From: Asterias amurensis
Taxonomy: Eukaryota; Echinodermata; Asteroidea; Forcipulatida; Asteriidae
Length of the DNA: 64,000 nucleotides
Assembly: GCF_032118995.1 (NCBI RefSeq)
Contig: NC_092648.1
Location: forward strand, 3,797,001 to 3,861,000
Reading direction: 5' to 3'
Shown: in pieces, positions 1-64,000 of the stretch
Layout of the letters: each line of letters opens with the position of its first letter
How positions within the stretch are numbered: the stretch's first letter is position 1
Notes under the pieces: generated by a model
Database searches by the model: none
What the model was told of the DNA's origin: nothing
The model's input: only the letters and a program-made list of their open reading frames with translations
Made by a program: the position numbers and the translations under genes

Positions 1-402
1 GAAAGGTTGAAGGAACACGTTGCCATGGATCGGACGAGTTGGTCTACATAAAAAGCGTCTTGTAACCGTTTTCTATAAAATGCATATGGCTGGAAAGATG
101 TTGTAAAAGTAGAATACAATGATCCACACAAATTTGCCTCGAAATTGTGTGGTTTTTCTTTTACTTTGCGAACTAACACGGTCGGCCATTTATGGGAGTC
201 AAAAGTTTGACTGCCATAAATGGCCGACTTGTTAGTCGACGAGGTAAAAGGAAAACCGTGCAATTTCGAGGCATGTTTGTGTGGATCATTGTATTCTACT
301 TTTACAACATCTTTCTACCCATGTGCATTTTATAACAAACGCTTTTCAAAGACCAACTCGACCGATCCAAGGCAACGTGTTCCTTTAAACTTTTTAACTG
401 GG
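1..402. mobile_element. Foldback MITE, two ~190-bp inverted arms
   Basis: The left arm (about 8-195) and right arm (about 215-400) are near-perfect reverse complements: GGAACACGTTGCC at the left end mirrors GGCAACGTGTTCC at the right. The right end reads CCTTTAAAC, so the terminus is probably TTAA-AGGAACACG. There is no coding capacity, and a short open frame on the right arm is incidental. Single-arm relatives lie at 16636-16802 and 25800-25957. The left end runs to the window edge, so the outer boundary is uncertain. Confidence 0.75.
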
Positions 403-890
403 TGAGTTTAGGATTGAAACTTACAATGTTTTCTGTAATAAATTGTACCTGTTTTATTTGTTAAAATCCCCCCATTGTTAAATTATTTATTTCTATATTT
501 CTTTTGTTGCAATTTGTTTATTTAAAACATTGGTCTCAACATTTCGACCACCTTTCTCTAGTTGTCGTCAAGACAACGCTTGGTTTTCTGCAACCAAACG
601 AACACTGGGGGTATTCTTTTTTCGAATAATACATATTTAACGAAATACATTTCATGACACTTACAGAGTGTGCTACTAACATAAAGAGAGCTTTCGAACG
701 TTAAACCTGCAATTACAAAAAAAAATAAAAAATAACATGGCTGAACATAATTCCCTTGGTATCCCCATTAGGTAGAACCCAATGTGCTGTCGCACAGCAA
801 ACCCCACTAATTGCATTTCCAATAAAGGAGTTCTACCCTCCCATCCCCCCATCCACGCAATTAATGTGCGGCGCAAGTCGGGCATGATTA
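403..890. other. No gene seen; AT-rich spacer
   Basis: Low-complexity AT-rich DNA with an A-run near 717-735. A 76-codon frame on the - strand at 676-906 has no recognisable motif and I do not support it as a gene. Confidence 0.5.
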
Positions 891-2330
891 GCACAATTTG
901 TATCATGGCATTTATTCCCGGAGCTGTTTGTTAAGCTTATACCTTGATCACACCAACAAGGTGCATAGTGATTAGGCCCTTTTCACACGACATCAATTTA
1001 ACAAGGGTCCCTTGATTAATTTTAGCATGGTTTCAAAATGTCACAAAATGCACCTCGTGTGAAACGACAATACTGTTAATACTGCATTTGTATCATGGCA
1101 TTTATTCCCGGAGCTGTTTGTAAAGCGCCGTATACATTGATCACACCAGGAAGGTGCATAGTGATTAAAGCCATGTTTACACGACATCAATTTAACAAGG
1201 GTCCCTTGATTAATTTGAACATAAGGTTGGGAATTTTTACCAAATGCAACTCATGAAAAGACATCAGTCCTCGAAAGGAGTTTGAGACGGTTTCACCCGG
1301 GACGTTAGACAGTCCATATAGTTGTTCTTTCACACAAAGTAAAATTTATGAGATTTCACAACCATAGTAAAAAATAAAGCAAAAAGGGATCCCTGCTAAA
1401 TTGCTGTCGTGTAAAAAGGGCTTACTGCAGAAATAATTTACTTCTGCTGAGTTAAACAACATTGTTGAAATGCGAATTTATTTTTTAGTACGAAAACTGG
1501 ATATAAAATAAGGCCTGGCGCAAACGATGCTGGTGGGTTTTTGCCTGAACCACTAATTAAAGGTTGCACCAGGTTTGATTTTACGAAGCAAACATAGCGT
1601 CTTGGCTTTGGTCAACATAATACCAACAGTGGATATTCAAATAGCCAAGCAAACACGCAAGGCATGGACTTGTGTTTAGTTAACGTTGGACAAACTGTTG
1701 GGAAATATCACATGCATTATACCGGGCATGCATTGTGAGCCAACACAGCACCAATCTCTCTTGGTTTTTTTTTTAAATAGCTGAATTCTTTACAAAGGAC
1801 CTTTGACAGTCCATTCATTGTTGTTCTTTCACACAAAGTGCTATTTGGAAAATTTTACCCTTTCACACGAGACCAATTTAGCAAGGGTTCCATGCTAAAT
1901 TGTAGCACGGTTGTAACATTTTACAAAATATACCTGATGTGAAAGGACAACAAATGTTTCCAGTGTCCAAGTTTTCTTGCAAAATCTTGTCAAACATTGC
2001 TGCATTTTACAACCATGCTAAAATTAAGCATTAAGGGACCCCTGTTAAATTACTGTCGTGTGAAAGCACTTAATCAAGGGACCCCTGCTAAATTGTTGTT
2101 GTGTGAAAAGGACTAACAAGTAAATACTTTACTTTTATTGCTGGGTTAAACAAAAGCCGAAAACCACACAAGCCATGGACTTGCGCTTTGTGTTGGATAA
2201 ACCATGGAGGAAACTCCTTCCTACGTGGATATTAATGTGCTGGAATATCACAGTATGTTATGTTGGGCATGCGAGAAAGCCATACAGCACCGACCTCTCT
2301 GGTTTTTCTTTTTTAATTAGCTGAGTGTTC
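890..2330. repeat. Nested direct and inverted repeats with TTTCACACGAC ends
   Basis: A segment with 'ATCATGGCATTTATTCCCGG' occurs at about 897 and again at about 1088 (~190-bp direct duplication). The motif TTTCACACGA(C) followed by AATTTAACAAGGGTCCC recurs near 980, 1170 and 1857. Its complement (AAATTNCTGTCGTGTNAAA) occurs near 1400, 2052 and 2090, giving inverted-repeat elements about 976-1424 and 1857-2125. A second ~520-bp duplication pairs 1640-1770 with 2160-2320 (shared GGCATGGACTTG, GAATATCACA, GGGCATGC, CAGCACC). I read this as stacked MITE insertions plus tandem duplication. Confidence 0.6.
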
Positions 2331-3210
2331 TAGACCAGTTTTCCCCTCTTTTTGCCGGGTACCCCGTCACTTCCCCCCAGGGGAGTCAGTCGAGCCTCGT
2401 TCGGCTCTCGTGTCCTCTGCTCGGTTTCCTCTTAAGTTTCTTAGAAGACGAGCTGGATGAAGTAGCGTGACTTGCCGTTGGCGACACGGGTCCACTCCCT
2501 AGCGAGAGTCTACTGAGGCCAAATACAAACACATTCCTGTGTATCGTCTCCTACATCATCCTTTTTTGAGGCCGCATCTCTTTTTTTTTCCTTCATTTTT
2601 TTTTCTTTTCAAAAAGACAACCTTGTCTGTGCATTTCTCATCAAACTTAGTATCTATTAAGAACCTGTAACTACATCAATTAAAACGGTGACTTTATACT
2701 GACGAATTGGTGGCCAGTTTGATTTAAAGTTCGTGGCGGTCACCTTTGAAAGAAATAGCAGCGAACAAATAAAAAGGTCCTCGATCTTCTCTTTTTGTGG
2801 AAAAAACCCGGACGATGAACTGGTATTTTTTTAATACTTGGCCTAAAGGTTTCTCGGTGACACGATCGTGGGTGAAAACCATATGAGTTTGGTGATGATG
2901 TAATGTGGGCCAATCCTTCGGTCGATGAATAACATTGCCCGATTTCTCCTTGTCTCCTGAGAGCTTTGGGTTAGAAAAACATGTTGACTTTTCCAGGACA
3001 TTAATTTGGATTATGTTTCAGTGGCACATTCATTTCAGGTTACCGTATAGGCCACGTTGTTATAGGCCGGCTTATATTAATGGTGTAGGGTTGAATGCTT
3101 TGCTCAGGCGGATTTGCGTCTCTGGTTTTACATAACCCACATCTCTCTTTTCGAAGGTGGCCTACAAACCATATTACATTTGAAGTGAGTTTTAATTTTT
3201 TTTTAAAGAC
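2331..3210. other. Unclassified; GC-richer patch at 2340-2530
   Basis: A ~190-bp patch (2340-2530) is clearly richer in C and G than its surroundings and has the inverted pair CCCCCAGGGG and GAGCC/GGCTC. I cannot assign it. The rest (2531-3210) shows T-runs near 2577-2610 and no supported gene. Confidence 0.35.
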
Positions 3211-3214
3211 AAGT

Positions 3215-3431
3215 TCTCGGGTCAGCCTTGGACCCACAATGGTCAAGACCAAAATGTTAATTTTGGTCTTACTCTTTAATACACCGATGTGTGTAAGCAC
3301 TGTATATTCAGTACATTCGCGATTTTTGTGGGTTAAAAAATCACAGGTATTTTACTTGGTGGGATTCGAACCCACGACCCTTGTATATAGAGCAGTTTTT
3401 CACCAACTAGATTGCCGAAATTGCCGGTAGC
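3215..3431 (-). mobile_element. tRNA-derived SINE
   Basis: Read on the - strand from about 3431, it starts CTACCGGCAATTTCGG. It then has an A-box-like CTAGTTGGTGA and a classic pol III B box, GTGGGTTCGAATCCC (+ strand 3358-3373), followed by a body ending near an oligo-T/A stretch around 3200. The head has the spacing of a tRNA-derived SINE promoter. A second, plus-strand B-box-like TTCGAATCCC at 3439-3448 may be part of another damaged copy. The 3' end is approximate. Confidence 0.55.
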
Positions 3432-3448
3432 TATGCAGTTCGAATCCC

Positions 3449-4480
3449 ATGGGTAAATAGCAGCGGGTACCGCAACGATATAAAATAGGTCCTATAAAGA
3501 CCTTTATGGGTCATCCATGGAATCTGAGTCAATAGACCTTTATCACGGTGTGGCCATCTTGATTTTACTCCATTCCAACTCATTGCCAAACTGAGGTTTG
3601 ACGAAATAATAGTCTGGTGCCATGTTTGTGCAATGAATGTTAGCATGCATTACTGTTATGGAAACAGTGAACATGACCAAGATGGTGACAGCGTGATAAT
3701 AATGGGTTGTGTTTAAGTCTACATCACATCATGCCCCGATTTTATCTCTTCCGGAATTGGGCAAATTTAGACCTAAACCAGTGAAGTTGGAGGTTGCTCC
3801 TGCCTCTTGCGCAACGAGATACCTTGAGTCTATGGTTAAAGGTTTATAGCATGCCTTAGTTAGTTATTGTGGTGCCTTCGAATTACGTATATTACATCTT
3901 TCTGTGAACGAAGCTTCTTATGCACTTCTCATAATGTGCTTTCTTATCGGACATTCATGTGCATTTCTTAGCGGGATGAAAGTCACGTTTGCATGGTCTA
4001 CCCCCCCCCCCCTTCATGTGATGGTAGTTTGAAGGTTTTACCATGATTACTTCGGCTTTGAGAGTGTGTCTCTTGAGGAAGCCTTAGAAATAATTAAGAT
4101 TAGAATGATCGGCCTTAATTACTTATTAAATGAGGTCCGTTTTAGAGGACAGGGTACAGTGTTCAGTCTTGTTGGAGATTGGTTATGGCGACCCAAAGGC
4201 TTGTTCGTACACAAGTCATCGGTTCAGGACTATAATGTAATCTGTAGGAATTTCATAAATTTGCTTTTTCATTTTGGAGCTCCTGGTAATTTGAGTCTTT
4301 TAATCAGGAGTGGCCTTTCAAAGTATATTAAAAGGGAACATTCATTGGCAAAGTTAAACATTTATTTGTTGATTTTGATTACTATGTTTTTTTTTCCAAC
4401 TGTATACGCATTTTTTTATCGCAATGGTCTGTACCTATACATTTGGTATTGACTCTGAAAATTAATGGCAATACAAACCT
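3449..4480 (+). other. Mostly featureless; one 128-codon open frame of unknown meaning
   Basis: A frame from 4066 to 4452 is the longest non-repetitive open frame in the first 16 kb (128 codons, C-terminal hydrophobic stretch rich in Phe, Tyr, Leu, Ile). I recognise no family, and AT-rich animal DNA yields such frames by chance. No acceptor, donor or upstream promoter stands out. A C-run lies at 4000-4013. A genuine small gene is possible but unlikely. Confidence 0.2.
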
Positions 4481-4861
4481 AAAGGCAGTGGACACTATTG
4501 GTAATTACTCAAAATAATTATTGTCATAAAACCTTTCTTGATTACGAGTAATGGGAAGAGGTTGATAGTTGATATTGTGAGAAACAGCTCCTCTGAAGTG
4601 AAGTAGTTTTCGAGAAAGAAGTAATTTTCCACAAATTTGATTTCGAGACCTCAGATTTAGAATTTGAGGTCTCGAAATCAAGCATCTGAAAGCACACAAC
4701 TTCGTGTGACAAGGGTGTTTTTTTCTTTCATATTTATCTCGCAACTCCGATGACCAATCGAGCTCAAATTTTCACAGGTTTGTCATTTAACGCATATGTT
4801 GAGATACACCAAGTGAGAATACTGGATTTTGACAAATACCAATAGTGTTCAGTGTCTTTAA
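4480..4861. mobile_element. TTAA-type MITE, 'GGCAGTGGACAC' family, full copy
   Basis: It opens with AAAGGCAGTGGACACTATTG and closes with CAATAGTGTTCAGTGTCTTTAA, so the ends are inverted repeats. Near the middle is a strong palindrome, CGAGACCTCAGATT...GAATTTGAGGTCTCG (about 4644-4678). Other copies lie at 7657, 11083, 11637, 23314, 39361, 49520, 50168 and, cut by the window edge, 63990. No coding capacity; mobilised in trans if at all. Confidence 0.8.
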
Positions 4862-5196
4862 GAAGTACAGCAGCTTTGCATATATAGTAGACTCCTTTAA
4901 AAATTTTGAAACGTTTCACTTTGTAGTCCTGCGGTTATGGAAAGAGATATCACTTTTTATCTAAAAAATAAATTGAATCTGAGAGCGGACTGTCAGTAAC
5001 GTTTCTCCGACTGTGTATTCGCGTAATATTATTCAGCTCCAGATTTTCGGCAAAATCTCAGAAAATGCTTCCACCTTTTGAAATGAAAATTTCACAGGTT
5101 ATTTTCATGGTATAATATCTACACCATAAGATTGAAACAAACAGTATTCCAATTACCAATTACAAATTATTCCGTATACAGCCTCTGTAATGACCT

Positions 5197-5439
5197 GGGC
5201 CCAATTTCATAGAGCTGCTTAAGCAAAAAAAAATGCTTAAGCAAAAAAACTTTGCTTTGTAAAATCAGATTACCGGCTAAGACTCCACTCAATTGTTATG
5301 CTAAGTAAACAACAGTTAAATATTAGTCACAAGCAATGTACATGGCATGGAATTTGTGCCAGTAACATGTGTAAAACAAGCAAGCTATTTTCGTGCTTAA
5401 GCAAATTTTTTGCTTAAGCAGCTCTATGAAATTGGGCCC
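5197..5439. mobile_element. Palindromic MITE with GGGCCCAATTTCAT ends
   Basis: It starts GGGCCCAATTTCATAGAGCT and ends AGCTCTATGAAATTGGGCCC, a perfect terminal inverted repeat of about 20 bp. Internally GCTTAAGCA recurs in both orientations. Decayed relatives are the half-copies near 9336-9382 (TGCTTAAGCAC...CTCGGGCCC) and 16387-16495 (GGGCCCTATTTCATAAAG). Confidence 0.75.
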
Positions 5440-5483
5440 TGATGGACAGAACGGATGTGAAATTGAAGAATGGCCTTACAACA

Positions 5484-6445
5484 CTAAGCCGACATTACTG
5501 CGCTTCCGAGGTGGCCTTCCACACAGTTCTGTTTAACATTCAGATCTTCATGTCCATGTCCAATTAATGAAGACCATCTCACGTAGGAATCTGATGTATC
5601 CTTTCTGAGAACCTTCATTATTTTTTCCTGTGTTTTTGCCGAGAGTATAAATGTATTTGAACCATTAATTAGTAAGTAACAACCTTGTTTATGTCTTGGA
5701 AAATGTGAAACGTGTAGCAAGATGATGTCTCTAATCATAGAACAAGGATCTTTCTCGTTGCTCTAATAAAAAACTTCCGGTTCGGGTAGCAGAAAGATGT
5801 TAGTTTCTTCTTCTTTTAGCCTATTACAGGAACTTGATGTAGGCCTATCCTTTCTGTTGGACCTTCACTATTTTTTCCTGTGTTTTTGGCCGAGAGATTC
5901 TAGCCACTAAGTTAAGAAGTGACAACCTTGTTTTCTGTCTTGAAAAATGTGAAACGTGCAGCAAGATGATGTCTTTAATTATAGAACAAGGACCGATCTT
6001 GCTCTTTGCTCTAATGAAGAATTTCCGGTTCGGGTTGCAGAAAGATGTTGACTTCTTCTCTCTAGCCTTTTTCACTCGACTGCAGATAAGTTAAGAAGTG
6101 GCATTCTTGTTTTCTGTCTTGAAAAAGTTGAAACGTGAAGCAAGATGATGTCTCTTATTATATAACAGGGACTGATTTTGCTCTTTGCTCTAATAGAGAG
6201 TTTCCGGTTCGGGTTGCAGAAAGATGTTGACTTCTTCTCTCTAGCCTTTTTCACTCCACTGCAGATAAGTTAAGAAGTGGCATTCTTGTTTTCTGTCTTG
6301 AAAAAGTTGAAACGTGAAGCAAGATGATGTCTGTTATTATAGAACAGGGACTGATTTTGCTCTTTGCTCTAATGAAGCGTTTCCGGTTCGGGTTGCAGAA
6401 AGATGTTGACTTCTTCTCTCTAGCCTTTTTCACTCCACTGCAGAA
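5484..6445 (-). repeat. ~179-bp tandem repeat, 4-5 copies, with a recurrent 60-codon frame
   Basis: CTGCAGATAAGTTAAGAAG recurs at 6079 and 6258, giving a 179-bp period. More diverged copies precede it around 5640-5840 and 5850-6070. In the three distal copies the - strand opens with the peptide MKKAREKKSTSFCNPNRK and runs to a stop about 60 codons on, so the frame is repeated although the period is not a multiple of three. I know no protein family for it and treat it as a repeat rather than genes. Confidence 0.7.
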
Positions 6446-6513
6446 TGAAAAACCTCCTCATCAATTCTACATTTCTCTCTATCCATGACTTTTCTGTTGC
6501 GAAGCAATGCCCC

Positions 6514-6764
6514 TACTCTCTTAATGTAAAAGAGTGAAAAAGCACTCTTCAAAGAGCCATAATATGAAGGACAACTCTATTTCGAGTGGTCTTACACTCT
6601 TTTAGATGGAATTTTGCATCTTGTTGAGTGATTTTTCACTCTGTCCTGGAGTGCAACTCCTCTAAAAGAGTGAAATAACCACCACTCTTTTTGAAGAGCC
6701 GTATATTGAGGACAGCTCGAAATGTAAAGAGTGGTGTTTTTCACTCTTTTACATTAAGAGAGTA
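6514..6764. mobile_element. Foldback element with TACTCTCTTAATGTAAAAGAG ends
   Basis: The left end TACTCTCTTAATGTAAAAGA mirrors the right end TCTTTTACATTAAGAGAGTA. GAGTGAAAAA/TTTTTCACTC and GAGTGGT blocks alternate inside, so almost all of it can fold on itself. No coding content. It directly follows the 179-bp tandem array. Confidence 0.65.
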
Positions 6765-7425
6765 TGTTTTTAGTCCATCGTCCCATCTACTGATCGAAAC
6801 GTCGAGTTGAAACACACGGTTCTTTTCTCAGAACCAACCCCAACTCAATTAGAGATTATCAATGGTGTTACCGCAAACCTTTATACAGCGTATTTACATC
6901 ATGCAAAGTTTAAAATTCTACTTATCCATCTTCTGTTATTGTCGTCTTGCTCTGTTTCTTGTTCGGTTTCTGTGAGTCAAGTTGGTTGTTTTGCATGCCC
7001 ACCTGTTGTCATGCCTCCTTGCTATACATATAAGTGACCTGCCCATCTCCACTTCTTTGATTTATGGTCTTAATAATATCCTGCACCCTTGGTTTCTTTC
7101 TTATTAACCTCATTTGTCACCCTGTCTTTATCCGCAAGAGGATACAGACTGGCAATGACGGGTCTTACTAACTCAATTATTTAATTGGATAGAATGATTT
7201 CATTGATTCCAAACGTGCAGTGACATAAGCTTTCTGTGTTATGATCTGTGTTATGATTGATAGTACGAGGTGTAGTAACTTGTCAGCTTCGCTTTCGACC
7301 GTCTGCATGCAGAGCGTGGGGGGGGGGGGCATAATATTTGGGCTCTTGATCATCGAATTTGCAAGAAAGAAAACACCCTTGTTACTATGTGTTCTTTCAG
7401 ATGCATGTTGTACCAAGAGTGTCCA
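6765..7425. other. No gene seen; short G-run
   Basis: Two overlapping ~77-codon frames on opposite strands near 7177-7471 have no motif. A G-homopolymer lies at 7318-7329. Confidence 0.4.
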
Positions 7426-7571
7426 GGGGTGGATTTCACAAAGGGTTAGGACTAGTCTTATCTCGAGTTAGGACCAGTTACTCGTCCTAAAGGACTATCC
7501 ATGTAATTTGTATATCTCCTAGGACTAGTCCTAAGTTAGGACTAGTCCTAATTCTTTGTGAAATCGACCCC
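7426..7571. mobile_element. Short palindromic MITE, GGGGTGGATTTCAC family
   Basis: The ends GGGGTGGATTTCACAAAG and CTTTGTGAAATCGACCCC are inverted repeats. The interior alternates TTAGGACTAGTC blocks in both directions. A second copy lies at 9383-9527. Confidence 0.75.
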
Positions 7572-7656
7572 AGTGCCTTTAAGGGGGCCACACAGCGGCA
7601 TCCATCCAAGACTGGTGAGTAATTAGCATAGATGGACGCAGTTTGTCCTCAAGTGA

Positions 7657-8041
7657 CAGACAGTGGACACTATTGGTAAATGTCAAAGACAAGTCTTCTC
7701 ACTTGGTGTATCTCAACATATGCATAAAATAACAAACCTGTGAAAATTTGAGCTCAATTGGTGGTCGAAGTTGCGAGATAATAATGAAAGAAAAAACACC
7801 CTTGTCACACGAAGTTGTGTGCGTTTAGATGGCTGATTTCGAGACCTCAAAATTCTAAATCTGAGGTCTCGAAATCAAATTCGTGGAAAGTTACTTCTTT
7901 TCTCGAAAACTACGTCACTTCAGAGGGAGCCGTTTCTCACAATGTCTTATACCATCAACCTCTCCCCATTACTCGTTACCAAGTAAGTTTTTATGGTAAT
8001 AATTGTTTTGAGTATTTACCAATAGTGTCAACTGCCTTTAA
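7657..8041. mobile_element. TTAA-type MITE, 'GGCAGTGGACAC' family
   Basis: Opposite orientation to the 4480 copy: it starts CAGTGGACACTATTGGTAAA, carries the central CGAGACCTC/GAGGTCTCG palindrome near 7840-7875, and ends AATAGTGTCAACTGCCTTTAA. Near full length. Confidence 0.8.
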
Positions 8042-8682
8042 GAATTGTTCGGTCTAAGTACAAACGCCGTGTTACAAACTGTAAAATATTTCTGTTCGTG
8101 TGTACTTATTCATATTTCAGTAAAATAAGCCAATTCGTCTGCTGATCGCGAAAAAGTCTAGCACATCACGCAGACATGATCTTTTCTACCTTGCTTTATT
8201 CACGCAGTGAACTATTTCATCCTCCTCTATAATATTCGGAATGGTCTGCTAGCTGCACTTGACCATACTTTGGCTGAGCATGGAGCAATACTTTAGCTGA
8301 GGGCTTTTAATAAAATGCACTCCTGTCTGCCCTTTTTATTTCAAGACAGGCTGTGTTCTCCGTGTATGGATGGAGGCACGGAAAGGGATCTTCTTTATGT
8401 ACACCATCTTTGGTGCAGATGACATCTATATTATAAAGGGGCCATCTCATAATAGTTTCATTGTAAATTTCTAGATAATGACTTTGGGTTTACGAATGGA
8501 GAGTATAGGCTACATACCTTTCTTCCGTTGATGAAAGTTAAGACCCCCGATTCAGTTAGGACTTCCTTTTAATTATAAATAAATGTAACTATTATTGTTA
8601 TTCGACCATATTACAAATAGAAACAAATAATGAATAACTATTAAACCATAACGGACACAACAAGCAAGCTGGGCCAAGCTAC
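8042..8682. other. No gene seen
   Basis: Unique-looking AT-rich DNA without a supported ORF, RNA or repeat. Confidence 0.4.
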
Positions 8683-8850
8683 TTCTGCTGCTGTTGTTGT
8701 TGTTGTGGTTGTTGTTATTGTTACTGTTGCTGTTGCTGTTGCTGTTGCTGTAGCTGTTGTTGTTGCTGTTGTTGATATGGTTGCTGCTGCTGTTGTTTTC
8801 ACTTTCATCGTCGTCATTGTTGTTGTTGTTGTTGTTGTTGTTCATCATTG
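8683..8850. repeat. (GTT/GCT)n trinucleotide microsatellite
   Basis: Imperfect GTT/GCT repeats. Read on the - strand they give an Asn/Ser-rich frame (8573-8848) with long Asn runs, an expected by-product of the triplet repeat rather than evidence for a protein. Confidence 0.85.
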
Positions 8851-9382
8851 ATTTGTTTGTTTGGTTTTGAAGGGGGTGCTTCGTCCTTTCACCCTATCCG
8901 TCCCGTATAGCTTGCTTAAAACAGAGACAGATAATGTGTTTCCTACAAAATGGACTCCAACCACATCAATCGACCATTCCGCAATTTATGTTGAGTTGAA
9001 ACACGTCCCATAATGTCAATTACACCGTTAATGTACTCTTTTGCCGATAAATTGGCATTACTAAGGCTATTCCTTTATACACCTTCTCATCTGAAATTAT
9101 TGTATGTCAACTCTAAGTGCTTTTAAGGTTTAACAAAATGTTACTTTTGAAACACTTATGATCATCCCGGCTTGAAGATGGATCATGACTTTTAACGACC
9201 AATCCCCGTGTTCGTTTTAATCTATACACTAACCATGCTCGTGTTCCTCATTAATTGTCAACGTTGATTCTTTTTTTTTTTACTTGTCACGTGTTCAACC
9301 TGTGACTGATACCCTGCTCACTCTTAGCAGAAATGGTTAAGCACCATTTTTCTGCTTAAGCACTCATAGGAACTCGGGCCCT
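8851..9382. other. No gene; half-copy of the GGGCCC MITE at the end
   Basis: Nothing is supported to about 9335. 9336-9382 resembles one end of the 5197 element (TGCTTAAGCACTCAT...CTCGGGCCC). Confidence 0.4.
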
Positions 9383-9527
9383 GGGGTGGATTTCACGAGT
9401 TAAGACTAGTAGTCTTACAGGACGAGTTATTCGTCCTAACTTAGGACTATAGCCTTACGTTTTTATTATCTCCCAGGACTAGTCCTAAGTTAGGACTATA
9501 GTCCTAACTCTTTGTGAAATCGACCCC
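9383..9527. mobile_element. Short palindromic MITE, GGGGTGGATTTCAC family
   Basis: Second copy of the element at 7426: starts GGGGTGGATTTCACGAG, ends CTTTGTGAAATCGACCCC, with TTAGGACTA blocks inside in both orientations. Confidence 0.75.
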
Positions 9528-9697
9528 TGATCCTCCAGGTTTGCTCATTCACTCAATGTCCCCTCTTGATTATCTTCTCCACTAACGTCCTCCGGATAAT
9601 GAACGGCCCTAAGCATTCGGTAAAAAATCTGTACAATTTAGTTGAATATTCGGAACAAAATCAATACTGGAGAAAGCCGTTGACAAACTGATTACAC

Positions 9698-9953
9698 AAA
9701 CCCAAATGAACCTAGACTTGTGTACAAGTCGTTAAATTAATGTCTGTCGCGTGATAGCGTTCGAGACTCCCCGCGACTTTCCCGCGGTCTTCTCGCGATA
9801 CTGCTGGTCCCGCGAGACTACTGCTCTCACGACTACAGTCCCATGTAATGGGGAGTAGAAGTCAGCAACCAGCAGTTAGCGCGAGAGCACCGCCACACTC
9901 GACTATCTCACCAATAACGACTTGTCCACAAGTCTAGAACGAACCGGGTGTTT
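9698..9953. mobile_element. TIR MITE with TAGACTTGTGNACAAGTCGTT arms
   Basis: The left arm (TAGACTTGTGTACAAGTCGT, about 9713-9732) mirrors the right arm (ACGACTTGTCCACAAGTCTA, about 9917-9936). The core is GC-rich with CTCGCG/CGCGAG blocks. Outer ends are approximate. Confidence 0.6.
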
Positions 9954-11082
9954 GGAATATGCTGTCAGAGCCATAGATTGAGTAAACAAGCCAAGAATTA
10001 CAAATTGTGCACAGGCAGTGATTAATCAAAAACATTTGAAGATAATGTTGCAATGTCCGGACGTTTACATTCTCATTTTAGTTCCTTTTTGTTTGACTTT
10101 TTCAGACAATGTCAATCACGACGTCTCGTGTTTGCAAAAGAGCCAAAGAGTCAGACTTGTTTTCTCTGTCATGCACAACTTACTTGCACGTATCAATTGC
10201 AGAAAAGAGAACACACTCTTATAGGTGAATTGGGATTGCAGTCTGTTATTTTCTACATCAATGACCTCAGGACGGTGAGGGGATGAAATAGTGACTTCGT
10301 CTTGGGAGAAGGCTCATCCAAAGTGTTTTGATTCGATTCACCATTTGGAACCCGATACCACCCCAAACCAAAGCCTCGCATGTGGATTGGGAGATTCTCG
10401 TGCAGTCCATTACACTCTAAACACCCCTGGTTCAGAATTGACCACGATTCCGAGTCACAGCAGGAGGCTTGACCCACTTATGGGTCAGGCTGATCCGGAA
10501 ACTGAGTAAAAAGAGAGTTAGGTTTTTTGGGGAAGCTCCGTTGTTATGGGAAATGTCCGTGTAAAAACAAAACAAAACACAAACCAAATCCCAACTGAAA
10601 AGTGCTCCCAACCTCGACCCCCGTATACTCGACCAAAAAAGGGCATCTCAAAGGTCATAAACCAGAACGATGGGTCGCTGAACGCCGCGACATACCGTGG
10701 GCATCCTCCTTGCATCTCTCGGCGGCGCCGGATATGGCCAGCTCGTGTAATCGAAGCCAAACTGTTTTTACCCGGTTGAGAGAAAAGAATTGGGGAAGAT
10801 TGTGTTTCGCTGTGTCCCGATCGAAACGGTGTCCGCTAGAACAAGGTGGCTCGAAATGTGTGTCACCGTGTCACCTAGAAATCAAGCAAGAATCTGCTGT
10901 TGATCCCACGTACAAAATCACCTTTGACCTCGCATCATTTCACATGGCCGCCATGGTTCTGGAGATTCGCAGTTAAACTTGACGTACATGTGTATATACA
11001 AGGCCAGTACATGTCCTTATCAAGGGACCAGTCCAGCCAGTATGCAGAACCACCATGTGGTCTTCAAACATCTCAACATTAA
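9954..11082. other. Unclassified, no repeat seen
   Basis: Base composition is more balanced than in flanking DNA, and overlapping frames of 70-124 codons occur on both strands (e.g. + 10602-10976, - 10518-10760). None shows a domain, signal peptide or convincing splice frame. It could hold an exon of a host gene, but I cannot support one. Confidence 0.25.
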
Positions 11083-11445
11083 TTAAAGACAGTGGACACC
11101 ATTGGTAACTGTCAAAGACCAGTCTTCTCACTTGGTGTTTCTCAACATTATGCACAAAATAACAAACCTGTGAAATTTGTAGCTCAATTGGTCGTCGAAG
11201 TTGCGAGATGATGAAAGAAAAAATCAACTTTGTCACACGAAGTTGTGTGCTTTCAGATGCTTGATTTCGAGACTCTGAAATTCTAAATCTGAGGTCTCAA
11301 AATCAAATTCGTGGAAAGTTACTTCTTTCTCGAAAACTACGTCACTTCACAGGGAGCCGTTTCTCACAATGTTTTATACTATCAACCTCTCCCCATTACT
11401 AATAATTATTTTGAGTAATTACCAAAAGTGTCTAACTGCCTTTAA
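11083..11445. mobile_element. TTAA-type MITE, 'GGCAGTGGACAC' family
   Basis: Starts TTAAAGACAGTGGACACCAT and ends AAAGTGTCTAACTGCCTTTAA. Same orientation as the 7657 copy, with a short internal deletion before the right end. Confidence 0.8.
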
Positions 11446-11636
11446 ACGCGGCTCCGAAAAACCGGAGCGAATATTGCTGTAGGAAGAATAATGCCTCTAG
11501 AAATACACACTTGTTAAATTCAAATTGTTGGCATACAAACTGAACTTAGTGACGAATAACAACAGCCATATACTTTGAAGTGAAATGTTTCTAAAGGCTG
11601 TAGGCTTCCAACCAAAGGTTTGTACTGCCATTTATT

Positions 11637-12020
11637 TTAAAGGCAGTGGACACTATTGGTAATTGTCAAAGACTAGCCTTCACAGTTGGTGTATCTCAAC
11701 ATATGCATAAAATAACAAATGGAAATTTGAGCTCAATCGGTCATCGAAGTTGCGAGATAATAATGAATGAAAAAAACGTCCTTGTCACACGAAGTTGTGT
11801 GCGTTTAGATGGTTGATTTCGAGACCTCAAATTCTAAACTTGAGGTCTCGAAATCAAATTCGTGGAAAATTACTTCTTTCTCAAAAACTATGGCACTTGA
11901 GAGGGAGCTGTTTCTCACATTGTTTAATACCATCAACCTCTCCCCATTACTCGTCACCAAGAAAGGTTTTATACTAATAATTATTTTGAGTAATTACCAA
12001 TAGTGTCCACTGCCTTTAAG
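11637..12020. mobile_element. TTAA-type MITE, 'GGCAGTGGACAC' family, best-preserved copy
   Basis: The ends TTTTAAAGGCAGTGGACAC and GTGTCCACTGCCTTTAA are perfect inverted repeats, each abutting TTAA. TTAA is the target duplicated by piggyBac-superfamily transposons, so this copy best supports that assignment. Confidence 0.85.
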
Positions 12021-12273
12021 GGTTACAACCAAACATTGCCCTTATACGGATTTTACAACCAGAAGACAAAAACACTATAGGTGTACATGTATTCCGTACA
12101 CGTGCGGGTTATGTTGTGTCCGTGATTAGCGCTTGTCACCTCATTTTCCGAGCGAATAATCAATAATTTACTGCCGTGGATGCACGGGGCTTGGAGTGTT
12201 ATGTTACCGGTAAGAGTAGCTTTCAGAGGCCTGCTGCATTTCCGGACACCCCCCCCCCCCCACGTAAACCCCC

Positions 12274-12619
12274 CTTAAAGGAACATTTATTGGTAAGGAA
12301 AAACCTCTTCTAATCAGACATAATATACAAAAAACTTAAACGGTCTAATAATGTAGAAAACATCGCTTGAAATATTTCTGTCTTTTTGATGGAAAACAAT
12401 TTCCCATTTGGGTTTATCCCTCAGTGAGCGTTGTATGTTTTTTGTTTGTTAACTGATGTCATGCAAAATATCGGTTTTCACCATCTCGTGACCCAGATGG
12501 TAGATCGATCTCAAACTTCTACAGGTTTGTCTATGCTTATTGTGGATTACATAAAGTGCCTACGCTGCAAGCAACTGCTTTGTTAGCAAAACAAATTCTG
12601 TAATGTTCCTCTAGATTAA
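12274..12619. mobile_element. Probable MITE with TTAAAGGAACATT end
   Basis: Starts CCTTAAAGGAACATTTATTGG; the right end reads AATGTTCCTCTAGATTAA, roughly its inverse. A C-run precedes it at about 12248-12261. Terminal similarity to the other TTAA-AGG elements suggests the same superfamily. The boundary with the next element is uncertain. Confidence 0.45.
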
Positions 12620-13101
12620 AGGACAAACCTGTGAAAATTTGGACTAAACCGTGACTGGTCGAGTCGAACTTGCAAGAGAATAACATTGGAAGAAGAAAAA
12701 ACTTGCAGTTGTATGCCTTCAGATGCCTTGAAATCGAGATCTCAGCTGAGGTCTCTTATAAGTGAATTACTTCTTTATAAAGAGGGAGCCGTCGCTCACA
12801 ATGGGTGCGTTCGTTTAGCTTCCCTGGGTCGACCCAGGTCTTCCCCGGTACGTTCGAACAGCTTTGATGGGGGTCACCCGGGTCAGCCCCCAGTGCCCTG
12901 CTTGTGGAGTGGGTCACTTTGGGGTGGCCCGAGGTGCATGACGTCACCACGAGAGGGTGAGTGTGATCGTTCTATTGGCTCTTGTCAGAGGGGCTCACGA
13001 ATGAGCACTGTATGCGGGGTCGACCCAGGGAAGCTTATCGAACGCACCCATATGCCTACAATTATGTTGAGTGTTACGAAGAGTGTCCAGTGCCTTTAAG
13101 A
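12620..13101. mobile_element. Diverged TTAA-type MITE fragment split by a younger TIR element
   Basis: AAACCTGTGAAAATTTGG, GAAATCGAGATCTCAG and GAGGGAGCCGTCGCTCACAA match the interior of the GGCAGTGGACAC family in order. The expected right end (GTGTCCAGTGCCTTTAAG) appears only after the insertion at 12802-13050. The left end is missing or replaced. Confidence 0.6.
12802..13050. mobile_element. Nested TIR element, TGGGTGCGTTCG ends
   Basis: The left TIR TGGGTGCGTTCGTTTAGCTT mirrors the right AAGCTTATCGAACGCACCCA and continues into CCCTGGGTCGACCC on both sides, about 34 bp with two mismatches. It is GC-rich and sits inside an older AT-rich MITE. No transposase frame; a non-autonomous DNA element. 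Its superfamily is not clear because I see no unambiguous target-site duplication. Confidence 0.75.
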
Positions 13102-14110
13102 ACAAACCGCTGCATCATCATTAGACAGTCTGCCACCGGTTTCGGTCACTTACGGGAAAGTACATTATCGCTCGGGCCGCGTGTGGTGAAGGACTGGTTA
13201 AGGTTATACGATAGGAAATCGTAATGATGAATCCCGAGGACACCAAGCTCTATGGACTGTGTCGACGCGGGGACAACCGGAAAACATTTGTTTGTTGCCA
13301 ATCAGTGATTGGTTATTTTTATTCGTGAGGCATCTCCGTTGACCTTCATCCCCGTGAGGCCAATGACATACAGAACCCATTACGTATAGGCATTAACAAA
13401 AAAATTATAAGATCAATTCTTGGCAAATATTGAGAACGCTTTTCACACAATTTTGTATCAAAGTTTAGTCAAATGAATACTTTGCCTAATTGTATTTAAC
13501 ATGTCCTATCTTGGCCTCTCACTTTCTTCCCGTTTTATGGAAAAACAGTTTATTAACTTGCTCTTTTTCAAAGAGTTAGGCTGTTTGTGACCGTGGAAGA
13601 TTTTACGCTTTTATTTTGGATTATGCTGTTTCAACCCCGATGAGCCCCGCATTATAGGCGCGTTTGCTACATTTGAAAAACCTCAACATAATATATCACA
13701 ACTTATGCCTAATATCCATCACATCTACAGATATATAGACAAAGCTTTACAATAATTATAATTTAATTGCAGAACCACTTTTAGTTTCTCCTCATCAAGT
13801 TTACAATAATAGTGTTCCCTGCTCCCAACGTAAGATGTGTTAATTATGCCTCCAGTATGGCCTACTGGATGGTAAGGGGCCTATCGTCACTGGTCTACTT
13901 TGAGTCTTCCATCACGGAGGTACTACTCGCGCTCCAGAAAATGAAAGAGACCAATATGCAGAAGTCTATCGAGTAAAACGCCTGTTTAATAATTGAAAAA
14001 GTTCACTTCGTTCATTTGTTTGTTGTAACCCTCTTTAGACAATAAAATAAGTTCCTTGTATTTCTAGTTATAGTCATGCGCATAAGAAAGCCAGATGGTG
14101 TGGCCTGGCT
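13102..14110. other. No gene seen
   Basis: Unique-looking AT-rich sequence with no supported ORF, RNA or repeat. Confidence 0.4.
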
Positions 14111-14149
14111 GTAGAGGGCGCTGTGCCGGCCATGCTCGTTCTTTCAAGA

Positions 14150-14640
14150 CGAAAAAAAATTGTGAGTTCGGGACTCTCTGTATTTTGCTCTAAACAAATC
14201 ACGTTTTGACCGCAGTTTCTGAGGGTAAACTACTGAAAAGGCACGATGGTGAGTTGCTAACATACTAGTCTTCAGATTTGTGTTGAAAACAGTTTTTGTT
14301 CGCCAAATTTGAAGATATTTAGGGGTGTTTTCGGCACGGGGCGCCAAGTTTAAAACCCAGTGTGACAAGCCATAGACTGGCACCGTTGGTCATTATTGCG
14401 GACACCCAGACGTCGTGCTGCAGTATGCAGGGATTTGCACGTTGTCGAATTTTGCCCAGTCCAAAAACACTCGGGTTTTCACCGTGTTTCCATGGGTAAA
14501 CTACTGAGAAGTTGCGATGGTGAGTTGATTTATCACTTGTCTTTGGATTTCTAGTGTTGAAAACGGTTTTTGCTTGCAAAATTTGAAGATATTTAGCGAT
14601 GTTTCGGCACAAATGACCGAGTTTAAAACCCCCACATCAT
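14150..14640. repeat. ~270-bp direct duplication
   Basis: GGGTAAACTACTGAGAAG..GATGGTGAGTTG, GTGTTGAAAACGGTTTTTG and AATTTGAAGATATTTAG occur in the same order at about 14222-14370 and 14490-14625. It may be two tandem copies of an unnamed repeat. Short - strand frames across it are shadows. Confidence 0.6.
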
Positions 14641-16140
14641 CATCATGCATTTATCATATGACATTTTACATGTGTCCACTACGCTACACTACACACTGGC
14701 ACTGTGACAAGATTTGATATTTTGTTTGACTCCGTCCATGGCCTGGTGGTTGTGGTGTCCTGCTGCAGTGTTTTTATTCAAGGCTTTGGCCTTTGCACTT
14801 TGTTCATGCACATTATTTAAAACTTTGATTTAGGGTTTAGATTTAGAATTTAAATTTTAACAATGTTAATTGTTAGTTTAACTTGTATTGAGTTTTCTTC
14901 AGAGTTAGTGTTGTATATTTGTCACTAAAATTATTAACTAACTGAAATTCTCTACTTACTCTAATTCTAAAAGAACAATGCTACTTTGACTTTTATAAGC
15001 TTTTTATTTTTAATCTTGTAAGTTGAAGAGAGTTTAACTTATAGGTTTAAGTCAAGCTTTATGCTAGCCCTGGTAGGACGTCAGTCAGTGCCACTGCACT
15101 CACATCCTGATTGTTATAAAGCTTCTTTACAATGCGAATACAAATTTGACTACGATTTTCTTTATTTTTTACCTGATTTGAGAAGTTGAAATTTGGTTCA
15201 TATATTCTTAGTGTCCCTTACTACACTTTCAACCAGTTAACAAATCAACAATATCCATGGATGAAATTATTTCTGAAAATAAGTCAAAGTTCTGTACTGG
15301 CAATTTGATCATCATGTACAAATTGATAGTATAAGCTCATGTGCGCATGGCTTTGAGTAGAGCGCTGCAATTAGCATTAAATGATACAATGGCTGAAACA
15401 GCGCCCTCTTGTGGATAAACCTCCATCATTTAGCCTACGATTGCGAGTTAGAGCATGTGATAATAAATGTTTACAAGCAAGTCCGTTCAGGACGTGACTG
15501 TGGGAAGCGTCAATTTTTATGTTTTTTTCACAAAATATTCACATCAAAATTCAACAATTGAAAAAAAAAAACATCTTTGAGTTCGGCTAACAGGGAACAT
15601 GTGAATAAATGTTCAGTCTCCTGAGTAAGGTAAAATCTTTTTTTTAATTTTAATGTTGTACATTTGTTCTCAATGGTACGGGACCTTTATACCCTGGACT
15701 CCGTCGTGTTGCATGCAACGAAGTAGTCCAACCTGGGCTAGCTTCATGCATACACATGTCATTCCGTTGGTCTCCCCCTGATACCAGAAATATTAACCTT
15801 TTTCATTGTCAATTCATCATTTATTACGCTTATGCACCCGTCAATTGCAAGACGGAATTTGTGACCCCCGGAAATGGTGCGTCATTTTCATGAAGTCGGT
15901 CATCTTTCATGAAGTCAGTCATCATTCAGTGTACAAGTGACCCTCAGTGAGTCGTAAATTTGACGCACCATCGTTACAGATTTGGCACAATACCGGCCAA
16001 TTGTAGTGATTCACCATTTCTTGAATAGGACGCAAATCGGTGGATGGTCGGAATAACCAAATATCAAGCTATTGAATGCCCATGCACACTAAAAGCAAAG
16101 CTTTTAATTGTTACAATGTGTGTGGTTTGTTTGTCTTGCA
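14641..16140. other. No gene seen; AT-rich intergenic or intronic DNA
   Basis: AT-rich with A/T runs at about 15559-15570. GCGCCCTCTTGTGGA at about 15400 and GAGGGCGCTGTG at 14113 look like ends of small repeats. No coding sequence supported. Confidence 0.4.
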
Positions 16141-16141
16141 G

Positions 16142-16248
16142 CCAGGCTTATCATCTCCAAAGAACATCTGCATTTCTACCCATCATTGCCATGAAGACTT
16201 CCAAGACCAGCCTATTGATGATAGAGGAACTGTTCTGTCAAGTGAAAG
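16142..16248 (+). other. Exon-like cassette A (first of the + strand series)
   Basis: A T-rich stretch and TTGTCTTGCAG precede it, and AAAG|GTGAAT follows. The core words CATCTCCAAAGAACATCT, TTCCAAGACCAGCCTAT and TGATGATAGAGGAACTG match the later cassettes. With phase-0 entry it is open throughout (…PIDDRGTVLSSE…) and exits in phase 2. No protein family recognised. Confidence 0.45.
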
Positions 16249-16280
16249 GTGAATCTTGGTAAGGTATGCTTTAAATATTT

Positions 16281-16388
16281 TCCCCTGGTCGGGTGGCGTT
16301 TTGGGATCTTTCTTCGCCTTCCTTCTCAAGAGCCCTGATTCGAATCCCGCTGGGGCATTATGTTGTGAAGGTTTTCAGTCCATAACTG
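16281..16388 (+). mobile_element. tRNA-like SINE fragment
   Basis: CCCTGATTCGAATCCCGCTG near 16330 is a B-box-like motif, with GTCGGGTGGCG upstream in place of an A box. Immediately downstream is a half-copy of the GGGCCC palindromic MITE (16387-16495). Confidence 0.35.
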
Positions 16389-16635
16389 GGCCCTATTTCA
16401 TAAAGCGTGCATATTGTTTGTTACTGGCATTCAGCTGTTGTTTGCTTATTTCGAAAGGAAGAAATTTCATGCTAAGCAAATTTTTTTGTTTTCCTCACAC
16501 ATAACTAAAACGTCCTTATCTTCTCTCCATTGGGTTCTTGGCTAGTACAGTGATTCAGTTTGCTCTTCAGAATAAATAAATGAATGAAATTAAATTAAAT
16601 TAAATGATATGACATAGGCCCTACACTTAAAACTG

Positions 16636-16802
16636 TTAAAGGAAAACGTTGCCTTGGCTCGTTGAGTTGGTCTGTGAAAAGCAATTGTAACCATTTGTTA
16701 TAAAATGCATGGTTAGAAAGATGTTTAAAAAGTAGAAAACAATGATCCACACGAATTTGCCTCATAATTGCGTGGTTTTCCTTTTACTTTGCGAACTAAC
16801 AT
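16636..16802. mobile_element. Single arm of the window-start foldback MITE
   Basis: TTAAAGGAAAACGTTGCCTT...TTTGCGAACTAACATG matches the left arm of the element at 1-402 and stops where the other arm should begin. Confidence 0.7.
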
Positions 16803-16906
16803 GAACTAAAACCAGGGTGCACTTGGTATGCGTTGTGTTTCATGCAGAGAGCTCAGTTGTAATCAAGTTTCCACCAGCACATGTCCTTAAGAGAACTGTT
16901 ACGTAA

Positions 16907-17075
16907 CAGGCCTGTATGCTTCATTTTTTGAAAGGGCAAGAGCACCAAGGCGTTTTGTCCTCGGTAAAGGGCACCCTATGAGGAAACTTCTAATGGAGCA
17001 TTTCAAGGGCACCAAGGCAATGACCGGTGGCATTGAGGCAATCGCCTTTGTTGCCCCCGTGAAGCATTAGGCCTG
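16907..17075. mobile_element. Short TIR element, AGGCCTGTATGCTTCA ends
   Basis: CAGGCCTGTATGCTTCATTT at the left mirrors GTGAAGCATTAGGCCTG at the right. The interior repeats GGGCACCAAGGC. An inverted copy lies at 22632-22811. Confidence 0.6.
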
Positions 17076-18009
17076 CTGTCACAAGCATTTGATGTTCCCC
17101 AAAGTCACTGTTGTCCAAAAAGTTCACTTTTAACATTTACCACCGGTCCCAAACAGAGTACTGTATACAAATCATGCAGAATGTCTGTTATCGCTTGAGT
17201 TAAACAAAAGTCAGTGTCAGTCATGTTTTTATATTTACAATTTATTCAAAGATTTCTGTAAGTTATTTGGCAGTCATTTTCATTTTTAACAGCCTGATTG
17301 TATTTTTTCAGTTGGTTTGAACAGACACATATAGACAACTTCTTATGTAGCTTTAGCTTCCCCCCCCCCTCCCTCCCGAGTCCGTTAGAGCAAAAACCTT
17401 TTTATCCACCTTCATCACATGTACATGTACACAGATTGTTGTTTGTGTTTGTACTTCATGTCAAATAACCATATTGTTTGTTGAACAAAAATTAACTATA
17501 ATGTGTAATAAGCGTTGTAGACAGGATTGCAAGTGCACCTTTTTAACATGATTTGTGCTTTGATGACGTGCAAATTTGGAGGCCCTTCAAGAACAAATGA
17601 CAGCTTTGGCTGCTAAAGTGGAGATGAGAAGTGTTGAGGGGACTGCAACCAGCACTGCTAAGCCTGCCAAAGCCATAGCTGTTCTCTAAGATTAAGGTCA
17701 GTACACGGGTCAAAGAGGAACAAGCATGTCTAAAATCTCATGTATTACAATGAAGTCTGTCGTCCGCAATACCTTGATTCGTCATGCTTTCAACACCTGT
17801 GACCAAGGCAGGTTGAAGCAGGAACTGCACTACATCTGGACATCGCTCCAAGACCTTCACAACATCAGCCAGCCCAAGCCAAGCATCTCGAAAGACGAAA
17901 GACCACAGTTCAAGACAACCACCACCCTTCCATATACCAAGCCATGTACATGTATCACACAAGCTACAAATTATTCATCATCATCCTTCAGCTTCGTCTG
18001 CGGAGCAGG
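17076..18009 (+). other. Intron-like DNA of the + strand series; one short frame
   Basis: 17130-17345 resembles DNA that follows the cassettes elsewhere (ACCGGTCCCAAAC..., GGCAGTCATTTTCAT..., TTTTTTCAGTTGGTTTGAACAG; compare 27945-28080 and 38120-38260). A frame from about 17577 to 17690 encodes a short Ala/Lys-rich peptide (LEALQEQMTALAAKVE...) ending in a stop. It looks like a coding remnant but belongs to no family I can name. Confidence 0.3.
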
Positions 18010-18410
18010 CTACTACAAGTCTCTTCCAACTGATGATCTTGGGCTAGTGCAGAGATTTGTCTTGGTCGTAGCATGCCTTCAGCAACTCCAAGCAGATGTT
18101 GAACACATGTCCGGAATGATGAGCATTGCGGATTAACAAGTCTCTTCTAACGCGGCGACTACAAGTTTCCTTCTAACTACGATGATCTTGGGCAAGTGTT
18201 GAGATTTGGCTTGGGTGTAGCCTGCCTTCATCAACTCCAAGCAGATGTTGAACATTTGTCAGGAATGATGAGCATAGCGGAGCAGGCGACTACAAGTTTC
18301 TTCTAACTACGGCGATCTTGGACAAGTGTTGAGATTTGGTTTGCTTGTAGCATGCCTTTATCATCTCCAAGCAGACATCAGGAGTGATGTGCATTGCCTT
18401 CCTGGTCTTC
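18010..18410. repeat. ~135-145-bp repeat, three tandem copies
   Basis: GACTACAAGT(CT)T...TTCTAACTACGATGATCTTGGGC, GTAGCATGCCTTCAT and CTCCAAGCAGATGTTGAACA recur at about 18010, 18160 and 18290. A 136-codon + frame (17726-18136) runs into the first copy without recognisable motifs. Confidence 0.65.
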
Positions 18411-19032
18411 TTCTCCCGAAGATGTGTGTGTTTAGAGCGTACATCTTGAAAGGCTCATCATCTGGCATTCGGAGTAGGTGCCCAAGGAACGTATTCACAC
18501 TATGCGAAGTTTCAAACATCACTTAACACCTGAAACCTCTAGAGTGGGTCGAATATATGAGGTGTCTCACAAAAGACATGTCCGACCTGTACTAGCGTGA
18601 TCTGGACCTGTCCACAGGTGAAGCCAGTGCAGAGGAACATCCTCCACCAAGGAGGATTAGTGTTGAGATTATAATGTATAGTGTACATGCACCATGAGTC
18701 CCAACCAGACAGAGAGGGGACATAATAGGCCCCTAAAGAGTTTTTTCCTCAGTCTACTAAAAAAAAAACCAAAGAAAGTAGAGATTGCCACTTGGATAAA
18801 ATTCCATCGGAGAGAAAAAAAAGATGACATTCTGAATGACGGGTTTTCAGGGGACTTGCTGATGCATCTTTGGGAAGAGGCATTAGACAAAAGAGAACCT
18901 GGGTACATAATTTGCTGAGCTAAAGAACACAGTGATACCTTGGGAGTGAGTCCCCATCCAACCCATTGGGGAGGCAAAGACAACCAAAGTGGCTGATAAA
19001 GACTCGACAAGTGAAGTTTAATCAAACATCAA

Positions 19033-20470
19033 GAACCATTCCATCCGTCAATAACCAACCCTTCAGTCAAGAACCAACCCTTCAGTCAATAACCAACCCT
19101 TCAGTCAAGATCCAACCCTTCAGTCAAGAGCCAACCCTTCAGTCAAGAACCAACCCTTCAGTCAAGAACCAACCCTTCAGTCAAGAACCAACCCTTGGGT
19201 CAAGAACCAGCTCTGCAGTCAAGAACCAACCCTTGGGTCAAGAACCAACCCTTCAGTCAAGAACCAACCTTTCAGTCAAGAATCATCCCTTCCGTCTATA
19301 ACCAACCCTTCAGTCAAAACCAATCTTTCAGTCAAGAAACAACCCTTCAGTCGAGACCATAGAGTTAAATATATAAGAAAATATGCCCTCATGCGGCGAT
19401 TTTATAAGTTGACAAAGCAGCATCGCATAGCATGTGTTTATGCGGCCCGGTGTGCAGCCATTTTGTAAGTTGACAAAACAGCATCGTGTTGCAATAAATA
19501 AACACAAACTCCAACTCGTACTTCATATTCAACACGCAAACAACATGGCGCGCGTGTCTCCTTGCAGTCCCGTCGCGTTTGTGCAAGCAGCATCACCAGT
19601 GCGCCTTCTTTATAAGTTGACAAAGCAGCATCGCATAGCATGTGTTTATGCGGCCCGGTGTGCAGCCATTTTGTAAGTTGACAATATATAACTCTATGGT
19701 CGAGACCCATTCCTTCAGTCAAGAACCAACCCTTCAGTCAAAGGCCAACACTTCAGTCAAGAACCAAGCCCTAGAACCAACCCTTTGAGTCAAGAACCAA
19801 CCCTTCAGTCAAGAACCAACCCTTCAGTCAAGAACAAACCCTCCAGTCAAGAAGCAATCCTTCAGTCAAGGAATACCCTTCAATCAAGAACCAATCCTTC
19901 AGTCAAGAACCAATCCTTCAGTCAAGAACCATTCCTTCAGTCAAGAACCATCCCTTCAGTCAAGAACCATCCCTTCAGTCAAGAACCAACCCTTCAGTCA
20001 AGAACCATCCCTTCAGTCAAGAACCAGCCCTTCAGTCAAGAACCAGCCCTTCAGTCAAGAACCAACCCTTCATTCAAGAACCAATCCACCAATCAAGAAC
20101 CAAACCTTCAGTCAAGAACCAACCCTTCAGTCAAGGACCAACCATTCGTTCAAGAACCAGCCCTTCAGTCAAGAACCAACCCTGCAGTCAGGAACCATCC
20201 CTTCAGTAAAGAACCAACCCTTCAGTCAAGAACCAGCCCTTCAGTCAAGAACCAACCCTTCATTCAAGAACCAATCCACCAATCAAGAACCAAACCTTCA
20301 GTCAAGAACCAACCCTTCAGTCAAGGACCAACCATTCGGTCAAGAACCACCCCTTTAACCAAGAACGACCTCTTCAATCATGAGCCAACCATTCAGTCAA
20401 GAACCACCCGTTTAACCAAGAACAAAACCTTCAGTCAAGAACTAACCATTCAGTCAAGAACGTACCCTTC
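19033..20470. repeat. 19-bp minisatellite (AACCAACCCTTCAGTCAAG)n
   Basis: About 60 degenerate copies in two blocks (about 19033-19350 and 19706-20475), with a few more at 20815-20860. Because 19 is not a multiple of three, three units give a 57-bp (19-codon) peptide period; stops are absent from all three + frames, so long frames (e.g. 19785-20483) appear. The block is split by a TIR element at 19357-19699 and bounded by a second copy at 20478. Confidence 0.9.
19357..19699. mobile_element. TIR element inserted in the 19-bp array
   Basis: The left end CCATAGAGTTAAATATATAA mirrors the right end TATATAACTCTATGG. TCGAGA flanks both sides (19351-19356 and 19700-19705), a likely 6-bp target-site duplication. 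It contains an internal direct duplication (GTTGACAAAGCAGCATCGCA at about 19408 and 19616). No transposase. Confidence 0.75.
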
Positions 20471-20477
20471 AGTCAGA

Positions 20478-20783
20478 CCATAGTTATAAGAACAAAAGGG
20501 CGCACTGCCTATATACGCGGCCCGGCATGCGCCGCCATTTTATAAGTTAACAAAGCAGCATCGCATAGCATAGTGTTTATGCATAGTGTTTACGCGGCCC
20601 GGTGTGCAGCCATTTTGTAAGTTGACAAAGCAGCATCGCGTAGCGTTAAATAAACACAAACTCCAATGTGTACTTCATATTCAACGCGCGTACAAAATGG
20701 CGCGTGTGTCTCGTTGTGGTCCCATCGCGTTTGTGCAAGCAGCATCACCAGTGCGCCCACTTGTTCCTAATATAACTCTATGG
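20478..20783. mobile_element. Second copy of the CCATAGAGTTATA TIR element
   Basis: Starts CCATAGTTATAAGAACAAAA, ends TTGTTCCTAATATAACTCTATGG. It shares GCGGCCCGGTGTGCAGCCAT and ACAAACTCCAA with the 19357 copy. It keeps the longer arm (AGGAACAA...GTGCGCCC). No clear target-site duplication. Confidence 0.7.
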
Positions 20784-21920
20784 TCGTTGTAACTCTATTT
20801 CTTCATTCAAAAAACAACCCTTCAGTCAAGAATCAATCCTTCAGTCAAGAACCAACCCTGCCAATAACCCAATGTTCAGATTGCCAGATCCACAAGCAGC
20901 ATCAATAGAAGCTCAGAGATGCTGCCTCAGCTGTCTTACATGTAGCAGGGATAAAAGACAAGCCCACCAGTCACTGCCAGTAGGGGCAAATGCAGCAATG
21001 CAAAGCCGATGATTGCAGGGTCGCTGACATGAGTTCCCCTTTCAATTTAACCCCTCAGTGGAAACAAAATAGGAGATCACTGCAAGACAGCCCATTACTC
21101 GGTTCTATGGCAGCATCTTCCAATAGTCTATGAGATACAGCTTGCTGATAATTACTGAGGAGAGTAGACAGTTCCAAGATCCCGACCTGGATAAACCAAC
21201 TTCTACCCCCATGGCATTGCATGGCTTCTCCCAAGTCTTCCAAACTGAGAAGTGAAGCCTACTAACCCGACATTCTTCCAGGATCCTATAAGACTCATTT
21301 CACACACAGAAGACACATATAGTATTAAAATCACAAGGGATGGCGGTAATGACATGAACGAAGTGTTGGTGTTCCTTCCCACAGCAACGCTGAAAATGAA
21401 AACCCACTTGACATGAACTCCCCTTCATTCCATTCCAAATCCATACACACAGCACCAGTGGATCTTGCTATTCCTGCAATCTCCATTGATGCAGCGATGC
21501 TGCCCTACCTCTGATGACCTCACGGGTTCCTCCTTCGCTGAAACAAAATTTCTGTTTCTCCTTCCCTTTCAAGTATTTCTTGGGCAAATTTGCCAAAAAG
21601 ATATGTTAAAAATCACCTGTTCAAGTTTCAGCTTGACGAGAAAACAATCTTTCTTGGTCTTTGTCGTCAAGAGCCTCAAATCCATCGACTTGAAGCGTGT
21701 ACCACCTCTGGCCGTATGGAGGGCAGCATTCAAGCGGACTTTATTGAAATTTGCAAAGTCACAATCATGCAGGCAACCTTTAGAGTTTTGATTGATTTAT
21801 CAACGGGGGCACTTATAGGATAATAGATAACATGATTTTGCAGGATGCTTACTTCCATACATGTACCATCTTTTTAACAAAAAATTAATAGGCTTTCAGA
21901 TAAAATGTACACAAAAATAA
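20784..21920. other. Unclassified; no supported gene
   Basis: Remnants of the 19-bp repeat to 20860, then mixed-composition DNA. Two overlapping + frames (21465-21791, 21590-21823) of 77-108 codons lack motifs. A stretch at 21605-21780 reads as possible coding DNA (…FLGLCRQEPQIHRLEA…), but no family comes to mind and no splice signals decide it. Confidence 0.25.
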
Positions 21921-21921
21921 C

Positions 21922-22300
21922 CCTTTAAAGCCATTGGACACTTTCCGTAAACAGTATTGTCCAAGGCCCACACCTTGTGTATCACAACTTCTATATAAAA
22001 TAACAAACCTGTGAAAATTTAGGCTCAATGGGTCATCGGAGTCGGGAGAAAATAACGGGAAAACCCACCCTTGTTTCTGCACGTTTCAGCGTGTCATGAC
22101 ATGTGTTTAAAATAAATCCGTAATTCTCGCTATCGAGAACTGATTTTGTTTCAAAGTTTTCTTAAAACGTAAAGCATTTCAAGGAATAATATTTCAAGAG
22201 AAGTCTTTCACCATTACCTTCTGTAAACCCTATAAGTTATTTGTAAATCTGTGAACTTTTTTTTTTTTTTTTTTCTGTACCGGTACTGGTAAGCCATAAG
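21922..22300. mobile_element. Second TTAA-type MITE family (GCCATTGGACACTTTC)
   Basis: Starts CCTTTAAAGCCATTGGACAC; contains ACAAACCTGTGAAAATTTAG and GTCATGACATGTGTTTAAAA. A T-run near 22258-22275 damages the right end. An inverted, more complete copy lies at 28876-29250. Confidence 0.7.
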
Positions 22301-22631
22301 CACACCACCATGCTTCAAGTTAAATAGTCATGGGCAGTAGGCAGTAGGCTGGTGCATCACAAAAAGACAAGTCACTTGGCCTTGGTCAAGGTTTGAGCCA
22401 GGATTTGGTAAAAGGGTGTACAAATTTGCTGAAAATTTAAAAACTGGGCATCCAAATGGTTCTCTTACAAACACATGAAAATGACAGATAAAACAGGGAG
22501 GTCGGTATTTAAGATAGGGTACGAAAGTCACACATACACTCTACTGGCTATCTTGATTATCTTTGTAAGAAGATCTGAACAAAATTATTTCGAAGAGTAT
22601 ATATTTGATATTTATTAATGTTATTAATATT

Positions 22632-22811
22632 CAGGCCTGATACTTCACTGAGGCAACAAAGGTGACTGCCTTGATGCCCCCTGGTCATTGCCTTGGTGAC
22701 CTTAAAATGCTCTGGTAGAAATGTACAATTGTCCTCCTCCTTAGATGCCCTTTACAAAGGAGAAAATGCCTTGGTGCCCTTGCCCTTTCAAAAACAAAGC
22801 ATACAGGCCTG
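22632..22811. mobile_element. Short TIR element, AGGCCTG ends (inverted copy)
   Basis: CAGGCCTGATACTTCACTGA at the left and GCATACAGGCCTG at the right; CCTTGGTGCCCTTGCCCTTT matches the complement of the 16907 copy. Confidence 0.6.
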
Positions 22812-23141
22812 ATTCATTTAAAACACTGCAATAGAGCTGCTAAAAGCCGAAATGTATGTTTACAAAAACAGTTGATAAAAATGGGTTAGCAGGAAACTTT
22901 GCCGTATGTGCGTGCAGACTCCTTGCTACTAGCCTAGGCATACTAAGCTTACACAGCTAGGGCAGAAATTCAGCGCTTCCCCTGCAATTGGAGAATGGAA
23001 ATCATTAGTGCATAATTCGGTGCTAAGCAGAGCCTGAGCCCAGTACAGTTTTTTAAAGGTCAGTTTGCAACAGATGTTGTTTGCTCCGCCAAAGCACTAA
23101 AATGTTAACAGATTTTGTGGAAATTTGTTTTTGTTTTGTAG

Positions 23142-23237
23142 TAAAGCTTACCATCAACAAAGAGATCTACCCTTCAACAAGTAGACTTCCAAGACCAGCA
23201 TATGATGAAGGAGCTGCACTTTACGACCCCTAAAAGC
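23142..23237 (+). other. Exon-like cassette B, donor lost
   Basis: TTTTGTTTTGTAG precedes it. The core is AAAGAGATCTACCCTTCAAC, AGACTTCCAAGACCAGC and ATATGATGAAGGAGCTGCAC, close to the consensus. The donor position reads CTAAAAGCTAAC, without GT. In the consensus frame it reads NKEIYPSTSRLPRPAYDEGA. Confidence 0.45.
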
Positions 23238-23313
23238 TAACTTTTAATATTTACACCTGGTCAAAGAACTAGATTATGTTATGAATTTGTAAAATGTCTG
23301 TCTATGCTTTGGT

Positions 23314-23704
23314 TTAAAAGCAGTGGACACTATTGGTAATTACTCGAAATAAATATTAGCATAAAACCAATACTTGGTGACAAGTAATGGGGATAGGTTG
23401 ATGGTGTAAAACATTGTGAGAAACGGCTCCCTCTGAAGTGCCATAGTTTTCGAGAAAGAAGTAATTTTCCATTAATATTATTTCGAGACCTCAGATTTAG
23501 AACTTGAGGTCTCGAAATCAACCGTCTAAACGCTCTCAACTTCGTGTGACAAGGGTGTTTTTTTCTTTTGTTATTATCGCGCAACGTTGATGACCGATTG
23601 AGCTCAAATTTTCGCAGGTGTGTTATTTTATGCATATACGTTAAGATACACCAACTGTGAAGGCTAGTCTTTGACAATTACCAATAGTGTCCACTGCCTT
23701 TAAA
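23314..23704. mobile_element. TTAA-type MITE, 'GGCAGTGGACAC' family, full copy
   Basis: Starts TTTAAAAGCAGTGGACACTA and ends ATAGTGTCCACTGCCTTTAA. Central CGAGACCTC/GAGGTCTCG palindrome at about 23484-23518. It sits just downstream of cassette B. Confidence 0.85.
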
Positions 23705-24068
23705 CTGAAGTTATAGTGCCAATATATAGCGTTTCAATTTTTCTTTAAAAAAAGTTGGGCTGGGTTGTGTATCTATAAGGTCTTAAAGATGTTGGGAAGT
23801 CCCCTCAAAGATGCTTTAAATAGGTTCATTACAAAATATCTCATAGATTGTTAGCCTAAGTTTAGACAAATGTTTAATTCTCAGAGCTTACTGATAACCT
23901 TACAAAATCAATCCCAAAGAGACTTGTTCCAGGCATTTGTCGTCAACATCAATGTTGCTCATGTTGCTCTTGACAGCAATTTATTTATAATGTTGAATCA
24001 TGTTTTTAAAATAATAATGAATAATGTTTGTAAAACAATTGTTTTCTTTTTTTCTCTGTTCCATTCAG

Positions 24069-24155
24069 GATTACCATCTGTGAAGAGGACTTCCCATGAA
24101 CAGAGAGATGCCAAATACCGGACTAGGATAAAGGAACTGCCCTTTCTAGTGGAAG
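24069..24155 (+). other. Exon-like cassette C
   Basis: TTTTTTTCTCTGTTCCATTCAG gives a strong acceptor, and GGAAG|GTAAAT a good donor. It shares TACCATCTGTGAAGAG, GGACT and AAGGAACTGCC with the series but is more diverged. Open with phase-1 entry and exit (…SVKRTSHEQRDAKYRTR…). Confidence 0.4.
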
Positions 24156-24374
24156 GTAAATTTCAAGAAACCAAAATGGTTAATATTACCAACTTGTCTC
24201 AAATGGACCTCTGCAGTAATTGTGCAGAATGTCTAGAGCTGACTACATGTAGGCTAGTTTTTTTTGTGTCAGGCCATATAAAGTTTTGAGAAGTTCCTTT
24301 AGATGTTTATGTTAACATAACTTAGGACTTTAGAAGTTAGGATGAGGCACTTCAGATGTTACTGAAACCCGATG

Positions 24375-24965
24375 ACTACTCAATGGTTGCATTGATTCTT
24401 TTGGATCCTTTTATGCTGTATTGTTGGAAGTTTCCGTAGAAGTCGCTGATGGGGAATGCGATCAAAGGCCTTTGAGAAGTTCAGTATTATTGCATCGACC
24501 TGCTCTCGGTCATCAATGGCTTTGGCAAGATCTTGAGCTGTAATTATCAGTTGGGACTCACACGAGTGGCCCGAACGGAAACCGGGCTGGGCGTCAGTGA
24601 GGATGTTGTGATGGTTGTTGTGATCCATTATGTTACTATAGATGATGTGTTCCCAGAGTTTACTGCAAATTGATGCGATAGACACTGGCCAGTTGTTGGA
24701 TGGTGCACTTCTGTCTCCCTTCTTGAAGAATGGTGAAATATTAGCAGTAGGCCAATCAGATGGAAGAAAGCCAGTGTCTAAGGACTTTTGAAAAATGTAG
24801 GTGAGGATTTGTGCGATCTCCACAGCGACTTCCTTTAGGGCCTGAGCTGAAGAGTGTCTGGCCCAGTAGCTTTCTTGATATTAAGACCTGATAACAGTTT
24901 CAGAACGCCATCACATGAAACATTGATGTGATTCATTTCAAAAAATGTTGGTTGTAATAAAGTCG
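24375..24965 (-). mobile_element. LINE reverse-transcriptase fragment (CR1/L2-like)
   Basis: The - strand encodes the N-terminal half of a non-LTR reverse transcriptase: KATGPD near 24860, then FLPSDWPTANISPFFKKGD, a PVSIAS block (usually RPVSL), QPGFRSGHSCESQLI, and motif A as LNFSKAFDRIPH. The family consensus for motif A is LDFSKAFD, so the first catalytic Asp is replaced by Asn. A frameshift near 24842 separates the KATGPD block from the rest, and the sequence stops soon after motif A, so motif C (YADD-like) is missing. An inactive, truncated element lying antisense within the cassette series. Confidence 0.85.
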
Positions 24966-25440
24966 TTTATTGTTTTGCTATGGTTCAGTCTCATAGCTCA
25001 CCAACACCAGTTCTGAAGAGAACTGCTTATATGCATTTGAAAGTAACTGTAAAAAAAAAAAAACCAAAAACCAAAATCATTCTGAAAAACAAAAGTTCCT
25101 CTAAATATTTTGTTGTTGCTTTCAAAGTTGTTTTTCTTTATTAAATTTAAACAATTTTTAAATCTACAGTAGAATCCAAAAGTATGAACAAGTTAACTGA
25201 GCCTAAATGTTTTACTGATGGATGAAGGTTTTATTCAATTGAATATTTTGAATTGTTGTTACTCCTTGTGGTCAGGTTTCATCCAGATAAAAGGCTGGCT
25301 GAGCTGATTGGTGGACGTTGATGTCTTACAGAGGATGAGGTGTTAGAGACGTAGGCGAAGTGGTGCGCTCATGTGATGAGACAGGGAGGCGTACCCTTGT
25401 AGATGTTCTGCAGCTGATGGTCTGCCTACTCGAGGCAGAG

Positions 25441-25460
25441 GCCCCCCCCCCCCCCCCCCC
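25441..25460. repeat. Poly-C run
   Basis: About 20 consecutive C residues, the longest C homopolymer in the window. Confidence 0.9.
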
Positions 25461-25626
25461 TAAGCTGTGCTGGATAGACAATGTAACAAAGTGGAGTGGT
25501 AGAAGCATAGGAGAGCTCAGAAGAGCAGCGATTGAAAGAGAACATGTGATGGCGACGACTCCAGGAGTGCGCCTTATGAGGGGGCCATGGACGCAAGTCT
25601 TTGGGGTTTGATGATGACAATTGCAG

Positions 25627-25694
25627 TCAGGCTCAAAGACATCTAATCGTCTAAGACCAGTCTATGATGGCAGAGCTACACTCTCCAGTAAAAG
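25627..25694 (+). other. Exon-like cassette D
   Basis: Acceptor ACAATTGCAG, donor AAAAG|GTATTT. The core CTAAGACCAGTCTATGATGG and CACTCTCCAGTAAAAG matches the consensus. The 5' third is shortened relative to cassette E. Confidence 0.4.
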
Positions 25695-25799
25695 GTATTT
25701 TCCACAACAGTGAATTAAACTATTTGCACCAAGTCACAAATGGAACTCTCTCTCTAGTAGCGGATGCTCTGTTCAGCATGGCCGACCGTTTGTCGAAGA

Positions 25800-25957
25800 G
25801 GTATGAGGAAAACCATGCAATTTCGAGTGATACTTGTGTGGATCATTGTATTCTACTTTTACAACACCTTTCTAACCATATGCATTTTATAACAAACGGT
25901 TACAAGTGCTTTTCAAAGACCAACTCGACCGATCCAAGGCAACGTGTTCCTGTAAAG
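25800..25957. mobile_element. Single arm of the window-start foldback MITE
   Basis: AGGTATGAGGAAAACCATGC...GGCAACGTGTTCCTGTAAAG matches the right arm of the 1-402 element. The left arm is absent, the mirror image of the loss at 16636-16802. Confidence 0.7.
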
Positions 25958-26523
25958 GTTTGCTCTATTTCTGTAGTTCCACTTTTGCATGTCTGAGCCC
26001 TTGGAAACTGATCTCTGTAGTACTTGTTGCAGAATGTTTTTGAGTTAACGAGCTGAATTGATTTTAGTTTTTTTTTTTTTTTTTTTGTACCTACCACCAT
26101 TTGGTTAGGAGCCTACAGCACCTTTGTAGTGTGGTTATGTTAAAATACCAGTTTTTATGCCATATTGCTTTGAATCTGAGAAGCATTGCTGCAGTAACGT
26201 TTCTTAGGTCGTGTATTGGTATTTGGGATTATTCTCCTTGCTTGGACATATCTGCTTGTGATGTTAGGCGATATCTGAAAATATGCGACCAGGCAACCTT
26301 TGGAAATTAAATTTGTACATGTTAGTTTGTTCGTTTACATCTACGTTTAAATAATCACTTGGGAAAGTCCCCCTGGTTGCTTCATGTGAAGTTCAAATGT
26401 ACACAGGCAAATGTTTGTCTTTGTTTTGCCGATTGAAGAAGTACACACAAATTCCTGTAGCAAAGGTAACTTCAAAAAGAAAGCTTATTGTTAATGGAAA
26501 TAAATATTGAGTTTGTGTTGCAG

Positions 26524-26642
26524 AAAGTGTTTGAGTTTCTCCAAAGAGATCTACCCATCAAACAGTGGATATCCAGGACTTGTCTATGATAAAGGAGCAG
26601 CACTTGACAGTAAAAGAAAGAAGCAGCACTCTACAGCAGAAG
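26524..26642 (+). other. Exon-like cassette E, best preserved
   Basis: TTGTGTTGCAG precedes it, and GCAGAAG|GTGAGA follows. The core is TCTCCAAAGAGATCTACCCA...CCAGGACTTGTCTATGATAAAGG. With phase-2 entry it is open to the donor: SKEIYPSNSGYPGLVYDKGA, then a Lys-rich tail (SKRKKQHSTAE). No family recognised. If any cassette codes, this one is the best candidate. Confidence 0.5.
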
Positions 26643-27089
26643 GTGAGATCCCACAAATGAATTAAGATATGGACAGCCAGTCTGGACAGCCAGTCCCAAA
26701 TATAGCTCTCTAGGAAAACTGCTAGGAAGGTAGTGGTAGCACTTAAAGATTCACTAATTACGTCAAAAAACTGTGACAGGTTTTGTAGCAACAACAAGTT
26801 CATCGGATGCAAGAAATTGTTGATAAGAAAGCTCATGCAGTTTTTGTATGTAATAAGTTAATTTTGAAGTTCCACCCACTACCTTTCTCGTTTCATCTTC
26901 TATAACACTGCTGTTTTTATGCTCCCGCAGCGAAGCAAGCTGAAGGGGCATGTAGTGTTTGTCTTGTCCTTTATGTGGTGTGAGTGGGTATACATATTAA
27001 AACCAGGGACCTATAAGAAAAGAGGACAATATCATCCACAGTTCGAGAAAGGTCCACAGTACAAAACCCATGGGAGCTGTTGCAAGAAG

Positions 27090-27276
27090 TTAAAGGCCAA
27101 GTCATACTGCAGCGATAACGAAAATCGATAACGATAACGACGCAAAGAGAACGCATTCTATTGGTTGAATTGCTCCACGCAGAATACGCCCACGCTCATT
27201 CAACCAATCGAGGGCGTGAATTTTTAACTATCTCGTTGTTATTCTCGTTATCATGGCCTGTGTGACCAGGCCTTAA
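27090..27276. mobile_element. TTAA-type MITE, AGGCCNNGTCA ends
   Basis: Left TTAAAGGCCAAGTCATACTG, right TGTGTGACCAGGCCTTAA, with GATAACGA blocks mirrored inside (AGCGATAACG near 27111; CTCGTTATCATGG near 27244). TTAA at both ends fits a piggyBac-like target site. Confidence 0.7.
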
Positions 27277-27330
27277 GAGTATAAACAAAATAGGGACAAT
27301 AGGAGGTCCACGGTTTGCAGGCGTTTGGCG

Positions 27331-27396
27331 TGCGTAATCATTGTCCGTGTGATAACTAAAGCCTTCTTTAGTTATCACACGGACAATGATTACGCA
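27331..27396. repeat. Perfect 31-bp inverted repeat with 4-nt loop
   Basis: The arm at 27331-27361 (starting TGCGTAATCATTGTCC) is exactly complementary to 27366-27396 (ending ATGATTACGCA); the loop is CCTT. No mismatches. It lies 54 bp past the TTAA MITE and matches no other repeat in the window. Confidence 0.95.
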
Positions 27397-27399
27397 CAT

Positions 27400-28493
27400 C
27401 TAGCAGATGAATTCCAAACTTGGTTTGTGGATTGGTCTTTGGATCCGCAGGAGCCTATTGTTTTTGGACCCTACAGGGACAAATGTAATGTCAAGGTCAT
27501 TATGGATACCAAAAAAAGAATTGTTGTCCCAGCGACAACTCTGAAAGGTCTTGGCATATCAACTCCATACTTGGTTTGTGGAGTGGTTTAGGGATCCTTA
27601 AGAATCCTATTAATTTTAGACCTCTACAATTGCATTGTATGTCATTGTTTTTTTACCCTTATAGAAGGTCGTTATTGCTAAAACAATAGAAATGTTGTAC
27701 GAGTATCAAAGTATCAAAGTACTTGGCGTATCAATGCCAAACATGGTTGGTGGACTGTTCTTAGGATCCTCTGAAACATTTTGTTTTTGGATCCCCCCAG
27801 GACAAATGCCAAGGTCATTGTGTCTAAAACAAAAGAAATGTTCTCCAAGGATAAATTCAAGAATAAGATTAATCTCAGTGAGGCATTTGTGTTTGTCAAC
27901 ACACCATTCTTGTTTTGTTGAGTATACCTATGCGAAATGTCTATTGCTGGTCTGGTTTGAACAGAAGTTAATATCAGTCATATTCTTTTATAGATATGTG
28001 TTCGTTTGGCATTCATTTACAAGTTGACAGCCTGGGTTGTGGTTTTTCTGACAGGTTTTTTAAGATTTGAAGAAATGGTCCTTAGGATAATGCATGTGAA
28101 AAAGAATTCTTACCTTTTAGTTATTTAAATTTTATACAAAAGTTTCTTTGTGGGAGCTCATTTATCAAGAAATATCAACATCATTGGTTGAGAGAACTGT
28201 TTTCAAGCAAATGACATCCCCTGAATTAACTGCTGCTTATTATGTTGCTCATTTTGAATACTAGAATCAAAATAGTCCTGATTTTGTTTTTTATCGTACA
28301 GACGATCAACCTATATCGCACCTGGTTTTCTGGAATCCTCCTGGCGGACATCCAAACCGCGGCGGGAGGAAAATGAACTACCCAGACACCATCACCAGAG
28401 ACACAAATCTCAATCCAAACAAGACTCAACAACTCATGAGGGACAAAGCAACCTGGCACCACTTCATTAATGCTGCGTCTACTATTCCGTCAA

Positions 28494-28495
<2 letters not shown>
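27400..28495 (+). repeat. Diverged internal duplications of the + strand unit
   Basis: TTGGCATATCAACTCCATAC/TTGGTTTGTGGAGTGGTTTAG (27550) and TTGGCGTATCAATGCCAAAC/ATGGTTGGTGGACTG (27722), each followed by GGATCC and TTTTGGATCC, form a ~170-bp direct repeat also seen at 27415-27470. 27945-28080 matches the post-cassette DNA at 17180-17345. No convincing gene. Confidence 0.4.

Positions 28496-28524
<29 letters not shown>
28496..28524. repeat. (GAT)n microsatellite
   Basis: About nine GAT triplets directly upstream of cassette F, where its splice acceptor would be expected. Confidence 0.9.
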
Positions 28525-28526
<2 letters not shown>

Positions 28527-28533
28527 GTAACAA

Positions 28534-28622
28534 GGCTTGCTATCTCCAAAGCCATCTTCCCATCCACAAAAAGATGTCGAAGACCAGCCGATGATGAGGG
28601 AGCTGCACTCTCCAGAAAATTG
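28534..28622 (+). other. Exon-like cassette F
   Basis: The core GCTTGCTATCTCCAAAG, GAAGACCAGCCGATGATGAG and GGAGCTGCACTCTCCAG is close to consensus and reads ISKAIFPSTKRCRRPADDEG. The donor TTG|GTGAAT is present. The acceptor is replaced by the GAT microsatellite. Confidence 0.45.
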
Positions 28623-28875
28623 GTGAATTCCCAAACGTACACTTCAGATGTTTACCCCTAGTCCCAAATGGGGCTCTTTAATAAAAAAAATTCACAATGC
28701 ATGTTGGAAATCTGATTAAAACATAAGTTATTTTCAGTCTTGGAGCTCTGAAACTCATTCGAAAAACGTTTGCATGCTCTTTGGCAATCATTTTGATGTT
28801 GATGTGCTTCTTTACTTATTTTTTTCTGTCAGATTTGAAGATTTTATGAAGGCCCCTAAAAAACTGCTTTTGTGC

Positions 28876-29250
28876 CTTAAAGCCATTATACACTTTCGGT
28901 ACAGAAACAAAAAAAATAGTTCGCAGATTTACAAATAATTTACAGGGTTTACAGAAGGTAATGGTAAAAGACTTCTCTTGAAATATTAGTCCATGAAATG
29001 CTTTACTTTTTAAAAAACATTTAAACAACATCAATTCTCGATAGTGAGAATTACGGATTTATTTTAAACACATGTCATGACACGGCGAAACGTGGGGAAA
29101 CAAGGGTGGGTTTTCCCGTTATTTTCTCCCGACTCCGATGACCGATTGAGCCTAAATTTTCACAGGTTTGTTATTTTATATATAAGTTATGGTACACAAA
29201 GTGTGGGCTTTGGACAATACTGTTTACCAAAAGTGTCCAATGGCTTTAAA
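28876..29250. mobile_element. Second TTAA-type MITE family, fuller copy
   Basis: Left CCTTAAAGCCATTATACACT, right AAAAGTGTCCAATGGCTTTAA. Inverted relative to 21922. Arms are about 150 bp with a central GTCATGACACGG region. Confidence 0.75.
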
Positions 29251-29629
29251 CACCCAGCAGGATGGATATGTGCGCACTACAAGTCTTTACTATTTTTACT
29301 ATTCATGTCCTACATTTTAAGCTTTGATCATTAAAATTTTGCATGTTGAGTGCAAGATTTGCTTCATTGAATTAAAATTCTTATCACATGAATCCAGTAT
29401 AGAACGTCCAATAAATTACTGTTACTTACAACAATAACAAAACATCCTGATTTGATCGGTTCCAACATTTATTTTGCTATTGCTTTTGATGGTTTGTCTT
29501 CATTTACAATTTTATTGAAAGGACAGAAAGCGTCCTAAGGAAGAAGCAGTTTATCTCATTCTAATTGTTTTAATAATAGATACATGTAAAACACTTGTTA
29601 TTACAGATAACGCGTTTTGTTTGTTGCAG

Positions 29630-29703
29630 AAAGGCATAACATCTCCAAAGACATCTGTGACTGGTCTGTCATGATCAAGGAGCTGAATGTACTATCGTAA
29701 AAG
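29630..29703 (+). other. Exon-like cassette G
   Basis: CGTTTTGTTTGTTGCAG is a strong acceptor; AAAAG|GTAATC is the donor. The core AGGCATAACATCTCCAAAGA and TGATCAAGGAGCTGAATG is recognisable but interrupted by stops in the consensus frame. The 84-bp minisatellite starts about 55 bp after the donor, i.e. inside the presumed intron. Confidence 0.4.
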
Positions 29704-29757
29704 GTAATCTCCTTATAACTTAGACCATTTCCTCTTTCATTTCTTTCATTATGCAAG

Positions 29758-31020
29758 AAACCTGACTGGCCTGTGACTCCCCACCCTACTGGCCATGGAT
29801 CACATGGTGCATGGTGTCAGGGAGTGATGCTTTTATATGAGCAACCTGACTGGCCTGTGACTCCCCACCCTACTGGCCATGGATCACATGGTGCATGGTG
29901 TCAGGGAGTGATGCTTTTATATGAGCAACCTGACTGGCCTGTGACGTCCCACCCTACTGGCCATGGGTCACATGGTGTATGGTGTCAAGGAGTGTTGCTT
30001 TTATATGGGCAACCTGACTGGCCTGTGACTGCTCAACCTACTGACCATGGGTCACATGGTGCATGGTGTCAGGGAGTGATGCTTTTATATAAGCAACTGA
30101 CTGGCCTGTGACTGCTCAACCTACTGACCATGGGTCACATGGTGCATGGTGTCAGGGAGTGATGCTTTTATATGAGCAACCTGACTGGCCTGTGACTGCC
30201 CACCCTACTTGCCATGGGTCACATGGTGCATGGTGTCATGGAGTGATGCTTTTATATGAGCAACCTGACTGGCCTGTGACGGCCCACTCTACTGGCCATG
30301 GGTCACATGGTGCATGGTGTCAGGGAGTGATGCTTTTATATGAGCAACCTGACTGGCCTGTGACGGCCCACCCTACTGGCCATGGGTCGCATGGTGTCAT
30401 GGAGTGATGCTTTTATATGAGCAACCTGACTGGCCTGTGACTGCCCACCCTACTGGCCATGGGTCACATGGTGCATGGTGTCATAGAGTGATGCTTTTAT
30501 ATGAGCAACCTGACTGGCCTGTGACTGCCCACCCTACTGGCCATGGGTCACATGGTGCATGGTGTCATGGAGTGATGCTTTTATATGAGCAACCTGACTG
30601 GCCTGCGACTACCCACTCTACTGGCCATGGGTCACATATGGTGCATGGGGTCAAGGAGTGTTGCTTTTATATGGGCAACCTGACTGGCCTGTGACTGCTG
30701 CCAACCCTACTGGGTTTTGGTCACATGGTGCATGGTGTCAGGGAGTGATGCTTTTATATGGGCAACCTGACTAGCCTGTGACAGCCCACCCTACTGGCCA
30801 TGGGTCACATGGTGCATGGTGTCAGGGAGTGATGCTTTTATATGAGCAACCTGACTGGCCTGTGACTGCTCAACCTACTGGCCATGGGTCACACGGTGCA
30901 TGGTGTCAGGGAGTGATGCTTTTATATGGGCAACCTGACTGGCCTGTGACTGTCCACTCTACTGGCCATGGGTCACATATGGTGCATGGGGTCAAGGAGT
31001 GTTGCTTTTATATGGGCGAA
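29758..31020. repeat. 84-bp minisatellite, ~15 copies
   Basis: Unit GCAACCTGACTGGCCTGTGA...CTACTGGCCATGGGTCACAT...GGAGTGATGCTTTTATATGA. As 84 = 28 codons, each + frame repeats (…GHGSHGAWCQGVMLLYEQPDW…); indels break the frame into several pieces. Two further units, with the variant GCCAACCCTACTGGGTTTTG also seen at 30700, lie apart at 32275-32420. Confidence 0.95.
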
Positions 31021-31254
31021 GTGTAGTGTCCCATCGTTTTAACGAGTGTTGCTCAATATTGGCAACCTGACTCGTCACGCCTCCGCACCCTACCGTTCAT
31101 GTGTCGCATGGTTTTACGCTGACAACCTGGCAGCAGAGTGCCCTGTTCTATGAAATCTCTTAACTATAATAGTCTGCCTTTAGGGGATTAGATTGTGCAA
31201 ATGTAGTTGATCTCAGGTCATTATTTATTTATATCGCATTTATTTGAGTTGCAG

Positions 31255-31331
31255 TCTTGCTACAACATCTACAAGTCAACAAGTGGATGTCTGAGACCAA
31301 CGTACGAAGGAGTTCCACTTTCCATTAAAAG
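31255..31331 (+). other. Exon-like cassette H
   Basis: Acceptor TTTGAGTTGCAG, donor TTAAAAG|GTGAGT (consensus). The core AACATCTACAAGTCAACAAG, TGAGACCAACGTACGAAGGA is recognisable. Open with phase-0 entry (…IYKSTSGCLRPTYEGVPL…), exit phase 2, which matches the entry phase of the downstream terminal exons. Confidence 0.45.
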
Positions 31332-31915
31332 GTGAGTTTTTCCAAAATGTAAAATTGATGTGTATAGGATTTCAGTTTATTCACAAGATGTTTGTTTGGT
31401 ATTCATGTTAGTTGTTAATGGCTGGGTTGTATATTTTCTGTTGGCATTGCGAAAATTCTTCATGCCTTAAGAACAAAATTACATTTGGGTAGCGCTTGCT
31501 ACATAAGATTCATTTTGAGAGAGAGCTCAACTGATAATAAAATTTACATTGCGCCAATTTGAAGATTGTCCACTGGTTTTTTGAATTTTTTTTATTAACC
31601 TTTTTTAAATAAACAAAGGATTAAACATGACAAACATTTATGTAGTTTTGAAAAATACTGTTGATGGTTATTCAAAAAAGGGAAACTCTCATTCAGGATG
31701 AAGCAATTCATTTAAAAAAAACAAGATTTTGTTAAAAGATCAAGTAACAAAACCATAAAGACTTAAATGTTTCATCATTGTATGCTGTTAACATTAAGTA
31801 CTGCAATCCTGCTCTTGGGGTGGTAGGTTCCTCATTCACTTTTGGAAACCCCTGCAATGAATTTTGTACATATAACTTAAATGGCTTTTTTTTATCCGTT
31901 AACTTGACATTTTAG

Positions 31916-32025
31916 AGCAAGAGGCAGCTAGTGGTTCCCGGAATTCAAATGCAGATGGAATCACCACTACTGATAACTTAAAGGCTACAGGACAAAGAAA
32001 GCAACATATATACAAGACGTCTTAA
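31916..32025 (+). other. Terminal-exon-like block T1
   Basis: Acceptor TTGACATTTTAG. The frame shared with T2 reads SNADGITTTDNLKATG and ends in TAA at 32023. Relative to T2 a 2-base loss near the 5' end breaks the phase-2 frame. Confidence 0.4.
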
Positions 32026-32463
32026 CTGTTCATCAACCAATCATGATTGAACAAATAAGCAGTTTGGTTTTCTTCAAAAGTAAGATATTTGTGGAGTTTT
32101 TAGTTTAATGTTGTTTTATTTTTTACAGCACTCTGTATACAGTTAACATCTTGTAAATAAGTACACCATTGTCGGTCCACTGTTTAATGAGCAGCAGGCC
32201 TCTGGTGCTATGCCACTGGTTGCTGCTGTCTATTCACTGTTGATTCTTTTGCAAGAGCCTTTATGGTTCGTAGTGTTAGGGAGTGATGCTTTTATATGGG
32301 CAACCTGACTGGCCTGTGACTGCTGCCAACCCTACTGGGTTTTGGTCACATGGTGCATGGTGTCAGGGAGTGATGCTTTTATATGGGCAACCTGAATAGC
32401 CTGTGACAGCCCCCTCTACTGACCATGTATAATTTGTTCTTATCCTGTAACGTTATATTTCAG

Positions 32464-32572
32464 AGCCAGAGGTGAAGCTAGTGGCTCACTGAAATCAAAT
32501 GCAGATGGAGTCACCACTACTGATAACTTAAAGGCTACAGGAAATAGAGAGCAACATATGAAAACATTGTGA
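32464..32572 (+). other. Terminal-exon-like block T2
   Basis: Acceptor TTATATTTCAG. With phase-2 entry (the exit phase of cassettes A and H) it is open for 36 codons, …SNADGVTTTDNLKATGNR…, to TGA at 32570. Second half of the 550-bp duplication. Confidence 0.45.
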
Positions 32573-32804
32573 TCATCAAGACATCTTAGCTTTTCTTCAA
32601 GTTATCATGCCTGAACAACCAAGCAGTTTGTTGCCTTCAAAAGTAAGATATTGTAGAGTTTTTAGTTTAATGCTGTTATATTTTTTATAGCACTCTGTAT
32701 ACAGTTAACATCTTGTGAATAAGTACACCGATGTCAGTCGTCTGTTGTTAAATGAGCAACAGGCCTCTGGTGCAATGCCACTGGTTGCTGTTGTCTATTG
32801 ACTG

Positions 32805-35800
32805 TTGCCAATGTTGCTTTACTTTACTTTCTTGAGCAACAGACCTTTGGTTAAATGCCACTGGTTGCCAATGTTGCTTTACTTTACTTACTTGAGCGAC
32901 AGACCTTTCGTGGTATGCCACTGGTTGCCAATGTTGCTTTACTTTACTTACTTGAGCGACAGACCTTTCGTGGTATGCCACTGGTTGCCAATGTTGCTTT
33001 ACTTTACTTACTTGAGCGACAGACCTTTCGTGGTATGCCACTGGTTGCCAATGTTGCTTAACTTTACTTTCTTGAGCAACAGACCTTTGGTGGTAGGCCA
33101 CTGGTTGCCAATGTTGCTTCACTTTACTTTCTTGAGCGACAGACCTTTGGTAAAATGCCACTGGTTGCCAATGTTGCTTTACTTTACTTACTTGAGCAAC
33201 AGAGCTTTGGTTAAATGCCACTGGTTGCCAATGTTGCTTTACTTTTGACTTGAGCAACAGACCTTTGGTTAAATGCCACTGGTTGACAATGTTGCTTAAC
33301 TTTACTTTCTTGAGCAACAGACCTTTGGTGGTATGCCACTGGTTGCCAATGTTGCTTAACTTAACTTTCTTGAGTGACAGACCTCTGGTGCAATGCCACT
33401 GATTGCTGTTGTCTATTGACTGTGCCAATGTTGCTTTACTTTACTTTCTTGAGCAACAGACCTTTGGTTAAATGCCACTGGTTGCCAATGTTGCTTTACT
33501 TTACTTACTTGAGCAACAGACCTTTCGTGGTATGCCACTGGTTGCCAATGTTGCTTAACTTAACTTTCTTGAGTGACAGACCTTTGGTGGTATGCCACTG
33601 GTTGCCAATGTTGCTTAACTTAACTTACTTGAGTGACAGACCTTTGGTTGTATGCCACTGGTTGCCAATGTTTCTTGATTTAACTTTCTTGAGCAATAGG
33701 CCTTTGGTTGTATGCCACTGGTTGCCAATGTTGTCTAACTTTACTTACTCGAGCAACAGACCTTTGGTGGTAGGCCACTGGTTGCCAATGTTGCTTCACT
33801 TTACTTTCTTGAGCGACAGACCTTTGGTTAAATGCCACTGGTTGCCAATGTTGCTTTACTTTACTTTCTTGAGCGACAGACCTTTGGTTAAATGCCACTG
33901 GTTGCCAATGTTGCTTTACTTTACTTTCTTGAGCAACAGACCTTTGGTTCTAAGCCACTGGTTGCCAATGTTGCTTTACTTTACTTACTTTAGCAGCAGG
34001 CCTTTGGTTGTATGCCACTGGTTGCCAATGTTGCTTTACTTTACTTTCTTGAGCAACAGACCTTTGGTGGTATGCCACTGGTTGCCAATGTTGCTGTACT
34101 TTACTTTCTTGAGCAACATACCTTTGGTTGTATGCCACTGGTTGCCAATGTTGCTTTACTTTACTTTCTTGAGCAACAGACCTTTGGTGGTATGCCACTG
34201 GTTGCCAATGTTGCTGTACTTTACTTTCTTGAGCAACAGACCTGTGGTTGTATGCCACTGGTTGCCAATGTTGCTTTACTTTACTTTCTTGAGCAACAGA
34301 CCTTTGGTTGTATTACACTGGTTGCCAATGTTGCTGTACTTTACTTTCTTGAGCAACAGACCTTTGGTTGTATTACACTGGTTGCCAATGTTGCTTTACT
34401 TTACTTTCTTGAGTGACATACCTTTGGTTAAATGCCACTGGTTGCCAATGTTGCTTTACTTTACTTTCTTGAGTGACAGACCTTTGGTTAAATGCCACTG
34501 GTTGCCAATGTTGCTTTACTTTACTTTCTTGAGCAACAGACCTTTGGTTAAATGCCACTGGTTGCCAATGTTGCTTTACTTTACTTTCTTGAGTGACAGA
34601 CCTTTGGTTAAATGCCACTGGTTGCCAATGTTGCTTCACTTTACTTTCTTGAGCGACAGACCTTTGGTTAAATGCCACTGGTTGCCAATGTTGCTTTACT
34701 TTACTTTCTTGAGCGACAGACCTTTGGTTAAATGCCACTGGTTGCCAATGTTGCTTTACTTTACTTTCTTGAGCAACAGACCTTTGGTTCTAAGCCACTG
34801 GTTGCCAATGTTGCTTTACTTTACTTACTTTAGCAGCAGGCCTTTGGTTGTATGCCACTGGTTGCCAATGTTGCTTTACTTTACTTTCTTGAGCAACAGA
34901 CCTTTGGTGGTATGCCACTGGTTGCCAATGTTGCTGTACTTTACTTTCTTGAGCAACATACCTTTGGTTGTATGCCACTGGTTGCCAATGTTGCTTTACT
35001 TTACTTTCTTGAGCAACAGACCTTTGGTGGTATGCCACTGGTTGCCAATGTTGCTGTACTTTACTTTCTTGAGCAACAGACCTGTGGTTGTATGCCACTG
35101 GTTGCCAATGTTGCTTTACTTTACTTTCTTGAGCAACAGACCTTTGGTTGTATTACACTGGTTGCCAATGTTGCTGTACTTTACTTTCTTGAGCAACAGA
35201 CCTTTGGCTGTATTACACTGGTTGCCAATGTTGCTTTACTTTACTTTCTTGAGTGACATACCTTTGGTTAAATGCCACTGGTTGCCAATGTTGCTTTACT
35301 TTACTTTCTTGAGTGACAGACCTTTGGTTAAATGCCACTGGTTGCCAATGTTGCTTTACTTTACTTTCTTGAGCAACAGACCTTTGGTTAAATGCCACTG
35401 GTTGCCAATGTTGCTTTACTTTACTTACTTGAGCGACAGACCTTTCGTGGTATGCCACTGGTTGCCAATGTTGCTTAACTTTACTTTCTTGAGCAACAGA
35501 CCTTTGGTGGTAGGCCACTGGTTGCCAATGTTGCTTCACTTTACTTTCTTGAGCAACAGAGCTTTGGTTAAATGCCACTGGTTGCCAATGTTGCTTTACT
35601 TTTTACTTGAGCAACAGACCTTTGGTTAAATGCCACTGGTTGACAATGTTGCTTAACTTTACTTTCTTGAGCAACAGACCTTTGGTGGTATGCCACTGGT
35701 TACCAATGTTGCTTAACTTAACTTTCTTGAGTGACAGACCTTTGGTGGTATGCCACTGGTTGCCAATGTTGCTTAACTTAACTTACTTGAGTGACAAACC

Positions 35801-38107
35801 TTTGGTTGTATGCCACTGGTTGCCAATGTTGCTTGATTTAACTTTCTTGAGCAACAGGCCTTTGGTTGTATGCCACTGGTTGCCAATGTTGTCTAACTTT
35901 ACTTACTCGAGCAACAGACCTTTGGTGGTAGGCCACTGGTTGCCAATGTTGCTTCACTTTACTTTCTTGAGCGACAGACCTTTGGTTAAATGCCACTGGT
36001 TGCCAATGTTGCTTTACTTTACTTTCTTGAGCGACAGACCTTTGGTTAAATGCCACTGGTTGCCAATGTTGCTTTACTTTATTTACTTGAGCAACGGACC
36101 TTTGGTTGTATGCCACTGGTTGCCAATATTGCTTAACTTTACTTTCTTGAGCAACAGACCTTTGGTTAAATACCACTGGTTGCTAATGTTGCTTAACTTT
36201 ACTTACTTGAGCAGCAGAGCTTTGGTTCTAAGCCACTGGTTGCCAATGTTGCTTAACTTTACTTTATTGAGCGACAGACCTTTGGTTAAATGCCACTGGT
36301 TGCCAATGTTGCTTAACTTTACTTTCTTGAGCGACAGACCTTTGGTTAAATGCCACTGGTTGCCAATGTTGCTTTACTTTACTTTCTTGAGCAGCAGACC
36401 TTTGGTTAAATGTCACTGGTTGCAAATGTTGCTTTACTTTACTTTCTTGAGCGACAGACCTTTGGTTAAATGCCACTGGTTGCCAATGTTGCTTTACTTT
36501 TTACTTGAGCAACAGACCTTTGGTTAAATGCCACTGATTGCCAATGTTGTTTAACTTTACTTTCTTGAGTGACAGACCTTTGGTGGTATGCCACTGGTTG
36601 CCAATGTTGCTTAACTTAACTTACTTGAGTGACAAACCTTTGGTTGTATGCCACTGGTTACCAATGTTGCTTAACTTAACTTTCTTGAGTGACAGACCTT
36701 TGGTGGTATGCCACTGGTTGCCAATGTTGCTTAACTTAACTTACTTGAGTGACAAACCTTTGGTTGTATGCCACTGGTTGCCAATGTTGCTTGATTTAAC
36801 TTTCTTGAGCAACAGGCCTTTGGTTAAATGCCACTGGTTGCCAATGTTGCTTTACTTTACTTTCTTGAGCGACAGACCTTTGGTTAAATGCCACTGGTTG
36901 CCAATGTTGCTTTACTTTATTTACTTGAGCAACGGACCTTTGGTTGTATGCCACTGGTTGCCAATATTGCTTAACTTTACTTTCTTGAGCAACAGACCTT
37001 TGGTTAAATACCACTGGTTGCTAATGTTGCTTAACTTTACTTACTTGAGCAGCAGAGCTTTGGTTCTAAGCCACTGGTTGCCAATGTTGCTTAACTTTAC
37101 TTTATTGAGCGACAGACCTTTGGTTAAATGCCACTGGTTGCCAATGTTGCTTAACTTTACTTTCTTGAGCGACAGACCTTTGGTTAAATGCCACTGGTTG
37201 CCAATGTTGCTTTACTTTACTTTCTTGAGCAACATCCCTTTGGTTGTATGCCACTGGTTGCCAATGTTGCTTTACTTTACTTTCTTGAGCAGCAGACCTT
37301 TGGTTAAATGTCACTGGTTGCAAATGTTGCTTTACTTTACTTTCTTGAGCGACAGACCTTTGGTTAAATGCCACTGGTTGCCAATGTTGCTTTACTTTTT
37401 ACTTGAGCAACAGACCTTTGGTTAAATGCCACTGGTTGCCAATGTTGTTTAACTTTACTTTCTTGAGTGACAGACCTTTGGTTAAATGCCACTGGTTGCC
37501 AATGTTGCTTAACTTTACTTTCTTGAGCAACAGACCTTTGGTGGTATGCCACTGGTTGCCAATGTTGCTGTACTTTACTTTCTTGAGCAGCAGACCTTTG
37601 GTTAAATGCCACTGGTTGCAAATGTTGCTTTACTTTACTTTCTTGAGCAACATACCTTTGGTTGTATGCCACTGGTTGCCAATGTTGACTACTTTACTTT
37701 CTTGAGCAACAGACCTTTGGTGGTAGGCTACTGGTTGCCAATGTTGCTTCACTTTACTTTCTTGAGCGACAGACCTTTGGTTAAATGCCACTGGTTGCCA
37801 ATGTTGCTTTACTTTACTTTCTTGAGCGACAGACCTTTGGTTAAATGCCACTGGTTGCCAATGTTGCTTTACTTTACTTTCTTGAGCAACAGACCTTTGG
37901 TTCTAAGCCACTGGCTGCCAATGTTGCTTTACTTTACTTACTTGAGCAGCAGGCCTTTGGTTGAATGCCACTGGTTGCCAATGTTGTTTAACTTTACTTT
38001 TTTGAGAAACAGACCTTTGGTGGTATGCCACTGGTTGCCAATGTTGCTTTACTTTACTTTCTTGAGCAACATACCTTTAGTGGCATGCCACTGCTTGCCA
38101 ATGTTGC
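32805..38107. repeat. 60-bp minisatellite, ~88 copies, with higher-order structure
   Basis: Unit TTGCCAATGTTGCTTTACTT..TTGAGCAACAGACC..GCCACTGG, almost strictly 60 bp, so both strands stay open for long spans (e.g. + 33374-35629; - 32748-33428). Blocks are duplicated as units: 33781-34560 and 34621-35400 (13 monomers, offset 840 bp) differ at about one visible base, and 35590-36530 and 36490-37425 are near copies. A shortened monomer (TTTACTTTTTACTTGAGC) marks block edges at 35589, 36490 and 37390. The frames (…FLSNRPLVKCHWLPMLLYFT…) are products of the period, not evidence of a protein. Confidence 0.95.
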
Positions 38108-38580
38108 TGTCGATTAAATGTTTTAACCTAGTCCCAAATAAAGCTATATGTAATGTTAGTGCTTAATTTCTACTGTTGCTCTGTTTTAAACATAAGTTTA
38201 ATGTCAGTAAATACTTGTTTGACAGTCATTTCAGAAGTCTTGTTTTGTTTTAGTTACTTACTTTTGGAAAAATACCTACATTTTAAACCCTTATATCGAA
38301 CCAAATTTGTAGCTGTTGGTAGTTTAAACTGTGCATTTGAAATTGTGGCTGTTTTTAATTTCTGGTCTCCAAACTTGACCTTTCAGAGACGGAGATGAAG
38401 TGAATAGTTTCCTGAAAAGAAGACAGTGCAGAATGGAATCACCACTACTGATGTCATTTAGGATATGATGGGTATGAAGGAGAATGGAATCACCACAGGA
38501 TACTGGGTATAGAGGAGAGCAACGTGTGTTAAAACATCGCTATCCTCAAGACATCTAAGCTAATTAGTTTGTTGTCTTCA
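38108..38580 (+). other. Post-array DNA with terminal-exon-like block T3 (38387-38483)
   Basis: ACCTAGTCCCAAATAAAGCT at 38127 matches DNA that follows other cassettes. At 38387 a third T-like exon follows CTTGACCTTTCAG; it shares GAATCACCACTACTGATG with T1/T2 and is open with phase-2 entry (…RRQCRMESPLLMSFRI) to TGA. Confidence 0.4.
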
Positions 38581-38639
38581 AGGTACTTTAGGTGTGTTTT
38601 TATGAACTGAAAGCTGCAATCTGTTTAGAACACTTTTCG

Positions 38640-39330
38640 CACGGTCTCTAAGAAATGAGCACATCATCCCTATTCTTCGCTGTCTCTACTGGCTGCCAAT
38701 CAAGGACTGCATTGTGTTCAAGCCATGGTTGCTCACTTACAAATCTCAACATGATCTCGCTCATGCATGTAACTCTGAACTTTTTAACTCGTATACACCT
38801 CCGCGTTGTCTTCGCTCATCGTCACAGTGTCTACTGCAAGCTCCCAACAGAGTCTCTGAACTTATAAACTCGTATACACCTCCTCGTTGTCTTCGCTCAT
38901 CATCACAGTGTCTACTGCAAGCTCCCCGGAGAGTCTCTACTTCGCATTATGGGGGTCAATGCTGCTCCCATCTTAAGGATTAGTCTTCCTCTTATTGTTT
39001 GCCAAACTACTTCAGTCACTTCCTTCAAGTGTCGCCTGAAAACTCATCTGTTTTCGAAATAATAATGCACTCTTTGTGCTTTTGATTCTCGTTTTAAGCT
39101 GATAATTTTTATGTTGTTACATGGCCAGATGCTGAGGATCTTGGCTAAGGGTGCAAGTGCTGGTAACCTCTCCCCTTTTCAAAATTGGTTTTTGATTTAA
39201 TGTTGCACTTCTTGTGCTTTTAACTTTTGTTTTGGCGGATCAGTTCTGTGTTTTTATGGCCAGATGCTGAGGATCTTGGCTAAGGGTGTAAGTGCTGGTA
39301 ACCTCTCCCCTTTTAAATATGTTTTCTTTT
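38640..39330 (+). mobile_element. CR1/L2-type LINE, 3' end
   Basis: The + strand encodes the characteristic C-terminal tail of CR1/L2-clade polyproteins: HIIPILRCLYWLPIKD, VFKPWLLTYKSQHDLA, YTPPRCLRSSSQCLLQAP, then after a frameshift near 38975 TSVTSFKCRLKTHLFSK and two stops. An in-frame 81-bp duplication repeats the YTPPRCLRSSSQ block (copies start at 38786 and 38867). The 3' UTR motif ATGGCCAGATGCTGAGGATC occurs twice, about 132 bp apart. Truncated and inactive. Confidence 0.85.
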
Positions 39331-39360
39331 AATGGTATGCTTACTTTTGTGTAAAGGTGT

Positions 39361-39708
39361 GAAGGCACTGGACACTATTGATAATTGCTCAAAATAATTG
39401 TTAGCTTAAAAATTTACTTATAACTTGCAATGGAGAGCTATTGATAGTATAAAACAATGTGAGAAACGTCTCCTACTGAAGTAATGTAATTTTTGTAAAT
39501 GAAGTAAATTCTCAGTCAGATAATAAAAGATTTCAGCTGAAGCCTTCTATTATGCATCTGAAAGCACACAAAGTAATTTTCTTTTATTATTCTCTTGCAA
39601 CTTTGATGACCAATTGTGCCCAAATTTGTTAATTTATGCATATGTTGGGATAAACCAAGTGAGAATACTGGTCTTTGACAATTACCAAACGTGTCCAGTG
39701 CCTTTAAA
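39361..39708. mobile_element. TTAA-type MITE, 'GGCAGTGGACAC' family, diverged
   Basis: Starts GAAGGCACTGGACACTATTG, ends GTGTCCAGTGCCTTTAA. Internal deletion in the central palindrome. Confidence 0.75.
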
Positions 39709-40390
39709 AGCATCTTTCATTATTGTTAATATGGTTTTAATTAACATCTTGTAAATAAGTACACCATTGCAAGCAAGCACAAATGCGATTTTGTTTGCGC
39801 TATGAAATTGCGATAAATTGTGAAATTGCATAATGCGTTTGTAAGCAAATTTAGCGATCTTTGTGGTGCGGCGGTTAGATTAAAGGGACCTGGACACTTG
39901 CACGTGGCATGTGGGGTCCTACTTCCGGCTCGGGCCACTGGGTGGTTGATCTTAAAGGTGCATTTGGGCTCCTCATCTGTCAGGATGGTGCCGGTGTTAT
40001 CACAAATGGTTGACCAACGGAAGTAGTCCCTAGTCCTTTCAACTAGGGACCGCGTTACTAAGAGTAGGGAGGCTGTCCTGGCGCCGAAGTTGGGACAGTG
40101 GACCGGACCCGTCCCCTTAAGGGACGGTGCAATTGGCTCTTACGATCTCAGAAAGCGCGTGGGGCTGGTATCCTGGAACCTGCACGTTGGTAGCCCTGCT
40201 AATTGAACAAAGCTTACCCGGATGACAATCAGCAAAATCTGATGACAAAAAATACTTGCAATGGTGTACTTATGTATAATGTTGTACTTGCATAGTTTTA
40301 TAATTATAAGCTTTTATGTGAAACAAGTTTAGTTCTGGTATATATCTGCATTATATGTTACGTGCATCACAAAACAAGGATTTGAAACAG
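39709..40390. other. Unclassified GC-richer segment
   Basis: 39745-39775 repeats TTAACATCTTGTAAATAAGTAC from the 32.1 kb duplication. 39884-40200 is GC-richer and starts TTAAAGGGACCTGGACAC, resembling the ends of the TTAA MITEs, but no matching right end is evident. Confidence 0.3.
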
Positions 40391-40399
40391 TGTATCCCA

Positions 40400-41465
40400 T
40401 TATAGTCTGAATAGAACAACCCTTACCCTAATCTTAGCAACTTAAAATACAGCAACTATGGGAGAATCCATCGCGTTGAAGGCATGTCACCCCAGTATGA
40501 TGTCTTGCAGTGTATCCCATTATAGTCTGTCTCTTATCATGGGAGTATCAGCTCCTATAATGGTGACATTGTGAGATTGCACTTATCATGCAAAGGTGCG
40601 TGCCACTTCTGCATTGATGCGGAGGTGTGTGCCACTTCTGCCTTGTGCGGAGGTGTGTGCTACTTCTTCACGGTCAATTTCCCTTAGGCTCAGGCAAAGA
40701 TAACCCATCAATAAACTATGTCAAAGAAATCCCCCAAAAAGAAATGTTAAATATAAAATAGAATAGAACAAAATAACCCTTACCCTAATCTTGCAACAAA
40801 AAATACTTCAGCTTTGGGAGACGACAGCGTTTTGAAGGCATCTCACCCCAGTATGATGTCTTGCAGTGTATCCCATTATAGTCTGTCTCTTATCATGGGA
40901 GTATCAGCTCCTATAATGGTGACATTGTGAGATTGCACTTATCATGCGAAGGTGCGTGCCACTTCTGCATTGATGCGGAGGTGTGTGCCACTTCTGCCTT
41001 GTGCGGAGGTGCGTGCTGCTTCTTCACGGTCAAACTCCCATAGGCTCAGGCAAAGATAGCACATCAATTTACTATGTTGAAGAACCCCCCTCCCAAAAGA
41101 AAGGTTAAATTTGAAATTGAATAGAACAGAATAACCCTTACCCTAATCTTGCAACAAAAAATACATCAGCTTTGGGAGACGACAGCGTTTTGAAGGCATC
41201 TCACCCCAGTATGATGTCTTGCAGTGTATCCCATTATAGTCTGTCTCTTATCATGGGAGTGTCAGCTCCTATAATGGTGACATTGTGAGATTGCACTTAT
41301 CATGCGAAGGTGCGTGCCACTTCTGCATTGATGCGGAGGTGTGTGCCACTTCTGCCTTGTGCGGAGGTGTGTGCTGCTTCTTCACGGTCAAACTCCCATA
41401 GGCTCAGACAAAGATAGCCCATCAATTTACTATGTTGAAGAATTCCCCCCAAAAAGATAGGCAAA
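40400..41465. repeat. ~356-bp tandem repeat, three copies
   Basis: AACCCTTACCCTAATCTT..GCAAC, CACCCCAGTATGATGTCTTG, TCATGGGAGT, ATTGCACTTATCATGC and CTTCTTCACGGTCAA recur at about 40420, 40775 and 41135. Copies 2 and 3 are closest. Each contains a shorter internal repeat, GCGGAGGTGTGTGCCACTTC. Confidence 0.9.
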
Positions 41466-41504
41466 GTTTGAAACTGAAATAAATTGTTTGCAGTGGTGTA
41501 CTAT

Positions 41505-41715
41505 GTTTAATTATATGCATTACTACTTATGAATTGTGATGTTAAACAACTATCATGGGTGTTTACAAAAGTTTATGTTTAACTAATGAATCACTATTTG
41601 TGAGTTGTGATGTTAAACGTTATCACGGGTGTTTACATAAGTTTATGTTTTAAAGTGTATGAATTACTATTTGTGAGTTGTGATGTTAAACGTTATCATG
41701 GGTGTTTACAGTACC
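41505..41715. repeat. ~65-70-bp repeat, three copies
   Basis: TGTGATGTTAAAC..TATCA(T/C)GGGTGTTTACA and AGTTTATGTTT occur at about 41537, 41607 and 41679, directly after the 356-bp array. Confidence 0.75.
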
Positions 41716-44700
41716 TTTGGCTGGTTGTTTGTAGAACCTAAATAAATATTCACTAGTTTAATTTGTTGGTATAGAAACGAGGTTGCTGCTAAAGCGTGAG
41801 TCGAGCGGACATCAAGTTGTCGTGCGTTGTAAATATCGCGGAAATATAACATTTGTTTCTTCATATAGGTCTTCTTTGTATAAAATACATAAATGTACTG
41901 GAACGTCTTATCGAACCAGAAAAAAAATAGCAATAGTTATAATCTAACTCCAAAATTAATCCCCAAATTGTATGTACACATAAAATATAACTTTAAAAAA
42001 AGACACACACAAACAAAATTACAAATAATAAGTAAATTAAAATTAATCAATGTTTTAAAACTTATTTGGCATTTAACACATCTAACAACGATTTTGTTAT
42101 GAATATTTTATTCAAAAAGTTCAAAATGTTCAATCTAAAAGAAGTTCTATGTTAATAATTTCTAACCTTTGAGAAATCTTGTAATTAATTTACTGCATGT
42201 TGCAAATTATGACCTTGGTCAAATTGATAAATTTATGAACATTTATATGACAAAATTCAATATATATAAAATTAACAACCAACATTTATTAATGTTATGT
42301 TTTCAGTACTAACTACAATGAATTAAGAACTAACTTAAACATAACAATGTTACAAATAATAACCATTAGTTTAGGCTGCAAGATGTTTATATTTTCTTAT
42401 TCAAAAATGTTCAATATAATTGTGTTACTGCATGTTGCAAATTATGTCATTGGTCAAACTGATAAATTTATGAACACTTATATGACAAAAATCAAGTAGG
42501 AAATTTAACAACCAACATTTATTAATGTTATGTTTTCAGTACTAACTACAATGAATTAAGAACTAACTTAAACATAACAATGTTACAAATAATAACCATA
42601 AGTTTTAGGCTGCAAGATGTTTATATTTTCCTATTTAAAATCTGTAATCTTTTGTAAGATAACATTTTATTTTTGTGCATCACTTACAAGGAGATTTGTT
42701 ACATAAAAGGTTGTGTCAGAGTGTGAGTCGGGCGGACATAAAGTCATCGCGCGTTGAAGATATTGCGACCAATATTGTATCGAAGGACATAATTTACAAA
42801 CAAATTAACATAATAACAAGGATGTTTACTCGGGTATTACAACAAATTATAGAGTTGGGCAACACCAATGAGAATAAATAATTAGCCATGACATTTATTA
42901 AAACAAAATATAAATGATTAGTAGTTTTGTCCTCAAAAACATACAATTATGATTGAATTTTGTTACGTTAATCTAACCACAAACATGCACACAAATAAAT
43001 GAAATAAATTCCATGATTCTAATATATACTTACAAGTAACCACATAAGGAAGAAATGTGTTAATCTAACCACTAACATACACAAAAATAAATGAAATAAA
43101 TTCAATGATTCAAATAAATATACTAACATGCAAAATTATATGTTTTTTTAATGAGCAAAAGAAAATTATAATTTATAGTTATTATGAACACTGTTTAAAA
43201 GTTCTAAATTCGACACTACATGTAATTGATGAAGGCTGTGTAGTGTTTTCTACTATCTTTCCATGAATTCAATTAGGTTTTTAATAATAAAAAAATTATG
43301 CATGTTAATTGAGTGAAATAGAAACATAACATATACTATGATGCGTTATATGCTTAAAAATGTTAACTATTATATGTTATATTACTTCAGTAATAACAAT
43401 CGATTGAGTGTTATAAAAATAAAATGAAACTGAAAGGGTTACGTTTTGTATGAATGGCGTTACCGAGATCGGACGTACATTTATACGTGTCGATGAATTG
43501 ATTAATTAAGCCGTGCGGAAAACAGCCTTGTTTCTGGAAGGTATCTTGTAATACAAGAACTGTGTTAGAAAAATAAAGACATTATTTTCTGTGAATATTT
43601 AATCAGTGAATTTAAGTGACAGCAAATGATCTGATGTTTGACTTGAGAAATAAAATTTAAGTAATCTTTGATATTATAAAAAAAAACTTTTATTGTATGG
43701 TACTTTAAGAAATGTTTCATTAATGAGGCATGTGTAGGGGGTGCTGTTAATTGGATGTCAACAATGGAAATGTTGTTTACGAATGAGCGCTCGGAGATCG
43801 GAAATTCGTTTGTACGTATCGATTGAATTTTGTTACGTTAATCTAACCACTAACATACACCAAAATAAATGAAATAAATTCAATGATTCAAATAAATATA
43901 CTAAAAAGTAACCACATGACAAAGTAACATGTTAAACTAACCACTACAAACACACAAATAAATGAAATAAATTCCATGATTCAAATAAATATACTTACAG
44001 GTAACCACATGACAAAGGAACATGTTGTTTTTTTAATGAGTAAAAGAAAATTACAATTTATCATTTATAGTCATTAAGAATTTTGTTTAATAGTTCTAAA
44101 TTTGACACTACATGTTATTGATGAAGGTTCTGTATTGTCTTCTACTAACTTTTCATAATTAAATTAGGTTTTGAATAAACTAATAGTTATGTTATTTGAA
44201 TGAAAAAGAAACCTAACATATTCTATGATGCGTTATATGCTTAAAACTGTTAAATGTTGTATTACTTCAGTATAAACAATTCATTAACTGTAATAAAACA
44301 AAATGAAAGGGTTGCACAAACATGTACTAGGCATTACAAGTGCACAAATTATGAGTAACAACGACAAAGGAAATATTCGTTTATGAATTAGCGCTGCAGA
44401 GATCGGAGAAACGTTTATATGGGGCAATGCATCGATTGATTAAGCCATGCGAAAAAGGCAGCCTGGTTTCTAGAAAGTAATCTTGTAGTACAATAACTGT
44501 GTTAAGAAAATAAAGACACGATTATCTGTGAATATTTAATCAGTGTGTTGAAAAGTACAATATGTTTATATGATTATACGTTTATACGGGTCGATGCTAG
44601 GATCGATTAAGCCCTGCGAAAAAACAGCCTTGTTTCTAGAAAGGTATCTTGTAATACAAGAACTGTGCTAATAAAATAAAGACTTTCTGTAAATATTTAA

Positions 44701-46200
44701 TCAGTGTGTTGAAATGAAAATATGTTTATACGATTAATACGATTAATACGATTACACAATTATATGGGTCGATGCATCGATTGGTTAAGCCGTGCGAAAA
44801 GACAGCCTCGTTTCTAGAAAGTAATCTTGTAATACAAGAACTGTGTTAAGAAAACAAACGCATGATTTTCTGTGAATATTTAATCAGTGTGTAAAAAGGA
44901 CAGTGAACAGTCCTGTTTGACTTTAAAAATAAAGTTTGAGTTATCTTTGATAATGTAAAACAACTTTTATTGTATCGTACTTTAAGAAGTGTTTTCTTAA
45001 TGAGGCATGTGTAGGAGGTGATATTATTACAAGAACTGTGTTAAGAAAACAAAGACATAATTATCTGTGAATATTTAATCAGTGCGTTTAAAGGACAGCG
45101 ATCCTACGTTTGACTTTAAAAATAAAGTTTGAGTTATCTTTGATATTGTAAAACAAATTTGTATATATTGTACTTAAAGAAATGTTCTCTTAATAAGGCA
45201 TGTGTAGGAGGTGATGTTAATAAAATGTCAAGTCACAAGTTTATAAATTGTCAAATAACGTCGTCGGTGTCGTTCAAATTAACGGGCGCTGCAGAAATTG
45301 AACGTTAATTCACAACTTGTACACGATCGATGCGTCTATTAAACCGTGTAATATGGCAGCCTCGCTTTAGATACGTACTGTTTAATACTTTAATTGTGAC
45401 AATGGTGAATTTTTGTTAAAATTTAAGTAAACTTTGATATGTTATATAACTTTTATTAGAAGTTACTTAAAAGTTTTTATTTTGCGACAACTTTAATCTT
45501 ATTTTGGTCTGAATGAAGAAAAATAAGTAACTTATGTTAAAGTTAAGATAAATCTATAATTTTTTGCTTACTAATTTAGTTATACTTCAAATAAAGGACT
45601 TAAATTTTAGTTAAATTTACTTTGTAACTTTCTAATGTTAAACTTCTTAAAATGTGACATGTATTTAGTCTTAACGACCGTTATTTTAGTCTTCATAAAG
45701 AAAAACAAGTAACTTATGCTTAAGCAATTTGGTATACAAAGTAAGATAAATCTTACGCACTCAAATTCGATGCTTAAAACACCCGTTTGGTAAAAACTAC
45801 ACTAATAATTTTACTTAAACAAAAAACACCTAAATTTAAGTTAAATAGTTTTTATACTTTACTTGGTAATTGTAACTTTCTAATGTTAAACTTCTTAAAA
45901 TGTGACATGTATTTAGTCTTAACGACCTATTATTTGAGTTCTTATAAAGAAAAACAAGTAACTTATGCTTAACCAATTTGGTATTCAAAGTAAGATAAAT
46001 CTTACGCACTCAAATTCGATGCTTAAAGCACCCGTTTGGTAAAAATTACACTAATATTTATACTTAAACAAAAAACACCTAAATTTAAGTTAAATAGGTT
46101 TTTTAAATTTAACTTGGTAACTTTCTTATGTTAAACTATTTAAATGGTACATGTATTTAGTATTAATGGCATTTAGCTTTACTCGTTAATATTTGCATTG
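41716..46200. repeat. AT-rich block of nested duplications
   Basis: Markedly AT-rich, with no open frame longer than 75 codons. Layers: a ~237-bp direct repeat (42190-42410 and 42426-42640); a ~870-bp duplication (42950-43700 and 43822-44560, both opening GATTGAATTTTGTTACGTTA); at least five copies of a ~170-bp block (TAAGCC..GCGAAAA..CAGCCT.GTTTCTAGAAAG, then GTGAATATTTAATCAGTG) at about 43508, 44446, 44609, 44787 and 45025; and a ~247-bp repeat (TTCTAATGTTAAACTTCTTA at about 45628 and 45876, partial at 46120). Confidence 0.75.
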
Positions 46201-46378
46201 TTTATTTTTGTTCTGGAAATAAACCTTTATTTAACGCACACCAACTGACATGTCTTTATTCTATTTTTGTTCTTGTGACTCTTGCTAAGGTCAAAGGTCA
46301 TAGGGTTCATCTCCTTTTTTTTTAATTTGACCTGTCCATTCTAAGGTTTAAATATTAGTTCCGAGCAAATTTTTTCAA

Positions 46379-46463
46379 GAGCTGCCGTAGCGCAGCGGGC
46401 TAGCTCACAGCCCCAGGAATTCTGGAGCTGTGAGCAGGGTGGGTTCAAATCCCTCCGGGGACC
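46379..46463 (+). mobile_element. tRNA-like SINE head
   Basis: A-box-like TAGCGCAGCGGGCTAGC and B box GGGTTCAAATCCC, followed by T6 (a pol III stop signal). Acceptor pairing is poor, so it is a tRNA-derived repeat rather than a working tRNA. Confidence 0.5.
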
Positions 46464-46510
46464 TTTTTTACCATTAAATAAAGAATTTTTTACAATTCTA
46501 ACAAAAATGT

Positions 46511-46578
46511 GCAGGGCTTGAACCGGGGACCTTCCACTCTGTAAGCACTCTCTCTCACTGCTGTGCTACTGAGCTGTT
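46511..46578 (-). mobile_element. tRNA-like SINE head, opposite strand
   Basis: On the - strand: A-box-like TAGCACAGCAGTGAG, B box CCGGTTCAAGCCCTG. It faces the 46379 head tail-to-tail across a ~47-bp AT spacer. Confidence 0.5.
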
Positions 46579-46839
46579 ATAAAAATCTAACGGTTTTTGG
46601 AGTGATGAAGTTAAAAATGGCTGACTTAGAAAATATTTGAGAATTTATTTTCCCTGGCTCAACCCTTGGATTTCTAGCTGATCTGAAGGCTGACCAAGGG
46701 CCTACAAGGGCCTACCAAGGGCCTTGGAGCTTGGCTGGAGGAGTAAAATTTCTAAGTGCTGAGGGGCCAAGGAGGTTCCTCGGTGGGCTAGGGTAAGGGT
46801 CTGGGAGGTTGCTGCAGCCAGTGGGCTCGGTTGGTTGGG

Positions 46840-47765
46840 ATGAGGGCTTGGGCGATGGTAGGAGTGATGATGGGCTTGACTCTTTGGGATGAGGGCTTGG
46901 GGTGATGGTAGGAGTATTTGGCTGGACTGTTTGGGATGAGGACTTGGGGTGATGGTAGGAGAGTGGGGTGGACTGTTTGGGATGAGGACTTGGGGTGATG
47001 GTAGGAGAGTGGGATGGGCTGGTTGGGATGAGGGCTTAGGGTAATGGTAGGAGTGATGATGGGCTGGACTGTTTGGGATGAGGACTTGGGGTGATGGTAG
47101 GAGAGTGGGGTGGACTGTTTGGGATGAGGACTTGGGGTGATGGTAGGAGAGTGGGATGGGCTGGTTGGGATAAGGGCTTAGGGTAATGGTAGGAGTGATG
47201 ATGGGCTGGACTGTTTGGGATGAGGACTTGGGTGATGGTGTAGGAGTAATTGGCTGGACTGTTTGGGATGAGGACTTGGGGTGATGGTAGGAGAGTGGGG
47301 TGGACTGTTTGGGATGAGGACTTGGGGTGATGGTAGGAGAGTGGGATGGGCTGGTTGGGATAAGGGCTTAGGGTAATGGTAGGAGTGATGATGGGCTGGA
47401 CTGTTTGGGATGAGGACTTGGGTGATGGTGTAGGAGTAATTGGCTGGACTGTTTGGGATGAGGACTTGGGTGATGGTGTAGGAGTAATTGGCTGGACTGT
47501 TTGGGATGAGGACTTGGGGTGATGGTAGGAGTAATTGGCTGGACTGTTTGGGATGAGGACTTGGGGTGATGGTAGGAGTAATTGGCTGGACTGTTTGGGA
47601 TGAGGACTTGGGGTGATGGTGTAGGAGTAATGGGCTTGACTGTTTGGGATGAGAGCTTGGGTGATGGTAGGAGTAATAGGCTGGACTGTTTGGGATGAGG
47701 ACTTGGGGTGATGGTAGGAGAGTGGGATGGGCTGGTTGGGATAAGGGCTTGGGTGATGGGTTAGG
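46840..47765. repeat. 46-50-bp minisatellite, ~20 copies
   Basis: Unit GACTGTTTGGGATGAGGACT, TGGGGTGATGGTAGGAG plus a variable linker (TAATTGGCTG, AGTGGGGTG, TGATGATGGGCTG). Linker types recur in a fixed order, a higher-order pattern (47030-47200 versus 47200-47400). A Pro/Ser-rich - strand frame (47178-47816) is a by-product. Confidence 0.9.
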
Positions 47766-47929
47766 GTTGGGACTAGGGACTTTGAGGTTGCTGAGTGTGC
47801 TGATGAGCAGGACCATTGATGGGGAATGACTGTATGGAGATATACATCATTGGGATTGGGTGTGGTCTAAAGAGGAGATGCTGGGTAGATTTAAGTATTG
47901 TTTATGGGGATATAGGTTCTTGGGACTTC

Positions 47930-48400
47930 ACTGTAGTGTGGTATTGTTTTAATGGAACAGTTTAAATTGCATTAAAGGGATATAACAACAAGTAATAAAT
48001 ATCTTGCAATATTGATTTAAAGGTGTACATGTATTATTTAAGTGTTAGGGAATTTGTTTCTTTTAATTGTAATGATGGTATAAGGAGTGGTTTAAGTTTT
48101 TAAAGGTGTGGTACTTTTTGGATTAAAGGGGTTCATTTTATATTAAAGGGACTTGTTTTATTTAATTGTAACAATGGTATAAGTGGTAGTTAGGGTTTTA
48201 AAGGTGTGGTACTTTCCGGATTAAAGGGGCTCATTTTATATCAAAGGAACTTGTTTTATTTAATTGTAACCATGGTATAAATGGTAGTTAGGTTTTTAAA
48301 GATTAAAGGGGCTAATTTTATATTAAAGGAACTTGTTTTATTTAAATGGAATGATGGTATAAGGATTGGTTTAAGTTTTTAAAGGTATTGTACTTTGGGA
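47930..48400. repeat. ~110-bp AT-rich tandem repeat, about four copies
   Basis: TATTTAATTGTAA.GATGGTATAA, GTTTTTAAAGGTGTGGTACTTT and GATTAAAGGGG.TCATTTTATAT recur near 48065, 48160, 48255 and 48340. Confidence 0.7.
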
Positions 48401-48874
48401 TACTTTAATTAGGCTCTATGTCTTCCATAATTAATTCAACAATAAACATAAGTACAAGTATATCACAACAAAATAAGAGAATAAATAGATGTTTTGCTTC
48501 ATTTAAATAGGTATTTTATTTGACAACTCCAATTAATATACTATAAACAATACAATTTTAAGGTTAATATAAAACCATTAGCTAAATTACTGTACTTTGT
48601 AAATGAACTCACTTGAAAAACAGAATCTTGTGAAAAGTGATATTTTATCTATTGGACACAATACCTTTGTTACATTATTTGTGAGTTATCTCATTTATCA
48701 ATAAATAAACAACACTGCTAAGCTGTTACAACTAATTTTGTGCAATAATTTATGCTGATTTCACGTAATTTTTGGAAGGTTGGTTTTTGTCCGCATGGTA
48801 ATGTTTTACTTTTCAGGTACTTTTGTTTTAGGTAATTGAGAAAAGTAATCTCAATTATTACAATTGTCATCTAA
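48401..48874. other. No gene seen
   Basis: AT-rich spacer without supported features. Confidence 0.4.
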
Positions 48875-49071
48875 TAGACCGATCCATTTGGCTCCTCCCA
48901 CAACGCACGTGTGTGCAAGAACACGTCAGCCTCTCCAATGTCTTTCTGCACAACTCTGCCACGCGCGCAATTGCAAAGCATAAGCGCACCCATGACGGAC
49001 TTGATTTTCGGACCTTCGTTTTGTCATGATTGGTCAATACGCAATGGGGCGGAGCTTAATGGATCGGTCTA
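48875..49071. mobile_element. TIR MITE with TAGACCGATCCATT ends
   Basis: Left TAGACCGATCCATT and right AATGGATCGGTCTA are perfect inverted repeats. If the outermost TA is the duplicated target, it fits a Tc1/mariner-like element. GC-rich core inside AT-rich surroundings. Confidence 0.75.
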
Positions 49072-49519
49072 TAAAATGTTCTCACTAAAAGGCTTTAACA
49101 AAAATTGTCAGACTTACTAAACATTCTGTATACGCCATGTTTACTTTGATAAATTAAATTAAACTTGCCCCAAAACAGAACTACTTTCTTTACACGATAA
49201 ATGTTTGACAACAAAAGGTCAACAATGACCTAGGGATGAGTTTGTGAGACTTTTATGTCAACAGTAACAGAACTTTCTCATGTTTTTGATGAAAAATTAC
49301 AATATTTAAACAAAATTGTTAAAATTCATAATAAAAACACAAAAGGATGAGTTTCTTCTTTAAATAAGTTCAACGTCAAGGGTTTACTAGAACCACAGAG
49401 CCAAAACTTTTGAAGGGCATTGTTTTACAAAATGCGAGTTTTTATTTTAACTAAAACAATTATTTTAAATACTGACATGGGTAAACCATGATTCATTGAT
49501 GTGTAAGATGTACAGATGT
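49072..49519. other. No gene seen
   Basis: AT-rich spacer, no supported features. Confidence 0.4.
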
Positions 49520-49830
49520 AAAGCCATGGACACTTAGTAATTACTTATAATAATTGCTACCATTAAAACTTTCTTGGCCATGAGCACTGGAGAGATGTTT
49601 ATGGTATAACGGCTCTCTCTCTGAAGTAACGTAGTTTTTCTAGAAAGAGATAATCACTCAAATAATAAAAGACTTCAGGTCTGAAGCCTTTTATGATGCA
49701 TCTGAAATCAACAAGGGTGTTTTTTTTTCTTACATTATTCTCTTGAAACTTCGATGACCAAATGAGCCGAATGGGTTTGATATTTTGGGATACACCAAGT
49801 GAGATAATAAATGTGTCCATTACCTTTAAG
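49520..49830. mobile_element. TTAA-type MITE, 'GGCAGTGGACAC' family, diverged
   Basis: Starts AAAGCCATGGACACTTAGTA and ends GTGTCCATTACCTTTAAG. Shortened in the centre. Confidence 0.7.
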
Positions 49831-49884
49831 CTATTTGATGGTTCCATTTTGCACTGCACTTCTCAAACTCATAAACTTGAAGAT

Positions 49885-49966
49885 AACAATAATAGTAATA
49901 ATAATAATAATAATAGTAAATAATAATAATAATAATAATAATAGTAATGATAATAATAATAATGAT
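49885..49966. repeat. (ATA/AAT)n microsatellite
   Basis: Imperfect ATA repeats interrupted by GTA and GAT triplets. Confidence 0.9.
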
Positions 49967-50167
49967 AAGTATAAGACTTGTAATGCGCACATATCCACCC
50001 CTGCTGGGTGTTCAAGGCGCAGTGATGGTTATTGGCTATATAGACGATGTGACCAGTGACATCACATAAAACTGTTTAGCTCTGTCGTATCAAATAACTC
50101 ATTTTAAACAGTAACGCATTCCAATCTTTGATCTTCTATACACATTACCTACATCTGTAAAACCTTA

Positions 50168-50518
50168 TTAAAGGGACACTATTGGTAATTACTCAAAATA
50201 ATTATTAGCCTAAAACCTTACTTGGTAGCAAGCAATTGAGAGCTGTTGATAGTATAATACATTGTGGGAAACAGCTCCCTCTAAATAAATTTAGTTTTTG
50301 AGAAAGAATTTTCAAGATCTCAGAATTAGATTTTGAGGTGTTTAGATCAAGCATCTTTTAACACAACTTAGTGTGACAAGGGTTTTTTCCTTTCATTGTT
50401 ATCTTGTTACTTCGATAACCAATTAAGCTCCAATTTTCACAGGTTTGTTAATTCATGAGATACACCAAGTGAGAAGACTGGTCTTTGACAACTAGCAATA
50501 GAGTCCAGCGTCTTTAAT
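50168..50518. mobile_element. TTAA-type MITE, 'GGCAGTGGACAC' family
   Basis: Starts ATTAAAGGGACACTATTGGT (outermost bases lost), ends GAGTCCAGCGTCTTTAAT. Lies just outside the 3' edge of the - strand exon array. Confidence 0.75.
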
Positions 50519-50746
50519 TAATGAGTTAAATAGTTTTAAAAAAGGGGTATTGTTAATCGAAACTTGTTTATATTTTTTAAGTCTGTTATCAATCTGTAGG
50601 GAAAACCATTCATTTGGGTTAGGCTGATGCCAGCATGAAGTCCCCAAAATGTTGTGGCATGTGGTGTATAGGGGTGCCGTCTGTAAAAGTGCTGCAAACA
50701 CAGCCCACTTTTTTAATGTTAGTGTAACCACCGGGATGTTAAATAC

Positions 50747-50872
50747 CTCTATTGTAACCCTCAAACATCTAGACAAGTGCAGGATGGGAAGACAGCGGGT
50801 AGATGGTAAGCACTTGTAGGTCTCAGACACAAACACTTGGGATGAGCATTCATTGGAGAATGGTGCGCATTT
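50747..50872 (-). other. Exon-like unit 1 (most 3' in the array)
   Basis: Acceptor TTCTCTCTCTAG, donor AATAGAG|GTATTT (weaker than the others). 126 bp, open end to end in phase 0 to 0: KCAPFSNECSSQVFV, SETYKCLPSTRCLP, with six Cys. The most diverged unit; its 3' half differs from the rest. The + strand sequence CAGCCCAC at its flank links it to the far edge of the array. Confidence 0.5.
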
Positions 50873-51793
50873 CTAGAGAGAGAAGAAATGTAAATCATTG
50901 TTAACAAATGCTAGTCATCTTGGCAACCATATTGCAATTCATCTAGGCAGCCAGTGCAATCTGGGCAACAATTGCATGCAACTGGGCAACCAAGGGCACA
51001 CAACGAAACAACTATTGCCAATGATATGGGCAACTAATGCCAGTCATCTGGGAAACCATTACCATTGCCATGTACCAAGTACAACCATTGCCCTACATCT
51101 GGGTAAAAACACCATCTGGATGACCATTGCCGTACGTCTGGGCAATCATTGCATGTCACCTTGGCAGTCACTGTAATTCCTCTGGGCAACCATATGTCAA
51201 TCATCTGGGCAACCACGACCATCTAGGCAACAATTGCTAGTCATCTAGCTGGGCAACCATTGCCATACATCTAGGCAGCAATCGCTAGTTATCAGGGTAA
51301 CCATTGCAATTGATCTTGGCAACCATGGCCATTTATCTGGGCAATCATTGCCATACACCTGGGCAATCATTGCAATCTTGGCAACAATGCCATGCATCTG
51401 GGCTACAAAGTGCATATAAGCAGGCAACTATTGTCAATATATGGACAACCTGATGCATGTCACCTGGGCATCACTGTAATTTATGTGAATCATTTATGTG
51501 AATGGCAACCATATGTGAACCATCTGGGCAACCATTACCATACATCTAGGCAACAACTGCTAGTCATCTAGCTGGGCAACCATTGCCATACAACTAGGCA
51601 GCAATTGCTAGTTATCAGGGTAACCTTTGCAATTTATCTTGGCAACCATGGCCATTTATCTGGGCAATCATTGCAATACAACTGGGCAACTATGGTAATT
51701 GACTGAGCAACAATTGCCATATACACAACAAGGCAACCATTGCCAATGATCGATCTGGGCAAATGAACCAATCCAAAATGGGGTTTTACATAC

Positions 51794-51893
51794 CTGTTGT
51801 GTACACGTAGATGGTTGATGGATGATGGGGCAGGCACTTGCTGGTCTCTGACACCATTACTTTTCGTATTCATCCAAGAAAGAGCAAGCATTT
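51794..51893 (-). other. Exon-like unit 2
   Basis: Acceptor CCCTTTTTTAG, donor AACAG|GTATGT. 100 bp, open with phase-1 entry and phase-2 exit (…LALSWMNTKSNGVRDQQV…). Confidence 0.5.
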
Positions 51894-52915
51894 CTAAAAA
51901 AGGGAAAATGAAATCAAGGTTGATATTTAATTCAACTGGGCAACTATTGCTCGTCCTCTTGGCAACCATTACCATTATCTAGGCAACAACAGCAATACAA
52001 CAGATCAATAATTGACAATGATTTGGGCAACCATTGCAAAACATCTGGGCAACCATAGCCAGTCATCTTTGCAACCATTACCTTTCATTGGGGCCACCAT
52101 TGCCAATCATCTGGGAAGCCATTGCCATAGATCTTGGCATCCATTACCATACATTATGGGGCATGCCAATGCTAGCCATCTGGGCACCCATACCGCCATC
52201 TATCTGGGCAACCATTGCAATCTGGGCAACAATGCCATGCATATAGGGAACAAATGGCATACAAGTAGGCAACCATTGTCAACAATATGTGCAACCAATG
52301 TCATTCCTTTGGGCAACCCTTGCCATACAACTGTACAACCACTGCCATTCAACGGGGCAACCATTTATCTGGCAATCATAACCATTTATCTGGGCAATAA
52401 TTGCAAGTCATTGTGCAACGATTGCCCTAGAACCAGAACACAATTGCCATTCATGGGCAACTACTGCCAGTCAAAAGGGCAAAAGGCAACAATTGCTAGT
52501 TATCAGGGCAACCATTGCAATTGATCTTGGCAACCATGGCCATTTATCTGGGCAATCATTGCCGTACACCTGGGCAACCATTGCAATCTGGGCAACAATG
52601 CCATGCATCTAGGCAACAAAGGGCATACAAGTAGGCAACCATTGTCATGGACAACCAATGCATGTCACCCCGGCATCACTGTAATTCATCTGGCAACCAT
52701 ATGTCAATTATCAGGGCAACCATTGTCATTCATCTGGGCATCAATTGCCATAAATCTTGGCAACCATTGCTAGTCATCTGGGCAACCATTGCCAAACATC
52801 TGGGCAACTATCAGGGCAACCATTGCTTGTCATCTGGGCAACCATGGTAATTTTTCTGGGTAATCATTTTCATACACCTGGGCAACTATGGTAATTAATT
52901 TTTGATTTTACATAC

Positions 52916-53017
52916 CTATGATGTGTAGATGCTACATGGATGACTGGGTAGATGGTAGGCACTTGCAGGTCTCTGACACCATTACTGTGTGTATTCATCC
53001 AAGAATGGCACGCATTT
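52916..53017 (-). other. Exon-like unit 3
   Basis: Acceptor TTTCTCTCCTTTTCTAG, donor CATAG|GTATGT. 102 bp, symmetrical phase 2/2, open: ACHSWMNTHSNGVRDLQVP. Confidence 0.55.
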
Positions 53018-53343
53018 CTAGAAAAGGAGAGAAATGAAATCAAGGCTGAGATTGAATTCATCTGGGCAACTGTAGCCCGTCCTCTATCTAGGCAACAATA
53101 TCCATACAACTGAGCAACCATTGCAAACCATCGAGGCAACCATTGCCAATCACCTGGGAAACCATTGGCATTAATCTGGGCATCTATTGTCATACAATGG
53201 GGCAACCAATGTAGCCAACTGGGCCACCATATTGCCATTCATCTGGGACACCATTGCAATGTGGGCAACAATGCCATTCCTTTGGGCAACCCTTGCCATA
53301 CAACTAATGCAAATAAACCATTCAAAAATGGGATTTTACATAC

Positions 53344-53445
53344 CTATGTTGTGTAGATGCTACATAGATGACTGGGTAGATGGTAGGCACTTGCAGGTCT
53401 CTGACACCATTACTGTGTGTATTCATCCAAGAATGGCACGCATTT
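53344..53445 (-). other. Exon-like unit 4
   Basis: Acceptor CCCTTTATCAG (CAG instead of TAG, still a valid AG), donor CATAG|GTATGT. 102 bp, phase 2/2, open; nearly identical to units 3 and 6. The SINE at 53476 sits about 30 bp upstream in transcript sense, near the branch-point region. Confidence 0.55.
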
Positions 53446-53475
53446 CTGATAAAGGGAAAAAGAAATCAAGGTAGA

Positions 53476-53800
53476 GTGTCATGGCCGAGTGGTTAAGAGC
53501 ATCGAATTCAAGTTCTGGTGCGTTTTCACCGGAGTGTGGGTTCGAATCCCGGTTGTGACACTTGTGTCCTTGAGCAAGATACTTTACTATAATTGCTTCT
53601 CTTCACCCAGGGGAATAAATGGGTACCTGCGAGGGTAGAGGCTGATATTGTGAATGAAAAGCTTTCGGAGCGCCACGGCAGCTCGGGGCTGTATACTCCC
53701 TAATAGGAGCTGATAACGATTACAGGGACCAGGGGACTAAAGTAAAGCGCATTGATACGGTTTATTGTGAAATGCGCTATATAAGAACTTGTTATTATAA
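53476..53800 (+). mobile_element. tRNA-Leu-like SINE, complete
   Basis: The head (53476-53561) folds like a class II tRNA. A 7-bp acceptor stem GTGTCAT/GTGACAC closes it; GGCCGAGTGGTTAAG is the Leu/Ser-type A box; TTCAAGT fits a CAA anticodon loop; there is a long variable arm, and GGGTTCGAATCCC is the B box. The anticodon stem has mismatches. A ~240-bp body follows (…GCGCCACGGCAGCTCGGGGC…) ending GCGCTATATAAGAACTTG plus a short ATT/ATAA tail. AAGGT at both ends (53468-53472 and 53799-53803) looks like a target-site duplication. Mobilised by a LINE in trans. Confidence 0.8.
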
Positions 53801-54320
53801 GGTTGAGATTAGTTCAACTGGGCAACTATAGCTTGTCCTCTTAGCAACCATAACCATTATCTAGGTAACAATAGCAATACAACAGCGCAACCATTGACAA
53901 TAATCTGGGCAACCATTGCCAGTCACCTGAAAAACCATTACCATAAATCTGGGCATCCATTGCCATAAATTTGGGCAACCAATGCTAGCCATCTGGGCAA
54001 CCATATTGCCATTATCTTGGACACCAACGAATTTGGGCAACAATGCCATGCATCTGGGCAACAAAGGGCATACAGGAAGGCAACCATTGCCATACATCTG
54101 GGCAATCACTGTAATTCATCTGGTCAACCATAATTATATCAATCATCAGGGCAACAAATGTCATTCATCTAAGCAACCATTACTAGTCATCTGGGCAACC
54201 ATATGTAAATCATTTCGGCAACCAATGCCATACATCTAGGCAACAATTGCTATAGTCATCTGGGCAACCCTTGCCAATGATGTGGGCAAAGGAACCAATC
54301 CAAAATGGGATTTGACATAC

Positions 54321-54423
54321 CTCATGTTGTGTAGATGCTACATGGATGACTGGGTAGATGGTAGGCACTTGTAGGTCTCTGACATCGTTACTTTGTGTAT
54401 TCATCCAAGAATGGCACGCATTT
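54321..54423 (-). other. Exon-like unit 5
   Basis: Acceptor TTTCTCCCCTTTCTAG, donor ATGAG|GTATGT. 103 bp (one base more than units 3, 4 and 6), open, phase 2 entry, phase 0 exit. Confidence 0.55.
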
Positions 54424-54970
54424 CTAGAAAGGGGAGAAATGAAATCAAGATTGAGATTTAATTCATCTTGGCAACTAAAGCTAGTCCCCTTGGCAACCAT
54501 AACCATCATCTAGGTAACAATAGCCATACAGCAGAGCAACCATTGGCAATGATCTGGGAAAGCATTGCCTTAAATCTGGGCATCCATTGCCAGTCACCTT
54601 GGAAATTATTGGCATTAATTTGGGCATCCATTGTCATACAATGGGGCAACCAATGCTAGCCATCTGGGCAACCATATTGCCATTCATCTGGGCAACCAAT
54701 GCTAGCCATCTGGGCAACCATTACTGCCATTCATCTGGGACACCCTTTCAATCCGGGCAACAATGACATGCAGCTGGGAAACAAAGGGCATACAAGCAGG
54801 CAACCATAGTAAATAGTATGGACAACCAATGCATGTTAGCTGGGCAATCACTGTAATTTATCTGGGCAACCAATGTCAATCATCAGGGCAACCTTTGCCA
54901 TACATCAATGCTACCATTACCAATGATCTATCTGGGCAAATAAACCATTCAAAAATGGGATTTGACATAC

Positions 54971-55072
54971 CTATGTTGTGTAGATGCTACATAGATGACT
55001 GGGTAGATGGTAGGCACTTGTAGGTCTCTGACACCATTACTGTGTGTATTCATCCAAGAATGGCACGCATTT
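54971..55072 (-). other. Exon-like unit 6
   Basis: Acceptor TTTCTCTCCTTTTCTAG, donor CATAG|GTATGT. 102 bp, phase 2/2, open. Very close to unit 4. Confidence 0.55.
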
Positions 55073-55704
55073 CTAGAAAAGGAGAGAAATGAAATCAAGG
55101 CTGAGATTTAATTCAGCTGGGCAACTATAGCTCGTCCGCTTGGCAACCAATACCATTATCTAGGCATCAATAGCCATAAAACAGAGAATCAATGCAAACC
55201 ATCTAGGCAACCATTGCCATACACCTGTGAAACCATTGCCATAAATCTGGGCATCCATTGCCATAAATTGGGGCAACCAATGGTAGCCATCTGGGCAACC
55301 ATATTGCCATTCATCTGGGACACCCTTTCAATCATGGCAACAATGCCATGTATCTGGGCAACAAAGGGCATACAAGTAGGCAACCATTGTCAATAATATG
55401 GACAACCAATGCATGTCACCTCTCACCTGGGCAATCACTGTAATTCATCTGGGCAACCATATGTCAATCATCAGGGCAACCAATCTCATTCATTGGGGCA
55501 ACCATGGCAATACATCTGGTCACAATTGCTAGTTCATGGCAACCATTGCAATTGATCTTGGCAACCAAGGCCATTTATCTGGTCAATCATTGCCATACAC
55601 CTGGGCAACCATTGCAATTGATCGGGCAACCATTGCCATATATCAAGGCAACCATTGCCAATGGTCTGGACAAAGGAACCAATCAAAAATGGGATTTTAC
55701 ATAC

Positions 55705-56364
55705 CTATGTTGTGTAGATGCTACAGGGATGACTGGGTAGATAAGGGACGAATTCAAAATTAAACAAGCGGTAACTCGGGGGCTTTTTCAGAATCCCCCG
55801 AGGTAATACAGGGTATTTACAGCCTTGCATACGAACAATAGAGTCATGAATATCCGTCTGCACATGCTGGGTCAACTTGGTTGTGGTTGGGTGACCACGG
55901 ATACAAAGAGCAATTTAACAAAAGGCAAGAGTTGTGCTTGGGATTACGTCAGCAAGGGATTATCGGATTAGTGACAGATGCCTGGCTGCTCCAATAAATG
56001 TTCTTCTGATCCATTCAGGTACTCAATGGTTCTAAAGAAACCAATGGACCGCAAACTCCACTGGTCTATTGTTGAACAGTATCAATTACGGATTAACCGA
56101 GCCTCTGCCAAACCGCGGGGCGGCCGGCGGCGATATCAATGAAGTAAACTTGGCTCTCTGCGGCCCCAAGAGCAATGTTCATTGACCTGTAGATAATGAG
56201 CTCATTATGGTCCGACTTCCTTTTGCCTTGTAAAACCCCGGGGGAAAATGAAGATTTACCCCGAGTTACCGATTGTTTAATTTTGAATTCGCCCCTAATA
56301 GGCACTTGCAGGTCTCTAGCTGACATCGTTACTTTGTGAATTCATCCAAGGATGGCACGCACTT
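55705..56364 (-). other. Exon-like unit 7, split by a TIR element
   Basis: Donor side 55705-55743 (CATAG|GTATGT intact), acceptor side 56297-56364 (CCCATTCTAG). Without the 553-bp insertion the unit would be about 107 bp. The insertion must be younger than the duplication that made this unit. Confidence 0.6.
55744..56296. mobile_element. 553-bp TIR element inside exon-like unit 7
   Basis: Left AGGGACGAATTCAAAATTAA and right TTAATTTTGAATTCGCCCCT continue to a ~38-bp inverted repeat with two mismatches, ending at CTCGGGG/CCCCGAG. TA occurs near both junctions. No transposase; the 77-codon - frame (56093-56326) is not a known protein. Superfamily undetermined. Confidence 0.8.
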
Positions 56365-57409
56365 CTAGAATGGGGAGAAATGAAATCAAGGTTGAGATTT
56401 AATTCATCTGGGCAACTATCGCTCGTCCTCTTGGCAACCACCTTTATCTAGGCAACAATATCCATACAACTGAGCAACCATTGCAAACCATCAAGGCAAC
56501 CATTGCCAATCACCTGGGCAAACCATTGCCATAAATCTGGGCATCCATTGCCATACATAGGGGCAACCAATGCTAGCCATCTGGGCAACCATTATTGCCA
56601 TTCGTCTGGGACACCATTGCAATCTGGGCAACAATGCCATGCATCTGGGGAACAAAGGGCATACAAGTAGGCAACCATATTCAACAATATGTGCAACCAA
56701 TGCCATTCCTTTGGGCAACCCTTGCCATACAACTGTACAACCACTGCCATTCAACAGGGCAACCATTTGCCCAACATCTGGGGAGCCTCTGCCATCTATC
56801 TGGCAATCATGACCATTCATCTGGGCAATAATTGCCAGTCATTTGTGCACGTTTGCCCTAGAACTGGGACACCATCGCCAATCATCTGAGCAATTACTGC
56901 CAGTCAAAAGGGCAACTATTGTCTGCTGGGCAACCATTGACCCATTAACAGGGCAATCATTGCAAGTCATCTGTGCAACCATTGTCAGTCATGGTCAACA
57001 ATAATTGCCTTTCATCTGGGCATTAACTGCCAGTCATCTGTACGATCGCCACAAACATCTGGGCAACCATTGCCATCGATTTGGGCAACCATTTGCCAGT
57101 CATCTGGGCAACCGTTGTACATCTGGGCAAACATTACAAAACAACTGAGCACCGATTGACAATGATCTGGGCAACCAATGCTCTACTTCTGACCAAAAAC
57201 TGCCATCTGAGCAACATTGCCATACATCTGGGCGACCGTCCATACATCCTGGCAGCAATTGCCGACATCTGGGCAACCATTGCTAGTTATCAGGGCAACC
57301 ATTGCAATTGATCAGTGCAACCATTACAATTGATCAAGCAACCATTGCCAAACATCGAGGCAACCATTGGAATGGGCAAATGAACCATCAAAAATGGGAT
57401 TTTACATAC

Positions 57410-57550
57410 CTATGTTGTGTAGATGCTACAGGGATGACTGGGTAGATGGTAGATGTGTATGTAGATGGTCAATGGAGGATTGGGTAAGCACTTGCAGGTC
57501 TCTGTCACAAACACTTTGGATGGGTACTCATCCGAGAATTACAGGCATTT
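57410..57550 (-). other. Exon-like unit 8, enlarged
   Basis: Acceptor TATGCCCTTTCTAG, donor CATAG|GTATGT. 141 bp because the 3' part (GTAGATG..GGGTAGATGG) is internally duplicated. No frame is open across it. Confidence 0.5.
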
Positions 57551-58100
57551 CTAGAAAGGGCATAAATAAAAATGTCAAAATGATGTAAACCATGCTTGAT
57601 ATTTAATTCATCTGGGCAACTAGCCAGTCCTCTTGGCAAAACATTGCCATCATCATGGTAACCATTGCCATACAACTGAGCAAAAATTTACAAGGATCTT
57701 GTCAACAGTTGCCATACATTAAGCAACCATTGACAATAAACATGGCAACCACTGCCAACTATTGCCAGCCATCTAGGCAACGATAAACAAAAAAACCAAT
57801 GCCTGTCATTTGGGCAACCAGCCATAGTTTTATTAGGGCAACTATTGCCAGTTATCCGGGTAACCTTTTGCCATGCGATGGAACAAGCAATGCAAGTCAT
57901 CTGGGCTAACATTTCATCATTCACTGAGCAAGCGTCTGGGCAACCAAAGGCATACATTATGGGCAACCATTGCCAAACATGAGGGCCACTATTGCCCAAC
58001 ATCAAGGCATTAAGTCCTCTTTGCAACCTTTGTCAATCATCAAAGCAACCAAGTGATCTGGGTAACTAAAAAAAATTGACCATCTTGGAAGTTTACATAC

Positions 58101-58210
58101 CTGTGTTGTGTAGATGGTCGATGGATGACTGGGTAGACTGGGTAGGCACTTGCAGGTCTCTGACACAAACACTTTGGATGGGTACTCATCGAACAAAATG
58201 GCACGCATTT
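58101..58210 (-). other. Exon-like unit 9
   Basis: Acceptor TGTGCCCTTTCTAG, donor ACACAG|GTATGT. 110 bp; open in two frames: phase 1 to 0 (LFDEYPSKVFVSETCKCLP) and phase 0 to 2. Confidence 0.5.
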
Positions 58211-58460
58211 CTAGAAAGGGCACAAATGAAAATGTCAAAATGATGTCAAACAAGCGTGATATTTAATTCATCTGGCAACTAGTTAGTCAGTCCTCTTGGC
58301 AACCATTGCCATACAACTGAGCAACCATTGACAAGGATCTGGGCAACCATTGCCATACATCTGGGCAACCAATTACAGTCATTTGGACAACGATGGTAAT
58401 ACATCAGAGCAACCACTGTCAGTCATCTGGGCAGCCATTCACACAACTATTTAACAATTG

Positions 58461-58960
58461 ACATTGTTATACCTCGGTAATAAACTGTGAAGTTTGATTG
58501 GTCGAGAACCAATCATGTGATGCGCCTCAAAAACGCATGTTACATGGCTGGACGGGCCGGGTAACATTAAAAGTGATGCACACCGGTGTACATCACCTTG
58601 ATCGTTCCTGGCGTTGGTTGATTTCCAGCGCTGTGTACGAAACAACCGGGGGTTTAAGGGAATTGTTTCTCCTTCGTCTGCTTATTAAACAATAAATAGT
58701 CCGTCGTAATAATGTTTGAAGATGACAACAGAACTTTGAGAAGAGGAATAACAATTATACAAAGGTATAACAAAACAATTGTTGCACGCTGTGACGGGGT
58801 CCATGGGTTTTGTAAACCCTCGAGGGAAAATGGCACCCTCGGCTTCGCCTCAGGTGCCATTTCCCCTCAGGTGCCATTTCCCCTCAGGTGCCATTTCCCC
58901 TCGGGTGTACATACGCCATTGACCCCGTCACAGCGTGCAACAATTGTATAATGTTATGGA
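58461..58960. mobile_element. Inserted block containing a TIR MITE (58775-58947)
   Basis: The 21-bp intron repeat stops at about 58455 and resumes at about 58955. Within the block, ACAATTGTTGCACGCTGTGA and ACAGCGTGCAACAATTGT are perfect inverted repeats continuing through CGGGGTC/GACCCCG. The core has three CTCAGGTGCCATTTCCC repeats. The outer part (58461-58770, starting GTTATACCTCGGTAATAAAC) may be an older element into which the MITE jumped. Confidence 0.65.
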
Positions 58961-59260
58961 CAACCATTGCAGTTACATCTGGTAAACCAATGCCAGTCAT
59001 TTGGGCAACCATTGCCATACACAGGGCAACAATTGCTAGTTAACCTTTGCAATGCGATGGAACAAGCAATGCCAGTCATCTGGGCAAACATTTTGTCATT
59101 CACGAGGCAAGCATCTGGGCAACTAAAAGGCACACATCATTTCCCAACATCTAGGCATTAACGGCCAGTCCTCTGGGCATCCTTTGGCATTCATCAAAGC
59201 AACCAAGTGAGCTAGACAACTAAAAAGTTTTGAAAAGTAACCAAAATTAATTTTACATAC

Positions 59261-59364
59261 CTATGTTGTGTAGATGGTCAATGGAGGATTGGTAGATGGT
59301 AGACACTTGCAGGTCTCTGACACAACACTTTGGATGGGTACTCATCCGAGAATTACACGCATTT
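59261..59364 (-). other. Exon-like unit 10
   Basis: Acceptor GTGCCCTTTCTAG, donor CATAG|GTATGT. 104 bp, open with phase-2 entry, phase-1 exit (…RMSTHPKCCVRDLQVST…). Confidence 0.5.
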
Positions 59365-59937
59365 CTAGAAAGGGCACAAATAAAAATGTCAAAATGATGT
59401 AAAACATGCTTGATATTTAATTCATCTAGGCAACTAGCCAGTCCTCTTGGCAAAACATTGCCATCATTATGGCAACCAGTGCCGTACAACTGAGCAACCA
59501 TTGACAATAATCTTGGCAACTATTGCCACACATCAGGGCAACTATTGCTAGTCATCTAGGCAACCACACCTTTAAAAAAACCATATTAACCAATGCCAGT
59601 CATTTGGAATCCAGCCATACTTTTATTGGGCAACTATTGCCAGTCATCTGAGCAACCGTTATGAAACTGATTGACGATTGACAAAGTTATGGGCCCACTT
59701 TACCAATGATACGGGCAACAGTGGCCAATGACATGTGCAACCATTGCCAATGATATGGGAACCCAAAGCCTTACATATGTACAACCAATGTCATACATCT
59801 GGGCATTTTTTGCCATTCATCTGTGTTTTCAGAAGTTTTTTTAATTGGTCAGTGGAGTTAGCGGCTTTGATGAAAGAAGCGATGTTGTTCCAATCTGTGG
59901 CATCTGGGCAACCTTTGTCATTCATCAAAGCACATAC

Positions 59938-60045
59938 CTATGTTGTGTAGATGGTCGATGGATGACTGGGTAGACATGGGTAGGCACTTGCAGGTCTACT
60001 ACACAAACACTTTGGATGAGTCTCATCAGAGAATTACACGCATTT
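59938..60045 (-). other. Exon-like unit 11
   Basis: Acceptor ATGCCCTTTCTAG, donor CATAG|GTATGT. 108 bp, symmetrical phase 2/2, open (…SVCVVDLQVPTHVYPVI…). Confidence 0.5.
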
Positions 60046-60706
60046 CTAGAAAGGGCATAAATGAAAATGTCAATATTATGTAAAATATGCTTGATATTTA
60101 ATTCACCTGGGCAACTAGTTAGCCAGTTCTCTTGGCAACCAGTAACATCAGCTAAGCAAGCATTGACAAGGATCTTGGTACCCCACTGCCATACATCAGA
60201 GCAACTATTGCCAGTCATCTTCGCAACCATACAAATGAAAATACTAACCAATGCCAGTCACTTGGGCAACCATTGCCATACTTCTAATTGGGCAACCACT
60301 GCCAGTCATCTGAGCAACCATTATTAAACTCATTAACCATTAACCATTAACCATATGGGCAACCATTGCCAATGATAAGGGCAATCACTGGCAATGATAT
60401 GGACAAACATTGCCAATAATATGGGCAACCAATGTCAGTCATTTGAGCAACAATTGCCATACATATATGGACAACATTGTCATCTGGACAACCATTGTCA
60501 TCTGGGCAACCATTGTCATCTGGGCCACCATTGTCATCTGGGCCACCATTGTCCTTAATCTGGGCATTACCTTCCAGTCATCTGGGAACCCAAAGCCTAA
60601 CATACGGACAACCATTGTCTTTTATCTGGGCTACCGTTGCCATTCATGTGGTCAATCTTTTAACCCTTCAAAAAAGTGATGCAACAGCGGAAGGGATTTT
60701 ACATAC

Positions 60707-60820
60707 CTATAATGTTGTGTAGATTGCTGATGGATGACATGGGTATAAAGATGGTAGGCACTTGCAGGTCTCTAACACCAACACTTTGGATGGGTTCTCA
60801 ACGAAGAATGGCACGCATTT
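60707..60820 (-). other. Exon-like unit 12
   Basis: Acceptor TGTGCTCTTTCTAG, donor TTATAG|GTATGT. 114 bp; in phase 0 it reads VPFFVENPSKVLVLETCKCL and on to a TAG that is also the last exon codon. Confidence 0.5.
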
Positions 60821-61316
60821 CTAGAAAGAGCACAAAGGAAAATGTCGAAACCATGTAAAACAGGGTTAAGATTTAATTCATCTGGGAAACTACCCAGTCC
60901 CCTTTGCAACCATTGCCATCGTAAAGGCAACCATTGCCATACAACTGAGCAACCATTGACAAAGATCTGGGCAACCATTGCCATACATCTGGGCAACCAA
61001 TGACAGTCATTTCAGCAATGATTGTCATACATTAAAGCAATTTTCATCTGGGCATGCCATTGCCAGTAATCCGGACAACCATTGCCATGAGGCAAGCAAT
61101 GCAAGTCATCTTGGCAAAAGTATCGTCATTCACTGGGCAAGCATCTGGGTAACCAAGGGCATACAATATGGGCAACCATTGCTATACATGTTGGCCACCA
61201 TTGTCCTCTAGGCATTAACTGCCAGTCATCTGGGCAATCTTTGTCATTCATCAAAGCAACCAAGTGATCAGGGCAACTAAAAAGTTTTTAAAAGTTACCA
61301 CAGGAATTTTACATAC

Positions 61317-61422
61317 CTTAGTTGTGTAGATGGTCGATGGATGACTAGGTAGACGGTAGGCACTTGCAGGTCTCTGACACCAACACTTTGGATGGGTACT
61401 CATCGAAGAATGGCACGCATTT
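61317..61422 (-). other. Exon-like unit 13
   Basis: Acceptor ATGCCCTTTCTAG, donor ACTAAG|GTATGT. 106 bp, open with phase-2 entry and phase-0 exit (…STHPKCWCQRPASAYRLP…). With unit 14 it forms a recent ~475-bp duplication including the intron. Confidence 0.5.
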
Positions 61423-61791
61423 CTAGAAAGGGCATAAATTAAAATGTCAAAATTATGTAAAACATGCTTGACATTTCATTCATCTGGGCAACTAGTTAGC
61501 CAAACCTCTTGGCAACCATTGCCATCATCATGGCAACCATTGTCGTACAACTGAGCAACGATTTACAAGAATCTGGGCAACCACCGCCATACATCTGGGC
61601 AACCATGAATGTTAGTCATTTGCGCACCCATTGCAATACATCAGGGCAACCACCATCAGGCATCTGGGCAACCATATCCCCTACAACTTGCCATTGCCAT
61701 ACAGTGGGGCAACCGATGACAGTCCTCTGGGCAACCAAGTGATCAGGGCAACTAAAAAGTTTTTAAAAGTTACCATGGGAATTTTACATAC

Positions 61792-61897
61792 CTTAGTTGT
61801 GTAGACGGTCAATGGATGACTAGGTAGACGATAGGCACTTGCAGGTCTCTGACACCAACACTTTGGATGGGTACTCATCGAAGAATGGCACGCATTT
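61792..61897 (-). other. Exon-like unit 14
   Basis: Acceptor and donor as in unit 13; 106 bp, open phase 2 to 0. Sequence almost identical to unit 13. Confidence 0.5.
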
Positions 61898-62503
61898 CTA
61901 GAAAGGGCATAAATTAAAATGTCAAAATTATGTAAAACATGCTTGACATTTCATTCATCTGGGCAACTAGTTAGCCAAACCTCTTGGCAACCATTGCCAT
62001 CATCATGGCAACCATTGCTGTACAACTGTGCAACGATTGACAAAAATCTGGGCAACCACTGCCATATGTCTGGGCAACCATGAATGTTAGTCATTTGGGT
62101 ACGCATTGTAATACATCAGAGCAACCACCATCAGGCATCTGGGCAACCATATCCCCTACAACTTGCCATTGTCATACAGTGGGGCAACCGATGACAGTTA
62201 TCTGGGCAACCTTTGCCAGTCATCTGGGCAACACTGGGCAACCTACATCTGGGCAGCCAAACATCAGGGCAACCAAACTCTAGATCTGGGTTAACCTTTG
62301 CCAGTCATCTGGGCAACTATTACCATACATCTTGCCGTTGCCATACAGTGGGGCAACCGATGGCAGTCATCTGGGCAACCAGTGTCAGTCATCTATACAT
62401 GGGCTTGAATGCAGTTTGTTGTGGCGTAAAAGTATGATGATACAGTGCTGCAAAAACAGCCCACCTACCCAAGATCGGGGAAAGAAGAAAGGTTAATACT
62501 TAC

Positions 62504-62627
62504 TCTTACTATCTGGATGTACATCTTCATAAGGTAGACATTGAGCTGAAGGTGTACATATGCCCCAGACATTTACTTTGTTGTGGCTGAGCAAAACATC
62601 TTTGGAGAAATCGGCACGCCTTTTTGT
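62504..62627 (-). other. Exon-like unit 15, 5' member, diverged
   Basis: Acceptor TTAATTCTGCAG, donor AGTAAGA|GTAAGT (full consensus). 124 bp, open in phase 0 with phase-1 exit (RRADFSKDVLLSHNKVNVWG, then ICTPSAQCLPYEDVHPDSK). Weak nucleotide similarity to the other units (AAA.GCGTGCC, TGTCTACC). It marks the 5' border of the array, where the 21-bp repeat ends. Confidence 0.45.
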
Positions 62628-62639
62628 CTGCAGAATTAA

Positions 62640-63500
62640 CAAGTTGGTTGATTTTAATAAAAGCTACATTTAGAGGAACAGCTGTTGGTAGGATTATTGC
62701 TGTTCGACCCTGCCAGCTTTGTAAGAACTCGTCGCTACCCTTTTATTCCCTTAATTAATCAATGTCAATATCAAGACAACTGCGTGTGGTCGAATTAAAG
62801 AGAAGACCAACTAAACCTAGTCGTCAGAGAGAATCGAGGGACATCAAAATACAAAGAAAAAACATGGTCCCTAGAGGGCGCTACTAGACTTGTTTATGTC
62901 CCCTACTCAACAACTTTATCAGCTCTGTCAATGGGGCCGCTGTCAATGGTCAATGAGTTCTAGTTATGTTTAAGACTGGGAGGATTTTGAATCAAGAGAA
63001 TGTACAAAGAAGGGTACATTGATCACTTATATTGAACAAATGGGGCCTATGGTTTAAAAATTATTCTGTTATGCAAATAAGCAGGAAACAATGTCAGTCA
63101 CATTGATACGTACGTGACATAATGATTGGCTGGTAACTATATTCTGGTAAGCATAACTTCACAATTTTCTTTATAAGACCATTATGCGGATAAATTCCAA
63201 AACATCACACAGCACAAACAAAGTCACGTACAGACTCATGGCCACCTCCCACCGTGGCTTTAAGTGGATAAGTTACTGCCAATTCCAAAGAATTGAGCAA
63301 GACCAAGAACAAGAGCCAGCGAGACAAAACCGTCCTGCCGGGGCGCAGTGCGAAATCTCCCGGTTAAGAATTCCAGTGCAAGGCCGGTCACACATGCGGC
63401 TTTTAAATTTACCGCCTCTGCCAAAGAACCCCCAAATATCTCCAAATTATGCGAACCATAAACACTGTCACCACTTTCATTCTCAAGACAAGAACCTCAT
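62640..63500. other. Unique-looking DNA, intron-like on the - strand
   Basis: No repeats of the array. Overlapping frames at 63184-63522 (+) and 63260-63445 (-) have no recognisable domain. GAGGGCGCTAC near 62875 resembles a short repeat end. Confidence 0.3.
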
Positions 63501-63508
63501 CAACTCAC

Positions 63509-63645
63509 CATTGCACTTGTAGTAATTTTACTTTTGAAACTGCGGTAAAACGCAGCCATTTCTGGAGCAAAAGACGTAGAGACTTCTATCTGTCAGCCAT
63601 GTTTTCTTCGAGGTAACGCATCGTGTACGTACAGCGGGCGGGCCC
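63509..63645 (-). promoter_or_regulatory. Candidate promoter and first exon of the - strand unit
   Basis: A GC box (GGGCGGGCCC, 63635-63644) lies upstream of GTACACGATGCG. On the - strand the stretch ends TTACTACAAGTGCAATG|GTGAGT, a consensus donor at 63509. The ATG immediately before the donor would join in frame (phase 0) to unit 15, which is open in that phase. A short upstream ATG GCT GAC AGA TAG (about 63600) would be an uORF. No TATA box. Plausible but unproven. Confidence 0.3.
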
Positions 63646-63659
63646 TCGTTGGTCAGGAA

Positions 63660-63988
63660 TTGAAGAGCTTTCTTGTTGCACAACAAAGGACTGCATTCTC
63701 TTCAGATTATCTTACTATACCATATTTGGAAGCTATCTTTCAAGACTCAAAGGTTGAGACTATTAATGTTGGTACGGGGATCATTTACTTTCAATTGCAA
63801 AGAATGGGGTGCACTCGTTTCAATCACTGCTAAACCCGGCAGGGGACATGCCTTTGATTTTTGAAGTGCGAAGCGTTGCCCCTTGAAGAGAATGGGAAGA
63901 CCCGGTTGATAACGTCAGTGATTAAAGTAGGTCTATGGGGAATTCAGAATAATTGGGCCTAAGATTACCCGCCTGGTAATAAACACAT
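63660..63988. other. No gene seen
   Basis: Mixed composition, a 63-codon + frame without motifs. Confidence 0.3.
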
Positions 63989-64000
63989 CTTAAAGGCAGT
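63989..64000. mobile_element. Start of another 'GGCAGTGGACAC' MITE, cut by window edge
   Basis: The last bases CTTAAAGGCAGT equal the terminal bases of the TTAA MITE family. Confidence 0.5.

What the first reader, a model, noticed from the sequence alone, without database searches (positions are those of the whole stretch)
50747..62627. Fifteen tandem exon-like units on the - strand with preserved splice signals
Seen: blocks of 100-141 bp repeat 15 times in one orientation. Nearly all have a pyrimidine tract + (T/C)AG before and AG|GTATGT after; unit 15 has AGA|GTAAGT. The spacers are degenerate minisatellite, yet splice sites stay intact. Known: tandem exon duplication is a route to mutually exclusive or combinatorial splicing in animal genes. 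Inference: one gene or lncRNA with a repeated ~34-residue module (e.g. WMNTHSNGVRDLQVP, or KCVPFFDEYPSKVFVSETCKC in another frame). Units 3, 4, 6 and 11 are phase 2/2; the others change phase, so a continuous protein is not assured. At ~100 bp an open frame in some phase is about a coin toss, so openness alone is weak evidence.
Basis: partly seen in the sequence, partly recalled or inferred. Interest (0 to 1): 0.85.

Follow-up and report, generated by a model that had tools for sequence, protein, structure and literature searches.

The report
Tandemly copied exon-like blocks in starfish
A starfish chromosome carries one small exon-like block copied fifteen times in a row, and a second set of eight in the opposite orientation about 250,000 bases away; every copy keeps intact splicing signals although the block does not read as a protein, so it may be a spliced noncoding RNA built from repeated modules, but no RNA data were available to show that it is made.

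Summary
In detail: 15 related units on the minus strand (62627-50747), each between an AG acceptor and a GT donor, separated by a 22-bp minisatellite; unit 7 is split by a 552-bp insert. The genome is Asterias amurensis (its longest published scaffold has exactly the length of contig C1). New: a second, inverted array of 8 units lies about 253 kb away (C1:4112179-4119939); searches found no other copy. All 23 units keep AG and GT; AGGTATGT occurs only at unit ends (13 in A, 6 in B), never antisense. The protein reading fails: 11 of 22 uninterrupted exons are not multiples of three, 4 of 22 are closed in every frame, no codon periodicity, no synonymous excess, no Pfam family. The AG and the donor change less than the exon (p 0.006), but the pyrimidine tract does not, and exon versus upstream flank is not significant (p 0.11). 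Best reading: a tandemly amplified noncoding exon of a spliced RNA, laid out like FIRRE or SNORD116 host exons; a decaying relic is the main rival. There is no RNA evidence.

The parts
62504..62627 (-). unit A15, 124 nt; most diverged type; acceptor TTCTGCAG, donor GTAAGT; counterpart is B8 in array B
61792..61897 (-). unit A14, 106 nt, donor GTATGT
61317..61422 (-). unit A13, 106 nt; with A14 it forms a 475-bp tandem duplication (95% matches)
60707..60820 (-). unit A12, 114 nt, closed in all three frames
59938..60045 (-). unit A11, 108 nt
59261..59364 (-). unit A10, 104 nt
58101..58210 (-). unit A9, 110 nt
57410..57550 (-). unit A8, 141 nt, internal partial duplication, closed in all three frames
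55705..56364 (-). unit A7, exon split by an insert; AG and GT at both ends still intact
55746..56297 (.). 552-bp insert inside exon A7; first and last 39 bases match inverted at 36 of 39 (MITE-like)
54971..55072 (-). unit A6, 102 nt
54321..54423 (-). unit A5, 103 nt
53344..53445 (-). unit A4, 102 nt; an inserted element ends just 5' of its acceptor, shared with unit B3 of array B
52916..53017 (-). unit A3, 102 nt
51794..51893 (-). unit A2, 100 nt
50747..50872 (-). unit A1, 126 nt, donor GTATTT; exon 95% identical to B1
50873..62503 (.). 14 spacers (326-1050 nt) of a degenerate 22-bp minisatellite containing a short self-complementary word GGCAAYGGTTGCC, with a few inserts; the 20-mer TGGCAATGGTTGCCCAGATG matches the genome exactly 7 times, all in arrays A and B
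38108..51106 (.). 3' flank shared as an inverted duplication with C1:4119.6-4132.1k; identity rises unevenly outward, from 0.88-0.98 per 200 columns near 49.6-51.2 kb to 0.975-1.00 below 44 kb

Best explanation
One ancestral exon of about 105 nt, with its AG acceptor and GT donor, was amplified in tandem inside a transcription unit on this strand, probably by unequal exchange between the 22-bp minisatellite spacers. Shown: 15 units here and 8 in a second inverted array, all with intact splice dinucleotides, without a consistent reading frame. Inferred: the locus is transcribed and the units are spliced into an RNA of many similar modules (the 14 uninterrupted units of array A sum to 1548 nt), acting, if at all, as a noncoding RNA with a repeated motif; GAGACCTRCAAGTGCYTACC is the longest well-kept stretch, exact in 14 of 23 units. 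On this reading selection holds the splice dinucleotides, the donor and part of the module, not an amino-acid sequence.
For: AG and GT intact in 23 of 23 units; AGGTATGT only at unit ends, 13 in A and 6 in B, 0 antisense. AG + GTATGT columns 0.125 changes each against 1.15 in the exon and 1.70 upstream; Mann-Whitney p 0.006 and 0.005. In the most diverged pair, A15/B8 (mean 20-nt window identity 0.66), 4 of the 10 top windows span a junction, 5 end 3-7 nt before the donor, 1 lies elsewhere. Pair A13/B7: acceptor window 22/22, exon middle 80/86, donor window 17/18, against 58/81 upstream and 22/52 downstream. Units of the two arrays pair off (A2/B2, A4/B3, A1/B1 with bootstrap 95-100; A3/B4, A5/B5, A12/B7 with 71-79). 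No coding signature. Core 20-mer. Sum of exons.
Against: No RNA data. Exon versus upstream flank is not significant per column (p 0.11). The pyrimidine tract is no better kept than the upstream flank, and in between-group comparisons acceptor identity is below the upstream flank (0.816 against 0.840 for G5 x G3, 0.810 against 0.891 for G3 x G3). Contiguous-window controls are weaker than the Poisson figure; in A15/B8 the junction windows rank only in the top 8% and 14%, and with another aligner its exon (0.80) is below its upstream flank (0.855). Several pairs go the other way: A2/B2 donor window 12/18, below both flanks; upstream flank above exon middle in A2/B2 and A6/B6; A3/B4 acceptor window 0.714; A1/B1 acceptor window 0.818 against 0.949 upstream. 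One exon is split by an insert. A/B homology stops near 62.7 kb, so no shared first exon or promoter was found. No conserved fold.
Confidence: 0.48

Rival explanations
1. Relic: the array comes from exons of a gene (perhaps once coding, since KCVPFFDEYPSKVFVSETCKC-like frames survive in some units) that no longer makes a product. Recent duplication and exchange between units carry the splice sites along, so they look preserved without present selection.
For: Units are close relatives, and the 3' flanks of the two arrays are far more alike than the 5' ends, as exchange would leave them. Exon and upstream flank rates do not differ significantly per column, and the pyrimidine tract is not better kept than the flank. 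Exon A7 is split by an insert. 4 of 22 uninterrupted units are closed in all frames.
Against: AG + GTATGT columns change less than exon columns. A15 and B8 have splice edges unlike the other units and no other copy was found to copy from; they match best at or near both junctions.
Confidence: 0.35
2. Not exons: a higher-order minisatellite whose longer component happens to begin after a pyrimidine-AG and end in AGGTATGT, both inherited from one founding unit.
For: The spacers are a minisatellite whose 20-base word was found only here, and a whole unit with its spacer has been duplicated (475-bp pair).
Against: Both ends of the block carry splice dinucleotides in 23 of 23 units; indels at the exon end still leave AG|GT in the 19 GTATGT units; the AG + GTATGT columns are the least changed.
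Confidence: 0.11
3. A protein-coding gene with an array of alternative (mutually exclusive or combinatorial) exons.
For: 18 of 22 uninterrupted units are open in at least one frame; the six 102-nt units share one open frame without stops.
Against: 11 of 22 lengths are not multiples of 3; 4 of 22 are closed in all frames; changes do not depend on codon position (p 0.84 and 0.39); 1 synonymous against 8 non-synonymous codon differences in the open frame, where about 22% synonymous is expected without selection; no Pfam family; no convincing relative elsewhere in the genome.
Confidence: 0.05

Closest known systems
FIRRE lncRNA and its exonic local repeat RRD (PMC4820808, passages seen)
   Same: A repeat largely confined to one locus overlaps many exons of one noncoding gene (7 of 13 in human, 11 of 23 in mouse, as the paper states), with other local repeats mostly in introns.
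   Different: FIRRE is mammalian and shown to be transcribed, and RRD was shown to hold RNA in the nucleus. Here nothing is shown at RNA level; I made no sequence comparison with RRD, and the spacers are a short-period minisatellite.
SNORD116 host exons (IPW-A / 116HG) of the Prader-Willi region (PMC4742849, abstract and passages seen)
   Same: Array of repeated noncoding exons flanked by intronic sequence.
   Different: There the introns carry C/D snoRNAs. Here no Rfam family reached its threshold in the window (array B was not scanned), and RTGATGA words are no denser than in two control stretches.
Mutually exclusive exon arrays of animal coding genes (recalled; not compared by sequence)
   Same: Tandem duplication of one exon with kept splice sites.
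   Different: Those keep reading frame and protein homology (recalled); these units do not.

Membership tests
Coding array of alternative exons | exon lengths and frames compatible with one reading frame | tested here: not met
   11 of 22 uninterrupted exons not a multiple of 3; 4 of 22 closed in all frames
Coding array of alternative exons | purifying selection on amino acids | tested here: not met
   no codon-position bias (p 0.84, 0.39); 1 syn: 8 nonsyn in the open frame of six units
Coding array of alternative exons | tandem exons with splice sites | tested here: met
   AG and GT in 23 of 23 units
lncRNA with exonic local repeats (FIRRE-like layout) | repeat confined to one locus | tested here: met
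   units found only in arrays A and B on C1; one search adds six C3 matches at E 0.2-0.7, taken as chance and not followed up; hit lists are lower bounds
lncRNA with exonic local repeats (FIRRE-like layout) | repeats lie in exons of a transcribed, spliced, noncoding RNA | not testable with these tools
   no RNA data held; only the noncoding part is supported
snoRNA host-exon array (SNORD116 type) | snoRNA in the introns | tested here: not met
   0 Rfam matches at gathering score in the window; a family not in Rfam would be missed; array B not scanned
Minisatellite | short unit repeated head to tail | tested here: met
   22-bp period in the spacers, 60-86% matches in the rows listed

The most novel reading that the evidence does not exclude
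A locus-specific noncoding RNA of an echinoderm made of up to 14-15 similar spliced modules, in which every intron is built of a partly self-complementary 22-bp repeat, so that any intron can pair with any other; exon skipping, variation in module number or circular RNAs would then be built into the locus. Two inverted arrays on one chromosome would give two diverging versions.
Probability: 0.1. Interest if true: 0.7.

Novelty: new variant of a known kind. Interest (0 to 1): 0.42.

Why it matters
If transcribed, this would be a FIRRE-like layout (one repeated exon, repeat-filled introns, confined to one locus) arisen separately in a starfish, with two arrays of different copy number to compare. 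It would let one ask how tandem exon number evolves in a noncoding RNA, and whether the splice sites or the module itself are under selection.

Tried and rejected
Protein reading: the peptide of unit A9 searched against the own genome gives 19 matches, 13 in the two arrays and six at E 0.2-0.7 in a C3 stretch taken as chance and not examined; no Pfam match for it or for the 126-aa open frame over unit 1. Host gene in the flanks: Pfam on three minus-strand frames and one plus-strand frame of window 38201-50750, and on three minus-strand frames of the 10 kb just beyond the window's right end, found nothing; the other plus-strand frames and window 62628-64000 were not scanned. Known RNA families in the window: none. 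tRNA in the window: none. Conserved exon structure, tested on 16 of 23 units: 7 pairs, none with a two-sided change, -0.91 kcal/mol. Single folds not notable (exon z 0.98; spacer stretch z -1.94). RFX X-box idea for the spacers: GTTGCC is dense (14.6 and 18.4 per kb against 0.3-0.5 in controls), but the full site as I wrote it from memory is absent from both arrays. Spliced retrocopy: no match to unit 9 outside the arrays at E up to 1. Sex-determination link: the published candidate region is on chromosome 10 (PMC11757944, passages), whereas the window lies on the longest scaffold. Literature: 'tandemly repeated exons' + 'non-coding RNA', 'tandem exon duplication' + lncRNA, starfish + tandem + 'exon duplication', lncRNA + echinoderm + 'tandem repeats' + exon listed no paper whose title or abstract start describes this locus; I judged these from the listings alone.
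Full report
Source. The window is C1:3797001-3861000 of a 491,506,623-base, 23-contig genome. C1 is 38,009,675 bases long, exactly the largest scaffold of the published Asterias amurensis assembly (PMC10625585, section 7; the paper's total, 491,537,102, differs slightly). C23 (16,427 bases) carries a COX1 whose 447 translated residues contain no stop under the echinoderm mitochondrial code. So this is the northern Pacific sea star.

Observation. Array A has 15 units between 62627 and 50747 on the minus strand. Leaving out unit 7, the exons are 100-141 nt; unit 7 measures 660 nt because of a 552-bp insert with inverted ends. Spacers are 326-1050 nt of a degenerate 22-bp minisatellite. One search prints exon ends one base too long for all units but A15 and B8; the lengths used here are those.

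A second array. Searches of the own genome with a stretch over unit 1 (25 matches), unit 15 (2 matches), unit 9 (23 matches) and the unit 9 peptide (19 matches) found array A and one further place on C1, 4112179-4119939 on the plus strand, with 8 units, B8 to B1. All matches lie in the two arrays; the peptide search has six others, on C3 at E 0.2-0.7, which I take as chance and did not examine. Hit lists of this tool are lower bounds. The 5' ends of the two arrays are about 253 kb apart and the arrays point away from each other. Their outer (3') flanks form an inverted duplication whose identity rises unevenly outward, from 0.88-0.98 per 200 columns near 49.6-51.2 kb to 0.975-1.00 below 44 kb, while the inner (5') ends match at about 73%. 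In the unit tree (A15 and B8 left out) A1/B1, A2/B2 and A4/B3 group with bootstrap 95-100, A3/B4, A5/B5 and A12/B7 with 71-79; deeper nodes are weakly supported. The order agrees between arrays except that A3/A4 against B4/B3 are swapped. A4 and B3 share an inserted element next to the acceptor. The array was therefore probably already multi-unit before it was duplicated; since then A has grown or B has shrunk, and exchange between the arms may have blurred the picture.

Splice signals. AG and GT are present in 23 of 23 units: 19 GTATGT, 2 GTAAGT (A15, B8), 2 GTATTT (A1, B1). In the 14,001 and 12,000 bases held for the two arrays AGGTATGT occurs 13 and 6 times on the sense strand, every one at a unit end, and 0 times antisense. 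On the tree of 21 units the 8 columns AG + GTATGT have 0.125 changes each, exon columns 1.15, upstream 1.70, downstream 3.93; these 8 differ from exon (p 0.006) and upstream (p 0.005), but exon does not differ significantly from upstream (p 0.11). The pyrimidine tract is not better kept than the upstream flank (1.67 against 1.71). ML relative rates are 0.51 acceptor+donor, 0.61 exon, 1.00 upstream, 2.99 downstream; the downstream figure is inflated by poor alignment. Expected changes in the 8 columns at the exon rate are 9.7, observed 1 (P 6e-4); 8 randomly drawn columns reach this in 0.18% of draws; contiguous windows more often, 18.5% for two columns and 3.4% for six.

Pairs between arrays. 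A15/B8 is the most diverged: 20/22 at the acceptor window, 16/18 at the donor window, 67/108 in the exon middle, 49/90 upstream, 31/54 downstream. Of its ten best 20-nt windows, 4 span a junction, 5 end 3-7 nt before the donor and 1 lies at +88 to +107. In ranking terms the junction windows are in the top 8% and 14%, so this is suggestive only; with a different aligner the exon is at 0.80 and the upstream flank at 0.855. A13/B7 shows sharp edges: 119 of 126 positions in junction windows plus exon, 80 of 133 in the flanks. Other pairs disagree: A2/B2 has 12/18 at the donor window, below both its flanks; A2/B2 and A6/B6 have better kept upstream flanks than exon middles; A3/B4 has 0.714 at the acceptor window against 0.744 upstream; A1/B1 0.818 against 0.949. 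Over 7 of the 8 pairs (A1/B1 left out as nearly identical throughout) junction windows are at 0.90, exon middle 0.85, upstream 0.81, downstream 0.70, gaps counted as mismatches.

Coding potential. 11 of 22 uninterrupted exons are not multiples of three; 18 of 22 are open in some frame and 4 (A8, A12, B7, B8) in none. Changes do not depend on codon position. Six 102-nt units share an open frame but show 1 synonymous and 8 non-synonymous differences there. No Pfam family for the peptide or the 126-aa frame over unit 1. I conclude that the units are not coding as they stand.

What it most likely is. A tandemly amplified noncoding exon of a spliced RNA. Shown: copies, splice sites, lack of a coding signature, two arrays. 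Inferred: transcription, splicing, function. The layout resembles FIRRE, where one local repeat overlaps 7 of 13 human and 11 of 23 mouse exons (PMC4820808, passages), and SNORD116 host exons (PMC4742849, abstract and passages), but no known snoRNA was found in the window and there is no RNA evidence, so I file it under neither.

Noticed in passing
window 38108-51106 and C1:4119580-4132097: Inverted duplication whose identity rises unevenly away from the gap between the arms, from 0.88-0.98 to 0.975-1.00 per 200 columns, as if the outer part is kept alike by exchange.
   Followed up: partly
window 32804-38108: 60-bp tandem array, 88 copies, with long open frames on both strands (one of 751 aa).
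   Followed up: no
window 29759-31017: 84-bp tandem array, also listed with a 341-bp period; similar arrays lie in the inverted duplicate.
   Followed up: no
window 19029-20475: 19-bp tandem arrays whose plus-strand frames stay open over long stretches (up to 263 aa) although 19 is not divisible by three.
   Followed up: no
window 24383-24880, minus strand: Fragment with a reverse transcriptase domain (Pfam RVT_1, E 1.3e-9).
   Followed up: no
C1:4102265-4103584, plus strand (L017:7265-8584): Sulfite-oxidase-like reading frame (Oxidored_molyb and Mo-co_dimer) about 8.6 kb upstream of array B on the same strand; tblastn found no counterpart in the 154 kb read around array A.
   Followed up: partly
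C5:658874-660214 and C5:675294-676634: Two nuclear stretches match COX1 almost as well as the mitochondrial contig, probably nuclear copies of mitochondrial DNA.
   Followed up: no
C1:4111507-4111601: Just upstream of array B lies a diverged copy of sequence that follows unit 1 at the 3' end (E 1.8e-7), a hint that the older repeat unit was larger.
   Followed up: partly
window 58779-58943: Inverted-repeat stretch in the spacer between units 10 and 9.
   Followed up: no
C3:8705243-8706665: Six weak matches (E 0.2-0.7, 45% identity, one TGA each) to the unit 9 peptide, tightly spaced as in a tandem array.
   Followed up: no
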